From: Xestospongia bergquistia
Lineage: Eukaryota > Porifera > Demospongiae > Haplosclerida > Petrosiidae
Direction: 5' to 3'
Assembly: GCA_963965975.1 (NCBI GenBank)
Contig: OZ014416.1
Span: 3,286,001 to 3,350,000, forward strand
DNA length: 64,000 nucleotides
The translations under genes and the position numbers were made by a program. Below, piece after piece: positions 1-64,000 of this stretch (position 1 is its first letter; each line of letters opens with the position of its first letter). The notes under the pieces are model-generated. The model worked only from the letters and a program-made list of their open reading frames with translations. It had not been told where the DNA came from and did not search any database.

Positions 1-516
1 ATAATCACCTTTCCATGCTTACTTTATCTTAGATGTTTTTTGTAGTTACATTGTATAAACTTATATAAACTAGCCTGTGGTGAGCTCATTTTCTAATAGT
101 ACAAGCAAGGTCATGACTTTACTACCACCAAAACATTGGTGGTAGGAGCCATTCCAATTTTGTTATGCTGTAAGCATGTGTATACGTGGTCTACCAATCA
201 TCTTCCTTTCAGAAGTAATACTAATCAAATCACAAGAAGCCCTCCACTTTTTATGAAGTGTTTATTTTCCCCTTATGAAACTAACATTGTTATGCTAGTG
301 CTTCTCGCTGTTGACTAAAATTAAGATTTTATAGAACTGCCGCCAAATTTAAATTGCACTAATGTTAATTTTGGTAGTTAATAAAGCATCTTATATGTTG
401 GCTGCTTATAAAAGTTTCTATACTGTACTTTGTAGTTCAATATTTTGGCTACTTGTTAATACCAGTAGTTTAGGTTTTTAACTAAAACTATTATGAAATA
501 TTCATTATATTTTTAG
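1..516 (+). other. Intron of RPL23
   Basis: This stretch precedes the first visible L23 exon and ends in TTTTAG. A 60-codon open frame at 136-318 has no recognisable similarity. I see nothing else in it. Confidence 0.6.
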
Positions 517-1569
517 TGATGCCAGCAGTGGTTATTAGGCAAAGAAAGCCGTACAGAAGAAAAGATGGAGTGTTTATTTACTTTGAAGGTAAGACTGCAG
601 TAGTAATAAATAGGTAGTCATGGACTAGTGGTATAAAGTTTTAAAGTTATTATATAATCTGGTTATTATTTAGATAATGCTGGAGTGATTGTTAATGTGA
701 AAGGCGAAATGAAAGGTAATTGGACATATTAGGAATGGGAATAGAGTACTGTGTTATGATCAATATGTTCAGTCATGTTCACTAACACATTACAATTTTG
801 TGTATTTGACTGGCTGGACCCTCTCTCTGTTCAAGCAAAATGGAAATCCTATACTTTAGTATGTGACATTAACCATTTATATACGATAGACGTAAAAAAA
901 CATCACGTAATTAAATGCACATTAATACGGTAGACGTATTTTTACGTCCAGCAATTTTGCTCTCTGTTTTAACAGAGATGGCTCACTAAAATTTTATAAT
1001 AAACAAGTATAAGGTATAATAGTATAAAATATACAGTCTGTAGTTATTTCTTATTTTCATATTTTCACAAGTCGAAAGTATTCACAATGTTTTGCAATTG
1101 TAGAAGACGCTGTTGTTTGCAATTTATCTTAGCTTTTTGTTCTGAAACAAATATATTTTCACAAAAAGTGACTGATGAAGTTATTTGCAGGGTTACAATG
1201 CCATACAAAATTTGTCACTACTTAATCTTAGTCATTACTTAATCTTAGATAACATCTATTAAACTGATCCTGATCCCTTAAACCTTATATATATGAATTC
1301 CTGTTGGACTATTGCTAACATATACTATAACATGTGTAAACCCACACCCACTATAATGATTGGAATTATAATTTTTCAAAGATTAAGTTATCCATCTTCA
1401 AAATGTTCTACTCATGAAAATTACCAACCATAGTTGTAAATACTTTCTTTACAAAATACATTACCAGTTACCTTCATTTTTTACAGGGTCTACTGTGACT
1501 GGTCCAGTTGCTAAAGAATGTGCAGATATTTGGCCAAGAATAGCTTCAAATGCCAGCAGTATAGCATAG
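517..1569 (+). CDS. RPL23: Ribosomal protein L23 (uL14), 3' exons, 5' end outside window
   Basis: This is the C-terminal half of cytosolic large-subunit ribosomal protein uL14, which sits at the subunit interface of the 60S subunit. Three exons can be read: 517-588, 674-715 and 1487-1569. Each is bounded by AG/GT, and the phases join cleanly. They encode [18 protein letters not shown], then [15 protein letters not shown], then [20 protein letters not shown], ending SSIA and a TAG stop. This matches roughly the last 65 of the 140 residues typical of eukaryotic L23, with few substitutions. The first half is upstream of the window, and 1-516 is intron. No lesion is visible. A beta-tubulin gene follows on the same strand 861 bp downstream. 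I am very sure of the family. Confidence 0.95.
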
Positions 1570-2430
1570 ACAGAAGGAGTAGTGACATTTTAATGTATTA
1601 TGTCACTATTTTGAAAATATTGTAATTGTTTTAAAAAGTGTAAAATTAGGCTCACCCACATCACTAATTAGTACGTCTATGAGAGTGGAGTTTATCACAA
1701 GGATATGGTAGATATGCCGTTTCATTTTGATAGGAACTACTTGAATTTGTGAAATTTCATTGTGAATACGAGTATTAATAATAATTATAGAAGTAGATTA
1801 GTGCTGGGTGGTTGAGAAAGAGGGAGAGTAGGGCAAATTCCTGTAACCCTATTGTAATGGAATGCCCCAAGAATAGCAATTAGCAAATGTTATTTTCTTG
1901 TTAGATATGTTTTCAGGACGAATATATATCTTGTGCACTAGATATAATTGCATGTCTAATTACTTTTGTTATTACTTTTCATGGAATGCATGCATATTAG
2001 ACTCTACACATATAACTTATCTATTTACATGTGCACACACAGTACATGTATATGTATGTAGTAAGGTTTTGCCTACCATGGTTTTATTTAGTGTTTTACA
2101 TGTTTGGGCGAGATGGCTACACAACTTGAGTGGAAGTTATACCTAATTTTATAGTGAGAAATAAAAAAGATACACATCAGTAAAATACCTATATTGTTAC
2201 TGTTTCCTCAAATTAATACAACAACTCAAGCAATTACATCATTCACAATTACATGTCAACGCTAAACTGCAGTATGGGCTTTATCGAATGAACTTTGAAC
2301 TTTGAAGAACAAATTCATACGTGTAGATGTACACGTGTTACTATGAATGTTGTTATATTTTGCTGCATGTGCAGTGCGTCGAATTAGAGCAAAGCCATCT
2401 TTATAATACTCATTTTGCAGATATTTTAAA
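1570..2430. other. Intergenic, RPL23 to beta-tubulin
   Basis: AT-rich spacer containing the L23 3' UTR and presumably the tubulin promoter. No TATA box or other element stands out clearly. A short open frame at 1898-2146 looks like chance. Confidence 0.5.
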
Positions 2431-3920
2431 ATGCGTGAGATTGTTCATTTACAAGCTGGCCAATGTGGCAACCAGATTGGATCTAAAGTAACTTACTTAA
2501 AATTTTAATAAATATACATAAGTTTTCTTCTTCCAAAGTTCTGGGAAGTTATTTCTGATGAACATGGTATTGACTCAACTGGAACATATATTGGTAATTC
2601 TGACCTGGAACTACAACGTATTAATGTATACTACAATGAGGCTACTGGTGGTAAATATGTACCTAGAGCTATACTAGTTGATTTAGAGCCTGGGACAATG
2701 GACTCTGTTCGATCAGGACCATTTGGTCAACTTTTTCGTCCAGACAACATTATATTTGGTATGTTCTAAAACTTAAAGATTATAACAATTTCATATGCTA
2801 AATTCAGGTCAAAATGGAGCTGGCAACAACTGGGCTAAAGGCCATTATACTGATGGAGCTGATTTAATGGAATCTGTTATGGATGTTATTAGGACAGAAG
2901 CTGAAAAGTGTGACTGTCTTCAAGGCTTCCAGCTCGCCCATTCCATCGGTGGTGGTACAGGTTCGGGTATGGGAACACTCCTTATTTCCAAAATTCGTGA
3001 AGAGTATCCAGATAGAATGATGAGCACTTTCAGTGTCATGCCATCTCCTAAAGTCTCTAATTCTGTAGTTGAACCTTATAATGCCACACTCTCCGTCCAT
3101 CAGCTTGTTGAGAATACTGACATGACTTTCTGCATTGACAACGAAGCTCTTTATAATATTTGTTCCCATACTCTTAAATTGACATCTCCTACATATGCTG
3201 ATCTCAACCATCTTGTTTCAGTTACTATGAGTGGTGTCACTACCTGTCTGCGATTTCCTGGTCAACTTAATGCCGACTTGCGCAAGCTTGCTGTTAACAC
3301 AATCCCTTTCCCACGCCTTCATTTTTTCATGCCTGGTTTTGCTCCTCTAACTAGCCGTGAGTCACAGCAGTACCGTGTCTTGACAGTCCCTGAACTGACC
3401 CAGCAAATGTTTGATGCTAAGAACATGATGACAGATTGTGACCCTCGCCATGGGCGTTACCTTACAGTAGCTGCCATTTTTCGTGGACGAATGTCCACGA
3501 AGGAAGTTGACGAACAAATACTTAATATGCAGAACAAAAACAGCTCCTATTTTGTAGAGTGGATCCCGAACAATGTCAAGACTGCTGTTTGTGATGTTGC
3601 TTCTCGTGGTACAAAGATGTCTGCTACCTTTATTGGCAACAATACTGCTATTCAGGAGGTTTTTAAGCGTATAGGTGAGCAATTTCTTGCAATGTTTCGA
3701 CGCAAGGCTTACTTGCATTGGTATACTAATGAAGGGATGGATGATATGGAATTCACTGAGGTAAGTGTAACATATGTCTGTATACTAATAATATACGTTT
3801 TCTCCTTAGGCTGAGTCCAATATGAATGACTTGGTATCTGAGTACCAACAATACCAAGATTTAAATGTTGATGATAATGATGAAAAAGGAGATGATCCAG
3901 AGATGGAAGAAGTGGCCTAA
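2431..3920 (+). CDS. TUBB: Beta-tubulin, four exons, complete
   Basis: This encodes beta-tubulin, the GTP-hydrolysing partner of alpha-tubulin in microtubules. The exons are 2431-2487, 2539-2758, 2808-3760 and 3810-3920, all with GT-AG introns of 49-51 bp. The total is 1341 nt, or 446 residues plus stop, which is the normal family length. The start is fixed by [21 protein letters not shown] is the tetrapeptide known in animals to mediate co-translational autoregulation of tubulin mRNA. The tubulin signature GGGTGSGMG is in exon 3, and the C-terminal tail is acidic and ends PEMEEVA. Exon 3 carries most of the protein, so an internal ATG at 2795 is not the true start. No lesion is seen, and it appears to be an ordinary functional gene. 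The exact isotype cannot be assigned from this sequence alone. Confidence 0.97.
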
Positions 3921-4799
3921 TAAGCATGACTTTGTCCTTATAGAGCTGATCTTACATTTTCTAATTTTTGCTAGTGCTGCTATTAGTTATAGAACATAGT
4001 GTTGGATAATTTATGTTACATTAGTTTAGATACCAAATGAGTTAAATTTCTGAAGAAAAAATATTACTCAATTTATTGCTAAGAAAAAAGACGGTACAAA
4101 CTGCTGTATATACCTTTCATTTAATGCCTTACAATTGGTGAGTGCATAGCCATTCCTCTGAAAATGTGCTACATGCAATTAAATAAGCATTAATACATGT
4201 AATGAATTTTGAAGCCATGCATACTATTGAGTGTAAAAAGTTTCTGAAACCAACCCTTGCAGTATAACAGCACTATCTAGAAGTTGGCCAATGGCGTTTG
4301 CTTTGATTAAAGTGCATGTGTTTGCTTGTTGTTTTACCATTTACTTTAAATTAAAAGATCAAATTCCTGTCTAGTTGTGAATAAAATTAGCGCACCAAAT
4401 ATGGTTTACAACCAAAGTATATTAATTGGAGATGTGTTTATTGAGTTTGCATTTTATATAATTATACGTTAGTTGGAAGGATACTAAATCTGTGTCTATA
4501 ATAAAATCATAGAAAACTAGTGTAAGACAGATTAAACTGCAACAAAATGTTTAATAGACACTCAACAAGGTTTCCAATGCGAATGTCAAATAGAGGCAAA
4601 AAATGTAATGACCTGTGAGATGCAAGTTGATGACACACAGACTTTTAAGACACTGTATGAAAAGCCAAGATTGCTTTTGTTGTTATATCTTAAAGACAAG
4701 TTGTGATCATATCTACATGTCATTGTCATCTCTATTTTGGTATTCCTCCATGCAATGGAGTATTGAGTCATGGATCTTAATAGTAACATTACCTTGACA
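3921..4799. other. Beta-tubulin 3' UTR and spacer
   Basis: AT-rich spacer between the tubulin stop and the first duplicated block. Two overlapping 60-72 codon frames on opposite strands near 4586-4804 show no family resemblance. I see nothing else. Confidence 0.5.
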
Positions 4800-5335
4800 T
4801 TCACTTAATGATGCTTAAACAATGTTTTACTTAAACTTAATATGTATTAATAATAATATACCTAATATATCATACTGAAATTTTCTTTATTATAGAAGGA
4901 CATGCTTGATTTAGTAATGATAATGAAACAGACACCCTAAGTGTTCCTGGACATGCCTGTAGGAGAACAATTTCATTCTTGGCAATTAATATGGAAGGAA
5001 AATCCTCCAAATTGTCCACTTTTACATAAATATAATCTTTTAGATATGAACATGTGATTAATTAAACCTAGAAGAAAGTTTGGAGGTTGTGGGACTGAAG
5101 TAATTGTCATACACTCTTATATCTAATCCCTAATTATGTGTGTGGCTCAAACATGTGTAAGAGGTATGTTTTTCCACTGTTAGATTTTGACCTGCTAAAA
5201 AAAGTCTATAAAATTGGTAACTCCATGCTAGCTGTAACTAAATTTATGTTTAATTAATAATCCATTTTTTAGGATATGGATAAACTTTGTACAATAAGAC
5301 AGTTACTTACCACTCTACAAATGAAAACAAGGCAG
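4800..5335 (-). repeat. Q block, inverted copy
   Basis: Read on the minus strand this matches 27210-27760 and, in part, 13590-14050, 24610-24830, 52185-52400 and 62480-62700. Shared landmarks are CCTAAGTGTTCCTGGACATG and AAGTTTGGAGGTTGTG. Short open stretches exist on both strands, but I do not recognise a protein. It sits downstream of the FEM1-like fragment here and at 27210, so the two travelled together. Confidence 0.75.
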
Positions 5336-5411
5336 CATAGTCTTCTCAAAAGTCTACAGATATCTCTATATAACATTATTAATATTCGTAAAATTAAGCA
5401 TGCAAACAAAA

Positions 5412-5922
5412 CTAATTTAACTTAACGTATGTCAAACAATTCTGAGGAAAATAATCTAACTGCTTAAAGTAACGACAATCATGTAGCTTGATAAAGTCTA
5501 TAAAATAAGAAGGTAGTCCTTCATAAGGTATACAGTACTTCACTACAGCATTAGCTGCTATACAATAGAGAGATAAAGAAAGGTGTGGAAACATAAAACT
5601 TTGTATGATGGAACCTTTGATTTGACTATGTCACTGAACAATGTCAGGCCTTTACTGTTTGTTGTGTCTACATGAGCATCATATTCCAATAATATCCTTG
5701 TAACTTCCTCTATCCTTTCAACTTTGTATGCATTAACTGCCTTTTTAAAAGCAACTTGAAGTAAAGTTCTTCCATCCCATCCAACATCATTTACTACAGC
5801 ATCACCTCCTACTTCAAGGAGATGACACAGTAGTGAAGGGTATCGGTAAATGAAAATAGTGTTAGACAAAAGTAATTCTAATCCTTCTGGATAATAAAGA
5901 AAGCTTAAAACAAATTTTTTGG
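5412..5922 (-). pseudogene. FEM1-like C-terminal exon (minus copy), frameshifted
   Basis: Read on the minus strand from an acceptor ending at 5923, this exon encodes ankyrin-type segments (LLEVGGDAVVNDVGWDGRTL, then ILLEYDAHVDTTNSKGLTLF). They are followed by YCIAANAVVKYCIPYEG and FIKLH. That end resembles the FEM1 family C-terminus, where animal FEM1A/B/C have a cysteine-rich 'LQCLAARA', then 'IPYKG', then 'LH'. FEM1 proteins are substrate receptors of CUL2 ubiquitin ligases that read C-terminal degrons. Compared with the paralogous copy at 26621-27100, this copy has lost one base between the SKVPSYK segment and the cysteine segment, so the frame breaks. Upstream FEM1 ankyrin repeats are absent from the window. 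It is preceded (minus sense) by an R array. The FEM1 assignment is from memory of family motifs. Confidence 0.68.
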
Positions 5923-5989
5923 CTAAAGAGATTAACTCAAAAGGAAAAGAGAAGTAGTAGATTCACAGCTCTTTATCCCCATGGAAAAC

Positions 5990-7020
5990 AATAGTAATAC
6001 CTGACGTTTGTCATCTGGTACATGAGATCATCACTACCAGTCATCATTTGTCCATCCTATTAAATAGTTCATTCAGTAGAAAATTGTACTATTTGATTAG
6101 ATCATAAATCTATTAGAGTGACAAAAGGGTCAGTAGTATCGTACTTATAGCATAGTATAAGTATTATGATACAACTATCATCATTCCCAAGCACTCAACT
6201 AGAACATCGCCTAGAGAATAAAAACAACTGCAGAATAAAAATGGGCAGTTAGAATTAATGATATATTAAAATCAATCTTACATAGAGTTGTTATTAGAGA
6301 CCTACACTACATCATCTCCAGTCTAGTCATCAAAGTATCACTATAGAATACAAGGAGTTTAGTACAAAATTGTCAAAATTAATGAGAGATCAAACTTACA
6401 GTCTAAAAAGTTATTGAGAAACCTTTACATCATGTATTCCTACACACTAGATCAAAATTCAGCTAAAAATTAAAACACATGTTTAATATAGAACTGTCCA
6501 CATTATTATAACTTACAGTAGTTATCACATCAGATCAAAGCTTATTCAGTAGACAATTATATTATTTAATAACTCAATTTATAGAAAGTGTCTACAAATG
6601 TTATCAGATCATTTCTTACTAAAAGTAACAGAATGTTTTGTTCTAACATTATAGTTACTATACAACTCACAACCACTAGAACATTATATCATTACACTAC
6701 AGAACAAATAGTTAGTAAATTAGTAATTTAATAATAGATATGACTTACATATATAGTATATATTATAGGACTATACTAGATCTAGATCATCACATGTTGA
6801 TGTAGAGTAAATTACTATTATAATAGAAGAGAACAAACAGTAAAAACATTTATTTAATATAAGTGTTCTATTAACTTACTAGAAGTAGGACAATCATCTC
6901 CAATATATCAGTAAACAGACCTATTCTACTCTATCCTAAAAGAAGGTATCATTTAAATTGTTGAGTTTATAACTCTCAATTAGTTGATGATCATCTCCAG
7001 TAGAAAACAGTCCTACTATA
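5990..7020 (-). other. R array 4: exon-like, stop-rich segments (minus)
   Basis: On the minus strand this repeats the layout described at 20427-21310. Short segments begin after TAG and end at GTAAG, with candidate introns around 55-65 bp and a TTTACTAACT branch-like motif before CTGTAG. Most junctions are conserved, though some donors differ. The array ends in ACAAACGTCAG followed by GTATTA and leads to the acceptor of the FEM1-like exon at 5922. No open frame crosses it. See the finding at 20427. Confidence 0.65.
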
Positions 7021-7104
7021 AAATGAAAAATAGTTATTATAACAGAGCAGCAATAATAATTATTATAAATTGACAAGAGTCTGTTCTATATTAATATTAC
7101 TTAT

Positions 7105-8711
7105 ACTCTGTCCGAGTTGAGAAAAGCCACCCAGACGTGTGAATAACTTTGCCGTTTTACGTGCTATCCACATGGGACTTGCACCAATCGATTCAGCTTG
7201 CAAACGCGCATTATATATATAAAATTTGGCTCTCTAGCGCTACGAGAAAGTACCAAACTATAAAACTCCATACATTTTGAATGGCATACCTTTCGCATAC
7301 TTTAAATTGCACACCTTCGAGCAGATAACAAAAATCGATTTTCACCTCGAAAAGTCAGTCGACTATCACCGAGAAGCCAGCCGACTATCACGTGGCAAGT
7401 CAAAATTACAATTCTAATTATACGAATAAATGCCTTTGTATCAATTGTTACTATTAAAATAATAACCAGGTATCGTCTTTTGCGATTTTGGGCAGCTATA
7501 AAGCCACCATGGTTTTGAAAAAAACTTTTTGACAAAAAAGGAAAACTGAAAATGTCTAAAATTATTCGTCATCAGAACTGTCAGATTGATCGGAATCATC
7601 AGACTCATCCGATTCATCGCCAACTCGAATGATGAACTCATCCACTAGCTCCTCATAGAGGCCATCATTAGACCAATAGTGGTCTTCAAAGTGGATCTTA
7701 ACATGTTGAATGAGGCTCTTCCAACAGTCAGGTGTCACAACATCAAAACCCTTCCATGCCAGCTGCTCTACCTCACGGAGATTAAACATCTGAGTATTGG
7801 CCTTTATGTGACCTTTAACCTGTGCCCATGCCAACTCAATTGGATTGAGAGTGCAGTGAGCAACAGGCAGCCAGACAAACTAATGACCTGTATGATGTAC
7901 ATATCTATAAATAAAATATTATCTTGACTGAGTACTTACTTACCAGTGGCAGAAGCCATGTCATCAACAACACAGCGAGGGGTGGGTTTCAATCTTTGTA
8001 TGATGCTATACAATTCAGATTTCAAGGCATTTCTTGGGAATTCAATTCCCTTTGCCTGAAGCCAATCTTGCATCTTTTTTTTTTGTCCAACTTTTGACAG
8101 GGACAGGGTCACTACGACAACTATGATATGTGGCATTATCCATGACAATAAGACTATTAGCTGGAACATTTGGGAGAAGTTTGGTAGCAAACCACTCCTC
8201 AAAATGATCAGCAGTCATCTCATCATGGTAATCACCAGTATTTTTTTGGATCTGACCGCGAAAGAGGTTATCCTCTTTCAATTCAACAAGCAACTTGGAC
8301 AGTGTCACATGTTGTTTTGTCTGATAAAGGTGGTATATTTTTCGTCTGATGGCTTCACGATCAAAATCATCAACTAACAGGCGTCTGGAGACTGAGTATC
8401 TCTTCGTTGGACTAGTGAAGGCAGCTCCCCCTGTGTCAACTTTCTCCTTCCGTATCTTTTTGAGTCCATTTGTGCCTGCCAAGTTCCTTGAACTATTCAT
8501 AGACATTCACAGCAACCTCCTTTGTTTGTGATCGCAATCTTTTTCCACTTGGCATGTTTACAAGCACGAGAAAAAATGTGGTGTGTTCGCATGACATCCA
8601 CATGAACAAATAATGAATACACTTAACACGTACTTCAGCGCTAACAGGCGAGGAAATACCTCACCTTACATTCCATGCATAAAACACCTTTTTTGTAATA
8701 AGGGGCTTATC
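7105..8711 (-). mobile_element. Insertion carrying a degenerate DDE transposase
   Basis: The flanks on both sides (to about 7104 and from about 8712) match adjoining sequence at 20270-20350. The interior therefore looks like an insertion into the inverted arm, replacing roughly two dozen bases. It carries the transposase remnant at 7562-8555. I could not find matching terminal inverted repeats or a clear target duplication at the apparent ends, so the exact limits are approximate. Confidence 0.55.
7562..8555 (-). pseudogene. DDE-superfamily transposase (Tc1/mariner-like), internally deleted
   Basis: On the minus strand the frame starts MPSGKRLRSQTKEVAVNVYE and soon hits a TAG. It continues in another frame with KKIRKEKVDTGGAAFTSP and DDFDREAIRRKIYHLYQTKQ, then GDYHDEMTADHFEEWF and the catalytic-strand motif SLIVMDNATYHS. 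A frame change falls at an A8 run (8077-8084), after which MQDWLQAKGIEFP follows. Near a possible small intron (about 7876-7940) come VAHCTLNPIELAWAQVKGHI and an acidic C-terminus. This order fits the metazoan IS630/Tc1-like 'DDE_3' endonucleases. The N-terminal helix-turn-helix and the central part holding the first catalytic Asp are missing compared with what I remember of the family, so it cannot be an active enzyme. It is a plain DNA transposon remnant with at least two frameshift or stop lesions. Confidence 0.75.
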
Positions 8712-8879
8712 TCATGTCAGTTATTAGGGATAAAGAGAAGAGCCTACACTTCACAAACACCAGCTAATAAAATGTAACCATCAAATCCTCCAGGCCAGCA
8801 CAAACTTCACCTTCAAAACCTATACAGATACCAGTAATACAATGACAATGAGATGTCAGTATTAGAGATGTCAGCATTA
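8712..8879 (-). repeat. Inverted copy of the R-array upstream flank
   Basis: Contains CATGTCAGTTATTAGGG and AAAGAGAAGAG, also seen at 10272 and, inverted, at 20285 and 58745. It marks the point where the DDE insertion ends and the inverted arm resumes. Confidence 0.6.
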
Positions 8880-9612
8880 ATTTACAAAAAAATTACAAAG
8901 GGAGTTAAATATTATACACACACATAAGCGGTAAATATGCAACACACACAATGGTTAACAATTACAAAATAGAAGGGGTTAAATTATTCAGGATTATACA
9001 GCACACATAAACGGGTAAATATGCAACGCAATGGTAACAATTATGAAATGAAGAGTTAAATAATTCAAGATTATCCGACACAAATAAGGGGTTAATACAC
9101 AACACACACAATGGTTAACAATTACAAAAAAGAAGGAGTTAAATTATTCAGGATTATACAGCACACATAAATGGGTAAATATGCAACACAATGGTAACAA
9201 TTATGGGTGAAATAATTCAAGATTATACGACACACACAAGGTGTTAATACACAACATACTCAATGGTTAACAATTACAAAACAGAAGGGATTAAATTATT
9301 CCGGACTATACAGCACACATAAACAGGTAAATATGCAATGCAATGGTAACAATTATGAAATGGGGAGTTAAATAATTCAAGATTATACAACACAAAGGGG
9401 TTAATACACAACATAATCAATGGTTAACAATTACGAAAAAGAAGGGGTTAAATTATTCAGGATTATACAGCACACAAAAGTGTGTAAATATGCAACACAA
9501 TGGTAACAATTATGAAATGGAGGGTTAAATAATTCAAGTATATGACACACGCAAGGGGTTAATACACAACACACTCAATGGTTAACTATTACGAAACAGA
9601 AGAAGTTAATTT
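8880..9612 (-). repeat. 157-bp satellite, array of about 4-5 units
   Basis: A tandem repeat with spacing of 152-160 bp (AGAAGG anchors at 8971, 9131, 9283, 9440 and about 9598). Each unit holds two related halves, TTAAATTATTCAGGATTATA and a TTAAATAATTCAAGATTATA-like half, plus ATGGTTAACAATTAC. Inverted partial arrays lie at 22085-22335, 50408-50560 and 60540-60800. Confidence 0.85.
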
Positions 9613-9624
9613 ATTAATGTACAT

Positions 9625-10170
9625 AAGGTCATCATTACCAGTAACATTAACCTTTCTATCCTATTATAAAACATTGAGGTTCATTTAGTAGACATTGCAT
9701 TATATAATAATTCAACTTACAGTAGGTATGTTAACAAATGTTATCAGATCATCTCTTATTAGTATATTGATAGACCTACTAAATGTAACAGAAATTGTTT
9801 TGTTCTAACATTATAGTTACTATACAACTCACAACCATTAGAACCTTATATCATTACACTACAGAACAAGTAGTTAGTAAATTAGTAATTTGATAATAGA
9901 TATGACTTACATATATAGTATATCATAGGACTATACTAGATGTAGATCATCACATGTTGATGTAGAATAAATTACTATTATAATAGAAGAGAATAAATAG
10001 TAAAACAATTATTTAATAAGTGTTTCTATTAACTTACTAGAAGAAAAACACTCATCTCTAATAGATCAGCAAACAGACCTGTTCTATCCTAAATGTAGGT
10101 ATTATTTAAATTGAGTTTATAACTCTCAATTAGTTGATGATCATCTCCAGTAGAAAACAGTCCTACTAAA
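9625..10170 (-). other. R array 5, truncated (minus)
   Basis: Read on the minus strand this carries the first few exon-like segments and GTAAG/TAG junctions of the R array. It stops within the GGTTAATGTTACTGGTAATG segment, where it abuts the 157-bp satellite. The later segments and the GAT repeat are missing. Confidence 0.6.
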
Positions 10171-10259
10171 AAACGAAAAGTAGTTATTATACAGAGCAGC
10201 AATAATAATAATTATTATAAATTGACAAGATTCTGTTGTATATTAAAATTACTTGTAAT

Positions 10260-10790
10260 TGTAGTGTACAACAGTCCATGTCAGTTATTAGGGATAAAGA
10301 GAAGAGTTTAGATTTCATAGACATCTGCTATAAAACCTGACCTTCAAACTCTCCAGGCCAATACAAACCATGAATGAAAACTTACCAAAAACCCTGATGC
10401 CAATGAACAGGACACCAAAAATTCTAGATGCAATACTGAAGTAAATATTCAGATGCCAGTAAAAAATAATGTAGTAAATTTTAGATGCCAGTAAAAAATA
10501 CTGAAATAAATTTTTAGATGCCAGTAAAAAATACTGTTGTAAATTTTTAGATGCCAGTAAAAATACTGTAGTAAATTTTTAGATGCCAGCAAAAATATAG
10601 TAAAAAATACTGAAATAAAATTTTAGTTGCCTGTAAAAAATACTGAAGTAAAATTCTAGATGCAAGTAAAAAATACTGAAGTAAAATTTTAGATGCCAGT
10701 AAGAGAACTGGATTAAAATTAGAGATGACAGTAAAAGAAGTAAAGTAAAATTTTAGATGCCAGTAAGAGAACTGACACTACAGAATTTAT
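10260..10790 (-). repeat. 33-bp minisatellite, inverted array
   Basis: Tandem units around 33-45 bp with the core TTTTTAGATGCCAGTAAAAA. The reverse complement is at 19650-20240 and 58200-58710. No coding potential. Confidence 0.85.
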
Positions 10791-11039
10791 GTAAGATATA
10801 TCAAGAAAAGAATAGAACATCTTTAGTCTACGAAAGTACTGAAAAACTAATGAATGTAGGGTACAGACAATAAAATTAATAATATAACATAATACAAAGT
10901 GTTATAGAACAGCTGCAGGAGATGGATGTTAAAGATAACATAGAGGGCTAGGTTACAGGAGGTTGTTGGTGTTGAGACATTTGTATATATTAAATTGAAA
11001 TAATAGGACATTATATGGTTGTACAACAAGACATCCATT
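10791..11039 (-). repeat. Inverted copy of spacer 19200-19450
   Basis: Contains ATGTAGGGTACAGACAATA, the complement of sequence at 19385-19405 and near 57940. The 63-codon frame on the minus strand is not recognisable and not kept in the other copies. Confidence 0.6.
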
Positions 11040-11340
11040 CATGTACATGTCAGAGGGTGACTTTATACCATATTGTAGGACATTATGTGATAAAAACATG
11101 TCACAGGATTAAATTGCATCATAACGGTCGCAAAAGGTTTTATGTATGCATGTCACAGAACTAGGTTGTATCATAGGATATATTGTGGTATGAGTAAGAA
11201 GATATTTATGTATAAATATGTCAAAATGTTGTACATACGTGTCACAGGACTAGGTTACATACGATTATGTGGTTTTATGAGGTTTGTATACATGTATGTC
11301 ACAGGGCTAGGTTGTAATTCTCTGATAACTGTTGCGAAAT
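11040..11340 (-). repeat. 92-bp satellite, inverted array (3-4 units)
   Basis: Units built on GTCACAGGACTAGGTTGTA and ATGTCACAGGACTAGGTTA, the complement of the arrays at 18180-18960 and 56880-57530. Confidence 0.8.
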
Positions 11341-11694
11341 AATTTTTTTACACTCTCTACAGTGATGTTGGTACTTTGTTTCTACAACAAAGATAGTGAT
11401 CTGGGAAGTAACGAAATTTAGTCAAGAGTAACTTTAATCACAAATATATGTATATGCATGTCTTCACTGAGAAGCCTTTACCTTAGTTTTTCTAGAGCAT
11501 ATTAATTTTACTTGAGTTGGTACATACATTGATAAAATACAATATTCTTTGCATGCTTAGAATATGCAATGAGCCTTAAAGTACACGTATAATATGATAT
11601 GTCTTAGCATTCCTCTTAATAGCATAGAGTATAGGTCTAGTGCATGTACTGTATAGAACTTGTTTTTATAGTTCATTCAAGGATTAAATGTTAC
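11341..11694. other. Spacer without recognised feature
   Basis: AT-rich spacer between the inverted arm and the first 28-bp array. I see no gene or repeat in it. Confidence 0.5.
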
Positions 11695-13258
11695 AACCTA
11701 CACTATTTGGTCTATTGTGTCCTAATATAACTGTCTGTCCCATCTACTGTGTCCTAAGGTAATTGTCCCATCTAATGTATTCTAACATAACTGTCTCATC
11801 TACTGTGTTCTAATGTGACTGTCCAACTACTCTGTCCTAAAGTAACTGTATTATCTATTGTGTCCTTTAGTAACTGTCCCATCTACTGTCTTCTAATAAA
11901 ACTCTCTGATCTATTGTGTCCTGATGTAACTGTCCATCTACTGTGTCCTAACATAATTGTCCCATGTATTGTATTCTAACATAACTGTCTCATCTACTGT
12001 GTTCTAATGTAACTATGCAATCTACTGTGTCCTAATGTGACTGTCCAACTACTGTGTCCTAAAGTAACTGTCCTATCTATTGAGCCCTATGTCCCATCTA
12101 CTGGTCCTAATGTAATTGTCCCATCTACTGTATTCTAACATAACTGTCGCATCTACTGTGTTCTAATGTAACTATCCAATCTACTGTGTTCTAATGTGAC
12201 TGTCCAACTACTGTGTCCTGGAGTGACTGTCCTATCTATTGTGTTATTGTGTCCTATAGTAACTTTCCCATTTACTGTGTTCTAATATAACTCTCTGGTC
12301 TATTGTGTCCTAATGTAACTGTCCCATCTACTGTGTCCTAACGTATTTGTCCCATCTACTGTATTCTAACATAGTTGTCTCATGTACTGTGTTCTAATGT
12401 AACTATCCAATCTACTATGTCCTAATGTGACTGTCCAACTACTGTGTCCTAAAGTAACTGTCCTATCCATTGTGTCTTATAGTAACTGTCCCATCTACTG
12501 TGTTCTGGTATAACTCTCCGGTCTATTGGGTCCTAATGTAACTGTCCTCTCTACTGTGTCCAAATGTAACTGTGCTATATACTATGTTTTAATGTAACTG
12601 TCCTATCTACAGTGTTCTAACATTACTGTTCCATCTACTGTGTTCTAATGTAACAGTCCAATCTACTGCGTTCTAATGTAGCCATACAATCTACTGTGTC
12701 CTAATCTAACTGTGCAATCTAATGTGTCCTAAAGTAATTGTGCCATCTACTGTGTTCTAATGTAACCGTGCAATCTACTGTGTTCTAATGTAACTTTCCA
12801 TCTACTGTGTTCAAATGTAACTGTCCTACTATGTTCTAATCTAACTGTCTGTTTTAATGTGTCCTAAGTAATTTTCCCATTTACTGTGTTCTAATGTAAC
12901 TGTCCTATCTACTGTGTCCTAATGTAACTCGTCTTATCTACTGTGTCCTAAAGTAATTGTGCCATCTACTGTGTTCTAATGTAACCGTCCAATCTACTGT
13001 GTTCTAATGTAACTTTCCATCTACTGTGTTCAAATGTAACTGTCCTACTATGTCCTAATCTAACTGTCTGTTTTGATGTGTCCTAAGTAATTTTCCCATT
13101 TACTGTGTTCTAATGTAACTGTCCTATCTACTGTGTCCTAATGTAACTCGTCTTATCTACTGTGGCCTGAAGTAATTGTTCCATCTACTGTGTTCTAATG
13201 TAACAGTCCTCTCTACTGTTTTGTAATGTCACTGTCCTCTCTCCTGTGTCCTAATGTA
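11695..13258 (+). repeat. 28-bp satellite, array 1
   Basis: More than fifty degenerate tandem units of 27-28 bp with the core CTACTGTGTTCTAATG, alternating with GTGTCCTAATG variants. All are in the same orientation. There is internal higher-order repetition, such as near-identical stretches at 12720-12950 and 12950-13130. The array ends directly in the 31-bp/G-rich module. Confidence 0.95.
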
Positions 13259-13510
13259 ATTATTTTGAGTATGTTAGGCCATTAAAAGATGTATTTTGAG
13301 CATATTAGGCTATTAAAAGATGTATTTTGAGCATATTAGGCCATTTAAAGATGTCTTTTGGCATATTAGGCCAAAAAAGAAGAATGAGAGGTGGGAAGGG
13401 TGGGTGGACGGCAATACAGTACCACCTCCACGTGGTGTCATCTGGAGCATCATAGGTATCCCAACTATGATGTACTAAGAGTACTGTCAATCCTTACCTC
13501 ATTCTTTTTT
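13259..13510 (+). repeat. 31-bp repeat plus G-rich module, copy 1
   Basis: Three to four units of TTTTGAGCATATTAGGCC (about 31 bp apart) are followed by GAGGTGGGAAGGGTGGGTGG, a possible G-quadruplex, and by CCACCTCCACGTGGTG. The same module follows all four 28-bp arrays. On the minus strand it gives an open frame with APDDTTWRWYCIAVHPPF, kept in copies 1-3 apart from substitutions but of unknown meaning. Confidence 0.8.
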
Positions 13511-14763
13511 AAACTGTATAAAACATAATAGCTCTGCAGTTTGCCTAGTAGATTCTAAAGTTTGAAATTGTTACTCTGAGAGTTTCTCCATATCCTAAAA
13601 AATGGATTATTAAATAAATTAAATTTAGTTACAGCTAGGACTGAGCTACCAATTTTTATAGACTTTTTAGCAAGTCAAAATCCAATAGAAGAAAACCATA
13701 CCTCGTACACATTTTGAGCCACACACTTAATTTGTGATTAGATATAAGAGTGTATGACAATCACTTCAATATCACAACCTCCAAACTGTCTTCTATGTTT
13801 AATTAATCACATGCTGTTTTGTTTTGTGTCCTTAAATTCAAGTAAAGGATTATATTTATCTAAAAGTGGACAATCTGGAGGATTTTTTCCATATTAGTTG
13901 CCAGAAATGAAAATCTCCTACAGACATGTCTAGGAACACTTAGGGTGTCTGTCTCATTATCATTACTAAATCAAGCATGTTCTTCTATAATAAAGAAAAT
14001 TTCAGTGCAATATATATTGAGTATATTATTATTAATACGTATTAAGTTTAAGTAACACATTGTTTATGTATCATTAATTGAAGTACAATATTTATAATGG
14101 CATTTGAAACATGAGGAATAGCACTCATTAACACATTTGTAAAGCTGTGGTTATAGAAATGAATGAGATCTTTAGAACTAGTGAAGAAACTGTAAACAAA
14201 TCATTTGAAAATAAAGATTTCATTTCCTCATCATTGTTGATATAATCTTTATTACTACTAACATGTCATTGTTTCTCACATACTTATGATGGTATTCACA
14301 AAGTGATTGGCATTTGTTTGACAACCATTTATTTAAACTCCCATGTATAATCTGATAGTAATAGACTAGTTAATGACAATAGAGTAAAAAGTCATTTGTT
14401 TAGTACACAAGCTACTGTTCAGTTCATAATTAATAATTATAATAGTATATATTATTAATACTTTTAAATATAAACATATTTATTAGTGATGTGTGCAATC
14501 TACATAACTATGAATAAGTTAGAATGATCTATTTTATTTAACAGTAATATTTGCACTATGATAGGGAGGAGAGCTGCTTCAGTTATAGTGTTTGACTGGC
14601 TGAATTAGAGACTAAGATTTATTTTAGGTTAAAGTATTTCTTTTCCAATAGAGCAAACAGTTTATATCTGTTACTGACAATCACTCTTAAGTATATTATC
14701 TTTGTGTAACTCTGTATACTATATTTAGTAAAAGTTTGTATAACATTGTATTTTCTCTCATAG
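13511..14763 (+). repeat. Q block, copy 1
   Basis: Shared with 24540-25346, 27210-28255, 52185-53072, 62480-62906 and (inverted) 4800-5335. It contains exon-like pieces such as the one after TTTATTTAACAG near 14540 and several ORFs that differ between copies. I do not recognise a protein, and its upstream position relative to INTS2 exons may be coincidental. Confidence 0.65.
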
Positions 14764-16081
14764 CTCTTAATGAACTGGGTTCTAATAATTCCAAAACATT
14801 TTTAATGTTATCTGACCTTTTGTGTCTTCCAAACTACTCACTTATCTCATTTACCACTGTGCTTACATTTACATTGTGTCATCTTCTATATGTAATGTCA
14901 GCAAAAGGTTACAGCAGCTGTACTTGTCATTGTGGACAAGGCTTAACTCAATTATATCACAAAGGTGTGAATGTTAAATAGTATTGTTTTAGTATGAAAT
15001 AAAAATAAATGTAAAAATAAACATCTGGTTGATTTCGATGTCTTTTATGACAAATTTTATAAATTTCAGATTTGTATACATTTCAAAGTGCCAGATACTA
15101 TAATTTTAACCCCTTATAAAACTTGCTAATTACATGTACAGTATTTTAATGTTAAATTATACATATGATATCTAGGTTGTGGGTGTAGACAGATAATGCC
15201 CTACGGCCTGCCAATCAAAAGACACACCCACCCTATACCCATCAAAATCTCGTCGAAGATCCATTAATTGTGTTAAGATGTGATACTCGTGTTTTCAGGT
15301 ATATGGGTGAGACTAATTCTCATAAATTGAAGTTTGTTATTTTATTACAGATGTCCTGCAGTCTTTGAAATCTTTTTAAGAATTTTAGCAGCTTACTCAT
15401 CAGCTTCTCACGTGTGGCTATTAGAACACACTCACATTCTTAATTGTGCAACCATAGCAATGCCAACAACATTTTCAGGTATCTAATTCCTTGTCTCACT
15501 CCCATACTGTCCAGTCTTATTCACATACTGGATGTTCTAATCTCATACCATACAGTTTCACTCCCATACTGTATGGTATGAGAATACTTTTCAGCGTATT
15601 TATTCTAATTTCCAATAATTCATCTCATGTTACTCTAGGTTAACAATTGAATGGGCAAGAGAGGGAGGAGTTCAGAATTGCACTAACAACTACTCAAGAG
15701 AGTAGCATGACACAATTATTATTAGAAATATGTCTACCTAATGAACAAGATAAAAAAAGTAACAGATCAATAAATTGAACGCTAATGATGAATTTATCTG
15801 TCACATAGGATGCAGCTGTCTTTGGTCCTCTTGTTAGCGTCTCTTCGAAAAATTCACTGTTTAGTTTATTCATATCTTTATCAGGTTTGGAGAGAGAGAG
15901 AGAGTGATAATATTGTCATTATGATCACAGGTTTTCATCTGAACCCAGTATTGTCAAACTAATCCATTCTCAAGGCTATCCTCCACAATTATTACCATTA
16001 ATGGTGTCTAATGTTCCATCAATGCATATTGTGATGAACTTTATGTCTGATCTCCTGGCTCAACCTCAGCTAGTCATATAA
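14764..16081 (+). pseudogene. INTS2: INTS2 (Integrator subunit 2) 3' region, copy 1, broken
   Basis: Integrator subunit 2 belongs to the nuclear complex that processes snRNA 3' ends and attenuates transcription. The exon-like pieces start at 14764, 15176, 15351, 15639 and about 15932. They encode DPLIVLRCDTRVFR, CPAVFEIFLRILAAYSSASH, EEFRIALTTTQES, QLLLEICLPNEQDK and LIHSQGYPPQLLPLMVSNVP, then SMHIVMNFMSDLLAQPQL. They match in order the human INTS2 stretches around DPLIVLRCDQRVHRC, ILLEICLPTEEEK and LVHFQGYPCELLPL. The frame is lost near 14893, a TAG interrupts LWV-TDNALRP near 15185, a TAA opens the exon at 15639, and the reading ends after QPQLVI, short of the family C-terminus. Introns are kept, so this is DNA-level duplication, not retroposition. 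Copies lie at 53073 and, for one exon, at 25347. Confidence 0.85.
15490..15595 (+). repeat. Short CCATACTGT minisatellite in INTS2 intron, copy 1
   Basis: A few units of a CTCCCATACTGT-type repeat. The homologous intron in the second copy (53797-54055) holds a much longer version, so the array length changed after duplication. Confidence 0.7.
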
Positions 16082-16227
16082 TTAATATAATTATGATTGT
16101 TATATTAATGCCAATAAATATAACATAAAATGTATTATATGAGTGGTGAGAGATGGTGGAATTAATTGGCATTTCAGCTGATGCCTGTCAACCAGAATAA
16201 TGAGTAATGAATAATAGTAATGGCGAT

Positions 16228-16495
16228 ATGATAACGTTGGATCTGTAATGATCCTTGTATCAACAACTGATATGTATGACACATACCAGTTGTTTGACCC
16301 AAACTACAATGATAGATGTGACCATGAGCCCATACAGCAGAAAGCTCAAGGTACCTCATGTTTTTACTGGCTTTCGATATGATTACTTGTTGTATGCTAT
16401 ATGAATGGGTAGATATTGATTGTGTGCATGAATTGAGGACTATAATAAGGTTGTCTTACAATTCTTTCTTTCTATAGCACCTGTAATTCAACAGG
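16228..16495 (+). pseudogene. Unrecognised ORF, copy 1 (frameshifted)
   Basis: Encodes ILVSTTDMYDTYQLFDPNYN, then DRCDHEPIQQKAQ. Compared with the second copy at 54717 it lacks one T in the run before CTGGCTTTCGATATG and carries ACTGG where the other has ACAGG, so the frame closes. I do not recognise the family. It lies just downstream of INTS2 sequence but does not resemble the INTS2 C-terminus. Confidence 0.45.
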
Positions 16496-16905
16496 TACGT
16501 ATGCTAAATTGAAGAGTACTTTTAGTATATAAAAAGTTAGTGTACATGATGCATATTGTTGCAATTATATTATAATTATGGTAATTAACACTAAATTGTC
16601 ATAAAGAATGAAAACTATCTACTAATCCAAGTGAAGTTTCCCTCCACATCCTCCTGCTCTGCCCACTCAAACACAAACAGAACCTATCTGATATAGTTTA
16701 TAATTATTTGGATATTAACATCTATGATAATGCATTAGTGTTCAAGATTGTACTGATGAAATTATACCTAGTTCTTAATGTATTAGCATCACTTTGCATC
16801 GTTACAAACAAAATAAATGACAATGTACTGACAGATAGAATATGTCTTTTATCGTCAGTTTATTTTTACTATGATTTTATCACGCATTCTTATCTGTACC
16901 CAATG
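16496..16905. other. Unit spacer
   Basis: AT-rich spacer nearly identical to 54965-55385. A 67-codon frame at 16708-16911 is disrupted in the other copy by a small insertion, so I do not call it a gene. Confidence 0.5.
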
Positions 16906-16974
16906 AACTGAGCATGCTCAGTTTAACATGCTGCTTTAATGACGCCAGTTTTAGTTAACTGAGCATGGTCAGTT
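16906..16974. promoter_or_regulatory. Pair of 18-bp palindromes, copy 1
   Basis: AACTGAGCATGCTCAGTT at 16906-16923 is a perfect palindrome. A second copy at 16957-16974 differs by one base. The core TGAGCATGCTCA resembles the palindromic NRF1-type TGCGCATGCGCA. The pair lies 5' of a possible short first exon (ATG at 17052, donor at 17069). Calling it a promoter element is inference. Confidence 0.4.
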
Positions 16975-18179
16975 CAACAGACCGCTAAAGTGACACCAAT
17001 TTTTAGTCCTAATAATACTATGCATTAGGTGGACCGCCTCATTTCTGCAAGATGACTGTGCCTATTGGGTAAGTCCTGCTGCAGGACCGATGTGTTTTAC
17101 TCTAATGCAGAAAAACGTTACAGTCAACTCGAGGGCAACTACAGCATATACGTTTTGTTCCAGCACATACACAAGCTGAGAAAGTATTCAGGTCAAAGTA
17201 AACGTACGCCATGTGTTGTGGAAAGCCTAATTCAGATATTCTAGCTTTGTTTGGCACAACAGTTGCTGTTGTTTCTACTTTTCTTATCACTTGAGACCCT
17301 TTGATCTGTTGAGGCAGCCTAATTCTATAATAGTATATTATCAAAAAAAAGTTTAGTTCTACCTCAGTTTAAGTCAATATTCAGTTGGACTATTCAGTGT
17401 AGCACCAATCCGAGGTAGTGTGTACAGAAAGCTGTTATATTGATTAGATGGAGTAAAGAGTTTTGCTGTCCTAAACACAACTAAAATGGCTAGTAAAAAT
17501 CTCTCCCAGATAAATTGTGAGTACTGAGTAACTGTTTCGTGAATGCTATAGCTGACGATAAGCACAGAGCTTTTAAGTTGGCAGGTCCTGGCATCTAGCT
17601 TTCTTCTTGGTTGTAGCTTATAACCACAGTCTAGCTAATGAGAAGTCATCTTGTTAACTATAATTATTAACGGAGCCTCCCTGCTAAGTACATGAACTCT
17701 GTGGGTTCAATAGTCTAATTATAGAATATGTTCACAACCCTGTTGTGATGTTTTGGTGTGTAATACATGTCGACTGAATAGTTAGAGTACAAGTCTTGTA
17801 TGTATTAATAATTGTAGTTTGTGCAAGCTTTTGAGACCAACTTTTAAAAGTAACCTTAATTTAACATATTAATAATTTCTATTGTACATTTTTATAATAG
17901 ACACTTTACAGAGTTTTAGATGTCTTGTCACTTTGGCCTTATATAGTACCATCATATCGTGTAGAAACTAAATCATTCCAATGTCTAATTATCCAAGTCT
18001 TGTTGTGTTAAGTGACCATTATACTATCTATTGTTGTGTTATATAAAGCAAGTGTTATAACTCTTGTAATCAACATTGCATATACGTGGCTTATTCTTTG
18101 TTAATCCATTTACATACGCACACGTTTTGGTAATCCTATCACAGTATGACATCCAACCTCTTGTAAGTCGTATAGACCT
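16975..18179. other. Unit interior, no assigned gene
   Basis: Nearly identical to 55455-56880. Compared with that copy, two segments of roughly 110 bp are absent here (near 17100 and near 17600). Minus-strand frames at 17102-17344 and 17374-17565 are not preserved in the other copy. A possible start and donor (ATGACTGTGCCTATTGG then GTAAG at 17069) is kept in both copies, but I find no matching downstream exon. Confidence 0.45.
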
Positions 18180-18960
18180 ATAACATGTACATTCAGATAC
18201 AGTTGTAACTTCCTTTCTTTTAATTTATGGTAATAAACCTAGTCCTGTGACATGTACATATATAAACATTTTGACATATTCATACACAAATGTTTTGGTA
18301 CTCGTACCACATTATGTCCTGTGATACAACCTAGTTCTGTGACATGTACATATACAAACCTTTTGACATATTCATACACAAATGTCTTGTTACTAGTTCT
18401 GTGGCACATTCTCTTACAATATGGTATAACCTTGTCTCTGACATTTACATGTTTGAATGTCTAATTACCCATACCACATGTCCTATTATACAACCCAATA
18501 CATACAAATGTTTAATACCCAAACTTTTGTAGTACATACAACCACATAATCTTATGTAACCTAGCCCTGTGACATGTGTGTACACAAACATTTTGACATA
18601 TCTGTACATAAATATCTTGTTACTCATACCCACATTATATCCTATGATACAACCTAGTCCTGTGACACACACATATACAATTTTTTTGACATATTTATGC
18701 ACAAATATCTTCTCACTCATACCACATTATGTCCTATGATACAACCTAGTCCTGTGACATGCATATATGAAACCTTTTGTGACCATTATGATGCAATTTA
18801 ATCCTGTGACATGTTCTTATCAAATAATGTCCTACATTATGGTATAAACTCACCCTATGACATGTACATGTATGGATGTCTTGTTGTACAACCATATAAT
18901 GTCCTATTATTTCAATTTAATATATACAAATGTCTCAACACCAACAACCTCCTTTAATAC
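18180..18960 (+). repeat. 92-bp satellite, array in unit copy 1
   Basis: Degenerate tandem units with CCTAGTCCTGTGACATGTAC, TTTTGACATATTCATACAC and CCACATTATGTCCTATGATA in order. Open frames across it are repeats of the same unit and not genes. It is longer than the copy at 56880-57530. Confidence 0.88.
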
Positions 18961-19649
18961 AACCTAGCGAGTGTCATATACATACACTGCTAACACTTTG
19001 GCATATTCATAGACAATGTCTTGTTACTCAAAACCTGTTTTCTAACAAAGCTTTTGTGACTTGGAACTCTAAAACTACAATACTTTTTGTAAATCTCATA
19101 TTCACACTAAATCTGCTAGTGTCTACAAGTTTACTGGTAGAATCTAATTTGGTTCTTGTTACTTACTGTTCAATGTAACTCCTGTGTTGATCTCTTGTTG
19201 CCATCTACTGTGGCTGTTATAACTCTTGAGTTTTGTTACTATACAAGTTCTATCTTGTGTTAATATCTCTTGTGACTGTCAACACTCTTATACTTGATCT
19301 GACATTTTGTTTAGTTCTCTATTTTATCTTTAACATCCATCTCCTGCAGCTGCTCTATAACACTTTGTATGATGTTATATTATTGTCTGTACCCTACATT
19401 CGTTAGTTTTTCAGTACTTTTGTAGACTAAAGATGTTCTATTGTTTTCTTGATATATCGTACATAATATAGTCTTGTAGTGTATGACCCACAGAGTTCAT
19501 GTCTTGTAGTGTATGACTCACAGAGTTCATGTACCGTAATATTTCCTCTTCCTCTTGCTATTCTTGTTTCCTGTTGTCTTGTTGTGTTTGTTGTATATTA
19601 TTCCTACATATTCCAACATTATCAAAGAGGTTTTCTACCAGATAATGCT
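18961..19649 (+). other. Spacer with short direct repeat
   Basis: Matches 57515-58200. CTTGTAGTGTATGACCCACA and a near copy (GACTCACA) lie in tandem at 19474-19530. Part of it is found inverted at 10791-11039. I see no gene. Confidence 0.55.
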
Positions 19650-20240
19650 AGCATCAGTATTTTTTTACTGGTGTCTATAATTTTACTTGAGTTCTCTTAC
19701 TGGTATCTAAAATTTTACTTCAATTTTTTTACTGACATCTGTAATTTTACTCCAGTTCTTTTATTGACATTTCTATATTCCAGTTCTCTTATTGGCATCT
19801 AAAATTTTACTTCAGTTCTTTTACTGAGATCTATAATTTTACTCCAGTTCTTTTATTGACATCTCTATACTCCAGTTCTCTAAATGGCATATAAAATTTT
19901 ACTTCCGTATTTTTTACTGGCATCTAAAAAGTTACTTTAGTTTTTTTCCTGGCATCTAAAAATTTACTTAACTATTTTTTACTGGCATCTAAAAATTTAC
20001 TACAGCATTTTTACTAGCATCTAGAATTTTACTTAAGTCTTTTTTACTGGCATCTAAAAATTTACTACAGTATTTTTTACTGGAATCTAAAAATTTACTA
20101 CAGTATTTTTTACTGGCATCTTGAATTTTACTTCAGTATTTTTTACTGTCATCTAAAAATTTACTTCAGTATATTTTACTGCCATCTAAAATTTACTACA
20201 GTATTTCTTGATGGCATCTAAAAATTTATATCAGTTTGGC
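19650..20240 (+). repeat. 33-bp minisatellite, unit copy 1
   Basis: Tandem units with TTTTTACTGGCATCTAAAAA and TTTACTACAGTA. It immediately precedes the R array, as it does at 58200 and (inverted) at 10260-10790. Confidence 0.88.
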
Positions 20241-20426
20241 ATTTAGAATTTTAGGTTAGGTTTTATAGCAGATGTCTATGAAATCTAAACTCTTCTCTTT
20301 ATCCCAGATAACTGACATGGACTGTTGTACACTAGAATTACAAGTAATTTTAATATACAAGACTCTTATCAATTTATAATAATAATTATTACTGCTCTGT
20401 CATAATAACTATTTTTCATTTTATAG

Positions 20427-21310
20427 TAGGACTGTTTTCTACTGGAGATGATCATCAACTAATTAGGAGTTGTAAACTCATTTTAAATAATACCTACTTT
20501 TAGGATAGAATTGGTCTGTTTGCTGATCTATTAGAGATGAGTGTTTTTCTTCTAGTAAGTTAATAGAAACACTTATTAAATAATTGTTTTTACTATTTAT
20601 TCTCTTCTATTATAATAGTAATTTACTCTGCATCAACATGTGATGATCTACATCTAGTATAGTCCTATAATATACTATATATGTAAGTCATATCTATTAT
20701 TAAATTACTACATTTACTAACTATTTGTTCTGTAGTGTAATGATATAATGTTCTAATGGTTGTGAGTTGTATAGTAACTATAATTTTAGAAAAAAAACAA
20801 TTTCTGTTACATTTAGTAGGTCTATCAATATACTAATAAGAGATGATCTGATAACACTTGTTAACATACCTACTGTAAGTTGAATTATTAAATAATGCAA
20901 TGTCTACTAAATAAACCTCAATATTTTATAATAGGATAGAAAGGTTAATGTTACTGGTAATGATGACCTTATGTACATTAACTTATGATTAATGTAAGTT
21001 ATCTGTTATAATAATATGGACATTACTTTACTAAACATGTATTTTTTATAATTTTTAGATAGACTTTGGTCTATTATATAGGTGTATGGTTTTCTGATAA
21101 CTTAGACTGTAAGTTTGATGTGTCATTAACTTATCAATGATGTACTAAACTATTTCCTTTAATTCTATAGTGATACTTTCATGACTAGACTGGAGATGAT
21201 GCAGTGATGTTCTCTAATAACCACTCTATGTAAGATTGATCTTTATTATACCTTTTTGTTAATTCTATTTAACGTTTCATTCTGTAGTGATGTTCAAGTT
21301 GAGTGTACCT
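20427..21310 (+). other. R array 1: six candidate introns between stop-rich segments
   Basis: Candidate exons are 20427-20554, 20619-20682, 20736-20874, 20935-20993, 21059-21108 and 21171-21229, with the next from 21288. The intervening 53-65 bp pieces all begin GTAAG and end in TAG (the last CTGTAG). Several hold ACTAA-type branch motifs, such as TACTAAC at 20715-20721. The six complete segments are closed by stops in all three forward frames. Most carry a GATGAT-type core. The layout therefore fits a spliced non-coding RNA or untranslated exons made by exon duplication. Whether it is transcribed is unknown. Confidence 0.7.
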
Positions 21311-21512
21311 CAACTTGTGGAGATGATGAATTAGATGATGAATGAGATGATGAATGAGATAATGATGGAGATGATGATGGAGATGGAGATGGTGGTGATG
21401 ATGATTGAGATGGTGATGGAGATAATGATTGAGTTGGTAATGGAGATGATGATGGAGATGGAGATGGTGGTGATGATGATGATTGAGATGGTGATGGAGA
21501 TAATGGTTGTAT
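21311..21512 (+). repeat. GAT/GGA-rich low-complexity repeat, copy 1
   Basis: Built from GATGATGGAGATGGAGATGG units. The open frame of mostly Met and Glu across it is a by-product of the repeat. It follows directly on the last R-array acceptor, so it could be the start of a terminal exon. Confidence 0.85.
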
Positions 21513-22084
21513 ATTAATAGTTACATTATATATAGTACAATTATAAACTGTTTTGGTCTCCTTTAATTTTTTTATCTACTACTAACACTGTGTGGACATC
21601 AATAATTGTTTATGGGCCTGGAAAAATATTCAACATTGTTGGTTGCGGCTTTTATCTTGGTTCTTGAGGTTGGCAGTCTTTGTGTGTTGAGTATATGGTC
21701 AGGGATCAGTGTGTGAGTTGTGCATATTGACATCATAATGTGACTATAGGTAGTTGATGAGTCTGGGGTATTAATAGATGGATTTGGACATGGAACCACA
21801 GTTTGTATGTTATTTTGTTATTACTTTCTAATATTGTATCCTCCACCTTGTCTTGTGGCACCTCACATCTCATTGATCTTTGTCTTTTGTCAGTTTTTTG
21901 TATCTATATATAAACTATCCCTGTATAACCTTCTAGGTCTTATTGATGCATAACAGTGACTCTTTCTCTTGATATTAAACCTGATGTCAGACTCTTCCAT
22001 ATTTATTTTAATCTCTTTGTGTGTGTCTGTTACAATGTCATAACGTTCTCCCTTTGTATTGTGTAATCCCCTTGTGTGTGTCAT
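21513..22084. other. Unit spacer after GAT repeat
   Basis: Almost identical to 59968-60540, including a 66-codon minus-strand frame (21599-21799) that is unchanged in both copies. Identity reflects recent duplication, so it is not evidence of coding. Confidence 0.5.
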
Positions 22085-22340
22085 ATAATCCTGAATAATT
22101 TAATCTCTTCTTTTTTTGTAATTGTTAACCATTGAGTTTGTTGTGTATTAACACCTTGTGTGTGTCGTATAATCTTGAATTATTTAACCCTCCATTTCAT
22201 AATTGTTACCATTGTGTTGCATATTTTCCAGTTTATGTGTGCTGTATAATCCTGAATAATTTAACTCCTTCTTTTTTGTAATTGTTAACCATTGTGTGTG
22301 TTGTGTATTAACCCCTTATGTGTGTCGTATAATCTTGTAA
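22085..22340 (+). repeat. 157-bp satellite, unit copy 1
   Basis: About one and a half units with ATAATCCTGAATAATTTAA, GTAATTGTTAACCATTG and ATAATCTTGAATTATTTAAC, inverted relative to 8880-9612. Confidence 0.85.
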
Positions 22341-22364
22341 CCAGTAACATCCATCTTGTAGTCA

Positions 22365-24288
22365 TTAGTAGTCCTCTCTACTGTGTCCTAATATGACTAT
22401 CCTATATACTGTCTTCTAAAGTAACTGTCCTATCTATTGCGTTCTAATGTAACTGTCTATCAACTATGACCTAATATAACTGTCTCATCTACCGTGTTCT
22501 AATGCAACTGTCCTGTCTACTGTGTCCTAATATAACTGTTCTGTCTACTGTGTCCTAATGTAAGAGTGCTATCTACTGTGTACTAATGTAACTGTCTCAT
22601 CTACTGTGTTTTAATGTAACTGTCCCATCTACTGTGTTCTAATATAACTGTCCCATCTAATGTGTTCTAATGTATTTGTCCTATCTACTGTGTCCTAATG
22701 TAATGTTCCCATTTATTTTGTAACTGTTCTATCTACTGTGTCCTATTGTAACTGCCCCATCTACTGTGTTCTAATATAACTCTTCTGTCTCATGTACCCT
22801 AATGTAACTGTCCTATGTATTGTGTCCTATAGTAACTGTCCCAACTACTGTGTTATAATATAACTTTCCAGTTTATTGTGTCCACTAACGTAATCGTCCC
22901 CTCTACTGTATTCTAACATAACTGTCTCATCTTCTGTGTTCTAATGTTAACTATCTAATCTACTGTGTCCTAATGTAACCAACTACTGTGTCCTAAGGTA
23001 ACTGTCTTATCTATTGTGTCCTATAGTAACTGTCCCATCTATTGTGTTCTAGTGTGTTCTAATATAACTCTCCAGTCTATTGTATCCTAATGTAACTGTC
23101 CAATCTACTGTGTCCTACCGTAATTGTCCAATCTACTGTTATCTATCCAATCCACTGTGTCCTAATGTGACTGTCCAACTACTGTGTCCTAAGGTAACTG
23201 TCCTATCTATTGTGTCCTATAGTAACTGTCCAATCTACTCTGTTCTAATACAACTCTTTGGTCTATTGTGTCGTAATGTAACTGTCCCATCTACTGTGTT
23301 CTAACGTAATTGTCCCATCTACTATATTCTAACATAACTGTCTCATCTGCTGTGTTCTAATGTGACTGTCCAACTACTGTGTCCTAAAGTGACTGTCTTA
23401 TCTATTGTGTCCTTTAGTAACTGTTCCATTTACTGTCTTCTAATATAACTCTCCGGTCTATTGTGTGCTGATGTAATTGTTCATCTACTGTGTTCTAACC
23501 TAATTGTCCCATCTACTGTATTCTAACATAACTGTCTCATCTACTGTGTTCTAATGTAACTTTTCAATCTACTGTGTCCTAAGTGACTGTCTTATCTATT
23601 GTGTCCTTTAGTAACTGTCCCATTTACTGTCTTCTAATATAACTCTCCGGTCTATTGTGTCCTGATGTAATTGTTCATCTACTGTGTTCTAACCTAATTG
23701 TCCCATGTATTGTATTCTAACATAACTGTATCATCTACTGTGTGCTAACGTAATCGTCCCATCTACTGTATTCTAACATAACTATCACATCTACTCTGTT
23801 CTAATGTAACTATTCAATCTATGGCATCCTAATGTGACTGTCCAACTACTGTGTCCTAAAGTAACTGTCCTATGTATTTTGTCATAACGTAATTGTCCCA
23901 TCTACTTTATTCTAACATAACTGTCTCATCTACTGTGTTCTAATGTAACTATGCAATGTACTGTGTCCTAGTCTAACTGTGCAATCTAATGTGTCCTAAA
24001 GTAATTGTCCCATCTACTGTGTTCTAATGTAACCGTCCAATCTACTGTGTCTTAATGTAAATTTCCATCTACTGTGTTCAAATGTAACTGTCCTATCTAC
24101 TATGTCCTAATCTAACTGTCTGTTTTAATGTGTCCTAAAGTAATTTTCCCATTTACTGTGTTCTAATGTAACTGTCCTATCTACTGTCTCCTAATGTAAC
24201 TGTTTTATCTACTGTGGCCTGAAGTAATTGTTCCATCTACTGTGTTCTAATGTAACAGTCCTCTCTCCTGCGTCCTAATGTAATCATT
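22365..24288 (+). repeat. 28-bp satellite, array 2
   Basis: The longest of four arrays. It has the same core and orientation as array 1, with internal segmental repeats (for example 23390-23480 against 23585-23680). It bounds unit copy 1 on the right. Confidence 0.95.
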
Positions 24289-24540
24289 TTAAGTATGTTA
24301 GACCATTAAAAGATGTATTTTGAGCATATTAGGCTATTAAAAGATGTATTTTGAGCATATTAGGCCATTTTAAAAGATGTATTTTGAGCATATTAGGCCA
24401 AAAAAGAAGAATGAGAGGTTGGAAGGGTGGGTGGACGGCAATACAGTACCACCTCCACGTGGTGTCGTCTGGAGCATCATAGGTACTCAAACTATGATGT
24501 ACTGAGAGTACTGTCAATCCTTAGCTCATTTTTTTAAAAC
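24289..24540 (+). repeat. 31-bp repeat plus G-rich module, copy 2
   Basis: TTTTGAGCATATTAGGCC units, then GAGGTTGGAAGGGTGGGTGG and CCACGTGGTGTCGTCTGG. Same position relative to the 28-bp array as copy 1. Confidence 0.8.
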
Positions 24541-25346
24541 TGTATAAAATATACTCTCCGGTTTGACTAGTAGATTCTAAAGTTTGAAATTGTTAGACTG
24601 ATGAGTGACTGTGTTATTGTACAGAGTTTCTCCATATCCGAAAAAATGGATTATTAAATAAATTAAATTTACTTACAGCTAGCACTGAGCTACCAATTTT
24701 ATAGACTTTTTTAGCAAGTCAAAATCTAATAGAAGAAAAACATACCTTGTACACATTTTTGAGCCACACACTTAATTGGTGATTAGATATAAGAGTGTAT
24801 GACAATCACTTCAATATCACAACCTCCAAGATTTCATTTCCTCATCATTGTTGATATAATCTTTATTACTTCTAACATGCCATTGTTTCCACATACTTAT
24901 GATGGTATTCACAAAGTGATTGGCATTTGTTTGACAACCATTTATTTAAACTCCCATGTACAATCTGATAGTAATAGACTGTTTAGTACATAAGCTACTG
25001 TTCAGTTCATAATTAATAATTAAAATAGTATATATTGTTAATACTTTTAAATATAAATATATTTATTAGTGATGTGTGCAATCTACATAACTATGAATTA
25101 GTTAGAATGATCTATTTTATTTAACAGTAATATTTGCACTATGATAGGGAGGAGAGCTGCTTCAGTTATAGTGTTTGACTGGCTGAATTAGAGACTAAGA
25201 TTTATTTTAGGTTAAAGTATATTTTTTCCAATAGAGCAAACAGATTATATATGTTACTGACAATCACTCTTAAGTATATTATTTTTGTGTAACTCTGTAT
25301 ACTATATTCAGTAAAAGTTTGTATAACATTGTATTTTCTCTCATAG
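24541..25346 (+). repeat. Q block, copy 2 (internally deleted)
   Basis: Matches 13520-14763 but lacks a stretch in the middle, jumping from the CACAACCTCCAA landmark to AGATTTCATTTCC at about 24830. Confidence 0.65.
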
Positions 25347-25516
25347 CTCTTAATAAACTGGGTTCTAATCATTCCAAAGCATTTTTAATGTTATCTCACC
25401 TTTCGTGTCTTCCAAACTCTTCACTTATCTCATTTACTACTGGACTTTCATCTACATTGTGTCATCTTCTACATGATAATGTCAGCAAAATGTTACAGCA
25501 GCTGTACTTGTCATAA
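25347..25516 (+). pseudogene. INTS2: INTS2 single-exon fragment, copy 3
   Basis: Follows an acceptor (CTCATAG) and encodes LNKLGSNHSKAFLMLSHLSC, continuing to LLHDNVSKMLQQLYLS. Unlike copies 1 and 2, the frame is kept through the LQQLYLS segment, which aligns with the human INTS2 region before NKLWMVLNTVMPRRLW. The fragment is cut off at about 25516, where R-array sequence begins, so it cannot make a protein on its own. Confidence 0.65.
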
Positions 25517-25534
25517 TAATACCTTTTTTTAGGA

Positions 25535-26540
25535 TAGAGTTGAATAAGTCTGTTTACTGATCTATTGGAGATGATTGTCCTACTTCTAGTAAGTTAATAG
25601 GAACATTTATTAAATAAATATTTTTACTATTTATTCTCTTCTATTATAATAACAATTTATTCTACATCAACATGTGATGATTTAGATCTAGTATAGTCCT
25701 ATGATATACTATATGTGTAAGTCATATCTATTATTAAATTACTAATTTATTAACTATTTGTTCTGTAGTGTAATAATATAACATTCTAATGGTTGTGAGT
25801 TGTATAGTAACTATAATGTTAGAACGAAACATTCTGTTACATTTAGTTGGTCTATTAATAACTAATAAGAAATGATCTGATAACATTTGTTAACAGTTGA
25901 ATTATTAAATAATATAATCGTCTACTGAATGAACTTTGTTCTATAATTGTAGGATGTACAAGTTAATGGTCATTGTAGTGATGATCTGATGTACATTAAC
26001 TGATGACTACCGTAAGTTATTTAAACGTGTGTTTTTAATTTTTAGCTGAATTTTGATCTACTGTGTAGTACATGATGTAAAGGTTCTTCAATAACTTTTT
26101 AGACTGTAAGTTTGCTCTCTCATTAATTTTGAAAATCTTGTACTAAACTCCTTGTATTCTATAGTGATAGTTTGATGATTAGACTGGAGATGATGTAGTG
26201 AAGTTCTGTAATAACTATTCTATGTAAGATTGATTTTTTATATATCATTAATTCTAACTGCATTTTTATTCTCTAGTTGTTTTTATTCTCTAGTTGATGT
26301 TTTAGTTCAGTGCTGGGAATGATGACAGTTGTATCATAATACTTATACTATGCTATAAGTATGATACTACTGACCCTTTTGTCACTCTAATAGATTTATG
26401 ATCTAATCTACATTAACTGATGACTACTGTTCATTGACTTATTAAGTAATACAATTGTCTACTGAATGAACTATTTAATAGGATGGACAGGTTTAATGAT
26501 CCCTGGTTGTGATGATCTGATGTACTAGATGACAAACGTC
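25535..26540 (+). other. R array 3, leading into FEM1-like exon
   Basis: Same segment and junction layout as 20427-21310. Most donors (GTAAG) and acceptors (TAG) are kept, but one acceptor (TATAATAG elsewhere) reads TATAATAAC here. It ends ACAAACGTCAG followed by GTATTA, then the acceptor CTCATTAG at 26620. Confidence 0.62.
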
Positions 26541-26620
26541 AGGTATTACTATTGTTTTCCATGGGAATAAAGAGCTGTGAATCTACTAATTCTCTTATCC
26601 TTTTGAGTTAATCTCATTAG

Positions 26621-27100
26621 CCAAAGAATTTGTTTTAAGCTTTCTTTATTATCCAGAAGGATGAGAATTACTTTAGTCTTAACTGTGATTTCATTTACCT
26701 ATGCCGTTCACTACTGTGTCTTCTTTTTGAAGTAGGAGGTGATGCTGTAATAAATGTTATTTGGATGGGACGGAAGAACTTCAAGTAGCTCTTAAAAAGG
26801 CAGTTAATGCATACAAAAATTGAAAGAATAGAGGAAATTATAAGGATATTATTGAAATATGGTGCTCATGTAGATGCAACCAACATTAAAGGCCTTACAT
26901 TGTTCAGTGACATAGTTAAATCAAAGGTTCCATCATACAAAGCTTTATATTCTCCACATCTTCCTTTATCTTTCTATTGTATAGCAGCTAATGCTGTAGT
27001 GAAGTACTGTATACCTTATGAAGGACTAACTTCTCATGTTATAGACTTTATGAAGTTACATAATTCTCGTTACTTTAAGCAGTTAAATTATTTTCCTTAA
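26621..27100 (+). pseudogene. FEM1-like C-terminal exon (plus copy)
   Basis: Paralogue of 5412-5922. The second half is open: KIERIEEIIRILLKYGAHVD, ATNIKGLTLFSDIVKSKVPS, then YCIAANAVVKYCIPYEG and FMKLH, ending YFP and a stop. This fits a last ankyrin repeat plus the FEM1 C-terminal cap. The first part, before about 26800, carries several stops and shifts relative to the minus copy, so the exon is damaged at its 5' end while the minus copy is damaged in the middle. No start codon is usable in frame, and the upstream FEM1 ankyrin domain is absent. FEM1 identity is from remembered motifs. Confidence 0.66.
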
Positions 27101-27209
27101 AATTGTTTGACATATGTTAAATTAAATTAGTTTATTTGCATGCTTTATTTTACAAATATCAATGATGTTTATATCTGTAGACTTTTGGGAAGACATGTTG
27201 CCTTCTTTT

Positions 27210-28255
27210 CATTTGTAGACTGATGACTGACTGTGTTATTGTACAGAGTTTATCCATATCCCAAAAAATGGATCATTAATTAAAGTAAATTTAATTGCAG
27301 CTAGCACTGAATTACCAATTTTATAGAATTTTTCATCAGATCAAAGTTTGATAGAGGAAAAACATACCTCATACATATGTTTAAGCCACACATTTAATTG
27401 GTGATTAGAATATAAGAATGTATGACAATCACTTCAATATCACAACCTCCAAACTTTCTTCTATATAGGTTTAATTAATCACATGTTGTTTTGTTTTGTG
27501 TCGTTAAATTCAAGTGAAGGATTATATTTATCTAAAGGTGAACGATCTGGAGGTGGAGGATTTTTCTTCCATATTAATTGCCAAGAATGAAAATGTTCTC
27601 CTACAGGCATGTCCAGGAACACTTAGGGTGTCTGTCTCATTATCATTACTAAATCAAGCATGTTCTTCTATAATAAAGAAAATTTCAGTGCAATATATAT
27701 TGAGTATGTCATTATTAATACATATTAAGTTTAAGTAACACATTGTTTATGTATCATTAAGTGAAGTATAATATTTATAATGGCATTACAAACATGAGTA
27801 ATAGCACTCATTAGCACATTTGTAAAGCTATGGTTATAGAAATGGATGAGATTTTTAGAAGTAGTGAAGAAACTGTGAACAAATCATTTGAAAACAAAGA
27901 TTTCATTTCCTCATCATTGTTGATATAATCTTTATTACTTCTAACATGCCATTGTTTCTCACATACTTATGATGGTATTCACAAAGTGATTGGCATTTGT
28001 TTGACAACCATTTATATAAACTCCCATGTATAATCTGATAGTAATAGACTAGTTAATGACAATAGAGTAAAAGTCATTTGTTTAGTACACAAACTACTGT
28101 TCAGTTTATAATTAATAATTAATATTGTATATATTATTAATACTTTTAAATATAAATATATTTATTAGTGATGTGTGCAATCCACATAACTATGAATTAG
28201 TTAGAAGGCTCTACTTTATTTAACAGTAAGATATTCACTATGATAGGGAGAAGAG
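27210..28255 (+). repeat. Q block, copy 3
   Basis: Full-length version starting near GACTGTGTTATTGTACAGAG, immediately 3' of the FEM1-like exon as in the inverted arm. A 74-codon frame (27514-27738) including ACPGTLRVSVSLSLLNQA is shared in part with other copies, but I do not recognise it. Confidence 0.65.
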
Positions 28256-28369
28256 TCCATAAAAAGAAAAAAGTGGATCATGGTATGGTTTCTCTTCACA
28301 GATGTATGGAGATTGGAAAAGAATTGAAAATGAAAGCTTCTGATACAATCCTTTGTATTAAATAGCTCA

Positions 28370-29213
28370 ACCCCTTGTCTTTAGTTCTCTATTTTCCTGA
28401 TGTACTTGATAATATTATATTCGCCAATCCACAGTACTTGGTCAATTTGGTCACTTGCATCATTCAAGCTTCGTTTATTGATCCTGCAAAATATCAAAGA
28501 TTGTGCTCCATATCAAGGCTGGAATATACAGCTTCGATAAAAAGGCATTTTTGAAAGTAAATTGCTCGATGCTTTGCAGAATGTCGAGTTTGTTGAGGGT
28601 TTGTTCACCTTCCTTGAATTAATAGCATATCTTTGTATCATCAGTCCTTTAAAATTAATAATCTAACGGAAACTACGCATACTTCATTAACACAGCATTT
28701 TATACCAGCAGTTCTTCCTAGTAGTCATATTACAGACAAAGAAAAGGAACGTTTTAAGATAACATGTCAGCCAATGGTTCTTCAATTTGAAAACAAAGTT
28801 GTGCCTCAGGTAAGTTATATCATAAATGTTAGTCATAACTCTACAATTATTGTTGTTATAGGGTGTGTTCCCTGCTACTGTAGTAGCTTTACTAAATAGG
28901 AAGACTCCTCCAACCTTCAGATTAGATGGTGCATCACCAGAATTCTCAAATCAACTACGCTATGGAGGTATCTGATGAATTAGGAGGGTCAGTTTTGTTG
29001 GTTGATTCTCTTTCTTGGATGGAGGTCTAATTTTCTGGTATTCCTATCAGTAATTGTAGTATCATACACCATACATTGGATGAAGCTGTATCATCCTGTG
29101 GTGATCCTCTGTCATATGAGCCTTCTGCTCTCAGGTTTACAGTTAGTCTGTTGTGTAGACATCCTGATCACATGACAGATTTAAATATACAACCACATCC
29201 AACATAGTTAAGT
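28370..29213 (+). pseudogene. COR-like domain of a STAND/ROCO-type protein, degraded
   Basis: Translations give YFPDVLDNIIFANPQYLVNL near 28396, KITCQPMVLQFENKVVPQ up to a donor at 28810, GVFPATVVALLNRKTPPTF after an acceptor at 28861, then GGSVLLVDSLSWMEV and SYEPSALRFTVSLLCRH. This order (a 'YFP.VLPN.VF..PQ.L' opening, an acidic middle, then a beta-rich end) resembles the COR domain that follows Roc GTPase modules. It also resembles the many COR-bearing immune-like genes of sponges. Several stops interrupt it. A second, more intact opening lies at 47075. No Roc GTPase motif was found upstream in the window. Confidence 0.6.
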
Positions 29214-29219
29214 CACTCT

Positions 29220-29645
29220 AAATATGTTCGTTGAATGCACACTAATGACGAAATTAGAGCCAATACAACTTGATACAAAGAAAGAAGGACGTTGGTTTAC
29301 TGGATACAAAGGTATGCTGTTTTCAACATTTATATCTTATTTTCTTATTTGTTATTTTAATTATAGATCAGACATGAGTTTATCAAATCCAATATAGTTC
29401 AAGTCCCTCCTATTCTGGATACACCTGATATGAACAAATTAAGTCTTGTACATACAATGATTCTATAAAGATAACAATATAGACAACTGAGATAATATTA
29501 TTTTGAAACAATATATGTTAATTGTTAATGACTTATATCTTTTAATGTACATAATCAAGTATCTTATTCAAATTCAAATTCTGAAATGATGAGTCATGTT
29601 CCAATTACTTCAGGTAAGTTTATCTTTATAATACATATATATAAT
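29220..29645 (+). pseudogene. Possible exons downstream of the COR-like domain
   Basis: Stretches ending KKEGRWFTGYK before a donor at about 29312, then IRHEFIKSNIVQVPPILDTP to a stop near 29469, and a serine-rich piece ending SHVPITS before GTAAG near 29612. Junctions look sensible, but the pieces do not form one clean frame. I do not recognise a domain. Confidence 0.35.
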
Positions 29646-29649
29646 TATA

Positions 29650-29651
<2 letters not shown>

Positions 29652-29690
<39 letters not shown>
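29652..29690. repeat. (TA)n microsatellite
   Basis: A run of alternating T and A, followed nearby by a T tract. Confidence 0.9.
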
Positions 29691-29691
<1 letters not shown>

Positions 29692-29929
29692 TTAAGATTG
29701 TTTTTTTTTTTTTAAAATAAGCATTTTACAAGCAAGATTCACCATTTTACATGTATGAATAAATATATCATATATAATTCATTATATATATTCATATATC
29801 AACATAATTTACAATGTTTACAATTATAATAAAAGTATTTTTGTAACATGTACCATATACTGATTCCTGTACTTACACTTTATTCTTTAATCTATTTATT
29901 ATATACCACATTTATTGATTGGTTAAGCT

Positions 29930-30210
29930 ATTCAAATTTTGATTGTTTAATGATCAAAACTAATTCCCATTATCTTCATCAATTCTATGTTACCTATCAT
30001 CTGCTCAATATCTTTATCTTTTCTAAACTCATTTCAATCATTCAATTTTCAACTATCTATTAAATCCATTAATCTCTCTATATCTATCCATTCATATAAA
30101 ATAATAGGGTACATTTTATTTTAATAACTGTAGACAATTAGTCTAAATTTTTGACTTATTGCTAGTACTGATGTATATACTGATCCAGTAGCAATTAAGC
30201 TAATATACCT
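29930..30210 (+). repeat. Local direct repeat, left member
   Basis: Similar to 31150-31385 (shared AATTCCCATTATCTT, CTGCTCAATATCT, TACTGATGTATATA). The pair brackets the LTR-element remnant at 30551. Confidence 0.7.
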
Positions 30211-30550
30211 GGATATTGTTTATTACTTAGAATACTAATTATGTTCTGTTATTTTATTTTAAAAGATTTGTGCAATAGAATTTCTTATTGTTAGTGACTT
30301 GAATAAGTTTACATGTTCGTATTATGAATTTTGTAGTTTTTGACATCAACTTCATTATAATTCCATAAACAGTAAATGTCTTTGTGTTTTAAAAGATGTA
30401 AGAGCAATCATTGAGAAACAGATATGCAAAATTAAGTAATAAGAACAATGACAGCATATCACTTGATCTCTGTCAACAATACCAGATATAAACTAGAATG
30501 AAGTTATCTCCACCTTTCAAAAGCTAACATTTCACACTATATAAACAACA

Positions 30551-31140
30551 TGTGTGTATTTACTATAACACTAGTACTAACTGTAATAACTTCAATATTA
30601 ACTGAGCAATAACTGTCTTTATAACCAACAAGTAGACTCATGTGATTGTACAGAAAATAACTATTTTATACTAAACAGAGTACATGGTCAAGTACAACCC
30701 TGAATACATGATCTAAGTGATAATCAAAGTTATAATCAAAACAATACTGTATAATAATAAACAAAATATATCTTTTAAGTTATCACATTTTCTCCCTTCT
30801 TAATGCAAAAGTAATGGAGCTAAGTGGTCGGGAGGTTTTCTATTTCTGTTAGAATGACGTCTTGTTTCTACATTACCAGGTGAGTTATCACTTGATATAG
30901 GTGTCTCAATAGAGTTATCAGTGGGTGATTCAGATGATGATTCTGTGGGTTACGGAACTGATTCAATCGGAAAATCTAATTGAGAGTTTTTGTCATTATT
31001 TGTTGTAGTTAATGTCTTTTCACTAGTTTCTGCTCTTTTCCTGAGTTGGTCAGCGTGTCCGCATCACTCATTTCCTCCTTCTAATTTTACTATGAATGAG
31101 ACTGGTCCTGTTTGCTTCAAAATAAAACCAGGTAGCCAGG
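30551..31140 (-). mobile_element. Ty3/Gypsy-like 3' remnant (minus), broken
   Basis: A putative terminal repeat of about 237 bp (30551-30787, minus sense TGTGATAACT to AATACACA) is preceded in minus sense by a purine tract and by pol C-terminal tail sequence. That tail includes a GPVSFIVKLEGG-like segment and an RKPPDHL ending, typical of the end of Ty3/Gypsy polyproteins. Only this 3' end remains and it is broken. Paralogous introns near 34235 and 38300 share the left flank, TATAAACA, and continue with other sequence, so it inserted after the intron duplicated. Age cannot be estimated from one terminal repeat. Confidence 0.55.
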
Positions 31141-31149
31141 TAGGTCCTG

Positions 31150-31390
31150 ATTATTCAATGATCCAAAATAATTCCCATTATCTTAATCAATTCTATGATA
31201 CTTATCAACTGCTCAATATCTGTATCTGTTTCTGTACTCATTTCAATTATTCAATTTATTAAATTAACTATTATTGTTTGTATCCATCCATTCCTACAAA
31301 TAGTAGGGTATATTTTAAGTAATAACTATAAACAATCAGTCTATATTCTTCTTGACTTTTTTCTGGTACTGATGTATATAATGTGTTTCA
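31150..31390 (+). repeat. Local direct repeat, right member
   Basis: Counterpart of 29930-30210. Open frames across it at 30990-31455 have no recognised product. Confidence 0.7.
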
Positions 31391-33747
31391 AGGTTGTTTC
31401 AATAGCAAAGTCATTTAATAATACATATATGGAAACATCTGCTAACTTGCATTAAGCCTTTAATGTAATGACTGATGATTTGATTTCTGAGGACCTATGT
31501 TACTCTTAACTATGTGTGCATATAGTTAATATGCCATTAATTAACATACTTGCTACATTACTTTGTTTACATAGCAGAAGGAAAGATGACTACTATATAT
31601 GGTAATGTTTACATTATTGTGTAAGTGTCATAAGTACCTGTGAACATGACCACTTAAATTTATTACAAAAAACATGTTCAGTTACAAATCTATTAAAAGT
31701 AAAACATATATACAGTAGCTATCATCAATGTTTCATGTAACTTTTGCAAAGAAGTGACAGTTGTATTAAGTGTCTCTCTATATACATGAAAAATTATGCC
31801 AATATTGTTTGTCTAAAATCACAACCCAACAGCTTATAAAACAACTTTTTAATGATGCCAGTAGTTAGTAATTACTTACACATGAATATACTATGTGTAC
31901 AGTTCACACCATTCATTATAACAATCATTTACATCGATATTAACTACATATTTTGTAAGCTATATAATTCTTTATATATTCATTAGCTAACTTTTGTATT
32001 ATCATTACGATTATCCAAGTTGTCATTTATTTGTTGGTAATGCAACCAATTGGATCATTTTACTATATCTGTTCATTTACTTTATTTAAACACTCCTCCT
32101 TTGTCATAATTTTGTTAAATTAAAGAGTTCAAAATTAAGAGTCCAAAATTTTACCATAATTGTCTAGAGTAGACACCATAGATTTGACTAATAAAAATTG
32201 TTGCTCTGCAACTTTGAAAGTTTTAGTGGCTAGATATTAAAACAATAAAGTCATTACTAACTGGCAATGGTAGGTTAGCAATATCAATTTAATTAAATCA
32301 ACCAGCAACAAAGATGACTTTACTTTATAAATATTAGAAAATAATATCTGACTATTGTTCATACAATACAATACTCCAAATGTGAAGGCTTGCAAGTGCT
32401 TAGAATGAATGTTTAAAAATAGCATAATCATTAAGTATTTTACTTTAATATAATGCCAATGAACTTATGAGTAGAATTCATTTATATCTTATATTCTGAA
32501 TAAAGAATATTCACTTGTTCCACTGATATCACATTAGTTCTAGTTATACACTAATTACCTCAGTATTACAGGACTACAACTGTAATATCTTCATAGAGCA
32601 CTAATGTTGTTGGCAGGAGTTGGCAATTTATATTATGAGAAATGAGAAGACACCACAATAATCATGAGTCAAGTCTAATAAGAGGCTATCCTTTACACAT
32701 AAATTCAATATAATATTTTATTTAATACTATGACCACATCCCTCCTTTAATCCTTACTGATAATATGACTAGAATGTTAGACATTTGTCATATTGACTTT
32801 GTATATCAAAAATTAATGCATTCTTTGATCACAATATCATTTCATATATAGAGCTAACACTGTGGTTTAACACTCCTTTGAATATTGCAATTTATGTTTG
32901 TGTTTCATAAGAACAACAGTATTAATTAAATAAGTTAACACATGCAACAATAATGTAAACTAGCATTGTTTTAAAGTATAGAAGAAAATTATCACAATGT
33001 TTGAAAATACTGAGGATGGATCATTACAGTACCTTTCACCAATTCATTTAGTCATACCTATACCAAAGACAGTGATCAGTAATACTGTAAAGAAACTAAG
33101 TACTATCTGTTTATTGTTTAGATTAGTCTGCTAGACTAACAAACTTAAAATTAACAGTAAGCTTGCGTTTGATAAGTTCTACCTTTAGATTAAGGCTTGT
33201 CAAGTCATGACAAAGGCTCTAAATAATTACAAACTGTTTCTCTCTTGTCAAAAGCTATAAACCAAATCAATTAAATTCTTGTTTAGTAATGTATTGTCCA
33301 CTCAATTTTTTCTTTATACACAAATGGACTAAATATCACTTTGTCATATATGCTGCTCATCCTATGACTATTAAAAGCTCCTTATTTGGTGTGAACAAAT
33401 CAGACATTACATGTTTTAAATTTTAATTGTCAGTTTTGTTGCATAAAACTTAAGAATTAAGGTTATTGTTATAAAAATAGAACATCGACACCATTTTTTA
33501 CATTCATTGTGAGACTATATTTTAAGCATAGAAAATGCAAGCTATGTCACAGTAGGACAAATGCTTTAATCTCCAAACATATCATAGCTGGTGATCATGA
33601 ATGCTGTTGCTAACATCACAATAAACATCAACCTCTCTAAAAATATTACTGATAAGACAATGAGTTATTTACCTACCTGTTATAATGTATCATTGGATAT
33701 ATTTCTATAAAAATGAATTGATCATAAATATTTACATTTTTATGTAG
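31391..33747. other. Intron-like spacer before first ankyrin exon
   Basis: AT-rich. The right part (about 32900-33747) is similar to 37060-37800, the equivalent intron of the second repeat unit. No exon recognised. Confidence 0.5.
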
Positions 33748-33846
33748 AGCAAGAATACTCCACTTCACAAGGCTGCTTACCATGGCCACATTGATGTAGC
33801 TGATATATTTATAAAAGCTGGCGCATCACTAGATGCTGTTAACAAT
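33748..33846 (+). CDS. Ankyrin repeat exon A1
   Basis: A 99-bp, phase-0 exon between AG and GT encoding one full ankyrin repeat: SKNTPLHKAAYHGHIDVADI, then FIKAGASLDAVNN. It shows the canonical TPLH, the central helix pair and a GA.LDA turn. Ankyrin repeats mediate protein binding. It is the first of five such exons (35642, 37801, 44348, 46482), and with the COR-like exons it probably belonged to one multi-exon gene or a family of related genes. It is intact by itself, but neighbouring exons are damaged. Confidence 0.75.
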
Positions 33847-35641
33847 GTACATATCTCCATTATTAAAGATCATCTTATCATTTATATACAAGGCTTATTT
33901 TGTATGTAATGTTGTTATTACTGCATTTAATTATGTAGTTTTTTTGTGATTTAGTGACCTATTATAACTTTTTATGTAAATATTCTTAAAATAATTGCAA
34001 TAACAAAAAAGATTATTGTGGTAGCTATAATTAATTGAAGATCACACAGTGCCCGTAATGTACACTGATAATTAACACTGATAATGTCAGAGATTATAAA
34101 CAAGTTGTTGTATGTAGTAAAGTCACATTTTGCTTAAAGTTGTGCATATAAGGGTGCTTGACTGACCAAGTGACAATAATTAGCCCATAAGCTAGAATTA
34201 AACTTCAAAAGCCTGCATATTAGCACAATATAAACAACATGGCTGCATTAACAATAACCATAGCAAAATATGATCAGTGTCTTCATTTTGTTTAATTCAT
34301 TGAATTCATTTCACACTCTCAATAGCAACAAAGTGAGAATACCAGGACACTGTTTTTTACTTAAAGAAATATGTTCTGATACTATACATTCACAGATGAA
34401 GTATAGTTGTATAATAGAATTTTCGGAATGTTTTTGACTTTAATAAGCATACAACGTGGACAATAAATCTTAATAAACTACTGTTCATATTAATTATATT
34501 ATTTTAATAACAATAACAACAAGAAATGATAGAGTACATCAACAACAAAATAGTTAACTCAGTATTGCCACAAACAGATATTTTGTGTGCTCCTGTTGTA
34601 TTTTGTTGTATTTATACCATAATTTTACTGTACAACGTATAATATATTGAACTGTGAAACATGTAATGGAGACATATGAATATGGTCTCATTACTTATCA
34701 AAGTTACTACTTGAGACATTCCATATATGCAGTAGTTGATAATGGATTTATATTATGTGAGAAGGTCTAGTCAGAGATAGTATGACATTTATGTATGTGA
34801 TAGAACTCATAGCTACATAAAAAATTGTAGGGATTGGAGTATGAGGTACCCATGTCAAAAAAATTGAAATGTCTACTTTTGCTATGCTAGTTACATTACA
34901 AGTTTAACATACACACTTCAGCAAAGACTGTCAAAAACACTGACTATGTAATAATAAACTCTAGCTGAATTATTGATACTTGTACAGAAAAGTTATCTTT
35001 TCTACACCATAATAACAGGCTATGGGTAACAGCACTAACATGCCTACCATCTTAGCACTAACTAGTCAGTGCTATTGCTTTGTCTATTTTTCTTTGTTTT
35101 GTAAGTTTAATGATCCACTGTTTTATCTACAAATATGATAAACAAAGTATACCATCAGATTTATATTGACAGCATTAAGTAGCCTTTTATGGTAAAAATA
35201 ATTGATTGTTAGTTATAATGGGTAGAATCTTGTGCAAAATTTCTTTTAAGTTTCTCTGTTGATATAATAACATGTGCATACTGCCTCATATCATATTGTA
35301 GAGACTTTGAAAATTAGTATTATTGAGATTATGGTGAAAAATCTTTTATGAACTGGAGATATAATGGATTTTGTGTCTACATTTTCTATGGTACAAGTTT
35401 ATCCTCTTTGCAATTTTAAGTCAACATTAGAAGTCATAGCTTGTTTATTTAGTTACACTGTACAATAATGTATTATACAAGCAACCTGGTTGTAGAAAAC
35501 ATGTACCATACTACATGCACAGTAATTAACAGTTATTTTGTGATACATTAATATTAGCCGACATTTTGTCATAGTGTACCAGTACAGTCTGTGTACATGT
35601 GTTACTTTGTATAGATTATTAATATTTTCTATAACTTTTAG
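33847..35641. other. Paralogous intron A1-B1
   Basis: Similar along much of its length to 37900-38940 and 39790-40500, for example around ATAAACAACATGGCTG (34237) and ACAGGCTATGGGTAAC (35016). This shows tandem duplication of exon-intron units. No exon recognised. Confidence 0.55.
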
Positions 35642-35739
35642 AACATGATAACTCCTTGCATGATGCCATATGTAATGGAAGGACTAAAGTTGCAGCACTC
35701 TTGATTAAAAGCAGAGCAAATCTAGATGCAGTTGATAAA
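35642..35739 (+). pseudogene. Ankyrin repeat exon B1, one-base deletion
   Basis: 98 bp instead of 99. One T is missing in ACTCCTTGCAT compared with ACTCCTTTGCAT in exons B2 and B3, so the TPLH motif and everything after it shifts. The downstream part still reads TKVAALLIKSRANLDAVDK in another frame. Splice sites (TTTTAG and GTGAGT) are intact. The parent gene is therefore disrupted here unless this exon is skipped, which would keep the frame because the neighbours are phase 0. Confidence 0.75.
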
Positions 35740-37800
35740 GTGAGTGCCATATAAGTTTACTTCATACATCACATATAATGTTGTCAAAATTATTATTTAG
35801 CACCTCATTTTTGCAAGGTATCATACCCGTATATACAATAATATTAATAATAATACTTTTGTGTGTATAACATGCATGACACTTAATGATTGGTACATTT
35901 AGTTAGCATTGATACAACTTTGTATAATGCTAATTTTGATATCAGTATGCTTATTTTAAACAAGACATTTGATTGCATTCCAAAACCTTATTATCCATGT
36001 GTGAGAATATTCTAGGATTTACTTTGAAAGATATAGCACAAACTCTAACCAAAAGTGTATGATTAATCTTCATCTTCTATTGTGTACTTGTGTGTCAAAA
36101 ATTGATGATAATGCATACCTTTCCAATAAAGTACCTGCTCAATATGAATCATTATGTTGTTTTGCATTCATTTGAAGTCTTATAAGCATTTTTTCTGCCA
36201 GATACACAGTATTAATAATGGCTTTGGATCATATGTTAACTATATTTTCATGTCTGCATTTCGGTTTGCTTTGTTAAGTTATATTGTTGTATGTGACAAT
36301 TAAAAGTGAAGAGTGACTGACACATATAGCAGCCAGTAAATATATTAACATTAATTATTAGTTCTACTACGATTGATATAATTGATCATGCTTGAAGTGT
36401 CTCGTTATCTGCTTCTTTGCCTATATTTTTAGTATTAAATACTATCAATCATCCTCAGACAATGCAGTTTTGAACATAGGTTTAGTCAAGTATTTGTAGC
36501 AGAACAAGATTTAATCTATAAAGATAAAATTAAATTACACATAATAAAGTTCTAACATTAATTATTATGCCAACTAAACCAAACACAATGTATATATCCT
36601 CATCACATTTAACATATGACAAGCATGGTACATTTTTGTTGTAACAAGACAATAACGTTTATTTAAATAATTGCTACTACTCACAAAAGTGAGTTAACTA
36701 ACATTCAAAATTTTAGTAACAAACATTAATTTTTGTGTCATGTAATTCACAGCCAGCTGCTTCTATCTATCATTATTTCATCATTACTTCATTCCTTTTT
36801 GTCTGATGAGCGGTCATAATGCAAGGATGTTATACAAAGTACTTTACATTTCTATGTGGGTGGAGTCAACAAGACACGTTGTACAACACAAAGCAATCTT
36901 ACAATGTTTTCATTAAAATCACTCTTTAATACAAAAAATGCCAATTATACAAGAATATAATGCAACAAGGCTTCTAGATATTCTAATACATGGCACTGTT
37001 TCAGTTTATATGTATTAATCAATGGTTCCAAATGAATAATGTACCACCTTGGTTATTGTCCTCAAATAAAGCATTATTGTCCTCAAATAATAACAGCAGT
37101 ATTAATATTAATTGACACATGTGGAAACTAACAATGTCTCAATGTATATGAGAACTTTTATGACAATGTCTCAAAATACTAAGGACAATTCTTTGTTTAC
37201 ATTTCACCTCTTCATTTAGTCAAATCTATATCAATGAAAACTATTAGTAATATTATAGAGCAATTTGATTGCTAGATCATACTTTTAGACTGATAAAATT
37301 ATAATTAACAACAACCTTTAATTGGATGACTTCTGTCTACTTTTATAGTTGTTAGTTTCAGGTTTGTAAAGTGATCATGAAGACTTTACGCCTTGTATAC
37401 AAACAGAAAGAATAAAAAGAACAATTAATGCATGGGTTAGTCATACTCTGTACACACAAGCTTCATTTATAGACCTAAAGGCTGGATCTTGGGTTATTAT
37501 ATAGACCACTCATTCTATGGCATTATCATCTATTCAAATTTCCCTAGTAGGTGCAGACAGTCAGACATTACACTGTGGACCTTGCTTTAAATTTTACTTG
37601 TCAGTTTTGTTGCATAAAAATAAGGATTACATTATATAGTTATAGTAATGAGATCATTGACGACACATTTGTCATGATACTATAAATAAGTAGATAAAAG
37701 CTATGTAACATAATAGGACAAACATTTAAATCTACAAACATAGTCACAATGAATACTAATGCTATGACTGATCATAAATACTGACATATCCTTTATTTAG
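35740..37800. other. Intron-like spacer B1-A2
   Basis: AT-rich, no exon recognised. The right part resembles 32900-33747. Confidence 0.5.
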
Positions 37801-37899
37801 AGCAAGAATACTCCTCTTCACTGGGCTTCTTACAAAGGCTATTCTGTGATAGCTGAAATGCTAATAAATTCGGGGGCATTACTAGATGCTATTGACAAA
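37801..37899 (+). CDS. Ankyrin repeat exon A2
   Basis: A 99-bp phase-0 exon encoding SKNTPLHWASYKGYSVIAEM, then LINSGALLDAIDK, bounded by TTTAG and GTAAG. It is closest to exon A1 and open throughout. The flanking introns are paralogous to those of A1, so it arose by duplication of an exon-intron block of roughly 4 kb. Confidence 0.75.
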
Positions 37900-40497
37900 G
37901 TAAGGATTAACGTTATTGAGCATGTTGTCTATGACTATGTAATGCTGTTATTAATACTTGTAATTTTATAGTTATTTGTGACTTGTATGAGTTTTATATA
38001 AACACTGCTAAAACACTGACAAAAACAAATTTCAAAGTGATTATTGTAGTAGTTATATTAAAAGAGATTGATTTAGTACCAGTAATGTACAGCGTCCATT
38101 AAATTTTACATAATTTAGATGGTCTGGCTGATGTCAGAGATTATAATAAATTATTGTTTTAGTGTGTAGCAAAGTCCTGTTGTGTTTAAAGTTGTGCATG
38201 TGGGTATGGATTTGAGTGATCCAATGTCATCAATTAGTCTAAGAGCTAGAATGAAATTGTCTCCAACTTTCAAAAGACTTCATATCAACACATTATAAAC
38301 AGCATGGCTATATTTATATAACCTTCAATATGTTTATTCCATTCTGTTACTTGATTTGTTTGAAACTCACATTAGCAACAAAGTGAATATCACAGGATAC
38401 TATTTATTACTTAGAGAAATGTGCTCTGACATTTTACATTGAGAGATAAAGTGTGCTTGTAAAATAGAATTTTCAGAATGTTAATTACTTTTATAAGCTT
38501 ATAAAATGATATATGAAGTGGATCATGATAAACTATCGCCCATATTAATCATAATATTTTAATAACAATTAACAACAATGAATTATAGAGTACATCACTT
38601 ACAAAATAGTTGACTCAGTATTGACACAAATAGATATTACATGTGTTCCTGTTGGTTTAAACCATGCTCCTTCTAATTATAATATCTATCTTATGTACAG
38701 TACAACATGTAATATATTGTACTGTAAAAAATACACTGGACACATATTAATATTCCCTTTTTGCTTGTCAAAGTTACTATTTGAAACTGTAATTTATGCA
38801 GTAGCTAAAAATGGACTTAAAGTTTTACTCTAGTCATAGATATTATGACATTTCTGCTGTACATACTGGAAGTCATATTTACAAAAAAATTATAGGGAGA
38901 GGATTACAAAGTGCCCACGTAAAAAATTGAAAGCCTATGTTAGTTAGCTTGCTTGATTGAGACAAGTTCTTTGAGTAAGGTCTGCCTAAAACACTGTCTG
39001 TATGTAGTATTAAAGTCTGGCTCAGTTATTTCTCATTGTATTGATTTACTCTAGTGCTGACTTGAATAACTTAAGTAAATTTATTGTTTCTGCACCATGA
39101 TAACAGGCTATTGGTAACTGAAACATTGGTACAATACCTAAAATATGCTTCTTTAGCCGGTGGTATTTGTGACAACTTTCAAAAAGTGGCAACAGAGATA
39201 AAAGAAACTACAATTACTTCTTTAGCACAGATATCTCAGACATTAAAGTCAAAGCAAATATCCATTTGTCAGGATGGGTGTCTAAATATAGCAACACGAC
39301 TCGTGTAGGAAGAATAAACATTTCGTGATCAATCCTCCCTATCCCATTTTTATATTTAAAAAATATATGATAAAAATTTAGTTTGAATACATACATTAGT
39401 GTCTTTGTTTATTAATAGTTTATGGTATAAATGATGGCCAGTTCATTTGCACCCAGCGTTTTGACTTTCAACCATAATTTCCAGAAAAAGGATCAATAGA
39501 GCATTTGCAAATACTATAAGATCACTGTCAGCTCAATACATGTAGCCTAGAGGAATCCTGGATGCTATTTGAGAAAATCTAATGCAATTTACTTTATCAT
39601 TGTCCTCATGAAATTGTCAGTAAATATGTAAAAACAAGTAAAAGAGAAAGATTCAAACATTATCAGCAGACAAGGCAGTTTATTGTTATATTTCATATCA
39701 TAGAAGTAGCCTGTAAAATCTATGACTTCCACTACATGTACTAGAGCTTCATCTTATGTATGGGTAGACTCATAGCTACCTATAGAATAGTCAGCACTAA
39801 TATATCTACAACCCTAGAACTAACTACTCAGTGCCATTGTGTCATCTATTTCTTATCTTGGTTGGTTGCTAATCTACACTTATAACAGCAACAAAGTAGA
39901 TCATCAGATTTATATTAATAGCATAAAGTAGGCTTTTACGGTATAAATAATTCTGATTTTTAGTCATTCTAGAAATTTATAACACTACCATAAATTATGA
40001 AAATACTTGTAGTGTCATTCCAAGTCATTTGAATAACAAGTAAAAACATTAGATAAATCAGAACATCACTTACTAAATTGTTCACTCAATATTGCCTCAT
40101 CCAGATATGATGTTCTTTTATGTCATTTCACTTGGTAATTCCTCCATCTTATTAATACTGTGCATTTCTTAATATTACTATAAAATTATAATACAGAATT
40201 ATCATGCATACAGTCTTGTGCAGGATATACCTCTTCATTTCTTCTTATACCATAATAACATGTGCATACTGCCTATTACCATATTGTAGAGATTTTGAAA
40301 ATTAATATCGATGAGTTTATTGTGAAAAACTTTTATGAACTGGAGATTATAATGATTTTGTGTTAATCTACATTTTCTATAGTAGATGTTCTATCCTGTC
40401 TGTTATGTCATGTTAACATGAGAAGTCATACCTTGTTTATGACATTTTAGTGTGTGAAAATGTATTATTCAAGCAAACTGGTTGTGAAAACCTGTAC
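37900..40497. other. Paralogous intron A2-B2, part 1, with extra segment
   Basis: Largely similar to 33847-35520. A segment of roughly 650 bp (about 39118-39770) has no counterpart in the A1-B1 intron and contains a 74-codon frame of unknown kind. The LTR element follows. Confidence 0.5.
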
Positions 40498-40502
40498 CAT
40501 AC

Positions 40503-40662
40503 TGTAGTAACAGTATTAAACTCATTTATCATTAACACCATTTATCATACATTTTATTACTTCACTTATTCATTGTCTTGTTGCTCCTGTACTCTCTCTT
40601 TTTCTGTAAGTCACGTGATCAAAAAATTGATCATTAATGATTGTGTAATTTATGTTCCTACA
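40503..40662 (+). repeat. Left LTR of Ty3/Gypsy element
   Basis: 160 bp, begins TGTAGTAACAG and ends TTCCTACA (TG...CA). Unusually short for the family. Confidence 0.92.
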
Positions 40663-43600
40663 TGGCACTGCGAGTATAAGACCTGGATCATGACATACAC
40701 ATTTAGACCGGGTGACTTACTGAAGCTGGACCTCCAAGCTGACTTCAAAGCCTGGAAAGCTCAATGGGACGCGTATCTTAGCCTTTCTGGCCTAGGTGCC
40801 AGAGTGCTGAGAAACAAGTATATGCTCTCACACTATGTATGTCATCAGAAACAGTCACTATAGTCGATAGCCTGGGACTCACCGTGGATCAACGCAAAGA
40901 TGTTAAAGAAATCGTCAAAGCCATCGCTCAATATGTGGAGGGTCAGATATACGAGTCAGTTGCGAGACGCCATTTTTTGCCAGAGGCTGCAACAAGTTAA
41001 CGAACCATTTGACAACTTCCTGGTTAGCCTAAGAGAGCTCTCTAAGACATGTAATTTTTGCTCTGAGGAATGTACGCAAAAGGACATTCGCGCCACATCG
41101 TGGAAGGACTAATAGAAGGAGAAACAGTGGAAGACCTACACAAAGTACAAAATTTAACTTTAGAGGGAACAATTTCTAAATGCCAGGCACTAGAAGCAGC
41201 TAGACAACAGCATGAGGAACTCACACACACACCATTAGGGAACATACTTGTCCACACTGTAAGAAGACCCGCACCACAACGTCCATCCAACACAGCAACC
41301 GCCTGTCCTGGATGTGGCTCTGGTCCTCATCATGGAGGTCATGAGAACTGCCCAGCTTACCATGTTATTTGCCACAATTGTCACAGATTTGGCCATTTTG
41401 CAAGAGTTTGTCGTGCTTGAAGGTAACCATCTCCGGCAGCAGTGACAAACCCCCCTAGTACTAGCACCTTAGTGTTAGACCCACACGTTTACAGTGCTAG
41501 AGAGATAGAACCAGCACCAACACTCGTGGTACACATGTCAACCCCTAATGGGCATACTAGCGTCAGTGTCCTCCCAGATTCAGGAGCTGAGATCTCTGTT
41601 GCTGGCCACAGGCTCTTGACATTATTACAGGAACATTCACATAATTTACTTTCATCATCAATGGCCCCACGGGCGGTCAATGGACAATCCATGCATTCAC
41701 TCGGGAGACTGCCAGTCACACTTGGACTAGGAGACCGCACTATCGTCGAAGATTTCCACAGTTATATCGAAGTGTCAATGACCATTATCTCCTGGAAGAC
41801 ATCAAAGTACCTGAGTATACTACCTGAACACTACCCCCAGCCAACACCACCACCTATGGTGACACTAATCAAATCCATGCCCCCTAACGACATCAGAGCT
41901 GAGTTCCCCCAAGTCTTTGATGGTCAGATTAAAACTATGGAAGGTGAACTCTTTCACATCGCTCTGATGGCCGAAGCAAAACCCTTCTGTGTACACGCCC
42001 TTCATACAATACCGTACACCTTTCGTGACTGATTGAAAGCTGAATTAGAACTATTACAGGAACAGAACGTTATTGCACCAGTTTCCGAACTAACCAAATA
42101 GTGCGCCCCCATCGTGGTAGCACCCAGAAAAGGAACAGATAAGATAAGAATGTGTGTCGACCTCTCACACCTAAACAAATACGTCAAGCGTGAAAGGTAC
42201 CAATGTCCCACTCCCGCTCAGGCTGTTGCTGACATTGCCTCAGAAAACGCACAAGTGTTCACTAAATTTGATGCCCTCAAAGGATATCACCAATGCCCTC
42301 TGGATGAAGAGAGTCAACTCCTTACGACATTCATTACTCCATTTGGTCGGTTCAAGTACTTACGAACACCATACGGCATATCGTCTATATCAGAACACTA
42401 CAACTGGCGGATGGATGAAGCCTTTGCAGGATTGACAGGATACTGATGAATTGTAGATGATGTCATCATCTATGATAGTGACAAAACCAAGCACAGAGAG
42501 CACGTCTGTCAGTTCCTTCAAAGGTGTGCCGAACATAAGATTACACTGAATCAAGATAAGTGGGAGTACGTAGTAATTATATCCCATTATCTTTGAAGAC
42601 AAAGATAATGGGATATAATTTCTATGCCGAGTGGGTTAAAGGAAACCTTAACCATGCTCCAGATGCCCTATCCAGAAACCCTGTCAGTGAGCCACAACTG
42701 GATGAGTTATTAGCTGAGGGCATGTCTTCATCAGCTGAGGTCCAGGCACTGACGAGTGACCTCACCGGCAGCTTGAGAATGTCAGAATTACACCAGACAA
42801 CACAGGAGGATGAAGAATATTAACAACTTAAGCACTATATTCTGACAGGATTTCCTTGACAACAAAACCAATTACCGGAGCGGTGTCGCCGATACTGGAA
42901 CATTCGGAACCAGTTGTTCGTTAACAAGAACTTCATCGTACTTGGGTCTTGGTTGTTAATCCCAGCTAAACTTCGGAAATCAATCTTACACCAGCTCCAC
43001 TCAGCCCACTAGGGATCCACTCGCACCAAACAACGAGCAAAACAAGTTGTCTACTGGCCGGGGATCGATAATGACGTTGACAATATTATTGCAACCTGCA
43101 AACAGTGCCAAGATTCGTTACCATCCCACCCACCAGAACCCATAATGCCTAAGGAGCGACCATCACAATCATTTCAAAAACTAGCCATTGACTTTTGTTC
43201 CTACAGTGGACAGCAATTCCTTATTGCTGTTGCCTGTTGCACAGATTGGCCAGAGATTACGAGCATGGGCAGAGACACCACTACATCTCGTCTCTTAAAT
43301 GCACTACTGGCGATTTTCAGCCGGTATGGCACACCACACATAGTTTGGTCTGATCAAGGACCACAGTTCACATCCCAAGCATTTAACAACTTTTCTCGAA
43401 CCTGTGGCTTTCGACACATCACCTCGTCTCCCACGTATCCACAAAGCAATGGCAAAGCTGAAGCAGCAGTCAAGTCTATGAAGAAACTCATTCCAGGGGC
43501 GTGGACTGGACGTCAGATAGATCACAACAAACTGGCATGGGCCCTTCTACCGTATAGAATTACACCATCACGACGTGATGGAATGTCTCTTGCACAGAGG

Positions 43601-44057
43601 TTACTTGGGCGACCTCTTCAGGACACCATACCAGCACATCAATCGCTGTTCACTCAGGACATACAACCACTCCCGAGGAACAACCCCATGACAGACCCCA
43701 CCAACCAGCGGTATTATAATCAGCAAGCCCACCCCTTGTCTGACATCCAGGTCGGTACTACTGTTGCTGTTCAATGGACATTTATGGGATAGTCTCAAAG
43801 ATTGGCCCATTCCGCCAATATCACATCCAGCTCTCTAATGGGAGAGTACTCTTACGGAACCGTCGATTCATCCATCACCGTGTCACCCCTACACCAGTGA
43901 CTCGTCCTTTGCCGTCACCACCAGTGAATCAGAGGGTACCTCCCACACACATACCACCTCAAGAACCTCGTCGGTCCTCTCGAACACGTCGTCCACCAGT
44001 ACACTACGCTGAGGTATTCGCCTCCTCATAACTTATACAGAGGCACGAAATGGGAGA

Positions 44058-44217
44058 TGTAGTAACAGTATTAAACTCATTTATCATTAACACTATTTAT
44101 CATACATTTTATTACTTCACTAATTCATTGTCTTGTTGCTCCTGTACTCTCTCTTTTTCTGTAAGTCACATGATCAAAAAATTGATTATTAATGATTGTG
44201 TAATTTATGTTCCTACA
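44058..44217 (+). repeat. Right LTR of Ty3/Gypsy element
   Basis: 160 bp, about 97.5 percent identical to the left LTR, followed by the CATAC target duplication. Confidence 0.92.
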
Positions 44218-44347
44218 CATACTACCCCCACATAACAGTAATTAACAGTTATTCTGTGATACATTAGTATTAGCCAAAATTTTGTTATAGTGTACTAATA
44301 CAGTCTATATACATATATTACTTTGCAATTTTTTCTATATATTTTAG

Positions 44348-44446
44348 AACAAGGGGACTCCTTTGCATGTTGCTGCACGTAATGGAAAGACAGAAGTTGC
44401 TACACTTTTGATCAACAGCAGAGCTAATCTACATGCAGTTGATAAA
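44348..44446 (+). CDS. Ankyrin repeat exon B2
   Basis: A 99-bp phase-0 exon after ATTTTAG encoding NKGTPLHVAARNGKTEVATL, then LINSRANLHAVDK, and ending before GTTAGT. It is a good ankyrin consensus (TPLH.AA.NG). It is the only undamaged B-type exon, since B1 lacks one base and B3 lacks eight. The upstream intron holds the LTR element, and its flank joins seamlessly to sequence like 35510-35640. Confidence 0.75.
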
Positions 44447-46481
44447 GTTAGTACTATATAAATTTTATTTTATACATCACATATAATATTGTCATGTACA
44501 TAAAATCAAGATGTAGCACTCGTCTTTACAAGATGACATACTTGTATATATAATAATAATACTCCTGTGTGTCTTACATACATGACATATAGTGAATGTA
44601 CTTATAGTTAGCACTGACATAATTTCTTATTATATAGTCTTTGATCTCCACAGAGATGGCAAATTTTCTTTTACCCATGTTAGTGAATGTTAAAAATTAT
44701 GTAGCAATGTACCTCTTTTTGTTAGGCATGTTGCATTTCAAAAACAAGTGTTTTGAGCAACAGTTGCTCTTCCCACTGACTGTACATTTGATATTATAAA
44801 AGGAAGTTGGCTATTAGACTTGAACTTGTTGCTTTGTGTCCTGAATTTTGACACATTGGATATCCTTTTCAGCAGCTTCAATGCTGTCACCTATTTCAAT
44901 GGGTTGATTAAAGAGAACATTAACTTTAAAACCCATGCCACAATTCCATGAACCTATCTTTTAACTTTTTATTCAGATACACTTCAAAGGAGCAATTTAT
45001 ACACAGTTTCTTTAATATAGCCAAATACACTGATACCGTCTTACTTGCTGACTGTTTTCTATAAGGAAAATTGAGAAGTAATGTTGCAAATACTTCACTT
45101 TTACAAGAATGTAGCATATATTTTATATGCTACCTGCTGCTTTCTTCATTCTTTCTACTATCCACTTTATGATCCTCTTACTTCAATTTCTTTTATTGGT
45201 TATTCAATTATATATTACAATCAGTCTTGTCAACAATAGCATGAGGAAACCTTGTTTACTTCCAATAGGTCACATTTCATTATAGCTAAATTTTCCACTA
45301 AAGTTGTCTCAATCTCTTCATCATGAATTGACTTATACTCTCTGTAGCATGCAATGGTAAAGTATTTTCATTACCATTACTTTCAGTTACTATAACTTAC
45401 ATAAGTATCCAGAACATTATAGTTTAAAGGCCAAGATACAATCTGATATATCACCTAGCAAATATCCAGGAATGAAGAAGACCATGTGACATTGAATTTG
45501 CTACAGGTATATAGTCTCTAAGAAGCATATACTTAAGAATTCTCGTAAAACTGACACTGATTGGCTACTTATGTAGAGATTTTTTATTGTTTCTGTCTTC
45601 ATTCATACCTTTTTCTTTTGTTTTTGGAATTGTCATCTCTACATGTTTCCATTTTAAATTGCTTTATATTATCTTATAGTAAGTATTTCAATTGTATAAA
45701 AGATACTTTTAATAACACAAAGTAATTGTGGCATTTATGAAAGGAACAATTCTTATTATAAATCAATTCAAAGAATTATAACTTTACTATAAACTACAAA
45801 ACTACTGTAGTGTCATTCAAAATCATTTGAAAAGAAACAGAAACATTAAATACTTTACTTAATATTATCTCATCCATTTTGTTCATTTGGCTTTCTTATG
45901 ACACTCAATGATTCCTAGTTCTTATGAGTACTGTGCATTCCTGAATGTAACATAAACAATGCAAACTATATTTTAAACTTGTAATACAGAATTATAATCC
46001 AAAGGTCTTGTGCAAAATTTCATTTAAGTTCATCTTTATAAAAAGATGTGCTTACAGTTTCATAAAATAGTGTAGAGAATTTAAAATTGATATTATTGTG
46101 AATGTATTGTAAAAATCTTCATAAAATGGAGATTGTAATGGTTTTGTGTTAATTTACTGTTTTTGCTGAGCATGTTCCCTCCTGTCTGGCATTCTCCAAT
46201 CTGTATACACATGTCATGGTAATGTTGTCTCTGTAAACTCCAGATTAATGTTATATCAACATAGAAGTTATAGCATTATTATACAATTATTTTTTGTGCA
46301 AATGTTTTATACAAATAAACTGGTTGTATATAACTTGTACCATACTACACCTACATAACAGTATTTAACAGTTTTTCTCTGATACATTAGGAATAGCCAA
46401 CATTTGGACATAGTGTACCAGTACAGCCTATGTACATGTATTACTTTGTATTGTGTTAATAAAGGTGTCTATATATTTTAG
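44447..46481. other. Intron-like spacer B2-B3
   Basis: The right part (45985-46481) resembles 35200-35641 and 40205-40497 plus 44223-44347. The middle (about 44620-45900) is not matched elsewhere in the window, and its short frames are unremarkable. Confidence 0.5.
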
Positions 46482-46572
46482 GACAAGAGAACTCCTTTGC
46501 ATCATGCTGCAAGTAAGGGAGAGACTGAAGTTGCTGCACTTTTGGTTAACTAATCTAGATGCTGATGATAAA
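46482..46572 (+). pseudogene. Ankyrin repeat exon B3, eight-base deletion
   Basis: 91 bp instead of 99. It reads DKRTPLHHAASKGETEVAAL, then LVN and a stop, because eight bases are missing before the NLDADDK part. The splice sites remain (TTTTAG, GTTAGT). It is the last of the five ankyrin exons, about 500 bp 5' of the second COR-like exon. Confidence 0.72.
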
Positions 46573-47074
46573 GTTAGTACCATATACATTTAATTCATAC
46601 ATCACATAATGTTTTCATCTACTTATAATCATGATGTAGCACCTTCTCTTTACGAGTGTTGTACTTGTATATACAATAATAATACTCTTGTTTGTATAAC
46701 GTATATGACACCTAGTGGTTGTTATGCTTTTGCTTGCATTGATATAACATCTAAAAATGGTCCTTGACTTGCATGTTTCTTGTAAACAAAACATGCAATT
46801 GCATTTGCAAAACAGCCCTGTACTCTCTATGATTATTCTAGAATTTACTTCACAAGAACATATTATAACAAAAACTACAGGTTGACTTTAGTTGACATTA
46901 TCACCCTTGACCATTCTGTTCAACATCAACTGTAAATACATGAACCTAGTAAAGTTGACTATAGTTCTTAAGAATAGCCAAAGAGTCAGAGAGGGGTACT
47001 GATGGGAAGCGTCACAAGAGGAACACGGCATGATATCATTTTACTCCTGTTGTAGTATTGGAGTTAATCTATGA
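46573..47074. other. Spacer between ankyrin exon B3 and COR-like exon
   Basis: The first half resembles the sequence downstream of exons B1 and B2 (CACATATAATGTTGTCA-type). No gene seen. Confidence 0.5.
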
Positions 47075-47539
47075 ATGGATCTTAATGATGTACTGAAATC
47101 CATCATATATCTTCATTCCATGGCCTTGTTCCTCTTTTTTCCAAAAGTGCTTCCTAATGTTATTTTTACTAATTCTCAGTATCTTCTTGATATGCTTTCA
47201 GCTCTTATACGATTTTTATTTGTTGAATCGCTAGAAGATATTTTATCAGTAAATCAGTGCTTAGAAGTAAATGCTAAGCAGATTTTTCATGAAGATGGAG
47301 TATTTGATAGTTCTTTATTTAATAAGCTTTGCCTTCCTTTTGTTGCTCCTCTGTTTACAGAAGAGAAGTTTCTTAAATTGCTTAGATATTTCTGTGTCCT
47401 TGCTCCTCTTTCTTCAAATGAAATGCAAAGCAATACTTTATGCCAGTTGTGTTACCACCATGTCAAATCACTGAAGAAGACACAAGTGTATTTAGAATGT
47501 CATGTGATAATTGCTTTTGTGACTAAAGTTGTTCCTCAG
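47075..47539 (+). CDS. COR-like domain exon of a STAND/ROCO-type protein (partial)
   Basis: An open exon of 155 codons: MDLNDVLKSIIYLHSMALFL, FFPKVLPNVIFTNSQYLLDM, FHEDGVFDSSLFNKLCLPFV, APLFTEEKFLKLLRYFCVLA, ending TKVVPQ before a GT donor at 47540. The pattern (early helical segment, 'FFP.VLPNVIFTN.Q.LLD', then a winged-helix-like region) fits the COR-A part of the domain that follows Roc GTPases. The paralogue at 28370 continues after the same VVPQ junction with GVFPATVVALL. Here the next acceptor (TTGTTTAG at about 47628) leads to GYLYHI and a stop, so the domain is truncated. The ATG at 47075 may be internal to a longer exon starting after TTGTAG at about 47056. Function is unassigned. 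Confidence 0.6.
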
Positions 47540-50405
47540 GTATAAAAATATGTTCTTATAGATTAGTTAATTGGTTGACTCTACTTTTAGTCACACTTAC
47601 TATTACATTTCTGTTTGTTTTGTTTAGGGATACTTGTATCACATATAGAAATAGGTTCACAGAAGTGGGTCATTATTACAAAACACATCATATATGATGC
47701 ATTATTATATACTATACATATAAATTATGTACCAAAACTGTAAAAGATGATTGATTGCAAATTGATTTAATTTTAAATACAATGTATATAGTTGCATAGT
47801 TATAAAAATATCAACATATATCCTATTAATTACTAATGTATTACGAAAGTGAAGGTGATGTAGCTAGACAAACAATACTACATTAGTAAAAGCAACAGTT
47901 TATGCTTATTTTCAACAAAAATAAATTTGCATTTGTAATCTGTACATATAACTAGTGGTAATTATACTGTTGTATATCAGGTTTATCCCAAGTATCGCTG
48001 TTAAGTACTTCATATATTTTAAGTGTAGTCTGTTAAGTTTATATCAGATCATTGTTATAATTGGGAATTATAAAAGTTGATGAATAGCATTTTAAATTTT
48101 TAGGTTTCTCTGTTTTCAAGTATAACATTTGAGAAACAACAAGTCATAAGTCAAGATTCTTTAGTCATTTCTGTCATTTGTCTTCACAGTCATCTATTTT
48201 TGTAAATTGTCTTAGATGTTCCAATGTATAACTACATTATATTTATAAGGTATTTTGGAGATACTATGTACAGCAAACTCAGACATTAAATAGTGCCAGT
48301 AATACTACTTTTTAATAATGGATATGTTATGGGTTTTCTTTGTTCTCATTAGTTAGATAGATAGCTGACATGTGGACAGGATATTATAAGATCGTTGTCA
48401 CTGGCATCTTCTTGTGATTTTTTTGCTTAACATTTTCTGGTGTGTTTTATTATCAGTGTAATGCCCTAGTAATCCATTATTTTTTGTAATATATGCACTT
48501 GCATATCTTTGTACTGTAGTTGGATATGTTGGTTTTCATGCTAACATTGTTCAGTTCAATATTGATCGACTTGTAGAAGCTTTAGCAGATGAACTAAGTT
48601 CTATCATTTACCGGCATAGTATTAATGGACAGTTATATTTGCTATATTTGAACTTGGACGGTGTTCTTTCCATCTTTTTCTTCTATTATCCTTTGTAACA
48701 ATAAAAGTAGCAGTCTCTGTGATAATAATAACTCATTCCTTTTAAACATTGGCTGGAAAATACTCTCATAAATTCTGTCAAGTTGATTGCTAAAGTACTC
48801 AACTATGCTAGGAAGAACAAGTACCCAAAGAATCATAGTGAATTGACCTATTGGGAGGAGGACTACCATACCAAATCACTCATCATCAGCACTTTATATT
48901 AGATAATGTATATAATGTAGTTTATATCGAGAATTAAAATTTGTTTTAGCTCTTTTAACGTGTTTACTATACAGGAAACAACAGACACCCATAACATTAA
49001 CTGGGATTCCAGCATAATTAATTCTTGCATTACTCCTGCTCTGCTCTACTAAATGGCTTTTTTAAAGCCACCATTACAAGAAGTTGTGCTGTTGTTGTTT
49101 ACCAGAAAGAGACTGTGGCTGATTTGAAAGCATGTGTTGCAAGCTGCTCTATTAAGTATTCTTTAATCCAATATACTGAGACTTTATAGGACACTATCTT
49201 TCATACTAAAGCTCTCTCCTCCTCTCTTATGCACTCATTCTCACTCTTTTTATATCATCTTGTCTAATATGTCAGTTAAATCATTGTCTCAATTTATATG
49301 AACTCCATCTAAACCTTGTTCTCTGGCATTCACAATTTCATAATAGTATCGTTTGTTGTTAAGCTGCATTCAAATGTGACAACATGCACCTTTAATTAAT
49401 ATTTAGCATGCAGTAGTGACAACACAGTTGACTTTTCCTCTATAGGCACTCATAACTGTACCAAAAGCTTTGATCACTCCAGAGATTATTTTCAGCTAAT
49501 GCACCTGTAAAATTATTATGACAACACATAATATGTCACTGTGGATTAAGGACAACTAACCAAAGAGGTTCACAGAATACTTCTTTTCTTTTAAAACATT
49601 ATTAAGACCAGATAAAGATGAGTAAGTATTAAAAAAGCACTTATCTTAATTACTTACTTTGCTTCTGTTTTTTCTGATGTTAAGGTTATTAATAAAACCA
49701 GAGAGAGATGGTGAATCAGTTTATATAAAATTAAGAAATCCATTAATTTAAAAAAAACAATTGTATAAACCATTACATGTACATATACACTTTACATGTA
49801 CTTCATTATAAATTATACATTAGCAGTTATAATAAGAGTTATTTTAATATCTATCAATACAGCTACTAAGACAGAGAGAGATTATTGTCATGTCTCCTTC
49901 ATTTATTACATGAAATGTAAGTGAGAATAGCTGTTAAAATATAGCTGTATTATTTCTTAATTAACTCCATTAGATAACAAGCATTTGTACGAATTAAAAC
50001 ACAGTAGTAATATTATCAGCTTATAATGGAGGTGTATGATGTCTGACATTTTTTTCCCTGATCCTGTGACTTTATTGGAACTACTTCTCAACAGTTGTTA
50101 TTAAGTGGTCATCCTCTTATTATAATTCTAGATGGTATAGTTTAATAAATGTCAAGTTCATAGACTTACCATATCTTAGTCATTGACTATTGCACACTCT
50201 ACAAAGATAACTGTAAAATATAGACATTACAGATATATATATCAATGAAACTGATTTATAATGTTTTGATTTTTATTTATGTTAATATCTTGTTATATTG
50301 ATATCATTTTATATTTGTATTGTTTTAACTATTGTACATTGGGAAGCATACTTAATAAATCATAATATATGTTCCTCAATTGGTCCAAATGCTTGGCAGT
50401 AACTC
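47540..50405. other. Downstream of COR-like exon, no recognised gene
   Basis: AT-rich. A minus-strand frame at 48642-48869 and small plus-strand pieces near 48510-48600 show no recognisable domain. The region ends abruptly at about 50406, where satellite sequence begins. Confidence 0.5.
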
Positions 50406-50407
50406 CA

Positions 50408-50575
50408 TTTAACAATTGTTACCATTGTGTTGCATATTTTCCAGTTTATGTGTGCTGTATAATCCTGAATAATTTAACTCCTTCTTTCTTGAAATTGTTA
50501 ACCATTGTGTGTGTTGTTTATTAACCCGTTATGTGTGTCGTATAATCTTGTAACCAGTAACATCCATCTTGTAGT
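50408..50575 (+). repeat. 157-bp satellite, partial, left of array 3
   Basis: Starts sharply with TCCATTTAACAATTGTTACC, matching 60648 onward and 22190 onward. This marks the junction between the ankyrin/COR island and the second duplicated region. Confidence 0.85.
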
Positions 50576-51928
50576 CATTAGTGGTCCTCTCTACTGTGTC
50601 CTAATATGACTATCCTATATACTGTCTTCTAAAGTAACTGTCCTATCTATTGCGTTCTAATATAACTGTCTGTCAACTATGACCTAATATAACTGTCTCA
50701 TCTACTGTGTTCTAATGCAACTGTCTTGTCTACTGTGTCCTAATATAACTGTTCTGTCTACTGTGTCCTATTGTAACAGTGCTATCTACTGTGTACTAAT
50801 GTAACTGTCCCATCTACTGTGTTCTAATATAACTGTCCCATCTACTGTGTTCTAATATAACTGTCCTATCTAATGTGTCCTAATGTAACGTTTCCATTTA
50901 TTTTGTAACTATTCTATTTACTGTGTCCTATAGTAACTGTCCCAACTACTGTGTTCTAATATAACTCTCCAGTCTATTGTATCCTAATGTAACTGTCCCA
51001 TCTACTGTGTCCTAACGTAATTGTCCCATCTACTGTTAACTATCCAATCCACTGTGTCCTAATGTGACTGTCCAACTACTGTGTCCTAAGGTAACTGTCC
51101 TATCTATTGTGTCCTATAGTAACTGTCCAATGTACTCTGTTCTAATGCAACTCTTTGGTCTATTGTGTCCTTATGTAACTGTCCATCTACTGTGTCCTAA
51201 CCTAATTGTCCCATGTATTGTATTCTAACATAACTGTCTCATCTACTGTGTGCTAATGTAATCATCCCATCTACTGTATTCTAACATAACTGTCGCATCT
51301 ACTGTGTACTAATGTAACTATCCAATCTACTGTGTCCTAATGTGACTGTCCAACTACTGTGTCCTAAAGTAACTGTCCTATGTATTTTGTTCTAACTTAA
51401 TTGTCCCATCTACTGTATTCTAACATAACTGTCTCATCTACTGTGTTCTAATGTGACTGTCAAACTACTGTGTCCTAAAGTGACTGTCCTATCTATTGTG
51501 TCCTATAGTAACTTTCCCATTTACTGTGTTTTAATATAACTCTCTGGTCTATTGTGTCCTAATGTGATTGTCCAACTACTGTGTCCTAAAGTAACTGTTC
51601 TATCTATTGTGCCCTATGTCCCATCTACTGTGTCCTAATGTGACTGTCCAATGTAGTCTGTCCTAATGTAACTTTCCATCTACTGTGTTCAAATGTTACC
51701 GTCCCGTCTACTATGTCCTAATCTAACCGTCTGTTTTAATGTGTCCTAAAGTAATTTTCCCATTTACTGTGTTCTAATGTAACTGTCCTATCTACTGTGT
51801 CCTAATGTAACTTCTTTTATCTACTGTGGCCTGAAGTAATTGTTCCATCTACTGTGTTCTAATGTAACAGTCCTCTCTACTGTTTTCTTATGTCACTGTC
51901 TGCTCTCCTGTGTCCTAATGTAATATTT
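50576..51928 (+). repeat. 28-bp satellite, array 3
   Basis: Same core CTACTGTGTTCTAATG and same orientation as arrays 1, 2 and 4. Its first units match the starts of arrays 2 and 4 almost unit for unit. Confidence 0.95.
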
Positions 51929-52184
51929 TGAGTATGTTAGGCCATTAAAAGATGTCTTTTGAGTATATTAGGCTATTAAAAGATGTATTTTGAGCATATT
52001 AGGCCATTTAAAGATGTCTTTTGAGCATATTAGGCCAAAAAAGAAGAATGAGAGGTGGGAAGGGTGGGTGGACGGCAATACAGTACCACCTCCACATGGT
52101 GTCGTCTGGAGCATCATAGGTATCCTAACTATGATGTACTGAGAGTACTGTCAATCCTTACCTCATTCTTTTTTAAACTGTTTT
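51929..52184 (+). repeat. 31-bp repeat plus G-rich module, copy 3
   Basis: TTTTGAGCATATTAGGCC units, then GAGGTGGGAAGGGTGGGTGG. It is followed by a junction to the TTTTTTTCCATATTAATTG part of Q that is shared with copy 4 but not with copies 1 and 2. Confidence 0.8.
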
Positions 52185-53072
52185 TTTTCCATATTAATTG
52201 AAAATGTTCTCCTACAGGCATGTCCAGGAACACTTAGGGTGTCTGTCTCATTATCATTACTAAATCAAGCATGACTTCTATAATAAAGAAATTTTCAATG
52301 CAATATATATTGAGTATATTATTATTAATACGTATTAAGTTTAAGTAACACATTGTTTATGTATCATTAAGTGAAGTATAATATTTATAATGGCATTACA
52401 AACATGAATAACAGCACTCATTAACACATTTGTAAAGCTATGGTTATAGAAATGGATGAATTTTTTAGAAGTAGTGAAGAAATTGTGAACAAATCATTTG
52501 AAAACAAAAGATTTAATTTCCTCATCATTGTTGATATAATCTTTATTACTACTAACATGCCATTGTTTCTCACATACTTATGATGGTATTCACAAAGTGA
52601 TTGGCATTTGTTTGACAACCATTTCTTTAAACTCCCATGTATAATCTGATAGTAATAGACTAGTTAATGACAATAGAGTAAAAAGTCAGTTGTTTAGTAC
52701 ACAAGCTACTGTTCAGTTCATAATTAATAATTAAAATAGTATATATTATTAATACTTTTAAATATAAATATATTTATTAGTGATGTGTGCAATCTACATA
52801 ACTATGAATTAGTTAGAATGATCTATTTTATTTAAAAGTAATATTTGCACTATGATAGGGAGGAGAGCTGCTTCAGTTATAGTGTTTGACTGGCTGAATT
52901 AGAGACTAAGATTTATTTTAGGTTAAAGTATTTCTTTTCCAATGGAGCAAATGGATTATATCTGTTACACTCTTAAGTATATTATATCACTCTTAAGTAT
53001 ATTATCTTTGTGTAACTCTGTATACTATACTATTCAGTAAAAGTATGTATAACATTGTATTTTCTCTCATAG
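52185..53072 (+). repeat. Q block, copy 4 (5' part missing)
   Basis: Begins inside Q (CCATATTAATTG) and continues to the INTS2 exon, paralleling 13880-14763. Confidence 0.65.
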
Positions 53073-54550
53073 CTCTTAATGAACTGGGTTCTAATCATTC
53101 CAAAGCATTTTTAACGTTATCTCACCTTTCGTGTCTTCCAAACTCCTCACTTATCTCATTTACCACTGTGCTTACATTTACATTGTGTCGTCTTCTACAT
53201 GATAATCTCAGCAAAGGTTACAGCAGCTGTACTTTTTATTGTGGATGAGGCTTAATTCAATTATATCACAAAGGTGTGAATGTTAAATAGTATTGTTTTA
53301 GTATGAAATAAAGTAAATGTAAAAATAAACATCTGGTTGATTTCGATGTCTACAAATTTTATAAATTTCAGATTTGTATACATTTCAGAGTGCCAGATAC
53401 TATAATTTTAACTCCTTATAAATCTTGCTAATTACATGTACAGTATTTTAATGTTAAATTATACATATGATATTTAGGTTGTGGGTGGAGACAGATAATG
53501 CCCTTCGGCCTGCAAATCAAAAGACACACCCACCCTATACCCATCAAAATCTCGTCAAAGATCCATTAATTGTGTTAAGATTTGATACTTGTGTTTTCAG
53601 GTATATGGGTGAGACTAATTCTCATAAATTGAAGTTTGTTATTTTATTACAGATGCCCTGCAGTCTTTGAAATCTTTTTAAGAATTTTAGCAGCTTACTC
53701 ATCAGCTTCTCACATGTGGCTATTAGAACACACTCACTTTCTTAATTGTACAACCATAGCAATGCCAAAAGCATTTTCAGGTATCTAATTCCTTGTCTCA
53801 CTCCCATACTGTCCAGTCTTATTCCCATACTGGATGTTCTAATCTCATACCATACAGTCTCACTCCCATACTGTACATTCTCAATACAATATTGTTTAGT
53901 CTGAATCACATCTTATTCCTATACAATCCATTCTTAATTTTCATACTATGTTAGCCTCACTCCCATACCATCCAGTCTCAGTCAAATAATGCTCATTCCA
54001 ATCCCATACCATTTCCTTATTCCAAAGAATCCAGTCATTCCTATACTACCATTACTTTTCAGCGTATTCATTCTAATTCCCAATAATTCATCTCATGTTA
54101 CTCTAGGTCAACAATTAAATGGGCAAGAGAGGGAGGAGTTCAGAATTGCACTAACAACTACTTAAGAGAGTAGCATGATGCAGTTATTATTAGAAATATG
54201 TCTACCTAATGAACAAGATAAAAAAGTAACAGATCAATAAATTGAAACGCTAATGATGAATTTATCTGTCACATAGGATGCAGCTGTTTTTGGTCCTCTT
54301 GTTAACATCTCTTTGAAAAATTCACTGTTTAGTTTATTCATATATTCATCAGGTTTGGAGAGAGAGAGAGAGTGATAATATTGTCATTATGATCACAGGT
54401 TTTCATTTCTGAACCCAGTATGGTCAAACTAATCCATTCTCAAGGCTATCCTCCACAGTTATTACCATTAATGGTGTCTGGTGTTCCACAATGCATATTG
54501 TGATGAACTTCATGTCTGATCTCCTGGCTCAGCCTCAGCTAGTCATATAA
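53073..54550 (+). pseudogene. INTS2: INTS2 3' region, copy 2, broken
   Basis: Homologous exon by exon to 14764-16081. Here LWVETDNALRPANQK, THPPYTHQNLVKDPLIVLRF and CPAVFEIF are open where copy 1 has a stop, and the exon starting GTCAACAATTAAATGGG is open at its beginning. Other lesions are private to this copy. One base is missing before LQQLY (near 53217), a TAA replaces CAA before the LLLEICLP segment (near 54162), and one base is lost in the VPSMHI segment (near 54489). The two copies have therefore decayed independently after duplication, and neither encodes a complete C-terminus. The coordinate offset to copy 1 is about 38.3-38.5 kb, in direct orientation. Confidence 0.85.
53797..54055 (+). 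repeat. CCATACTGT minisatellite in INTS2 intron, copy 2 (expanded)
   Basis: About ten degenerate units of roughly 25 bp around CTCCCATACTGTCCAGTCT, inside an intron. Only about 100 bp of it exist at the same place in copy 1. Confidence 0.8.
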
Positions 54551-54716
54551 TTAATGTAATTATGATTGTTATATCAATGCCAATAAATATAACATAAAAT
54601 TTATTATATGAGTGGTGAGAGATGGTGGAATTAATTGGCATTTCAGCTGATGCCTGTCAACCAGAATAATGAGTAATGAATAATAGTAATGGCGATATGA
54701 TAACGTTGGATCTGTA

Positions 54717-54947
54717 ATGATCCTTGTATCAACAACTGATATGTATGACACATACCAGTTGTTTGACCCAAACTACAATGATAGATGTGACCATGAGCCC
54801 ATACAGCAGAAAGCTCAAGGTACCTCATGTTTTTTACAGGCTTCCGATATGATTACTTATTGCATGCTATATGAATGGGTCGATATTGATCGAGTGCATG
54901 AATTGAGGACTATAATAAGGTTGTCTTACAATTCTTTCTTTCTATAG
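54717..54947 (+). CDS. Unrecognised ORF, copy 2 (open)
   Basis: An open frame MILVSTTDMYDTYQLFDPNY, then NDRCDHEPIQQKAQ, GTSCFLQASDMITYCMLYEW and VDIDRVHELRTIIR, with a possible donor GTTGTC at 54920. Upstream in frame, RYDNVGSV extends it before stops. The composition is protein-like (acidic, aromatic, no low complexity), and the frame is open here but shifted in copy 1. I do not recognise the family. It begins about 170 bp after the broken INTS2 end and could be an exon of another gene caught in the unit. Confidence 0.4.
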   Translation: MILVSTTDMYDTYQLFDPNYNDRCDHEPIQQKAQGTSCFLQASDMITYCMLYEWVDIDRVHELRTIIRLSYNSFFL

Positions 54948-54950
54948 CAC

Positions 54951-55385
54951 CTGTAATTCAACAGATACATATGCTAAATTGAATAATACTTTTAGTATAT
55001 AAAAAGTTAGTGTACATGATGCATATTGTTGCAATTATATTATAATTATGGTAATTAACACTAAATTGTCATAAAGAATGAAAACTATCTACTAATCCAA
55101 GTGAAGTTTCCCTCCACATCCTCCTGCTCTGCCCACTCAAACACAAACAGAACCTATCTTATATAGTTTATAATTATTTGGATATTAACATCTATGATAA
55201 TGCATTAGTGTTCAAGATTGTACTGATGAAATTATACCTAGTTCTTAATGTACTTAATGTATTAGCATCACTTTGCATCGTTACAAACAAAATAAATAGA
55301 CAATGTACTGACAGATAGAATATGTCTTTTATTGTCAGTTTATTTTTACTATGATTTTATCACGCATTCTTATCTGTACCCAATG
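54951..55385. other. Unit spacer, copy 2
   Basis: Near-identical to 16490-16905. No gene seen. Confidence 0.5.
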
Positions 55386-55454
55386 AACTGAGCATGCTCA
55401 GTTTAACATGCTGCTTTAATGGCACCAGTTTTTGTAAACTGAGCATGCTCAGTT
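55386..55454. promoter_or_regulatory. Pair of 18-bp palindromes, copy 2
   Basis: AACTGAGCATGCTCAGTT at 55386-55403 and again at 55437-55454, both perfect, 51 bp apart. They lie 5' of ATGACTGTGCCTATTGG with donor GTAAG (55532-55549). A regulatory role is inferred from symmetry and placement only. Confidence 0.42.
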
Positions 55455-56879
55455 CGACAGACCGCTAAAGTGACACCAATTTTTAGTCCTAAAAATGCTA
55501 TGCATTAGGTAGACTGCCTCATTTCTGCAAGATGACTGTGCCTATTGGGTAAGTGCTGCTGCAGGACCGATATGTTTTAAAGAAGAAGAGCACAACCGTG
55601 CTGCTTGCTGTCTATAATCCGTCGCTTTTGTATCCAGTCAAGCTAATACCTTCCTTCAATCCTCGTTCACCTCTAATGCAGAAAAACGTTACAATCAACC
55701 CGAGGGCAACTACAGCAAATACGTTTTGTTCCAGCACGTACACAAGCAGAGAAAGTATTCAGGTCAGAGTAAACGTACGCCATGTGTATAGCCTAATTCA
55801 GATATTCTAGCTTTGTTTGGCACATAAGGTTGCTGTTGTTTCACATACTTATAGCCTCTTTTATCTACTTTCTTATAACTTGAGACCCTTTGATCAGTTG
55901 AGACAGCCTAATTCTATAGTATATTATCAAAACTTAGTTCTACCTCAGTTTAAGTCAGTATTCAGTTGGTCTATTCAGTGTAGCACCAATCCGAGGTAGT
56001 GTGTACAGAAAGCTGTTATATTGATTAGATGTATTCATAGTAGAGTGTTTTGCTGTCCTAAACACAACTAAATGGCTAGTGAAAATCTCTCCCAGATAGG
56101 TTGTGAGTACTGATTAACTTTTTCATGAATGCTATAGCTGACGATAAGCAGAGAGCTTTTATGTTGGAAGGTCCTGGCATCTAGCTGACAAGCCGAGTAG
56201 TTGTATTTCATTTCACATTGAGAACCAGATTTGAAGCCCGGAATATATAAGTACTTTGATAGAATAAGAAGCTTACTTGTACCAGCAGTTTCCTTATAGC
56301 AGGCTAGCTTTCTTCTTGGTTGTAGCTTATAACCACAGTCTAGCTAATGAGAAGTCATCTTGTTAACTATAATTATTAACGGAGCCTCCCTGCAAAGTAC
56401 ATGAACTCTGTGGGTTCAATAGTCTAATTACAGAACATGTTCACAACCCTGTTGTAATGTTTTGGTCTGTAATACATGTCGACTGAATAAGTAAAGTCTT
56501 GTATGTATTAATAATTGTAGTTTGTGCAAGCTTTTGAGACCAACTTTTAAAAGTAACCTTAATTTAACATATTAATAATTTCTATTGTACATTTTTATAA
56601 TAGACACTTTACATAGTTTTAGATGTCTTGTCACTTTGGCCTTATATAGTACCATCATATCGTGTAGAAACTAAATCATTGCAATGTCTAATTATCCAAG
56701 TCTTGTTGTGTTAAGTGACCATTATACTATCTATTGTTGTGTTATATAAAGCAAGTGTTATAACTCTTGTAATCAACATTGCATATACGTGGCTTATTCT
56801 TTGTTAATCCATTTACATACGCACACGTTTTGGTAATCCTATCACAGTATGACATCCAACCTCTTGTAAGTCCTATAGA
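55455..56879. other. Unit interior, copy 2
   Basis: Parallel to 16975-18179 but with two extra segments of about 110 bp (near 55570-55680 and 56180-56300). An 85-codon frame at 55553-55810 has no recognised similarity and spans the first extra segment. Confidence 0.45.
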
Positions 56880-57530
56880 CCTATAACATGTACATTCAGA
56901 TACAGTTGTAACTTCCTTTCTTTTAATTTATGGTAATAAACCTAGTCCTGTGACATGTACATATATAAACATTTTGATATATTCATACACAAATGTTTTG
57001 TTACTCATACCACATTATGTCCTGTGATACAACCTAGATCCGTGACATGTACATATACAAACCTTTTGACATATTCATACACAAATGTCTTGTTACTAGT
57101 TCTGTGGCACATTCTCTTACAATATGGTATATTCTTGTCTCTGACATTTACATGTTTGAATGTCTAATTACCCATACCACATGTCCTATTATACAACCCA
57201 ATACATACAAATGTTTAATACCCAAACTTTTGTAGTACATACAACCACATAATCTTATGTAACCTAGCCCTGTGACATGTGTGTACACAAACATTTTGAC
57301 ATATCTGTACATAAATATATTGTTACTCATACTCACATTATATCCTATGATACAACCTAGTCCTGTGACACACACATATACAATTTTTTTGACATATTTA
57401 TGCACAAATATCTTCTCACTCATACCACATTATGTCCTATGATACAACCTAGTCCTGTGACATGCATATATGAAACCTTTTGTGACCATTATGATGCAAT
57501 TTAATCCTGTGACATACAACCTAGCGAGTG
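56880..57530 (+). repeat. 92-bp satellite, unit copy 2
   Basis: Same units as 18180-18960, shorter at the 3' end. Confidence 0.88.
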
Positions 57531-58199
57531 TCATATACATACACTGCTAACACTTTGGCATATTCATAGACAATGTCTTGTTACTCAAAACTTGTTTTCT
57601 AACAAAGCTTTTGTGACTTGGAACACTAAAACTACAATACTTTTTGTAAATCTCATATTCACACTAAATCTACTAGTGTCTACAAGTTTACTGGTAGAAT
57701 CTAATTTGGTTCTTGTTACTTACTGTTCAATGTAACTCCTGTGTTGATCTCTTGTTGCCATCTACTGTGGCTGTTATAACTCTTGAGTTTTGTTACTATA
57801 CAAGTTCTATCTTGTGTTAATATCTCTTGTGACTGTTAACACTCTTATACTTGATCTGACATTTTGTTTAGTTCTCTATTTTATCTTTAACATCCATCTC
57901 CTGCAGCTGCTCTATAACACTTTGTATGATGTTATATTATTGTCTGTACCCTACATTCGTTAGTTTTTCAGTACTTTTGTAGACTAAAGATGTTCTATTG
58001 TTTTCTTGATATATCATACATATTATAGTCTTGTAGTGTATGACCCACAGAGTTCATGTCTTGTAGTGTATGACTCACAGAGTTCATGTACCGTAATATT
58101 TCCTCTTCCTCTTGCTATTCTTGTTTCCTGTTGTCTTGTTTTGTTTGTTGTATATTATTCCTACATATTCCAACACAATAGAAGAGTTTTTCTACCAGA
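57531..58199 (+). other. Spacer, unit copy 2
   Basis: Matches 18965-19649. No gene seen. Confidence 0.5.
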
Positions 58200-58710
58200 T
58201 AATGCTCGCTTCAGTATTTTTACTGGTGTCTATATTTTTACTTGAGTTCTCTTACTGGTATCTAAAATTTTACTTCAACTCTTTTACTGACATCTGTAAT
58301 ATTATTCCAGTTCTCTTACTGACATTATAATTTTACTCCAGTTCTTTTACTGACATTTCTATATTCCAATTCTCTTATTGGCATCTAAAATTTTACTTCA
58401 GTATTTTTTACTGTCATCTAAAATTTTACTAGAGTATTTTTTACTGGCATCTAAAAAGTTTTACTTCAGTACTTTTTACTGGCATCTAGAATTTTATTTT
58501 ATTAATTATTGCTAGCATCTAAAAAGTTACTTCAGTTTTTTTTACTGGAATCTAAAAATTTACTACAGCATTTTTACTAGCATCTAGAATTTTACTTACT
58601 ATTTACTATCATCTAAATATTTACTTCAGTATTTTTTACTGCCATCTAAAATTACTACAGTATTTTTTAATGGCGTCTAAAAATTTACTTCAGTTTGGCA
58701 TCTAGAATTT
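58200..58710 (+). repeat. 33-bp minisatellite, unit copy 2
   Basis: Units with TTTTTACTGGCATCTAAAAA, with copy number and order altered relative to 19650-20240. Confidence 0.87.
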
Positions 58711-58885
58711 TAGGTTAGGTTTTATAGCAGATGTCTACGAAATCTAAACTCTTCCCTTTATCCCAGATAACTGACATGGAGTGTTGTACACTAAAGTTTT
58801 AAGTAATTTTAATATACAAGACTCTTATCAATTTATAATAATAATTATTACTGCTCTGTCGTAATAACTATTTTTCATTTTATAG

Positions 58886-59770
58886 TAGGACTGTTTTCTA
58901 CTGGAGATGATCATCAACTAATTAGGAGTTATAAACTCATTTTAAATAATACCTACTTTTAGGATAGAATAGGTCTGTTTGCTGATCTATTAGAGATGAG
59001 TGTTTTTCTTCTAGTAAGTTAATAGAAACACTTATTAAATAATTGTTTTTACTATTTATCTCTTCTATTATAATAGTAATTTACTCTGCATCAACATGTG
59101 ATGATCTACATCTAGTATAGTCCTATAATATACTATATATGTAAGTCATATCTATTATTAAATTACTACACTTACTAACTATTTGTTCTGTAGTGTAATG
59201 ATATAATGTTCTAATGGTTGTGAGTCGTATAGTAACTATAATGTTAGAAAAAAACAAATTCTGTTACATTTAGTAGGTCTATCAATATACTAATAAGAGA
59301 TGATCTGATAACATTTGTTAACATACCTACTGTAAGTTGAATTACTAAATAATGCAATGTCTACTAAATGAACCTCAATGTTTTATAATAGGACAGATAG
59401 GTTAATGTTACTGGTAATGATGACCTTATGTACATTAACTTATGATTAATGTAAGTTATCTGTTATAATAATATGGACATTTCTTTACTAAACATGTATT
59501 TTTTATAATTTTTAGATGGACTTTGGTCTATTATATAGGTGTATGGTTTTCTGATAACTTAGACTGTAAGTTTGATGTGTCATTAACTTAACAATCATGT
59601 ACTAAACTATTTCCTTTAATTCTATAGTGATACTTTCATGACTAGACTGGAGATGATGCAGTGATGTTCTCTAATAACCACTCTATGTAAGATTGATCTT
59701 TATTATACCTTTTGTTAATTCTATTTAACATTTCATTCTGTAGTGATGTTCAAGTTGAGTGTACTTCAAC
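58886..59770 (+). other. R array 2: second full copy of stop-rich exon-like segments
   Basis: All six donor (GTAAG) and acceptor (TAG) pairs of 20427-21310 are conserved in place, ending with CTGTAG at 59743. Scattered substitutions and short indels fall within segments and introns. Confidence 0.7.
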
Positions 59771-59967
59771 TTGTGGAGATGATGAATTAGATGATGAATG
59801 AGATGATGAATGAGATAATGATGGAGATGATGATGGAGATGGAGATGGTGGTGATGATGATTGAGATGGTGATGGAGATAATGATTGAGTTGGTAATGGA
59901 GATGATGATGGAGATGGAGATGGTGGTGATGATGATGATTGAGATGGTGATGGAGATAATGGTTGTA
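59771..59967 (+). repeat. GAT/GGA-rich repeat, copy 2
   Basis: Essentially identical to 21311-21512, including the Met/Glu frame. Confidence 0.85.
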
Positions 59968-60539
59968 TATTAATAGTTACATTATATATAGTACAATTAT
60001 AAACTGTTTTGGTCTCCTTTAATTTTTTTATCTACTACTAACACTGTGTGGACATCAATAATTGTTTATGGGCCTGGAAAAATATTCAACATTGTTGGTT
60101 GCGGCTTTTATCTTGGTTCTTGAGGTTGGCAGTCTTTGTGTGTTGAGTATATGGTCAGGGATCAGTGTGTGAGTTGTGCATATTGACATCATAATGTGAC
60201 TATAGGTAGTTGATGAGTCTGGGGTATTAATAGATGGATTTGGACATGGAACCACAGTTTGTATGTTATTTTGTTATTACTTTCTAATATTGTATCCTCC
60301 ACCTTGTCTTGTGGCACCTCACATCTCATTGATCTTTGTCTTTTGTCAGTTTTGTGTATCTATATATAAACTATCCCTGTATAACCTTCTAGGTCTTATT
60401 GATGCATAACAGTGACTCTTTCTCTTGATATTAAACCTGATGTCAGACTCTTCCATATTTATTTTAATCTCTTTGTGTGTGTCTGTTACTATGTCATAAC
60501 GTTCTCCCTTTGTATTGTGTAATCCCCTTGTGTATGTCA
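59968..60539. other. Unit spacer, copy 2
   Basis: Almost identical to 21513-22084. No gene seen. Confidence 0.5.
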
Positions 60540-60805
60540 TATAATCCTGAATAATTTAACTCCTTCTGTTTTGGAATTGTTAACCATTGAGTTTGTTGTG
60601 TATTAACACCTTGTGTGTGTCGTATAATCTTGAATTATTTAACCCTCCATTTAACAATTGTTACCATTGTGTTGCATATTTTCCAGTTTATGCGTGCCGT
60701 ATAATCCTGAATAATTTAACTCCTTCTTTTTTGTAATTGTTAACCATTGTGTGTGTTGTGTATTAACCCCTTATGTGTGTCATATAATCTTGTAACCAGT
60801 AAATC
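60540..60805 (+). repeat. 157-bp satellite, unit copy 2
   Basis: About one and a half units, as at 22085-22340. Confidence 0.85.
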
Positions 60806-60814
60806 TTGTAGGCA

Positions 60815-62213
60815 TTAGTAGTCCTCTCTACTGTGTCCTAATATGACTATCCTATATACTGTCTTCTAAAGTAACTGTCCTATCTATTGCGTTCTAATAT
60901 AACTGTCTGTCAACTATGACCTAATATAACTGTCTCATCTACTGTGTTCTAATGCAACTGTCCTGTCTACTGTGTCCTAATATAACTGTTCTGTCTACTG
61001 TGTCCTAATGTAAGAGTGCTATCTACTGTGTACTAATGTAACTGTCCCATCTACTGTGTTCTAATATAACTGTCCCATCTACTGTGTTCTAATATAACTG
61101 TCCTATCTAATGTGTTCTAATGTATTTGTCCTATCTACTGTGTCCTAATGTAATGTTCCCATTTATTTTGTAACTATTCTATCTACTGTGTCCTATAGTA
61201 ACTGTCCCAACTACTGTGTTCTAATATAACTCTCCAGTCTTTTGTGTCCTAAGGTAACTGTCCCATCTACTCTATGCTAACATAATTGTCCCATCTACTG
61301 TATTCTAACATAACTGTCTCACCTACTGTGTTCTAATGTTAACTATCTAATCAACTGTGTCCTAATGTAACTAACTACTGTGTCCTAAGGTAACTGTCTT
61401 ATCTATTGTGTCCTATAGTAACTGTCCCATCTACTGTGTTCTAATATAACTCTCCAGTCTATTGTATCCTAATGTAACTGTCCCATCTACTGTGTCCTAA
61501 AGTAATTGTCATATCTACTGTTAACTATCCAATCCACTGTGTCCTAATGTGACTGTCCAACTACTGTGTCCTAAGGTAACTGTCCTATCTATTGTGTCCT
61601 ATAGTAACTGTCCAATCTACTCTGTTCTAATACAACTCTTTGGCCTATTGTGTCCTTATGTAACAGTCCCATCTACTGTGTCCTAACGTAATTGTCCCAT
61701 CTACTGTATTCTAACATAACTGTCTCATCTACTGTGTTCTAATGTGACTGTCAAACTACTGTGTCCTAAAGTGACTGTCCTATCTATTGTGTCCTATAGT
61801 AACTTTCCCATTTACTGTGTTTTAATATAACTCTCTGGTCTATTGTGTCCTAATGTGATTGTCCAACTACTGTGTCCTAAAGTAACTGTCCTATCTATTG
61901 TGCCCTATGTCCCATCTACTGTGTCCTAATGTGACTGTCCAATCTAGTCTGTCCTAATGTAACTTTCCATCTACTCTGTTCAAATGTTACCGTCCTATCT
62001 ACTATGTCCTAATCTAACCGTCTGTTTTTATGTGTCCTAAAGTAATTTTCCCATTTACTGTGTTCTAATGTAACTGTCCTATCTACTGTGTCCTAATGTA
62101 ACTTCTTTTATCTACTGTGGCCTGAAGTAATTGTTCCATCTACTGTGTTCTAATGTAACAGTCCTCTCTACTGTTTTGTAATGTCATTGTCCGCTCTCCT
62201 GTGTCCTAATGTA
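60815..62213 (+). repeat. 28-bp satellite, array 4
   Basis: Same core and orientation as the other arrays. It bounds unit copy 2 on the right. Confidence 0.95.
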
Positions 62214-62479
62214 ATTATTTTGAGTATGTTAGGCCATTAAAAGATGTATTTGAGCATATTAGGCTATTAAAAGATGTATTTTGAGCATATTAGGTCATTT
62301 AAAGATGTCGTTTGAGCATATTAGGCCAAAAAAGAAGAATGAGAGGTGGGAAGGGTGGTGGACGGCAATACAGTACCACCTCCACATGGTGTCGTCTGGA
62401 GCATCATAGGTATCCTAACTATGATGTACTGAGAGTACTGTCAATCCTTACCTCATTCTTTTTTAAACTGTTTTTTTCC
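62214..62479 (+). repeat. 31-bp repeat plus G-rich module, copy 4
   Basis: As copies 1-3, with GAGGTGGGAAGGGTGGTGG (one G fewer) and CCACATGG in place of CCACGTGG. Confidence 0.8.
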
Positions 62480-62906
62480 ATATTAATTGCCAAAAATGAA
62501 AATGTTCTCCTACAGGCATGTCCAGGAACACTTAGGGTGTCTGTCTCATTATCATTACTAAATCAAGCATGACTTCTATAATAAAGAAATTTTCAATGCA
62601 ATATATATTGAGTATATTATTATTAATACGTATTAAGTTTAAGTAACACATTGTTTATGTATCATTAAGTGAAGTATAATATTTATAATGACATTACAAA
62701 CATGAGTAATAGCACTCATTAGCACATTTGTAAAGCTATGGTTATAGAAATGGATGAAATTTTTAGAAGTAGTGAAGAAATAGTGAACAAATCCTTTGAA
62801 AACAAAAGATTTAATTTCCTCATCATTGTTGATATAATCTTTATTACTACTAACATGCCATTGTTTCTCACATACTTATGATGGTATTCACAAAGTGATT
62901 GGCATT
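62480..62906 (+). repeat. Q block, copy 5, cut by the BEL-like element
   Basis: Parallels 52185-52610 and stops in the GTGATTGGCATTTG landmark where the LTR element starts. A third unit therefore began here. Confidence 0.7.
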
Positions 62907-64000
62907 TGTTAATGTTTACTATAGTTTGTTTATGTATTATCATTCATTATGTTAATGTTTACTCTAGTTTGTTTATCTATTATCATTCACTTCCTGTTTT
63001 GACCATCATTTATACTAATTATCACTTATATGATCTCATATAAATTGGAAACACATACTTTTGAAAAGAGAGGTTTTTTTTGTTGAATGTCAAATTTTGT
63101 ATCTCGTTCAATCCGGGAGTGAACTCAACATATTTTGGTCCACCGAACCGGATACTAGCAAGAACATCGATAGTTTGATGGTTCTCTCTCAAAACTCAGT
63201 TATCTCCGTCGTATTCATCTTTCGTACTCGACCACGTGCTCTCTTAGCACCTCCATTAGATTCTCATTTTCACCTCATTGATGAAAATTAATGGCTCAAG
63301 ATCCAACTATACTTAGGAAGAGACGAGGTGTCGTTCGTGCATCGATAACTCGACTTTTCACTCGTCTGAAGGATTTGGAGAGCAAGGCTGATCAGCCCAC
63401 TACTCTTGATCTCGCACGACGGATGTCGCAGAAGCTGGAGAGTCTAGACTCCAACTTCAAGCTTCATCATTATGCACTCATCGATCTCATCGACGATACT
63501 GAAAGTATGCTCAAAGAGCAGGACATTTTAGATGGACATGATGACGAGATGGCCACATTGTCCACTCGTATTAAACGGCTAATTGCAGTCTGTGATTCCT
63601 CCTCCGAATTTGGTCCTCGTAAGATAGCCTCTCGAAGCTTAGTTCGCCTAGAAAGAAATTTATTTACTATAAACGAAAGAATTGGTTCCTTGTCTGGAGG
63701 ACCTGATGAGGTTTGTCTTCTTTATCAATATGAAGAGCAACTTCGTGATCTCAAGGTTGAATTGAAAGGTATCTGTAGTGTTTTTCTGTCCCTTGGTGTA
63801 GAGGAATCCGATCAGCTCTATACCTCACAAACACAACTTGATAAAGAGCTGTTTGACTGCTCTCTTAAAATCAAGAGGTTGCTATTTCCGTCTGGTCAAA
63901 CTCTTGACTCAACTCCACCCTCACTCGATAGCAAAGGAGTTAAGCTGCCCAAATTGGACGTACCTAAGTTTGATGGGAACATCATCAACTGGAGGACCTT
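62907..64000 (+). mobile_element. BEL/Pao-type LTR retrotransposon, 5' end, runs off window
   Basis: It interrupts Q sequence at 62907. A putative left LTR spans about 62907-63130 (TGTTAATG to CTCAACA), with a TGGTCCACCGAACC primer-site-like stretch at about 63136 and then a long gag frame. It looks whole as far as it can be seen. The right half and second LTR are outside the window, so age cannot be judged. Confidence 0.75.
63291..64000 (+). CDS. BEL/Pao gag-like ORF (partial), element gene
   Basis: An open frame from an ATG at 63291 to the window edge (236 codons). It starts MAQDPTILRKRRGVV and carries long charged helical stretches such as TRLKDLESKADQPTTLDLAR. Near the edge is VKLPKLDVPKFDGNIINW, which resembles the conserved 'LPKL.LP.F.G....W' block at the DUF1759 region of BEL/Pao gag proteins. 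It belongs to the element beginning at 62907 and is not a host gene. Confidence 0.78.
   Translation, partial: MAQDPTILRKRRGVVRASITRLFTRLKDLESKADQPTTLDLARRMSQKLESLDSNFKLHHYALIDLIDDTESMLKEQDILDGHDDEMATLSTRIKRLIAVCDSSSEFGPRKIASRSLVRLERNLFTINERIGSLSGGPDEVCLLYQYEEQLRDLKVELKGICSVFLSLGVEESDQLYTSQTQLDKELFDCSLKIKRLLFPSGQTLDSTPPSLDSKGVKLPKLDVPKFDGNIINWRT

Follow-up and report, generated by a model that had tools for sequence, protein, structure and literature searches.

The window analysed here is a stretch of 64,000 nucleotides from the sponge Xestospongia bergquistia (contig C6, positions 3286001-3350000), and the assembly searched comprised 146 Mb in 21 contigs. Between positions 20427 and 21310 of the window lies an array of short segments separated by six intervals that begin GTAAG and end TAG, with lengths of 64, 53, 60, 65, 62 and 58 bp. 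All six had been described in an earlier reading of the letters alone (the sequence-only reading), and all were present at the positions given there. The five complete segments between them measured 64, 139, 59, 50 and 59 bp, in agreement with the range of 50-139 bp first reported. The parts of the array, named for what they resemble, are as follows (all on the forward strand):

20427..20554, +, exon 1-like segment, preceded by acceptor-like TTTTATAG and containing GGAGATGATCATC; start placed by the acceptor-like sequence
Inner TTTTAG ending 20503, +, possible alternative acceptor for the exon 1-like segment
20555..20618, +, intron 1-like, 64 bp, GTAAGT...ATAG, without a strict branch motif
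20619..20682, +, exon 2-like, 64 bp, core TGATGATC
20683..20735, +, intron 2-like, 53 bp, TACTAAC, with the A 15 nt from the end
20736..20874, +, exon 3-like, 139 bp
20875..20934, +, intron 3-like, 60 bp, TACTAAA; homologue of the intron in the 114-bp tandem unit of contig C14
20935..20993, +, exon 4-like, 59 bp, GATGAC core; homologue of the exon in the 114-bp tandem unit
20994..21058, +, intron 4-like, 65 bp, TACTAAA
21059..21108, +, exon 5-like, 50 bp, without a GATGAT core
21109..21170, +, intron 5-like, 62 bp, TACTAAA
21171..21229, +, exon 6-like, 59 bp, core GGAGATGATG; reiterated intron-free on contig C7 (33 cores)
21230..21287, +, intron 6-like, 58 bp, GTAAGA...GTAG, without a strict branch motif
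21288..21520, +, terminal exon-like segment, entering a GATGAT-rich 12-bp tandem repeat (approximately 21318-21509); end undefined

A GATGAT or GATGAC core begins 20-29 nt into exons 1, 2, 4 and 6 and into the 114-bp tandem unit. The exon 3-like segment may contain an additional 43-bp intron (GTAACT...TTTAG, 20774-20816). Six complete segments had been described as closed in all three forward frames; this was correct for five, but the sixth, before the first interval, has no certain start, all of its frames being closed from 20427 and one being open from the TTTTAG ending at 20503. Closure was marginal in two cases, with exon 4 closed in frame 2 by its last codon alone and exon 5 closed in frame 2 by its first codon alone.

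Large tandem repeats lie around the module, with units of 33 bp (19654-20235), 12 bp (21318-21509) and 28 bp (22371-24283, approximately 69 units). Elsewhere in the window, a beta-tubulin-like gene is located at 2512-3814, and the minus strand at 7565-8506 has disrupted frames that look, by eye, like those of a DDE transposase of Tc1/IS630 type. Pieces of a Gypsy-like retroelement occupy 40864-44028 (protease, polymerase and integrase-like, in several broken frames, by eye), and an open frame at 63285-63998, cut by the window end, resembles a Bel-Pao gag-like start by eye and gave no Pfam match above cut-off.

Splice-type signals

The spacing of the splice-type signals was clearly distinct from that of shuffled sequence. 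Within 20427-21310, GTAAG occurs six times (shuffle mean 0.93), each time chained to a TAG at 45-70 bp; the resulting six chained GTAAG-(45-70)-TAG units compare with a mean of 0.39 and a maximum of 4 in 2,000 dinucleotide shuffles, none of which reached six. When the whole window was scanned on both strands with an 884-base frame in 100-base steps, five or six chains were found at 8 of 1,264 positions, all located at the 20427 and 58886 copies of the module. The borders fit the U2 type, with GTAAG in all six introns, GTAAGT in five and TAG in all six. ACTAA-type branch motifs at plausible distance, another feature of the sequence-only reading, were recovered in strict form (TACTAA, 10-30 nt before the intron end) in four of the six introns (shuffle mean 0.14; 0 of 5,000 interior shuffles reached four), the branch A lying 15-24 nt before the end; introns 1 and 6 lack the strict form. 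The TACTAAC pointed out in the second interval is indeed there, its branch A 15 nt from the interval end. Introns and exons also differed in TACTAA density (four in 362 nt versus one in 499 nt), in G+C content (21% versus 29%) and in GATGAY, i.e. GATGAT or GATGAC, of which there were none in introns and five in exons 1-6.

The proposal that one exon-intron module had been duplicated repeatedly was upheld only in part. The intron 3 plus exon 4 unit gave clear matches (z of 7.5 and 10.2) and is the unit tandemly amplified elsewhere in the genome, whereas an origin of all units from one module did not hold, the six intron interiors being weakly alike (z from -0.3 to 3.4 over 15 pairs). These comparisons bear on whether the array could be a plain satellite or degenerate tandem repeat, with a unit that by chance reads GTAAG...TAG and that was never spliced. 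The weak likeness of some introns (z up to 3.4) fits such an origin; a satellite should, however, share its whole unit, whereas the units here are weakly alike beyond donor and acceptor, and the branch motif and the contrasts in composition track the intron borders. We consider a never-spliced satellite improbable.

The introns of the array suit the host genome in size, given an apparent 49-nt intron (GTATGT...TTCAG, by eye) in the beta-tubulin gene of the window and three selected gaps separating neighbouring myosin exon matches, of 46 bp (C4:162184/162231), 44 bp (C10:2032504/2032549) and 59 bp (C9:6175837/6175897), other gaps there being larger.

Copies across the genome

A search of the assembly with the 884-base array produced 132 matches including itself, 24 of which were longer than 770 bases (18 at 87-100% identity and 6 at 81-83%); the longest copies apart from the array itself were 81-98% identical. 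The exon 3 region, searched as part of the spliced exon string, was found at no fewer than 39 separate places, three of them within the window; those listed were on contigs C1, C2, C3, C5, C6, C7, C8, C9, C12, C13 and C14, and further array copies were found on C4 in the 884-base search. Apart from the array at 20427, referred to as module 1, the window contains the following copies:

58886..59764, +, second near-identical copy of module 1, 98%, with six GT-AG pairs intact
9614..10165, -, partial inverted copy of module 1, 96% identical to the first 555 bases
25515..26277, +, module 2, a diverged copy of the array, approximately 80% identical, with some splice sites lost
6227..7015, -, inverted copy of module 2 type

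On C14, three module-1 copies lie 2.33-2.34 kb apart (3717629, 3719962 and 3722302). Ten copy neighbourhoods were compared, and these had several kilobases in common with the window in the form of collinear pieces (window 16068-19653 and 20256-22067, for instance, are shared with C9), mostly 85-98% identical (C2, C3, C6, C9 and C14), the extent of homology varying between copies. This collinear sharing identifies the array as part of a segmental duplication, or dispersed repeat.

A few matches of the spliced exon string to the genome crossed exon junctions; a copy lacking the introns would have been proof that the RNA was spliced. No intron-free retrocopy with exact removal was present among the four junction-crossing places that were read (C2:12053.9k, C2:11984.2k, C3:4984.9k and C13:3158k), all of which were inexact deletions; further junction-crossing matches lie outside these four (for example, C2:11979.3k, C2:13163.9k and C14:3351.1k). 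The retrocopy search neither proves nor disproves splicing.

Tandem forms of the unit

At 5.119-5.124 Mb on C14, the 114-bp unit of intron 3 and exon 4 is repeated in tandem. Anchoring on the exon core, which misses units with an altered core, gave 33 cores (32 units plus exon 3), with GTAAG after all 33 and TAG at the border before each of the 32 anchored units; the uniform GTAAG may stem from homogenisation. In a set of 31 units, defined by a stricter pattern that itself requires donor and acceptor, intron length was 53 or 55 bp and exon length 61 or 62 bp.

At 5.363-5.365 Mb on C7, exon 6 alone is reiterated, in 33 cores spaced 59-61 bp apart in 28 of 32 cases and with no GTAAG between them. 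This exon-only array (locus L042, C7:5363050-5366150) is flanked by intron 5, the acceptor of which is intact and the donor lost, and by intron 6, with donor and acceptor both present; if spliced, the array would constitute a 2-kb exon. Origin as a retrocopy was rejected, and unequal crossing-over is preferred, because the junction does not join exon to exon exactly, and there is intron sequence on either side. The ladder of tandem forms (exon alone, 114-bp exon plus intron, 2.3-kb module) likewise points to unequal crossing-over. Tandem amplification being so common within and near the module (33-, 12- and 28-bp repeats; 114- and 60-bp arrays) also speaks for the plain satellite.

A bolder possibility, to which we give little credence, is that of an 'exon-intron satellite': an RNA gene growing by 114-bp tandem duplication, with more than 30 splice-ready noncoding exons on C14 (5.12 Mb), that would still be spliced and whose mature RNA would be a head-to-tail concatemer of 60-nt GATGAT units. 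The C7 array would then have arrived at a similar concatemer without introns, by multiplying a different exon of the module alone.

FEM1-like ankyrin genes beside the array

Two of the copies in the window adjoin broken genes of ankyrin type:

26550..27098, +, broken, 5'-truncated FEM1-like ankyrin copy, downstream of module 2 (start approximate, by eye)
5415..5962, -, FEM1-like copy adjoining the inverted module, split over two frames (by eye)

The protein match of the former lies at C6:3312711-3312950 and contains one TAG, and a genome search with the protein of the broken copy gave 54 matches. Such matches lie on C14 in sixteen separate open frames, each 667-757 codons long, and fifteen of these form two clusters at approximately 1.78-1.83 Mb and 3.70-3.74 Mb, which represent a lineage expansion. 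The fifteen clustered frames (C14:1776794-1836000 and 3704449-3744459) are intron-free and of about 667-686 codons. Intact FEM1-like proteins are approximately 670 amino acids long; two match Pfam Ank models, and one from C14, compared with solved structures (PDB FEM1B/FEM1C chains), matched FEM1B over residues 55-365 (E 1.3e-18). 'FEM1-like' is used here as a label and not as proof, since generic ankyrins outscore FEM1B via their repeats. NCBIfam returned bacterial ankyrin models alone, far under their cut-offs, as expected from the common ankyrin repeats.

Broken FEM1-like copies are found close to the array on C14, C9, C6 and C5. At 1825.6-1830.3 kb on C14, the order is module 1, GATGAT repeat, module 2, tandem 114-bp units and a FEM1-like 3' part, the last following directly on the 114-bp units and containing an internal stop. 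The joint between array and gene falls inside an exon-like segment (by eye), which fits recombination and not a splice. That intact FEM1-like genes normally have the array as their 5' UTR was rejected, as it is absent from the 1.3 kb upstream of two intact C14 genes. The array was found in three (L029, L035 and L038) of the 12 loci L029-L040, in which the stretches around intact genes stop short of the upstream region.

Selection and decay at the putative splice sites

Twenty-four copies were aligned (18 of module 1, five of module 2, and one trimmed copy that was excluded from rates). Among the 18 module-1 copies, mean substitution levels were 0.0293 over the 48 positions of the splice cores, compared with 0.0338 for exons and 0.0317 for the interiors of introns. 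The splice-core value was close to the mean of circular shifts (0.0327), with 307 of 804 shifts at or below it; for GT and AG alone, 412 of 804 shifts were as low. With gaps counted as well, the core (0.0535) was no lower than elsewhere (0.0521 and 0.0586). Over 23 copies, GT and AG were both retained in 104 of 126 in-span introns (82.5%), and 22 had lost GT or AG; a rough neutral expectation of 70% retention is inflated by differences between modules 1 and 2 and was not relied on. Of 15 module-1 copies remaining after exclusion of short fragments, four (20427, 58886, C9:4289k and C2:12879k) kept all six GT-AG pairs and 11 had lost at least one site, one of the 15 ending before intron 6. The dispersed copies thus look neutral, and constraint on exon structure, as would be expected of present copies of an lncRNA, was not seen in the 18 dispersed module-1 copies.

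The comparison between modules gave a different picture. When the majority state of module 1 was compared with that of module 2, 1 of 47 splice-core positions differed, as against 78 of 711 others (one-sided Fisher p = 0.033), a modest p value in which positions are treated as independent and 26 gap positions, one of them in the core, are set aside. When the two modules were analysed together, the eight-base core was matched or undercut by 28 of 804 circular shifts, and GT and AG alone by 104 of 804, which is not notable. Modest as these statistics are, we read them as suggesting that the splice sites were constrained before dispersal, with no constraint detectable since. The neutral look of the cores among recent copies fits the plain satellite, and the scarcity of core differences between the modules, relative to elsewhere, tells against it.

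The same data bear on whether the array belongs to a functional, now-expressed family of spliced lncRNAs, dispersed copies included, in which the GATGAT exons would act as repeated binding sites. Such a function would accord with the retention of all six GT-AG pairs in both window copies (20427 and 58886), the preservation of splice cores between the older modules, the position of the GATGAT/GATGAC core (starting at 20-29 nt in exons 1, 2, 4 and 6 as well as in the tandem unit) and the 32-unit exon-intron tandem on C14. Against it stand the recent module-1 copies, whose splice cores show no excess conservation and whose exons vary about as much as their introns (0.0338 versus 0.0317), at least one site being lost in 11 of the 15 fuller ones. 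As judged from these sequence comparisons, present function appears unlikely. This reading overlaps the preferred one, that of a decayed, once-spliced transcript, as regards ancestral splicing, and the odds of the two do not sum to one.

Coding potential and RNA families

No reading frame runs through the array, as is expected for a lncRNA. A remnant of a protein with repeated short exons, pseudogenised and yielding GDD-frame peptides (for example, ...STGDD...), was considered on account of open runs in the GAT-GAT frame of the window copy (42 codons after a stop in exon 3, 24 and 17 flanking one stop in exon 1, and 17 in exon 4) and of frames that join exons 2 to 3 and 3 to 4. This frame nevertheless breaks from exon 1 to 2, has at least one stop in each of exons 1, 2, 3, 4 and 6, and would be shifted at every repeat by the 61-nt exon of the 114-bp unit; an excess of variation at third positions was also absent (72, 69 and 53 variable columns by codon phase; p = 0.21). 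On the basis of frame joining, stops and codon-phase counts, a coding ancestry was rejected as very improbable.

The box C of C/D snoRNAs has the consensus RUGAUGA, which the TGATGA-like cores of the array resemble, and a snoRNA array or host gene would also be in line with weak Rfam C/D matches (best 21.6 bits versus a gathering score of 50, E 0.45). No match in 20200-21600 reached the Rfam cut-off, and for this reason snoRNA identity was rejected. The cores are moreover exonic, and the usual intronic snoRNA needs introns longer than the 53-65 bp found here, leaving this the least credible of the readings. No tRNA was found by ARAGORN (bacterial code).

Interpretation

We favour the view, at a probability of roughly 0.68, that the array consists of noncoding exons of a once-spliced transcript, spread by segmental duplication together with broken FEM1-like genes. 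An RNA spliced in the ancestor of the family would have had the segments as its small noncoding exons and the intervals as its minimal GT-AG introns, whether as a long noncoding RNA or as a series of untranslated exons; that such an ancestral RNA was made and spliced is, from its sequence features, quite probable. The array would have grown by unequal crossing-over involving the exon only, the exon with its intron (114 bp) or the whole module (approximately 2.3 kb), and then have become joined to the 3' portion of a FEM1-like ankyrin gene. Array and broken gene would subsequently have been scattered by large segmental duplications, most likely from the FEM1-like cluster on C14. The window copy itself, although its six sites are intact, is probably a relic without selected function, which may be spliced if transcribed. 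The proposal of the sequence-only reading, a spliced noncoding RNA or repeated untranslated exons, is retained as the best reading of the ancestral structure, but it did not foresee a dispersed multi-copy repeat, and it missed the broken FEM1-like genes within the duplications and the lack of detectable splice-site constraint in recent copies.

The accompanying remark that no described family with such a layout was known was too strong, because some lncRNAs do have repeated noncoding exons. One of them is Firre, in which, according to the published account (PMC4820808), a repeating RNA domain (RRD) forms 7 of 13 human and 11 of 23 mouse exons. The likeness lies in a noncoding transcript in which one repeat provides many exons, transcription of the array being a prediction and homology not being claimed; the Firre repeats are mostly at one locus, whereas here introns are of 53-65 bp and the module is spread over many contigs. 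Compared with known repeated noncoding exons, the array differs in its minimal intron size and in its tandem amplification at several scales, and among the papers listed in a literature search none had a title on such an exon-intron layout.

SNHG14/SNORD116, in which tandem noncoding exon-intron units form snoRNA host transcripts, is similar in its tandem units, but carries its snoRNAs in longer introns, whereas the introns of the array are minimal and no Rfam family reached cut-off. Introners, or intron-generating transposons, likewise give rise to many similar short introns; in the array, exon and intron are amplified together, in tandem. With respect to FEM1-type genes, the array on C14 runs straight into the 3' part of one, and it lies outside the coding gene.

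For annotation, arrays of this kind call for caution, since they could yield dozens of gene calls although the examined copies look neutral. If splicing were shown, they would provide a natural series on the multiplication of exon-intron units: a single genome contains exons of the module as single units, in tandem with their intron (114 bp) and in tandem on their own (60 bp), and the minimal introns of the series would allow site strength, length and splicing to be related to one another.
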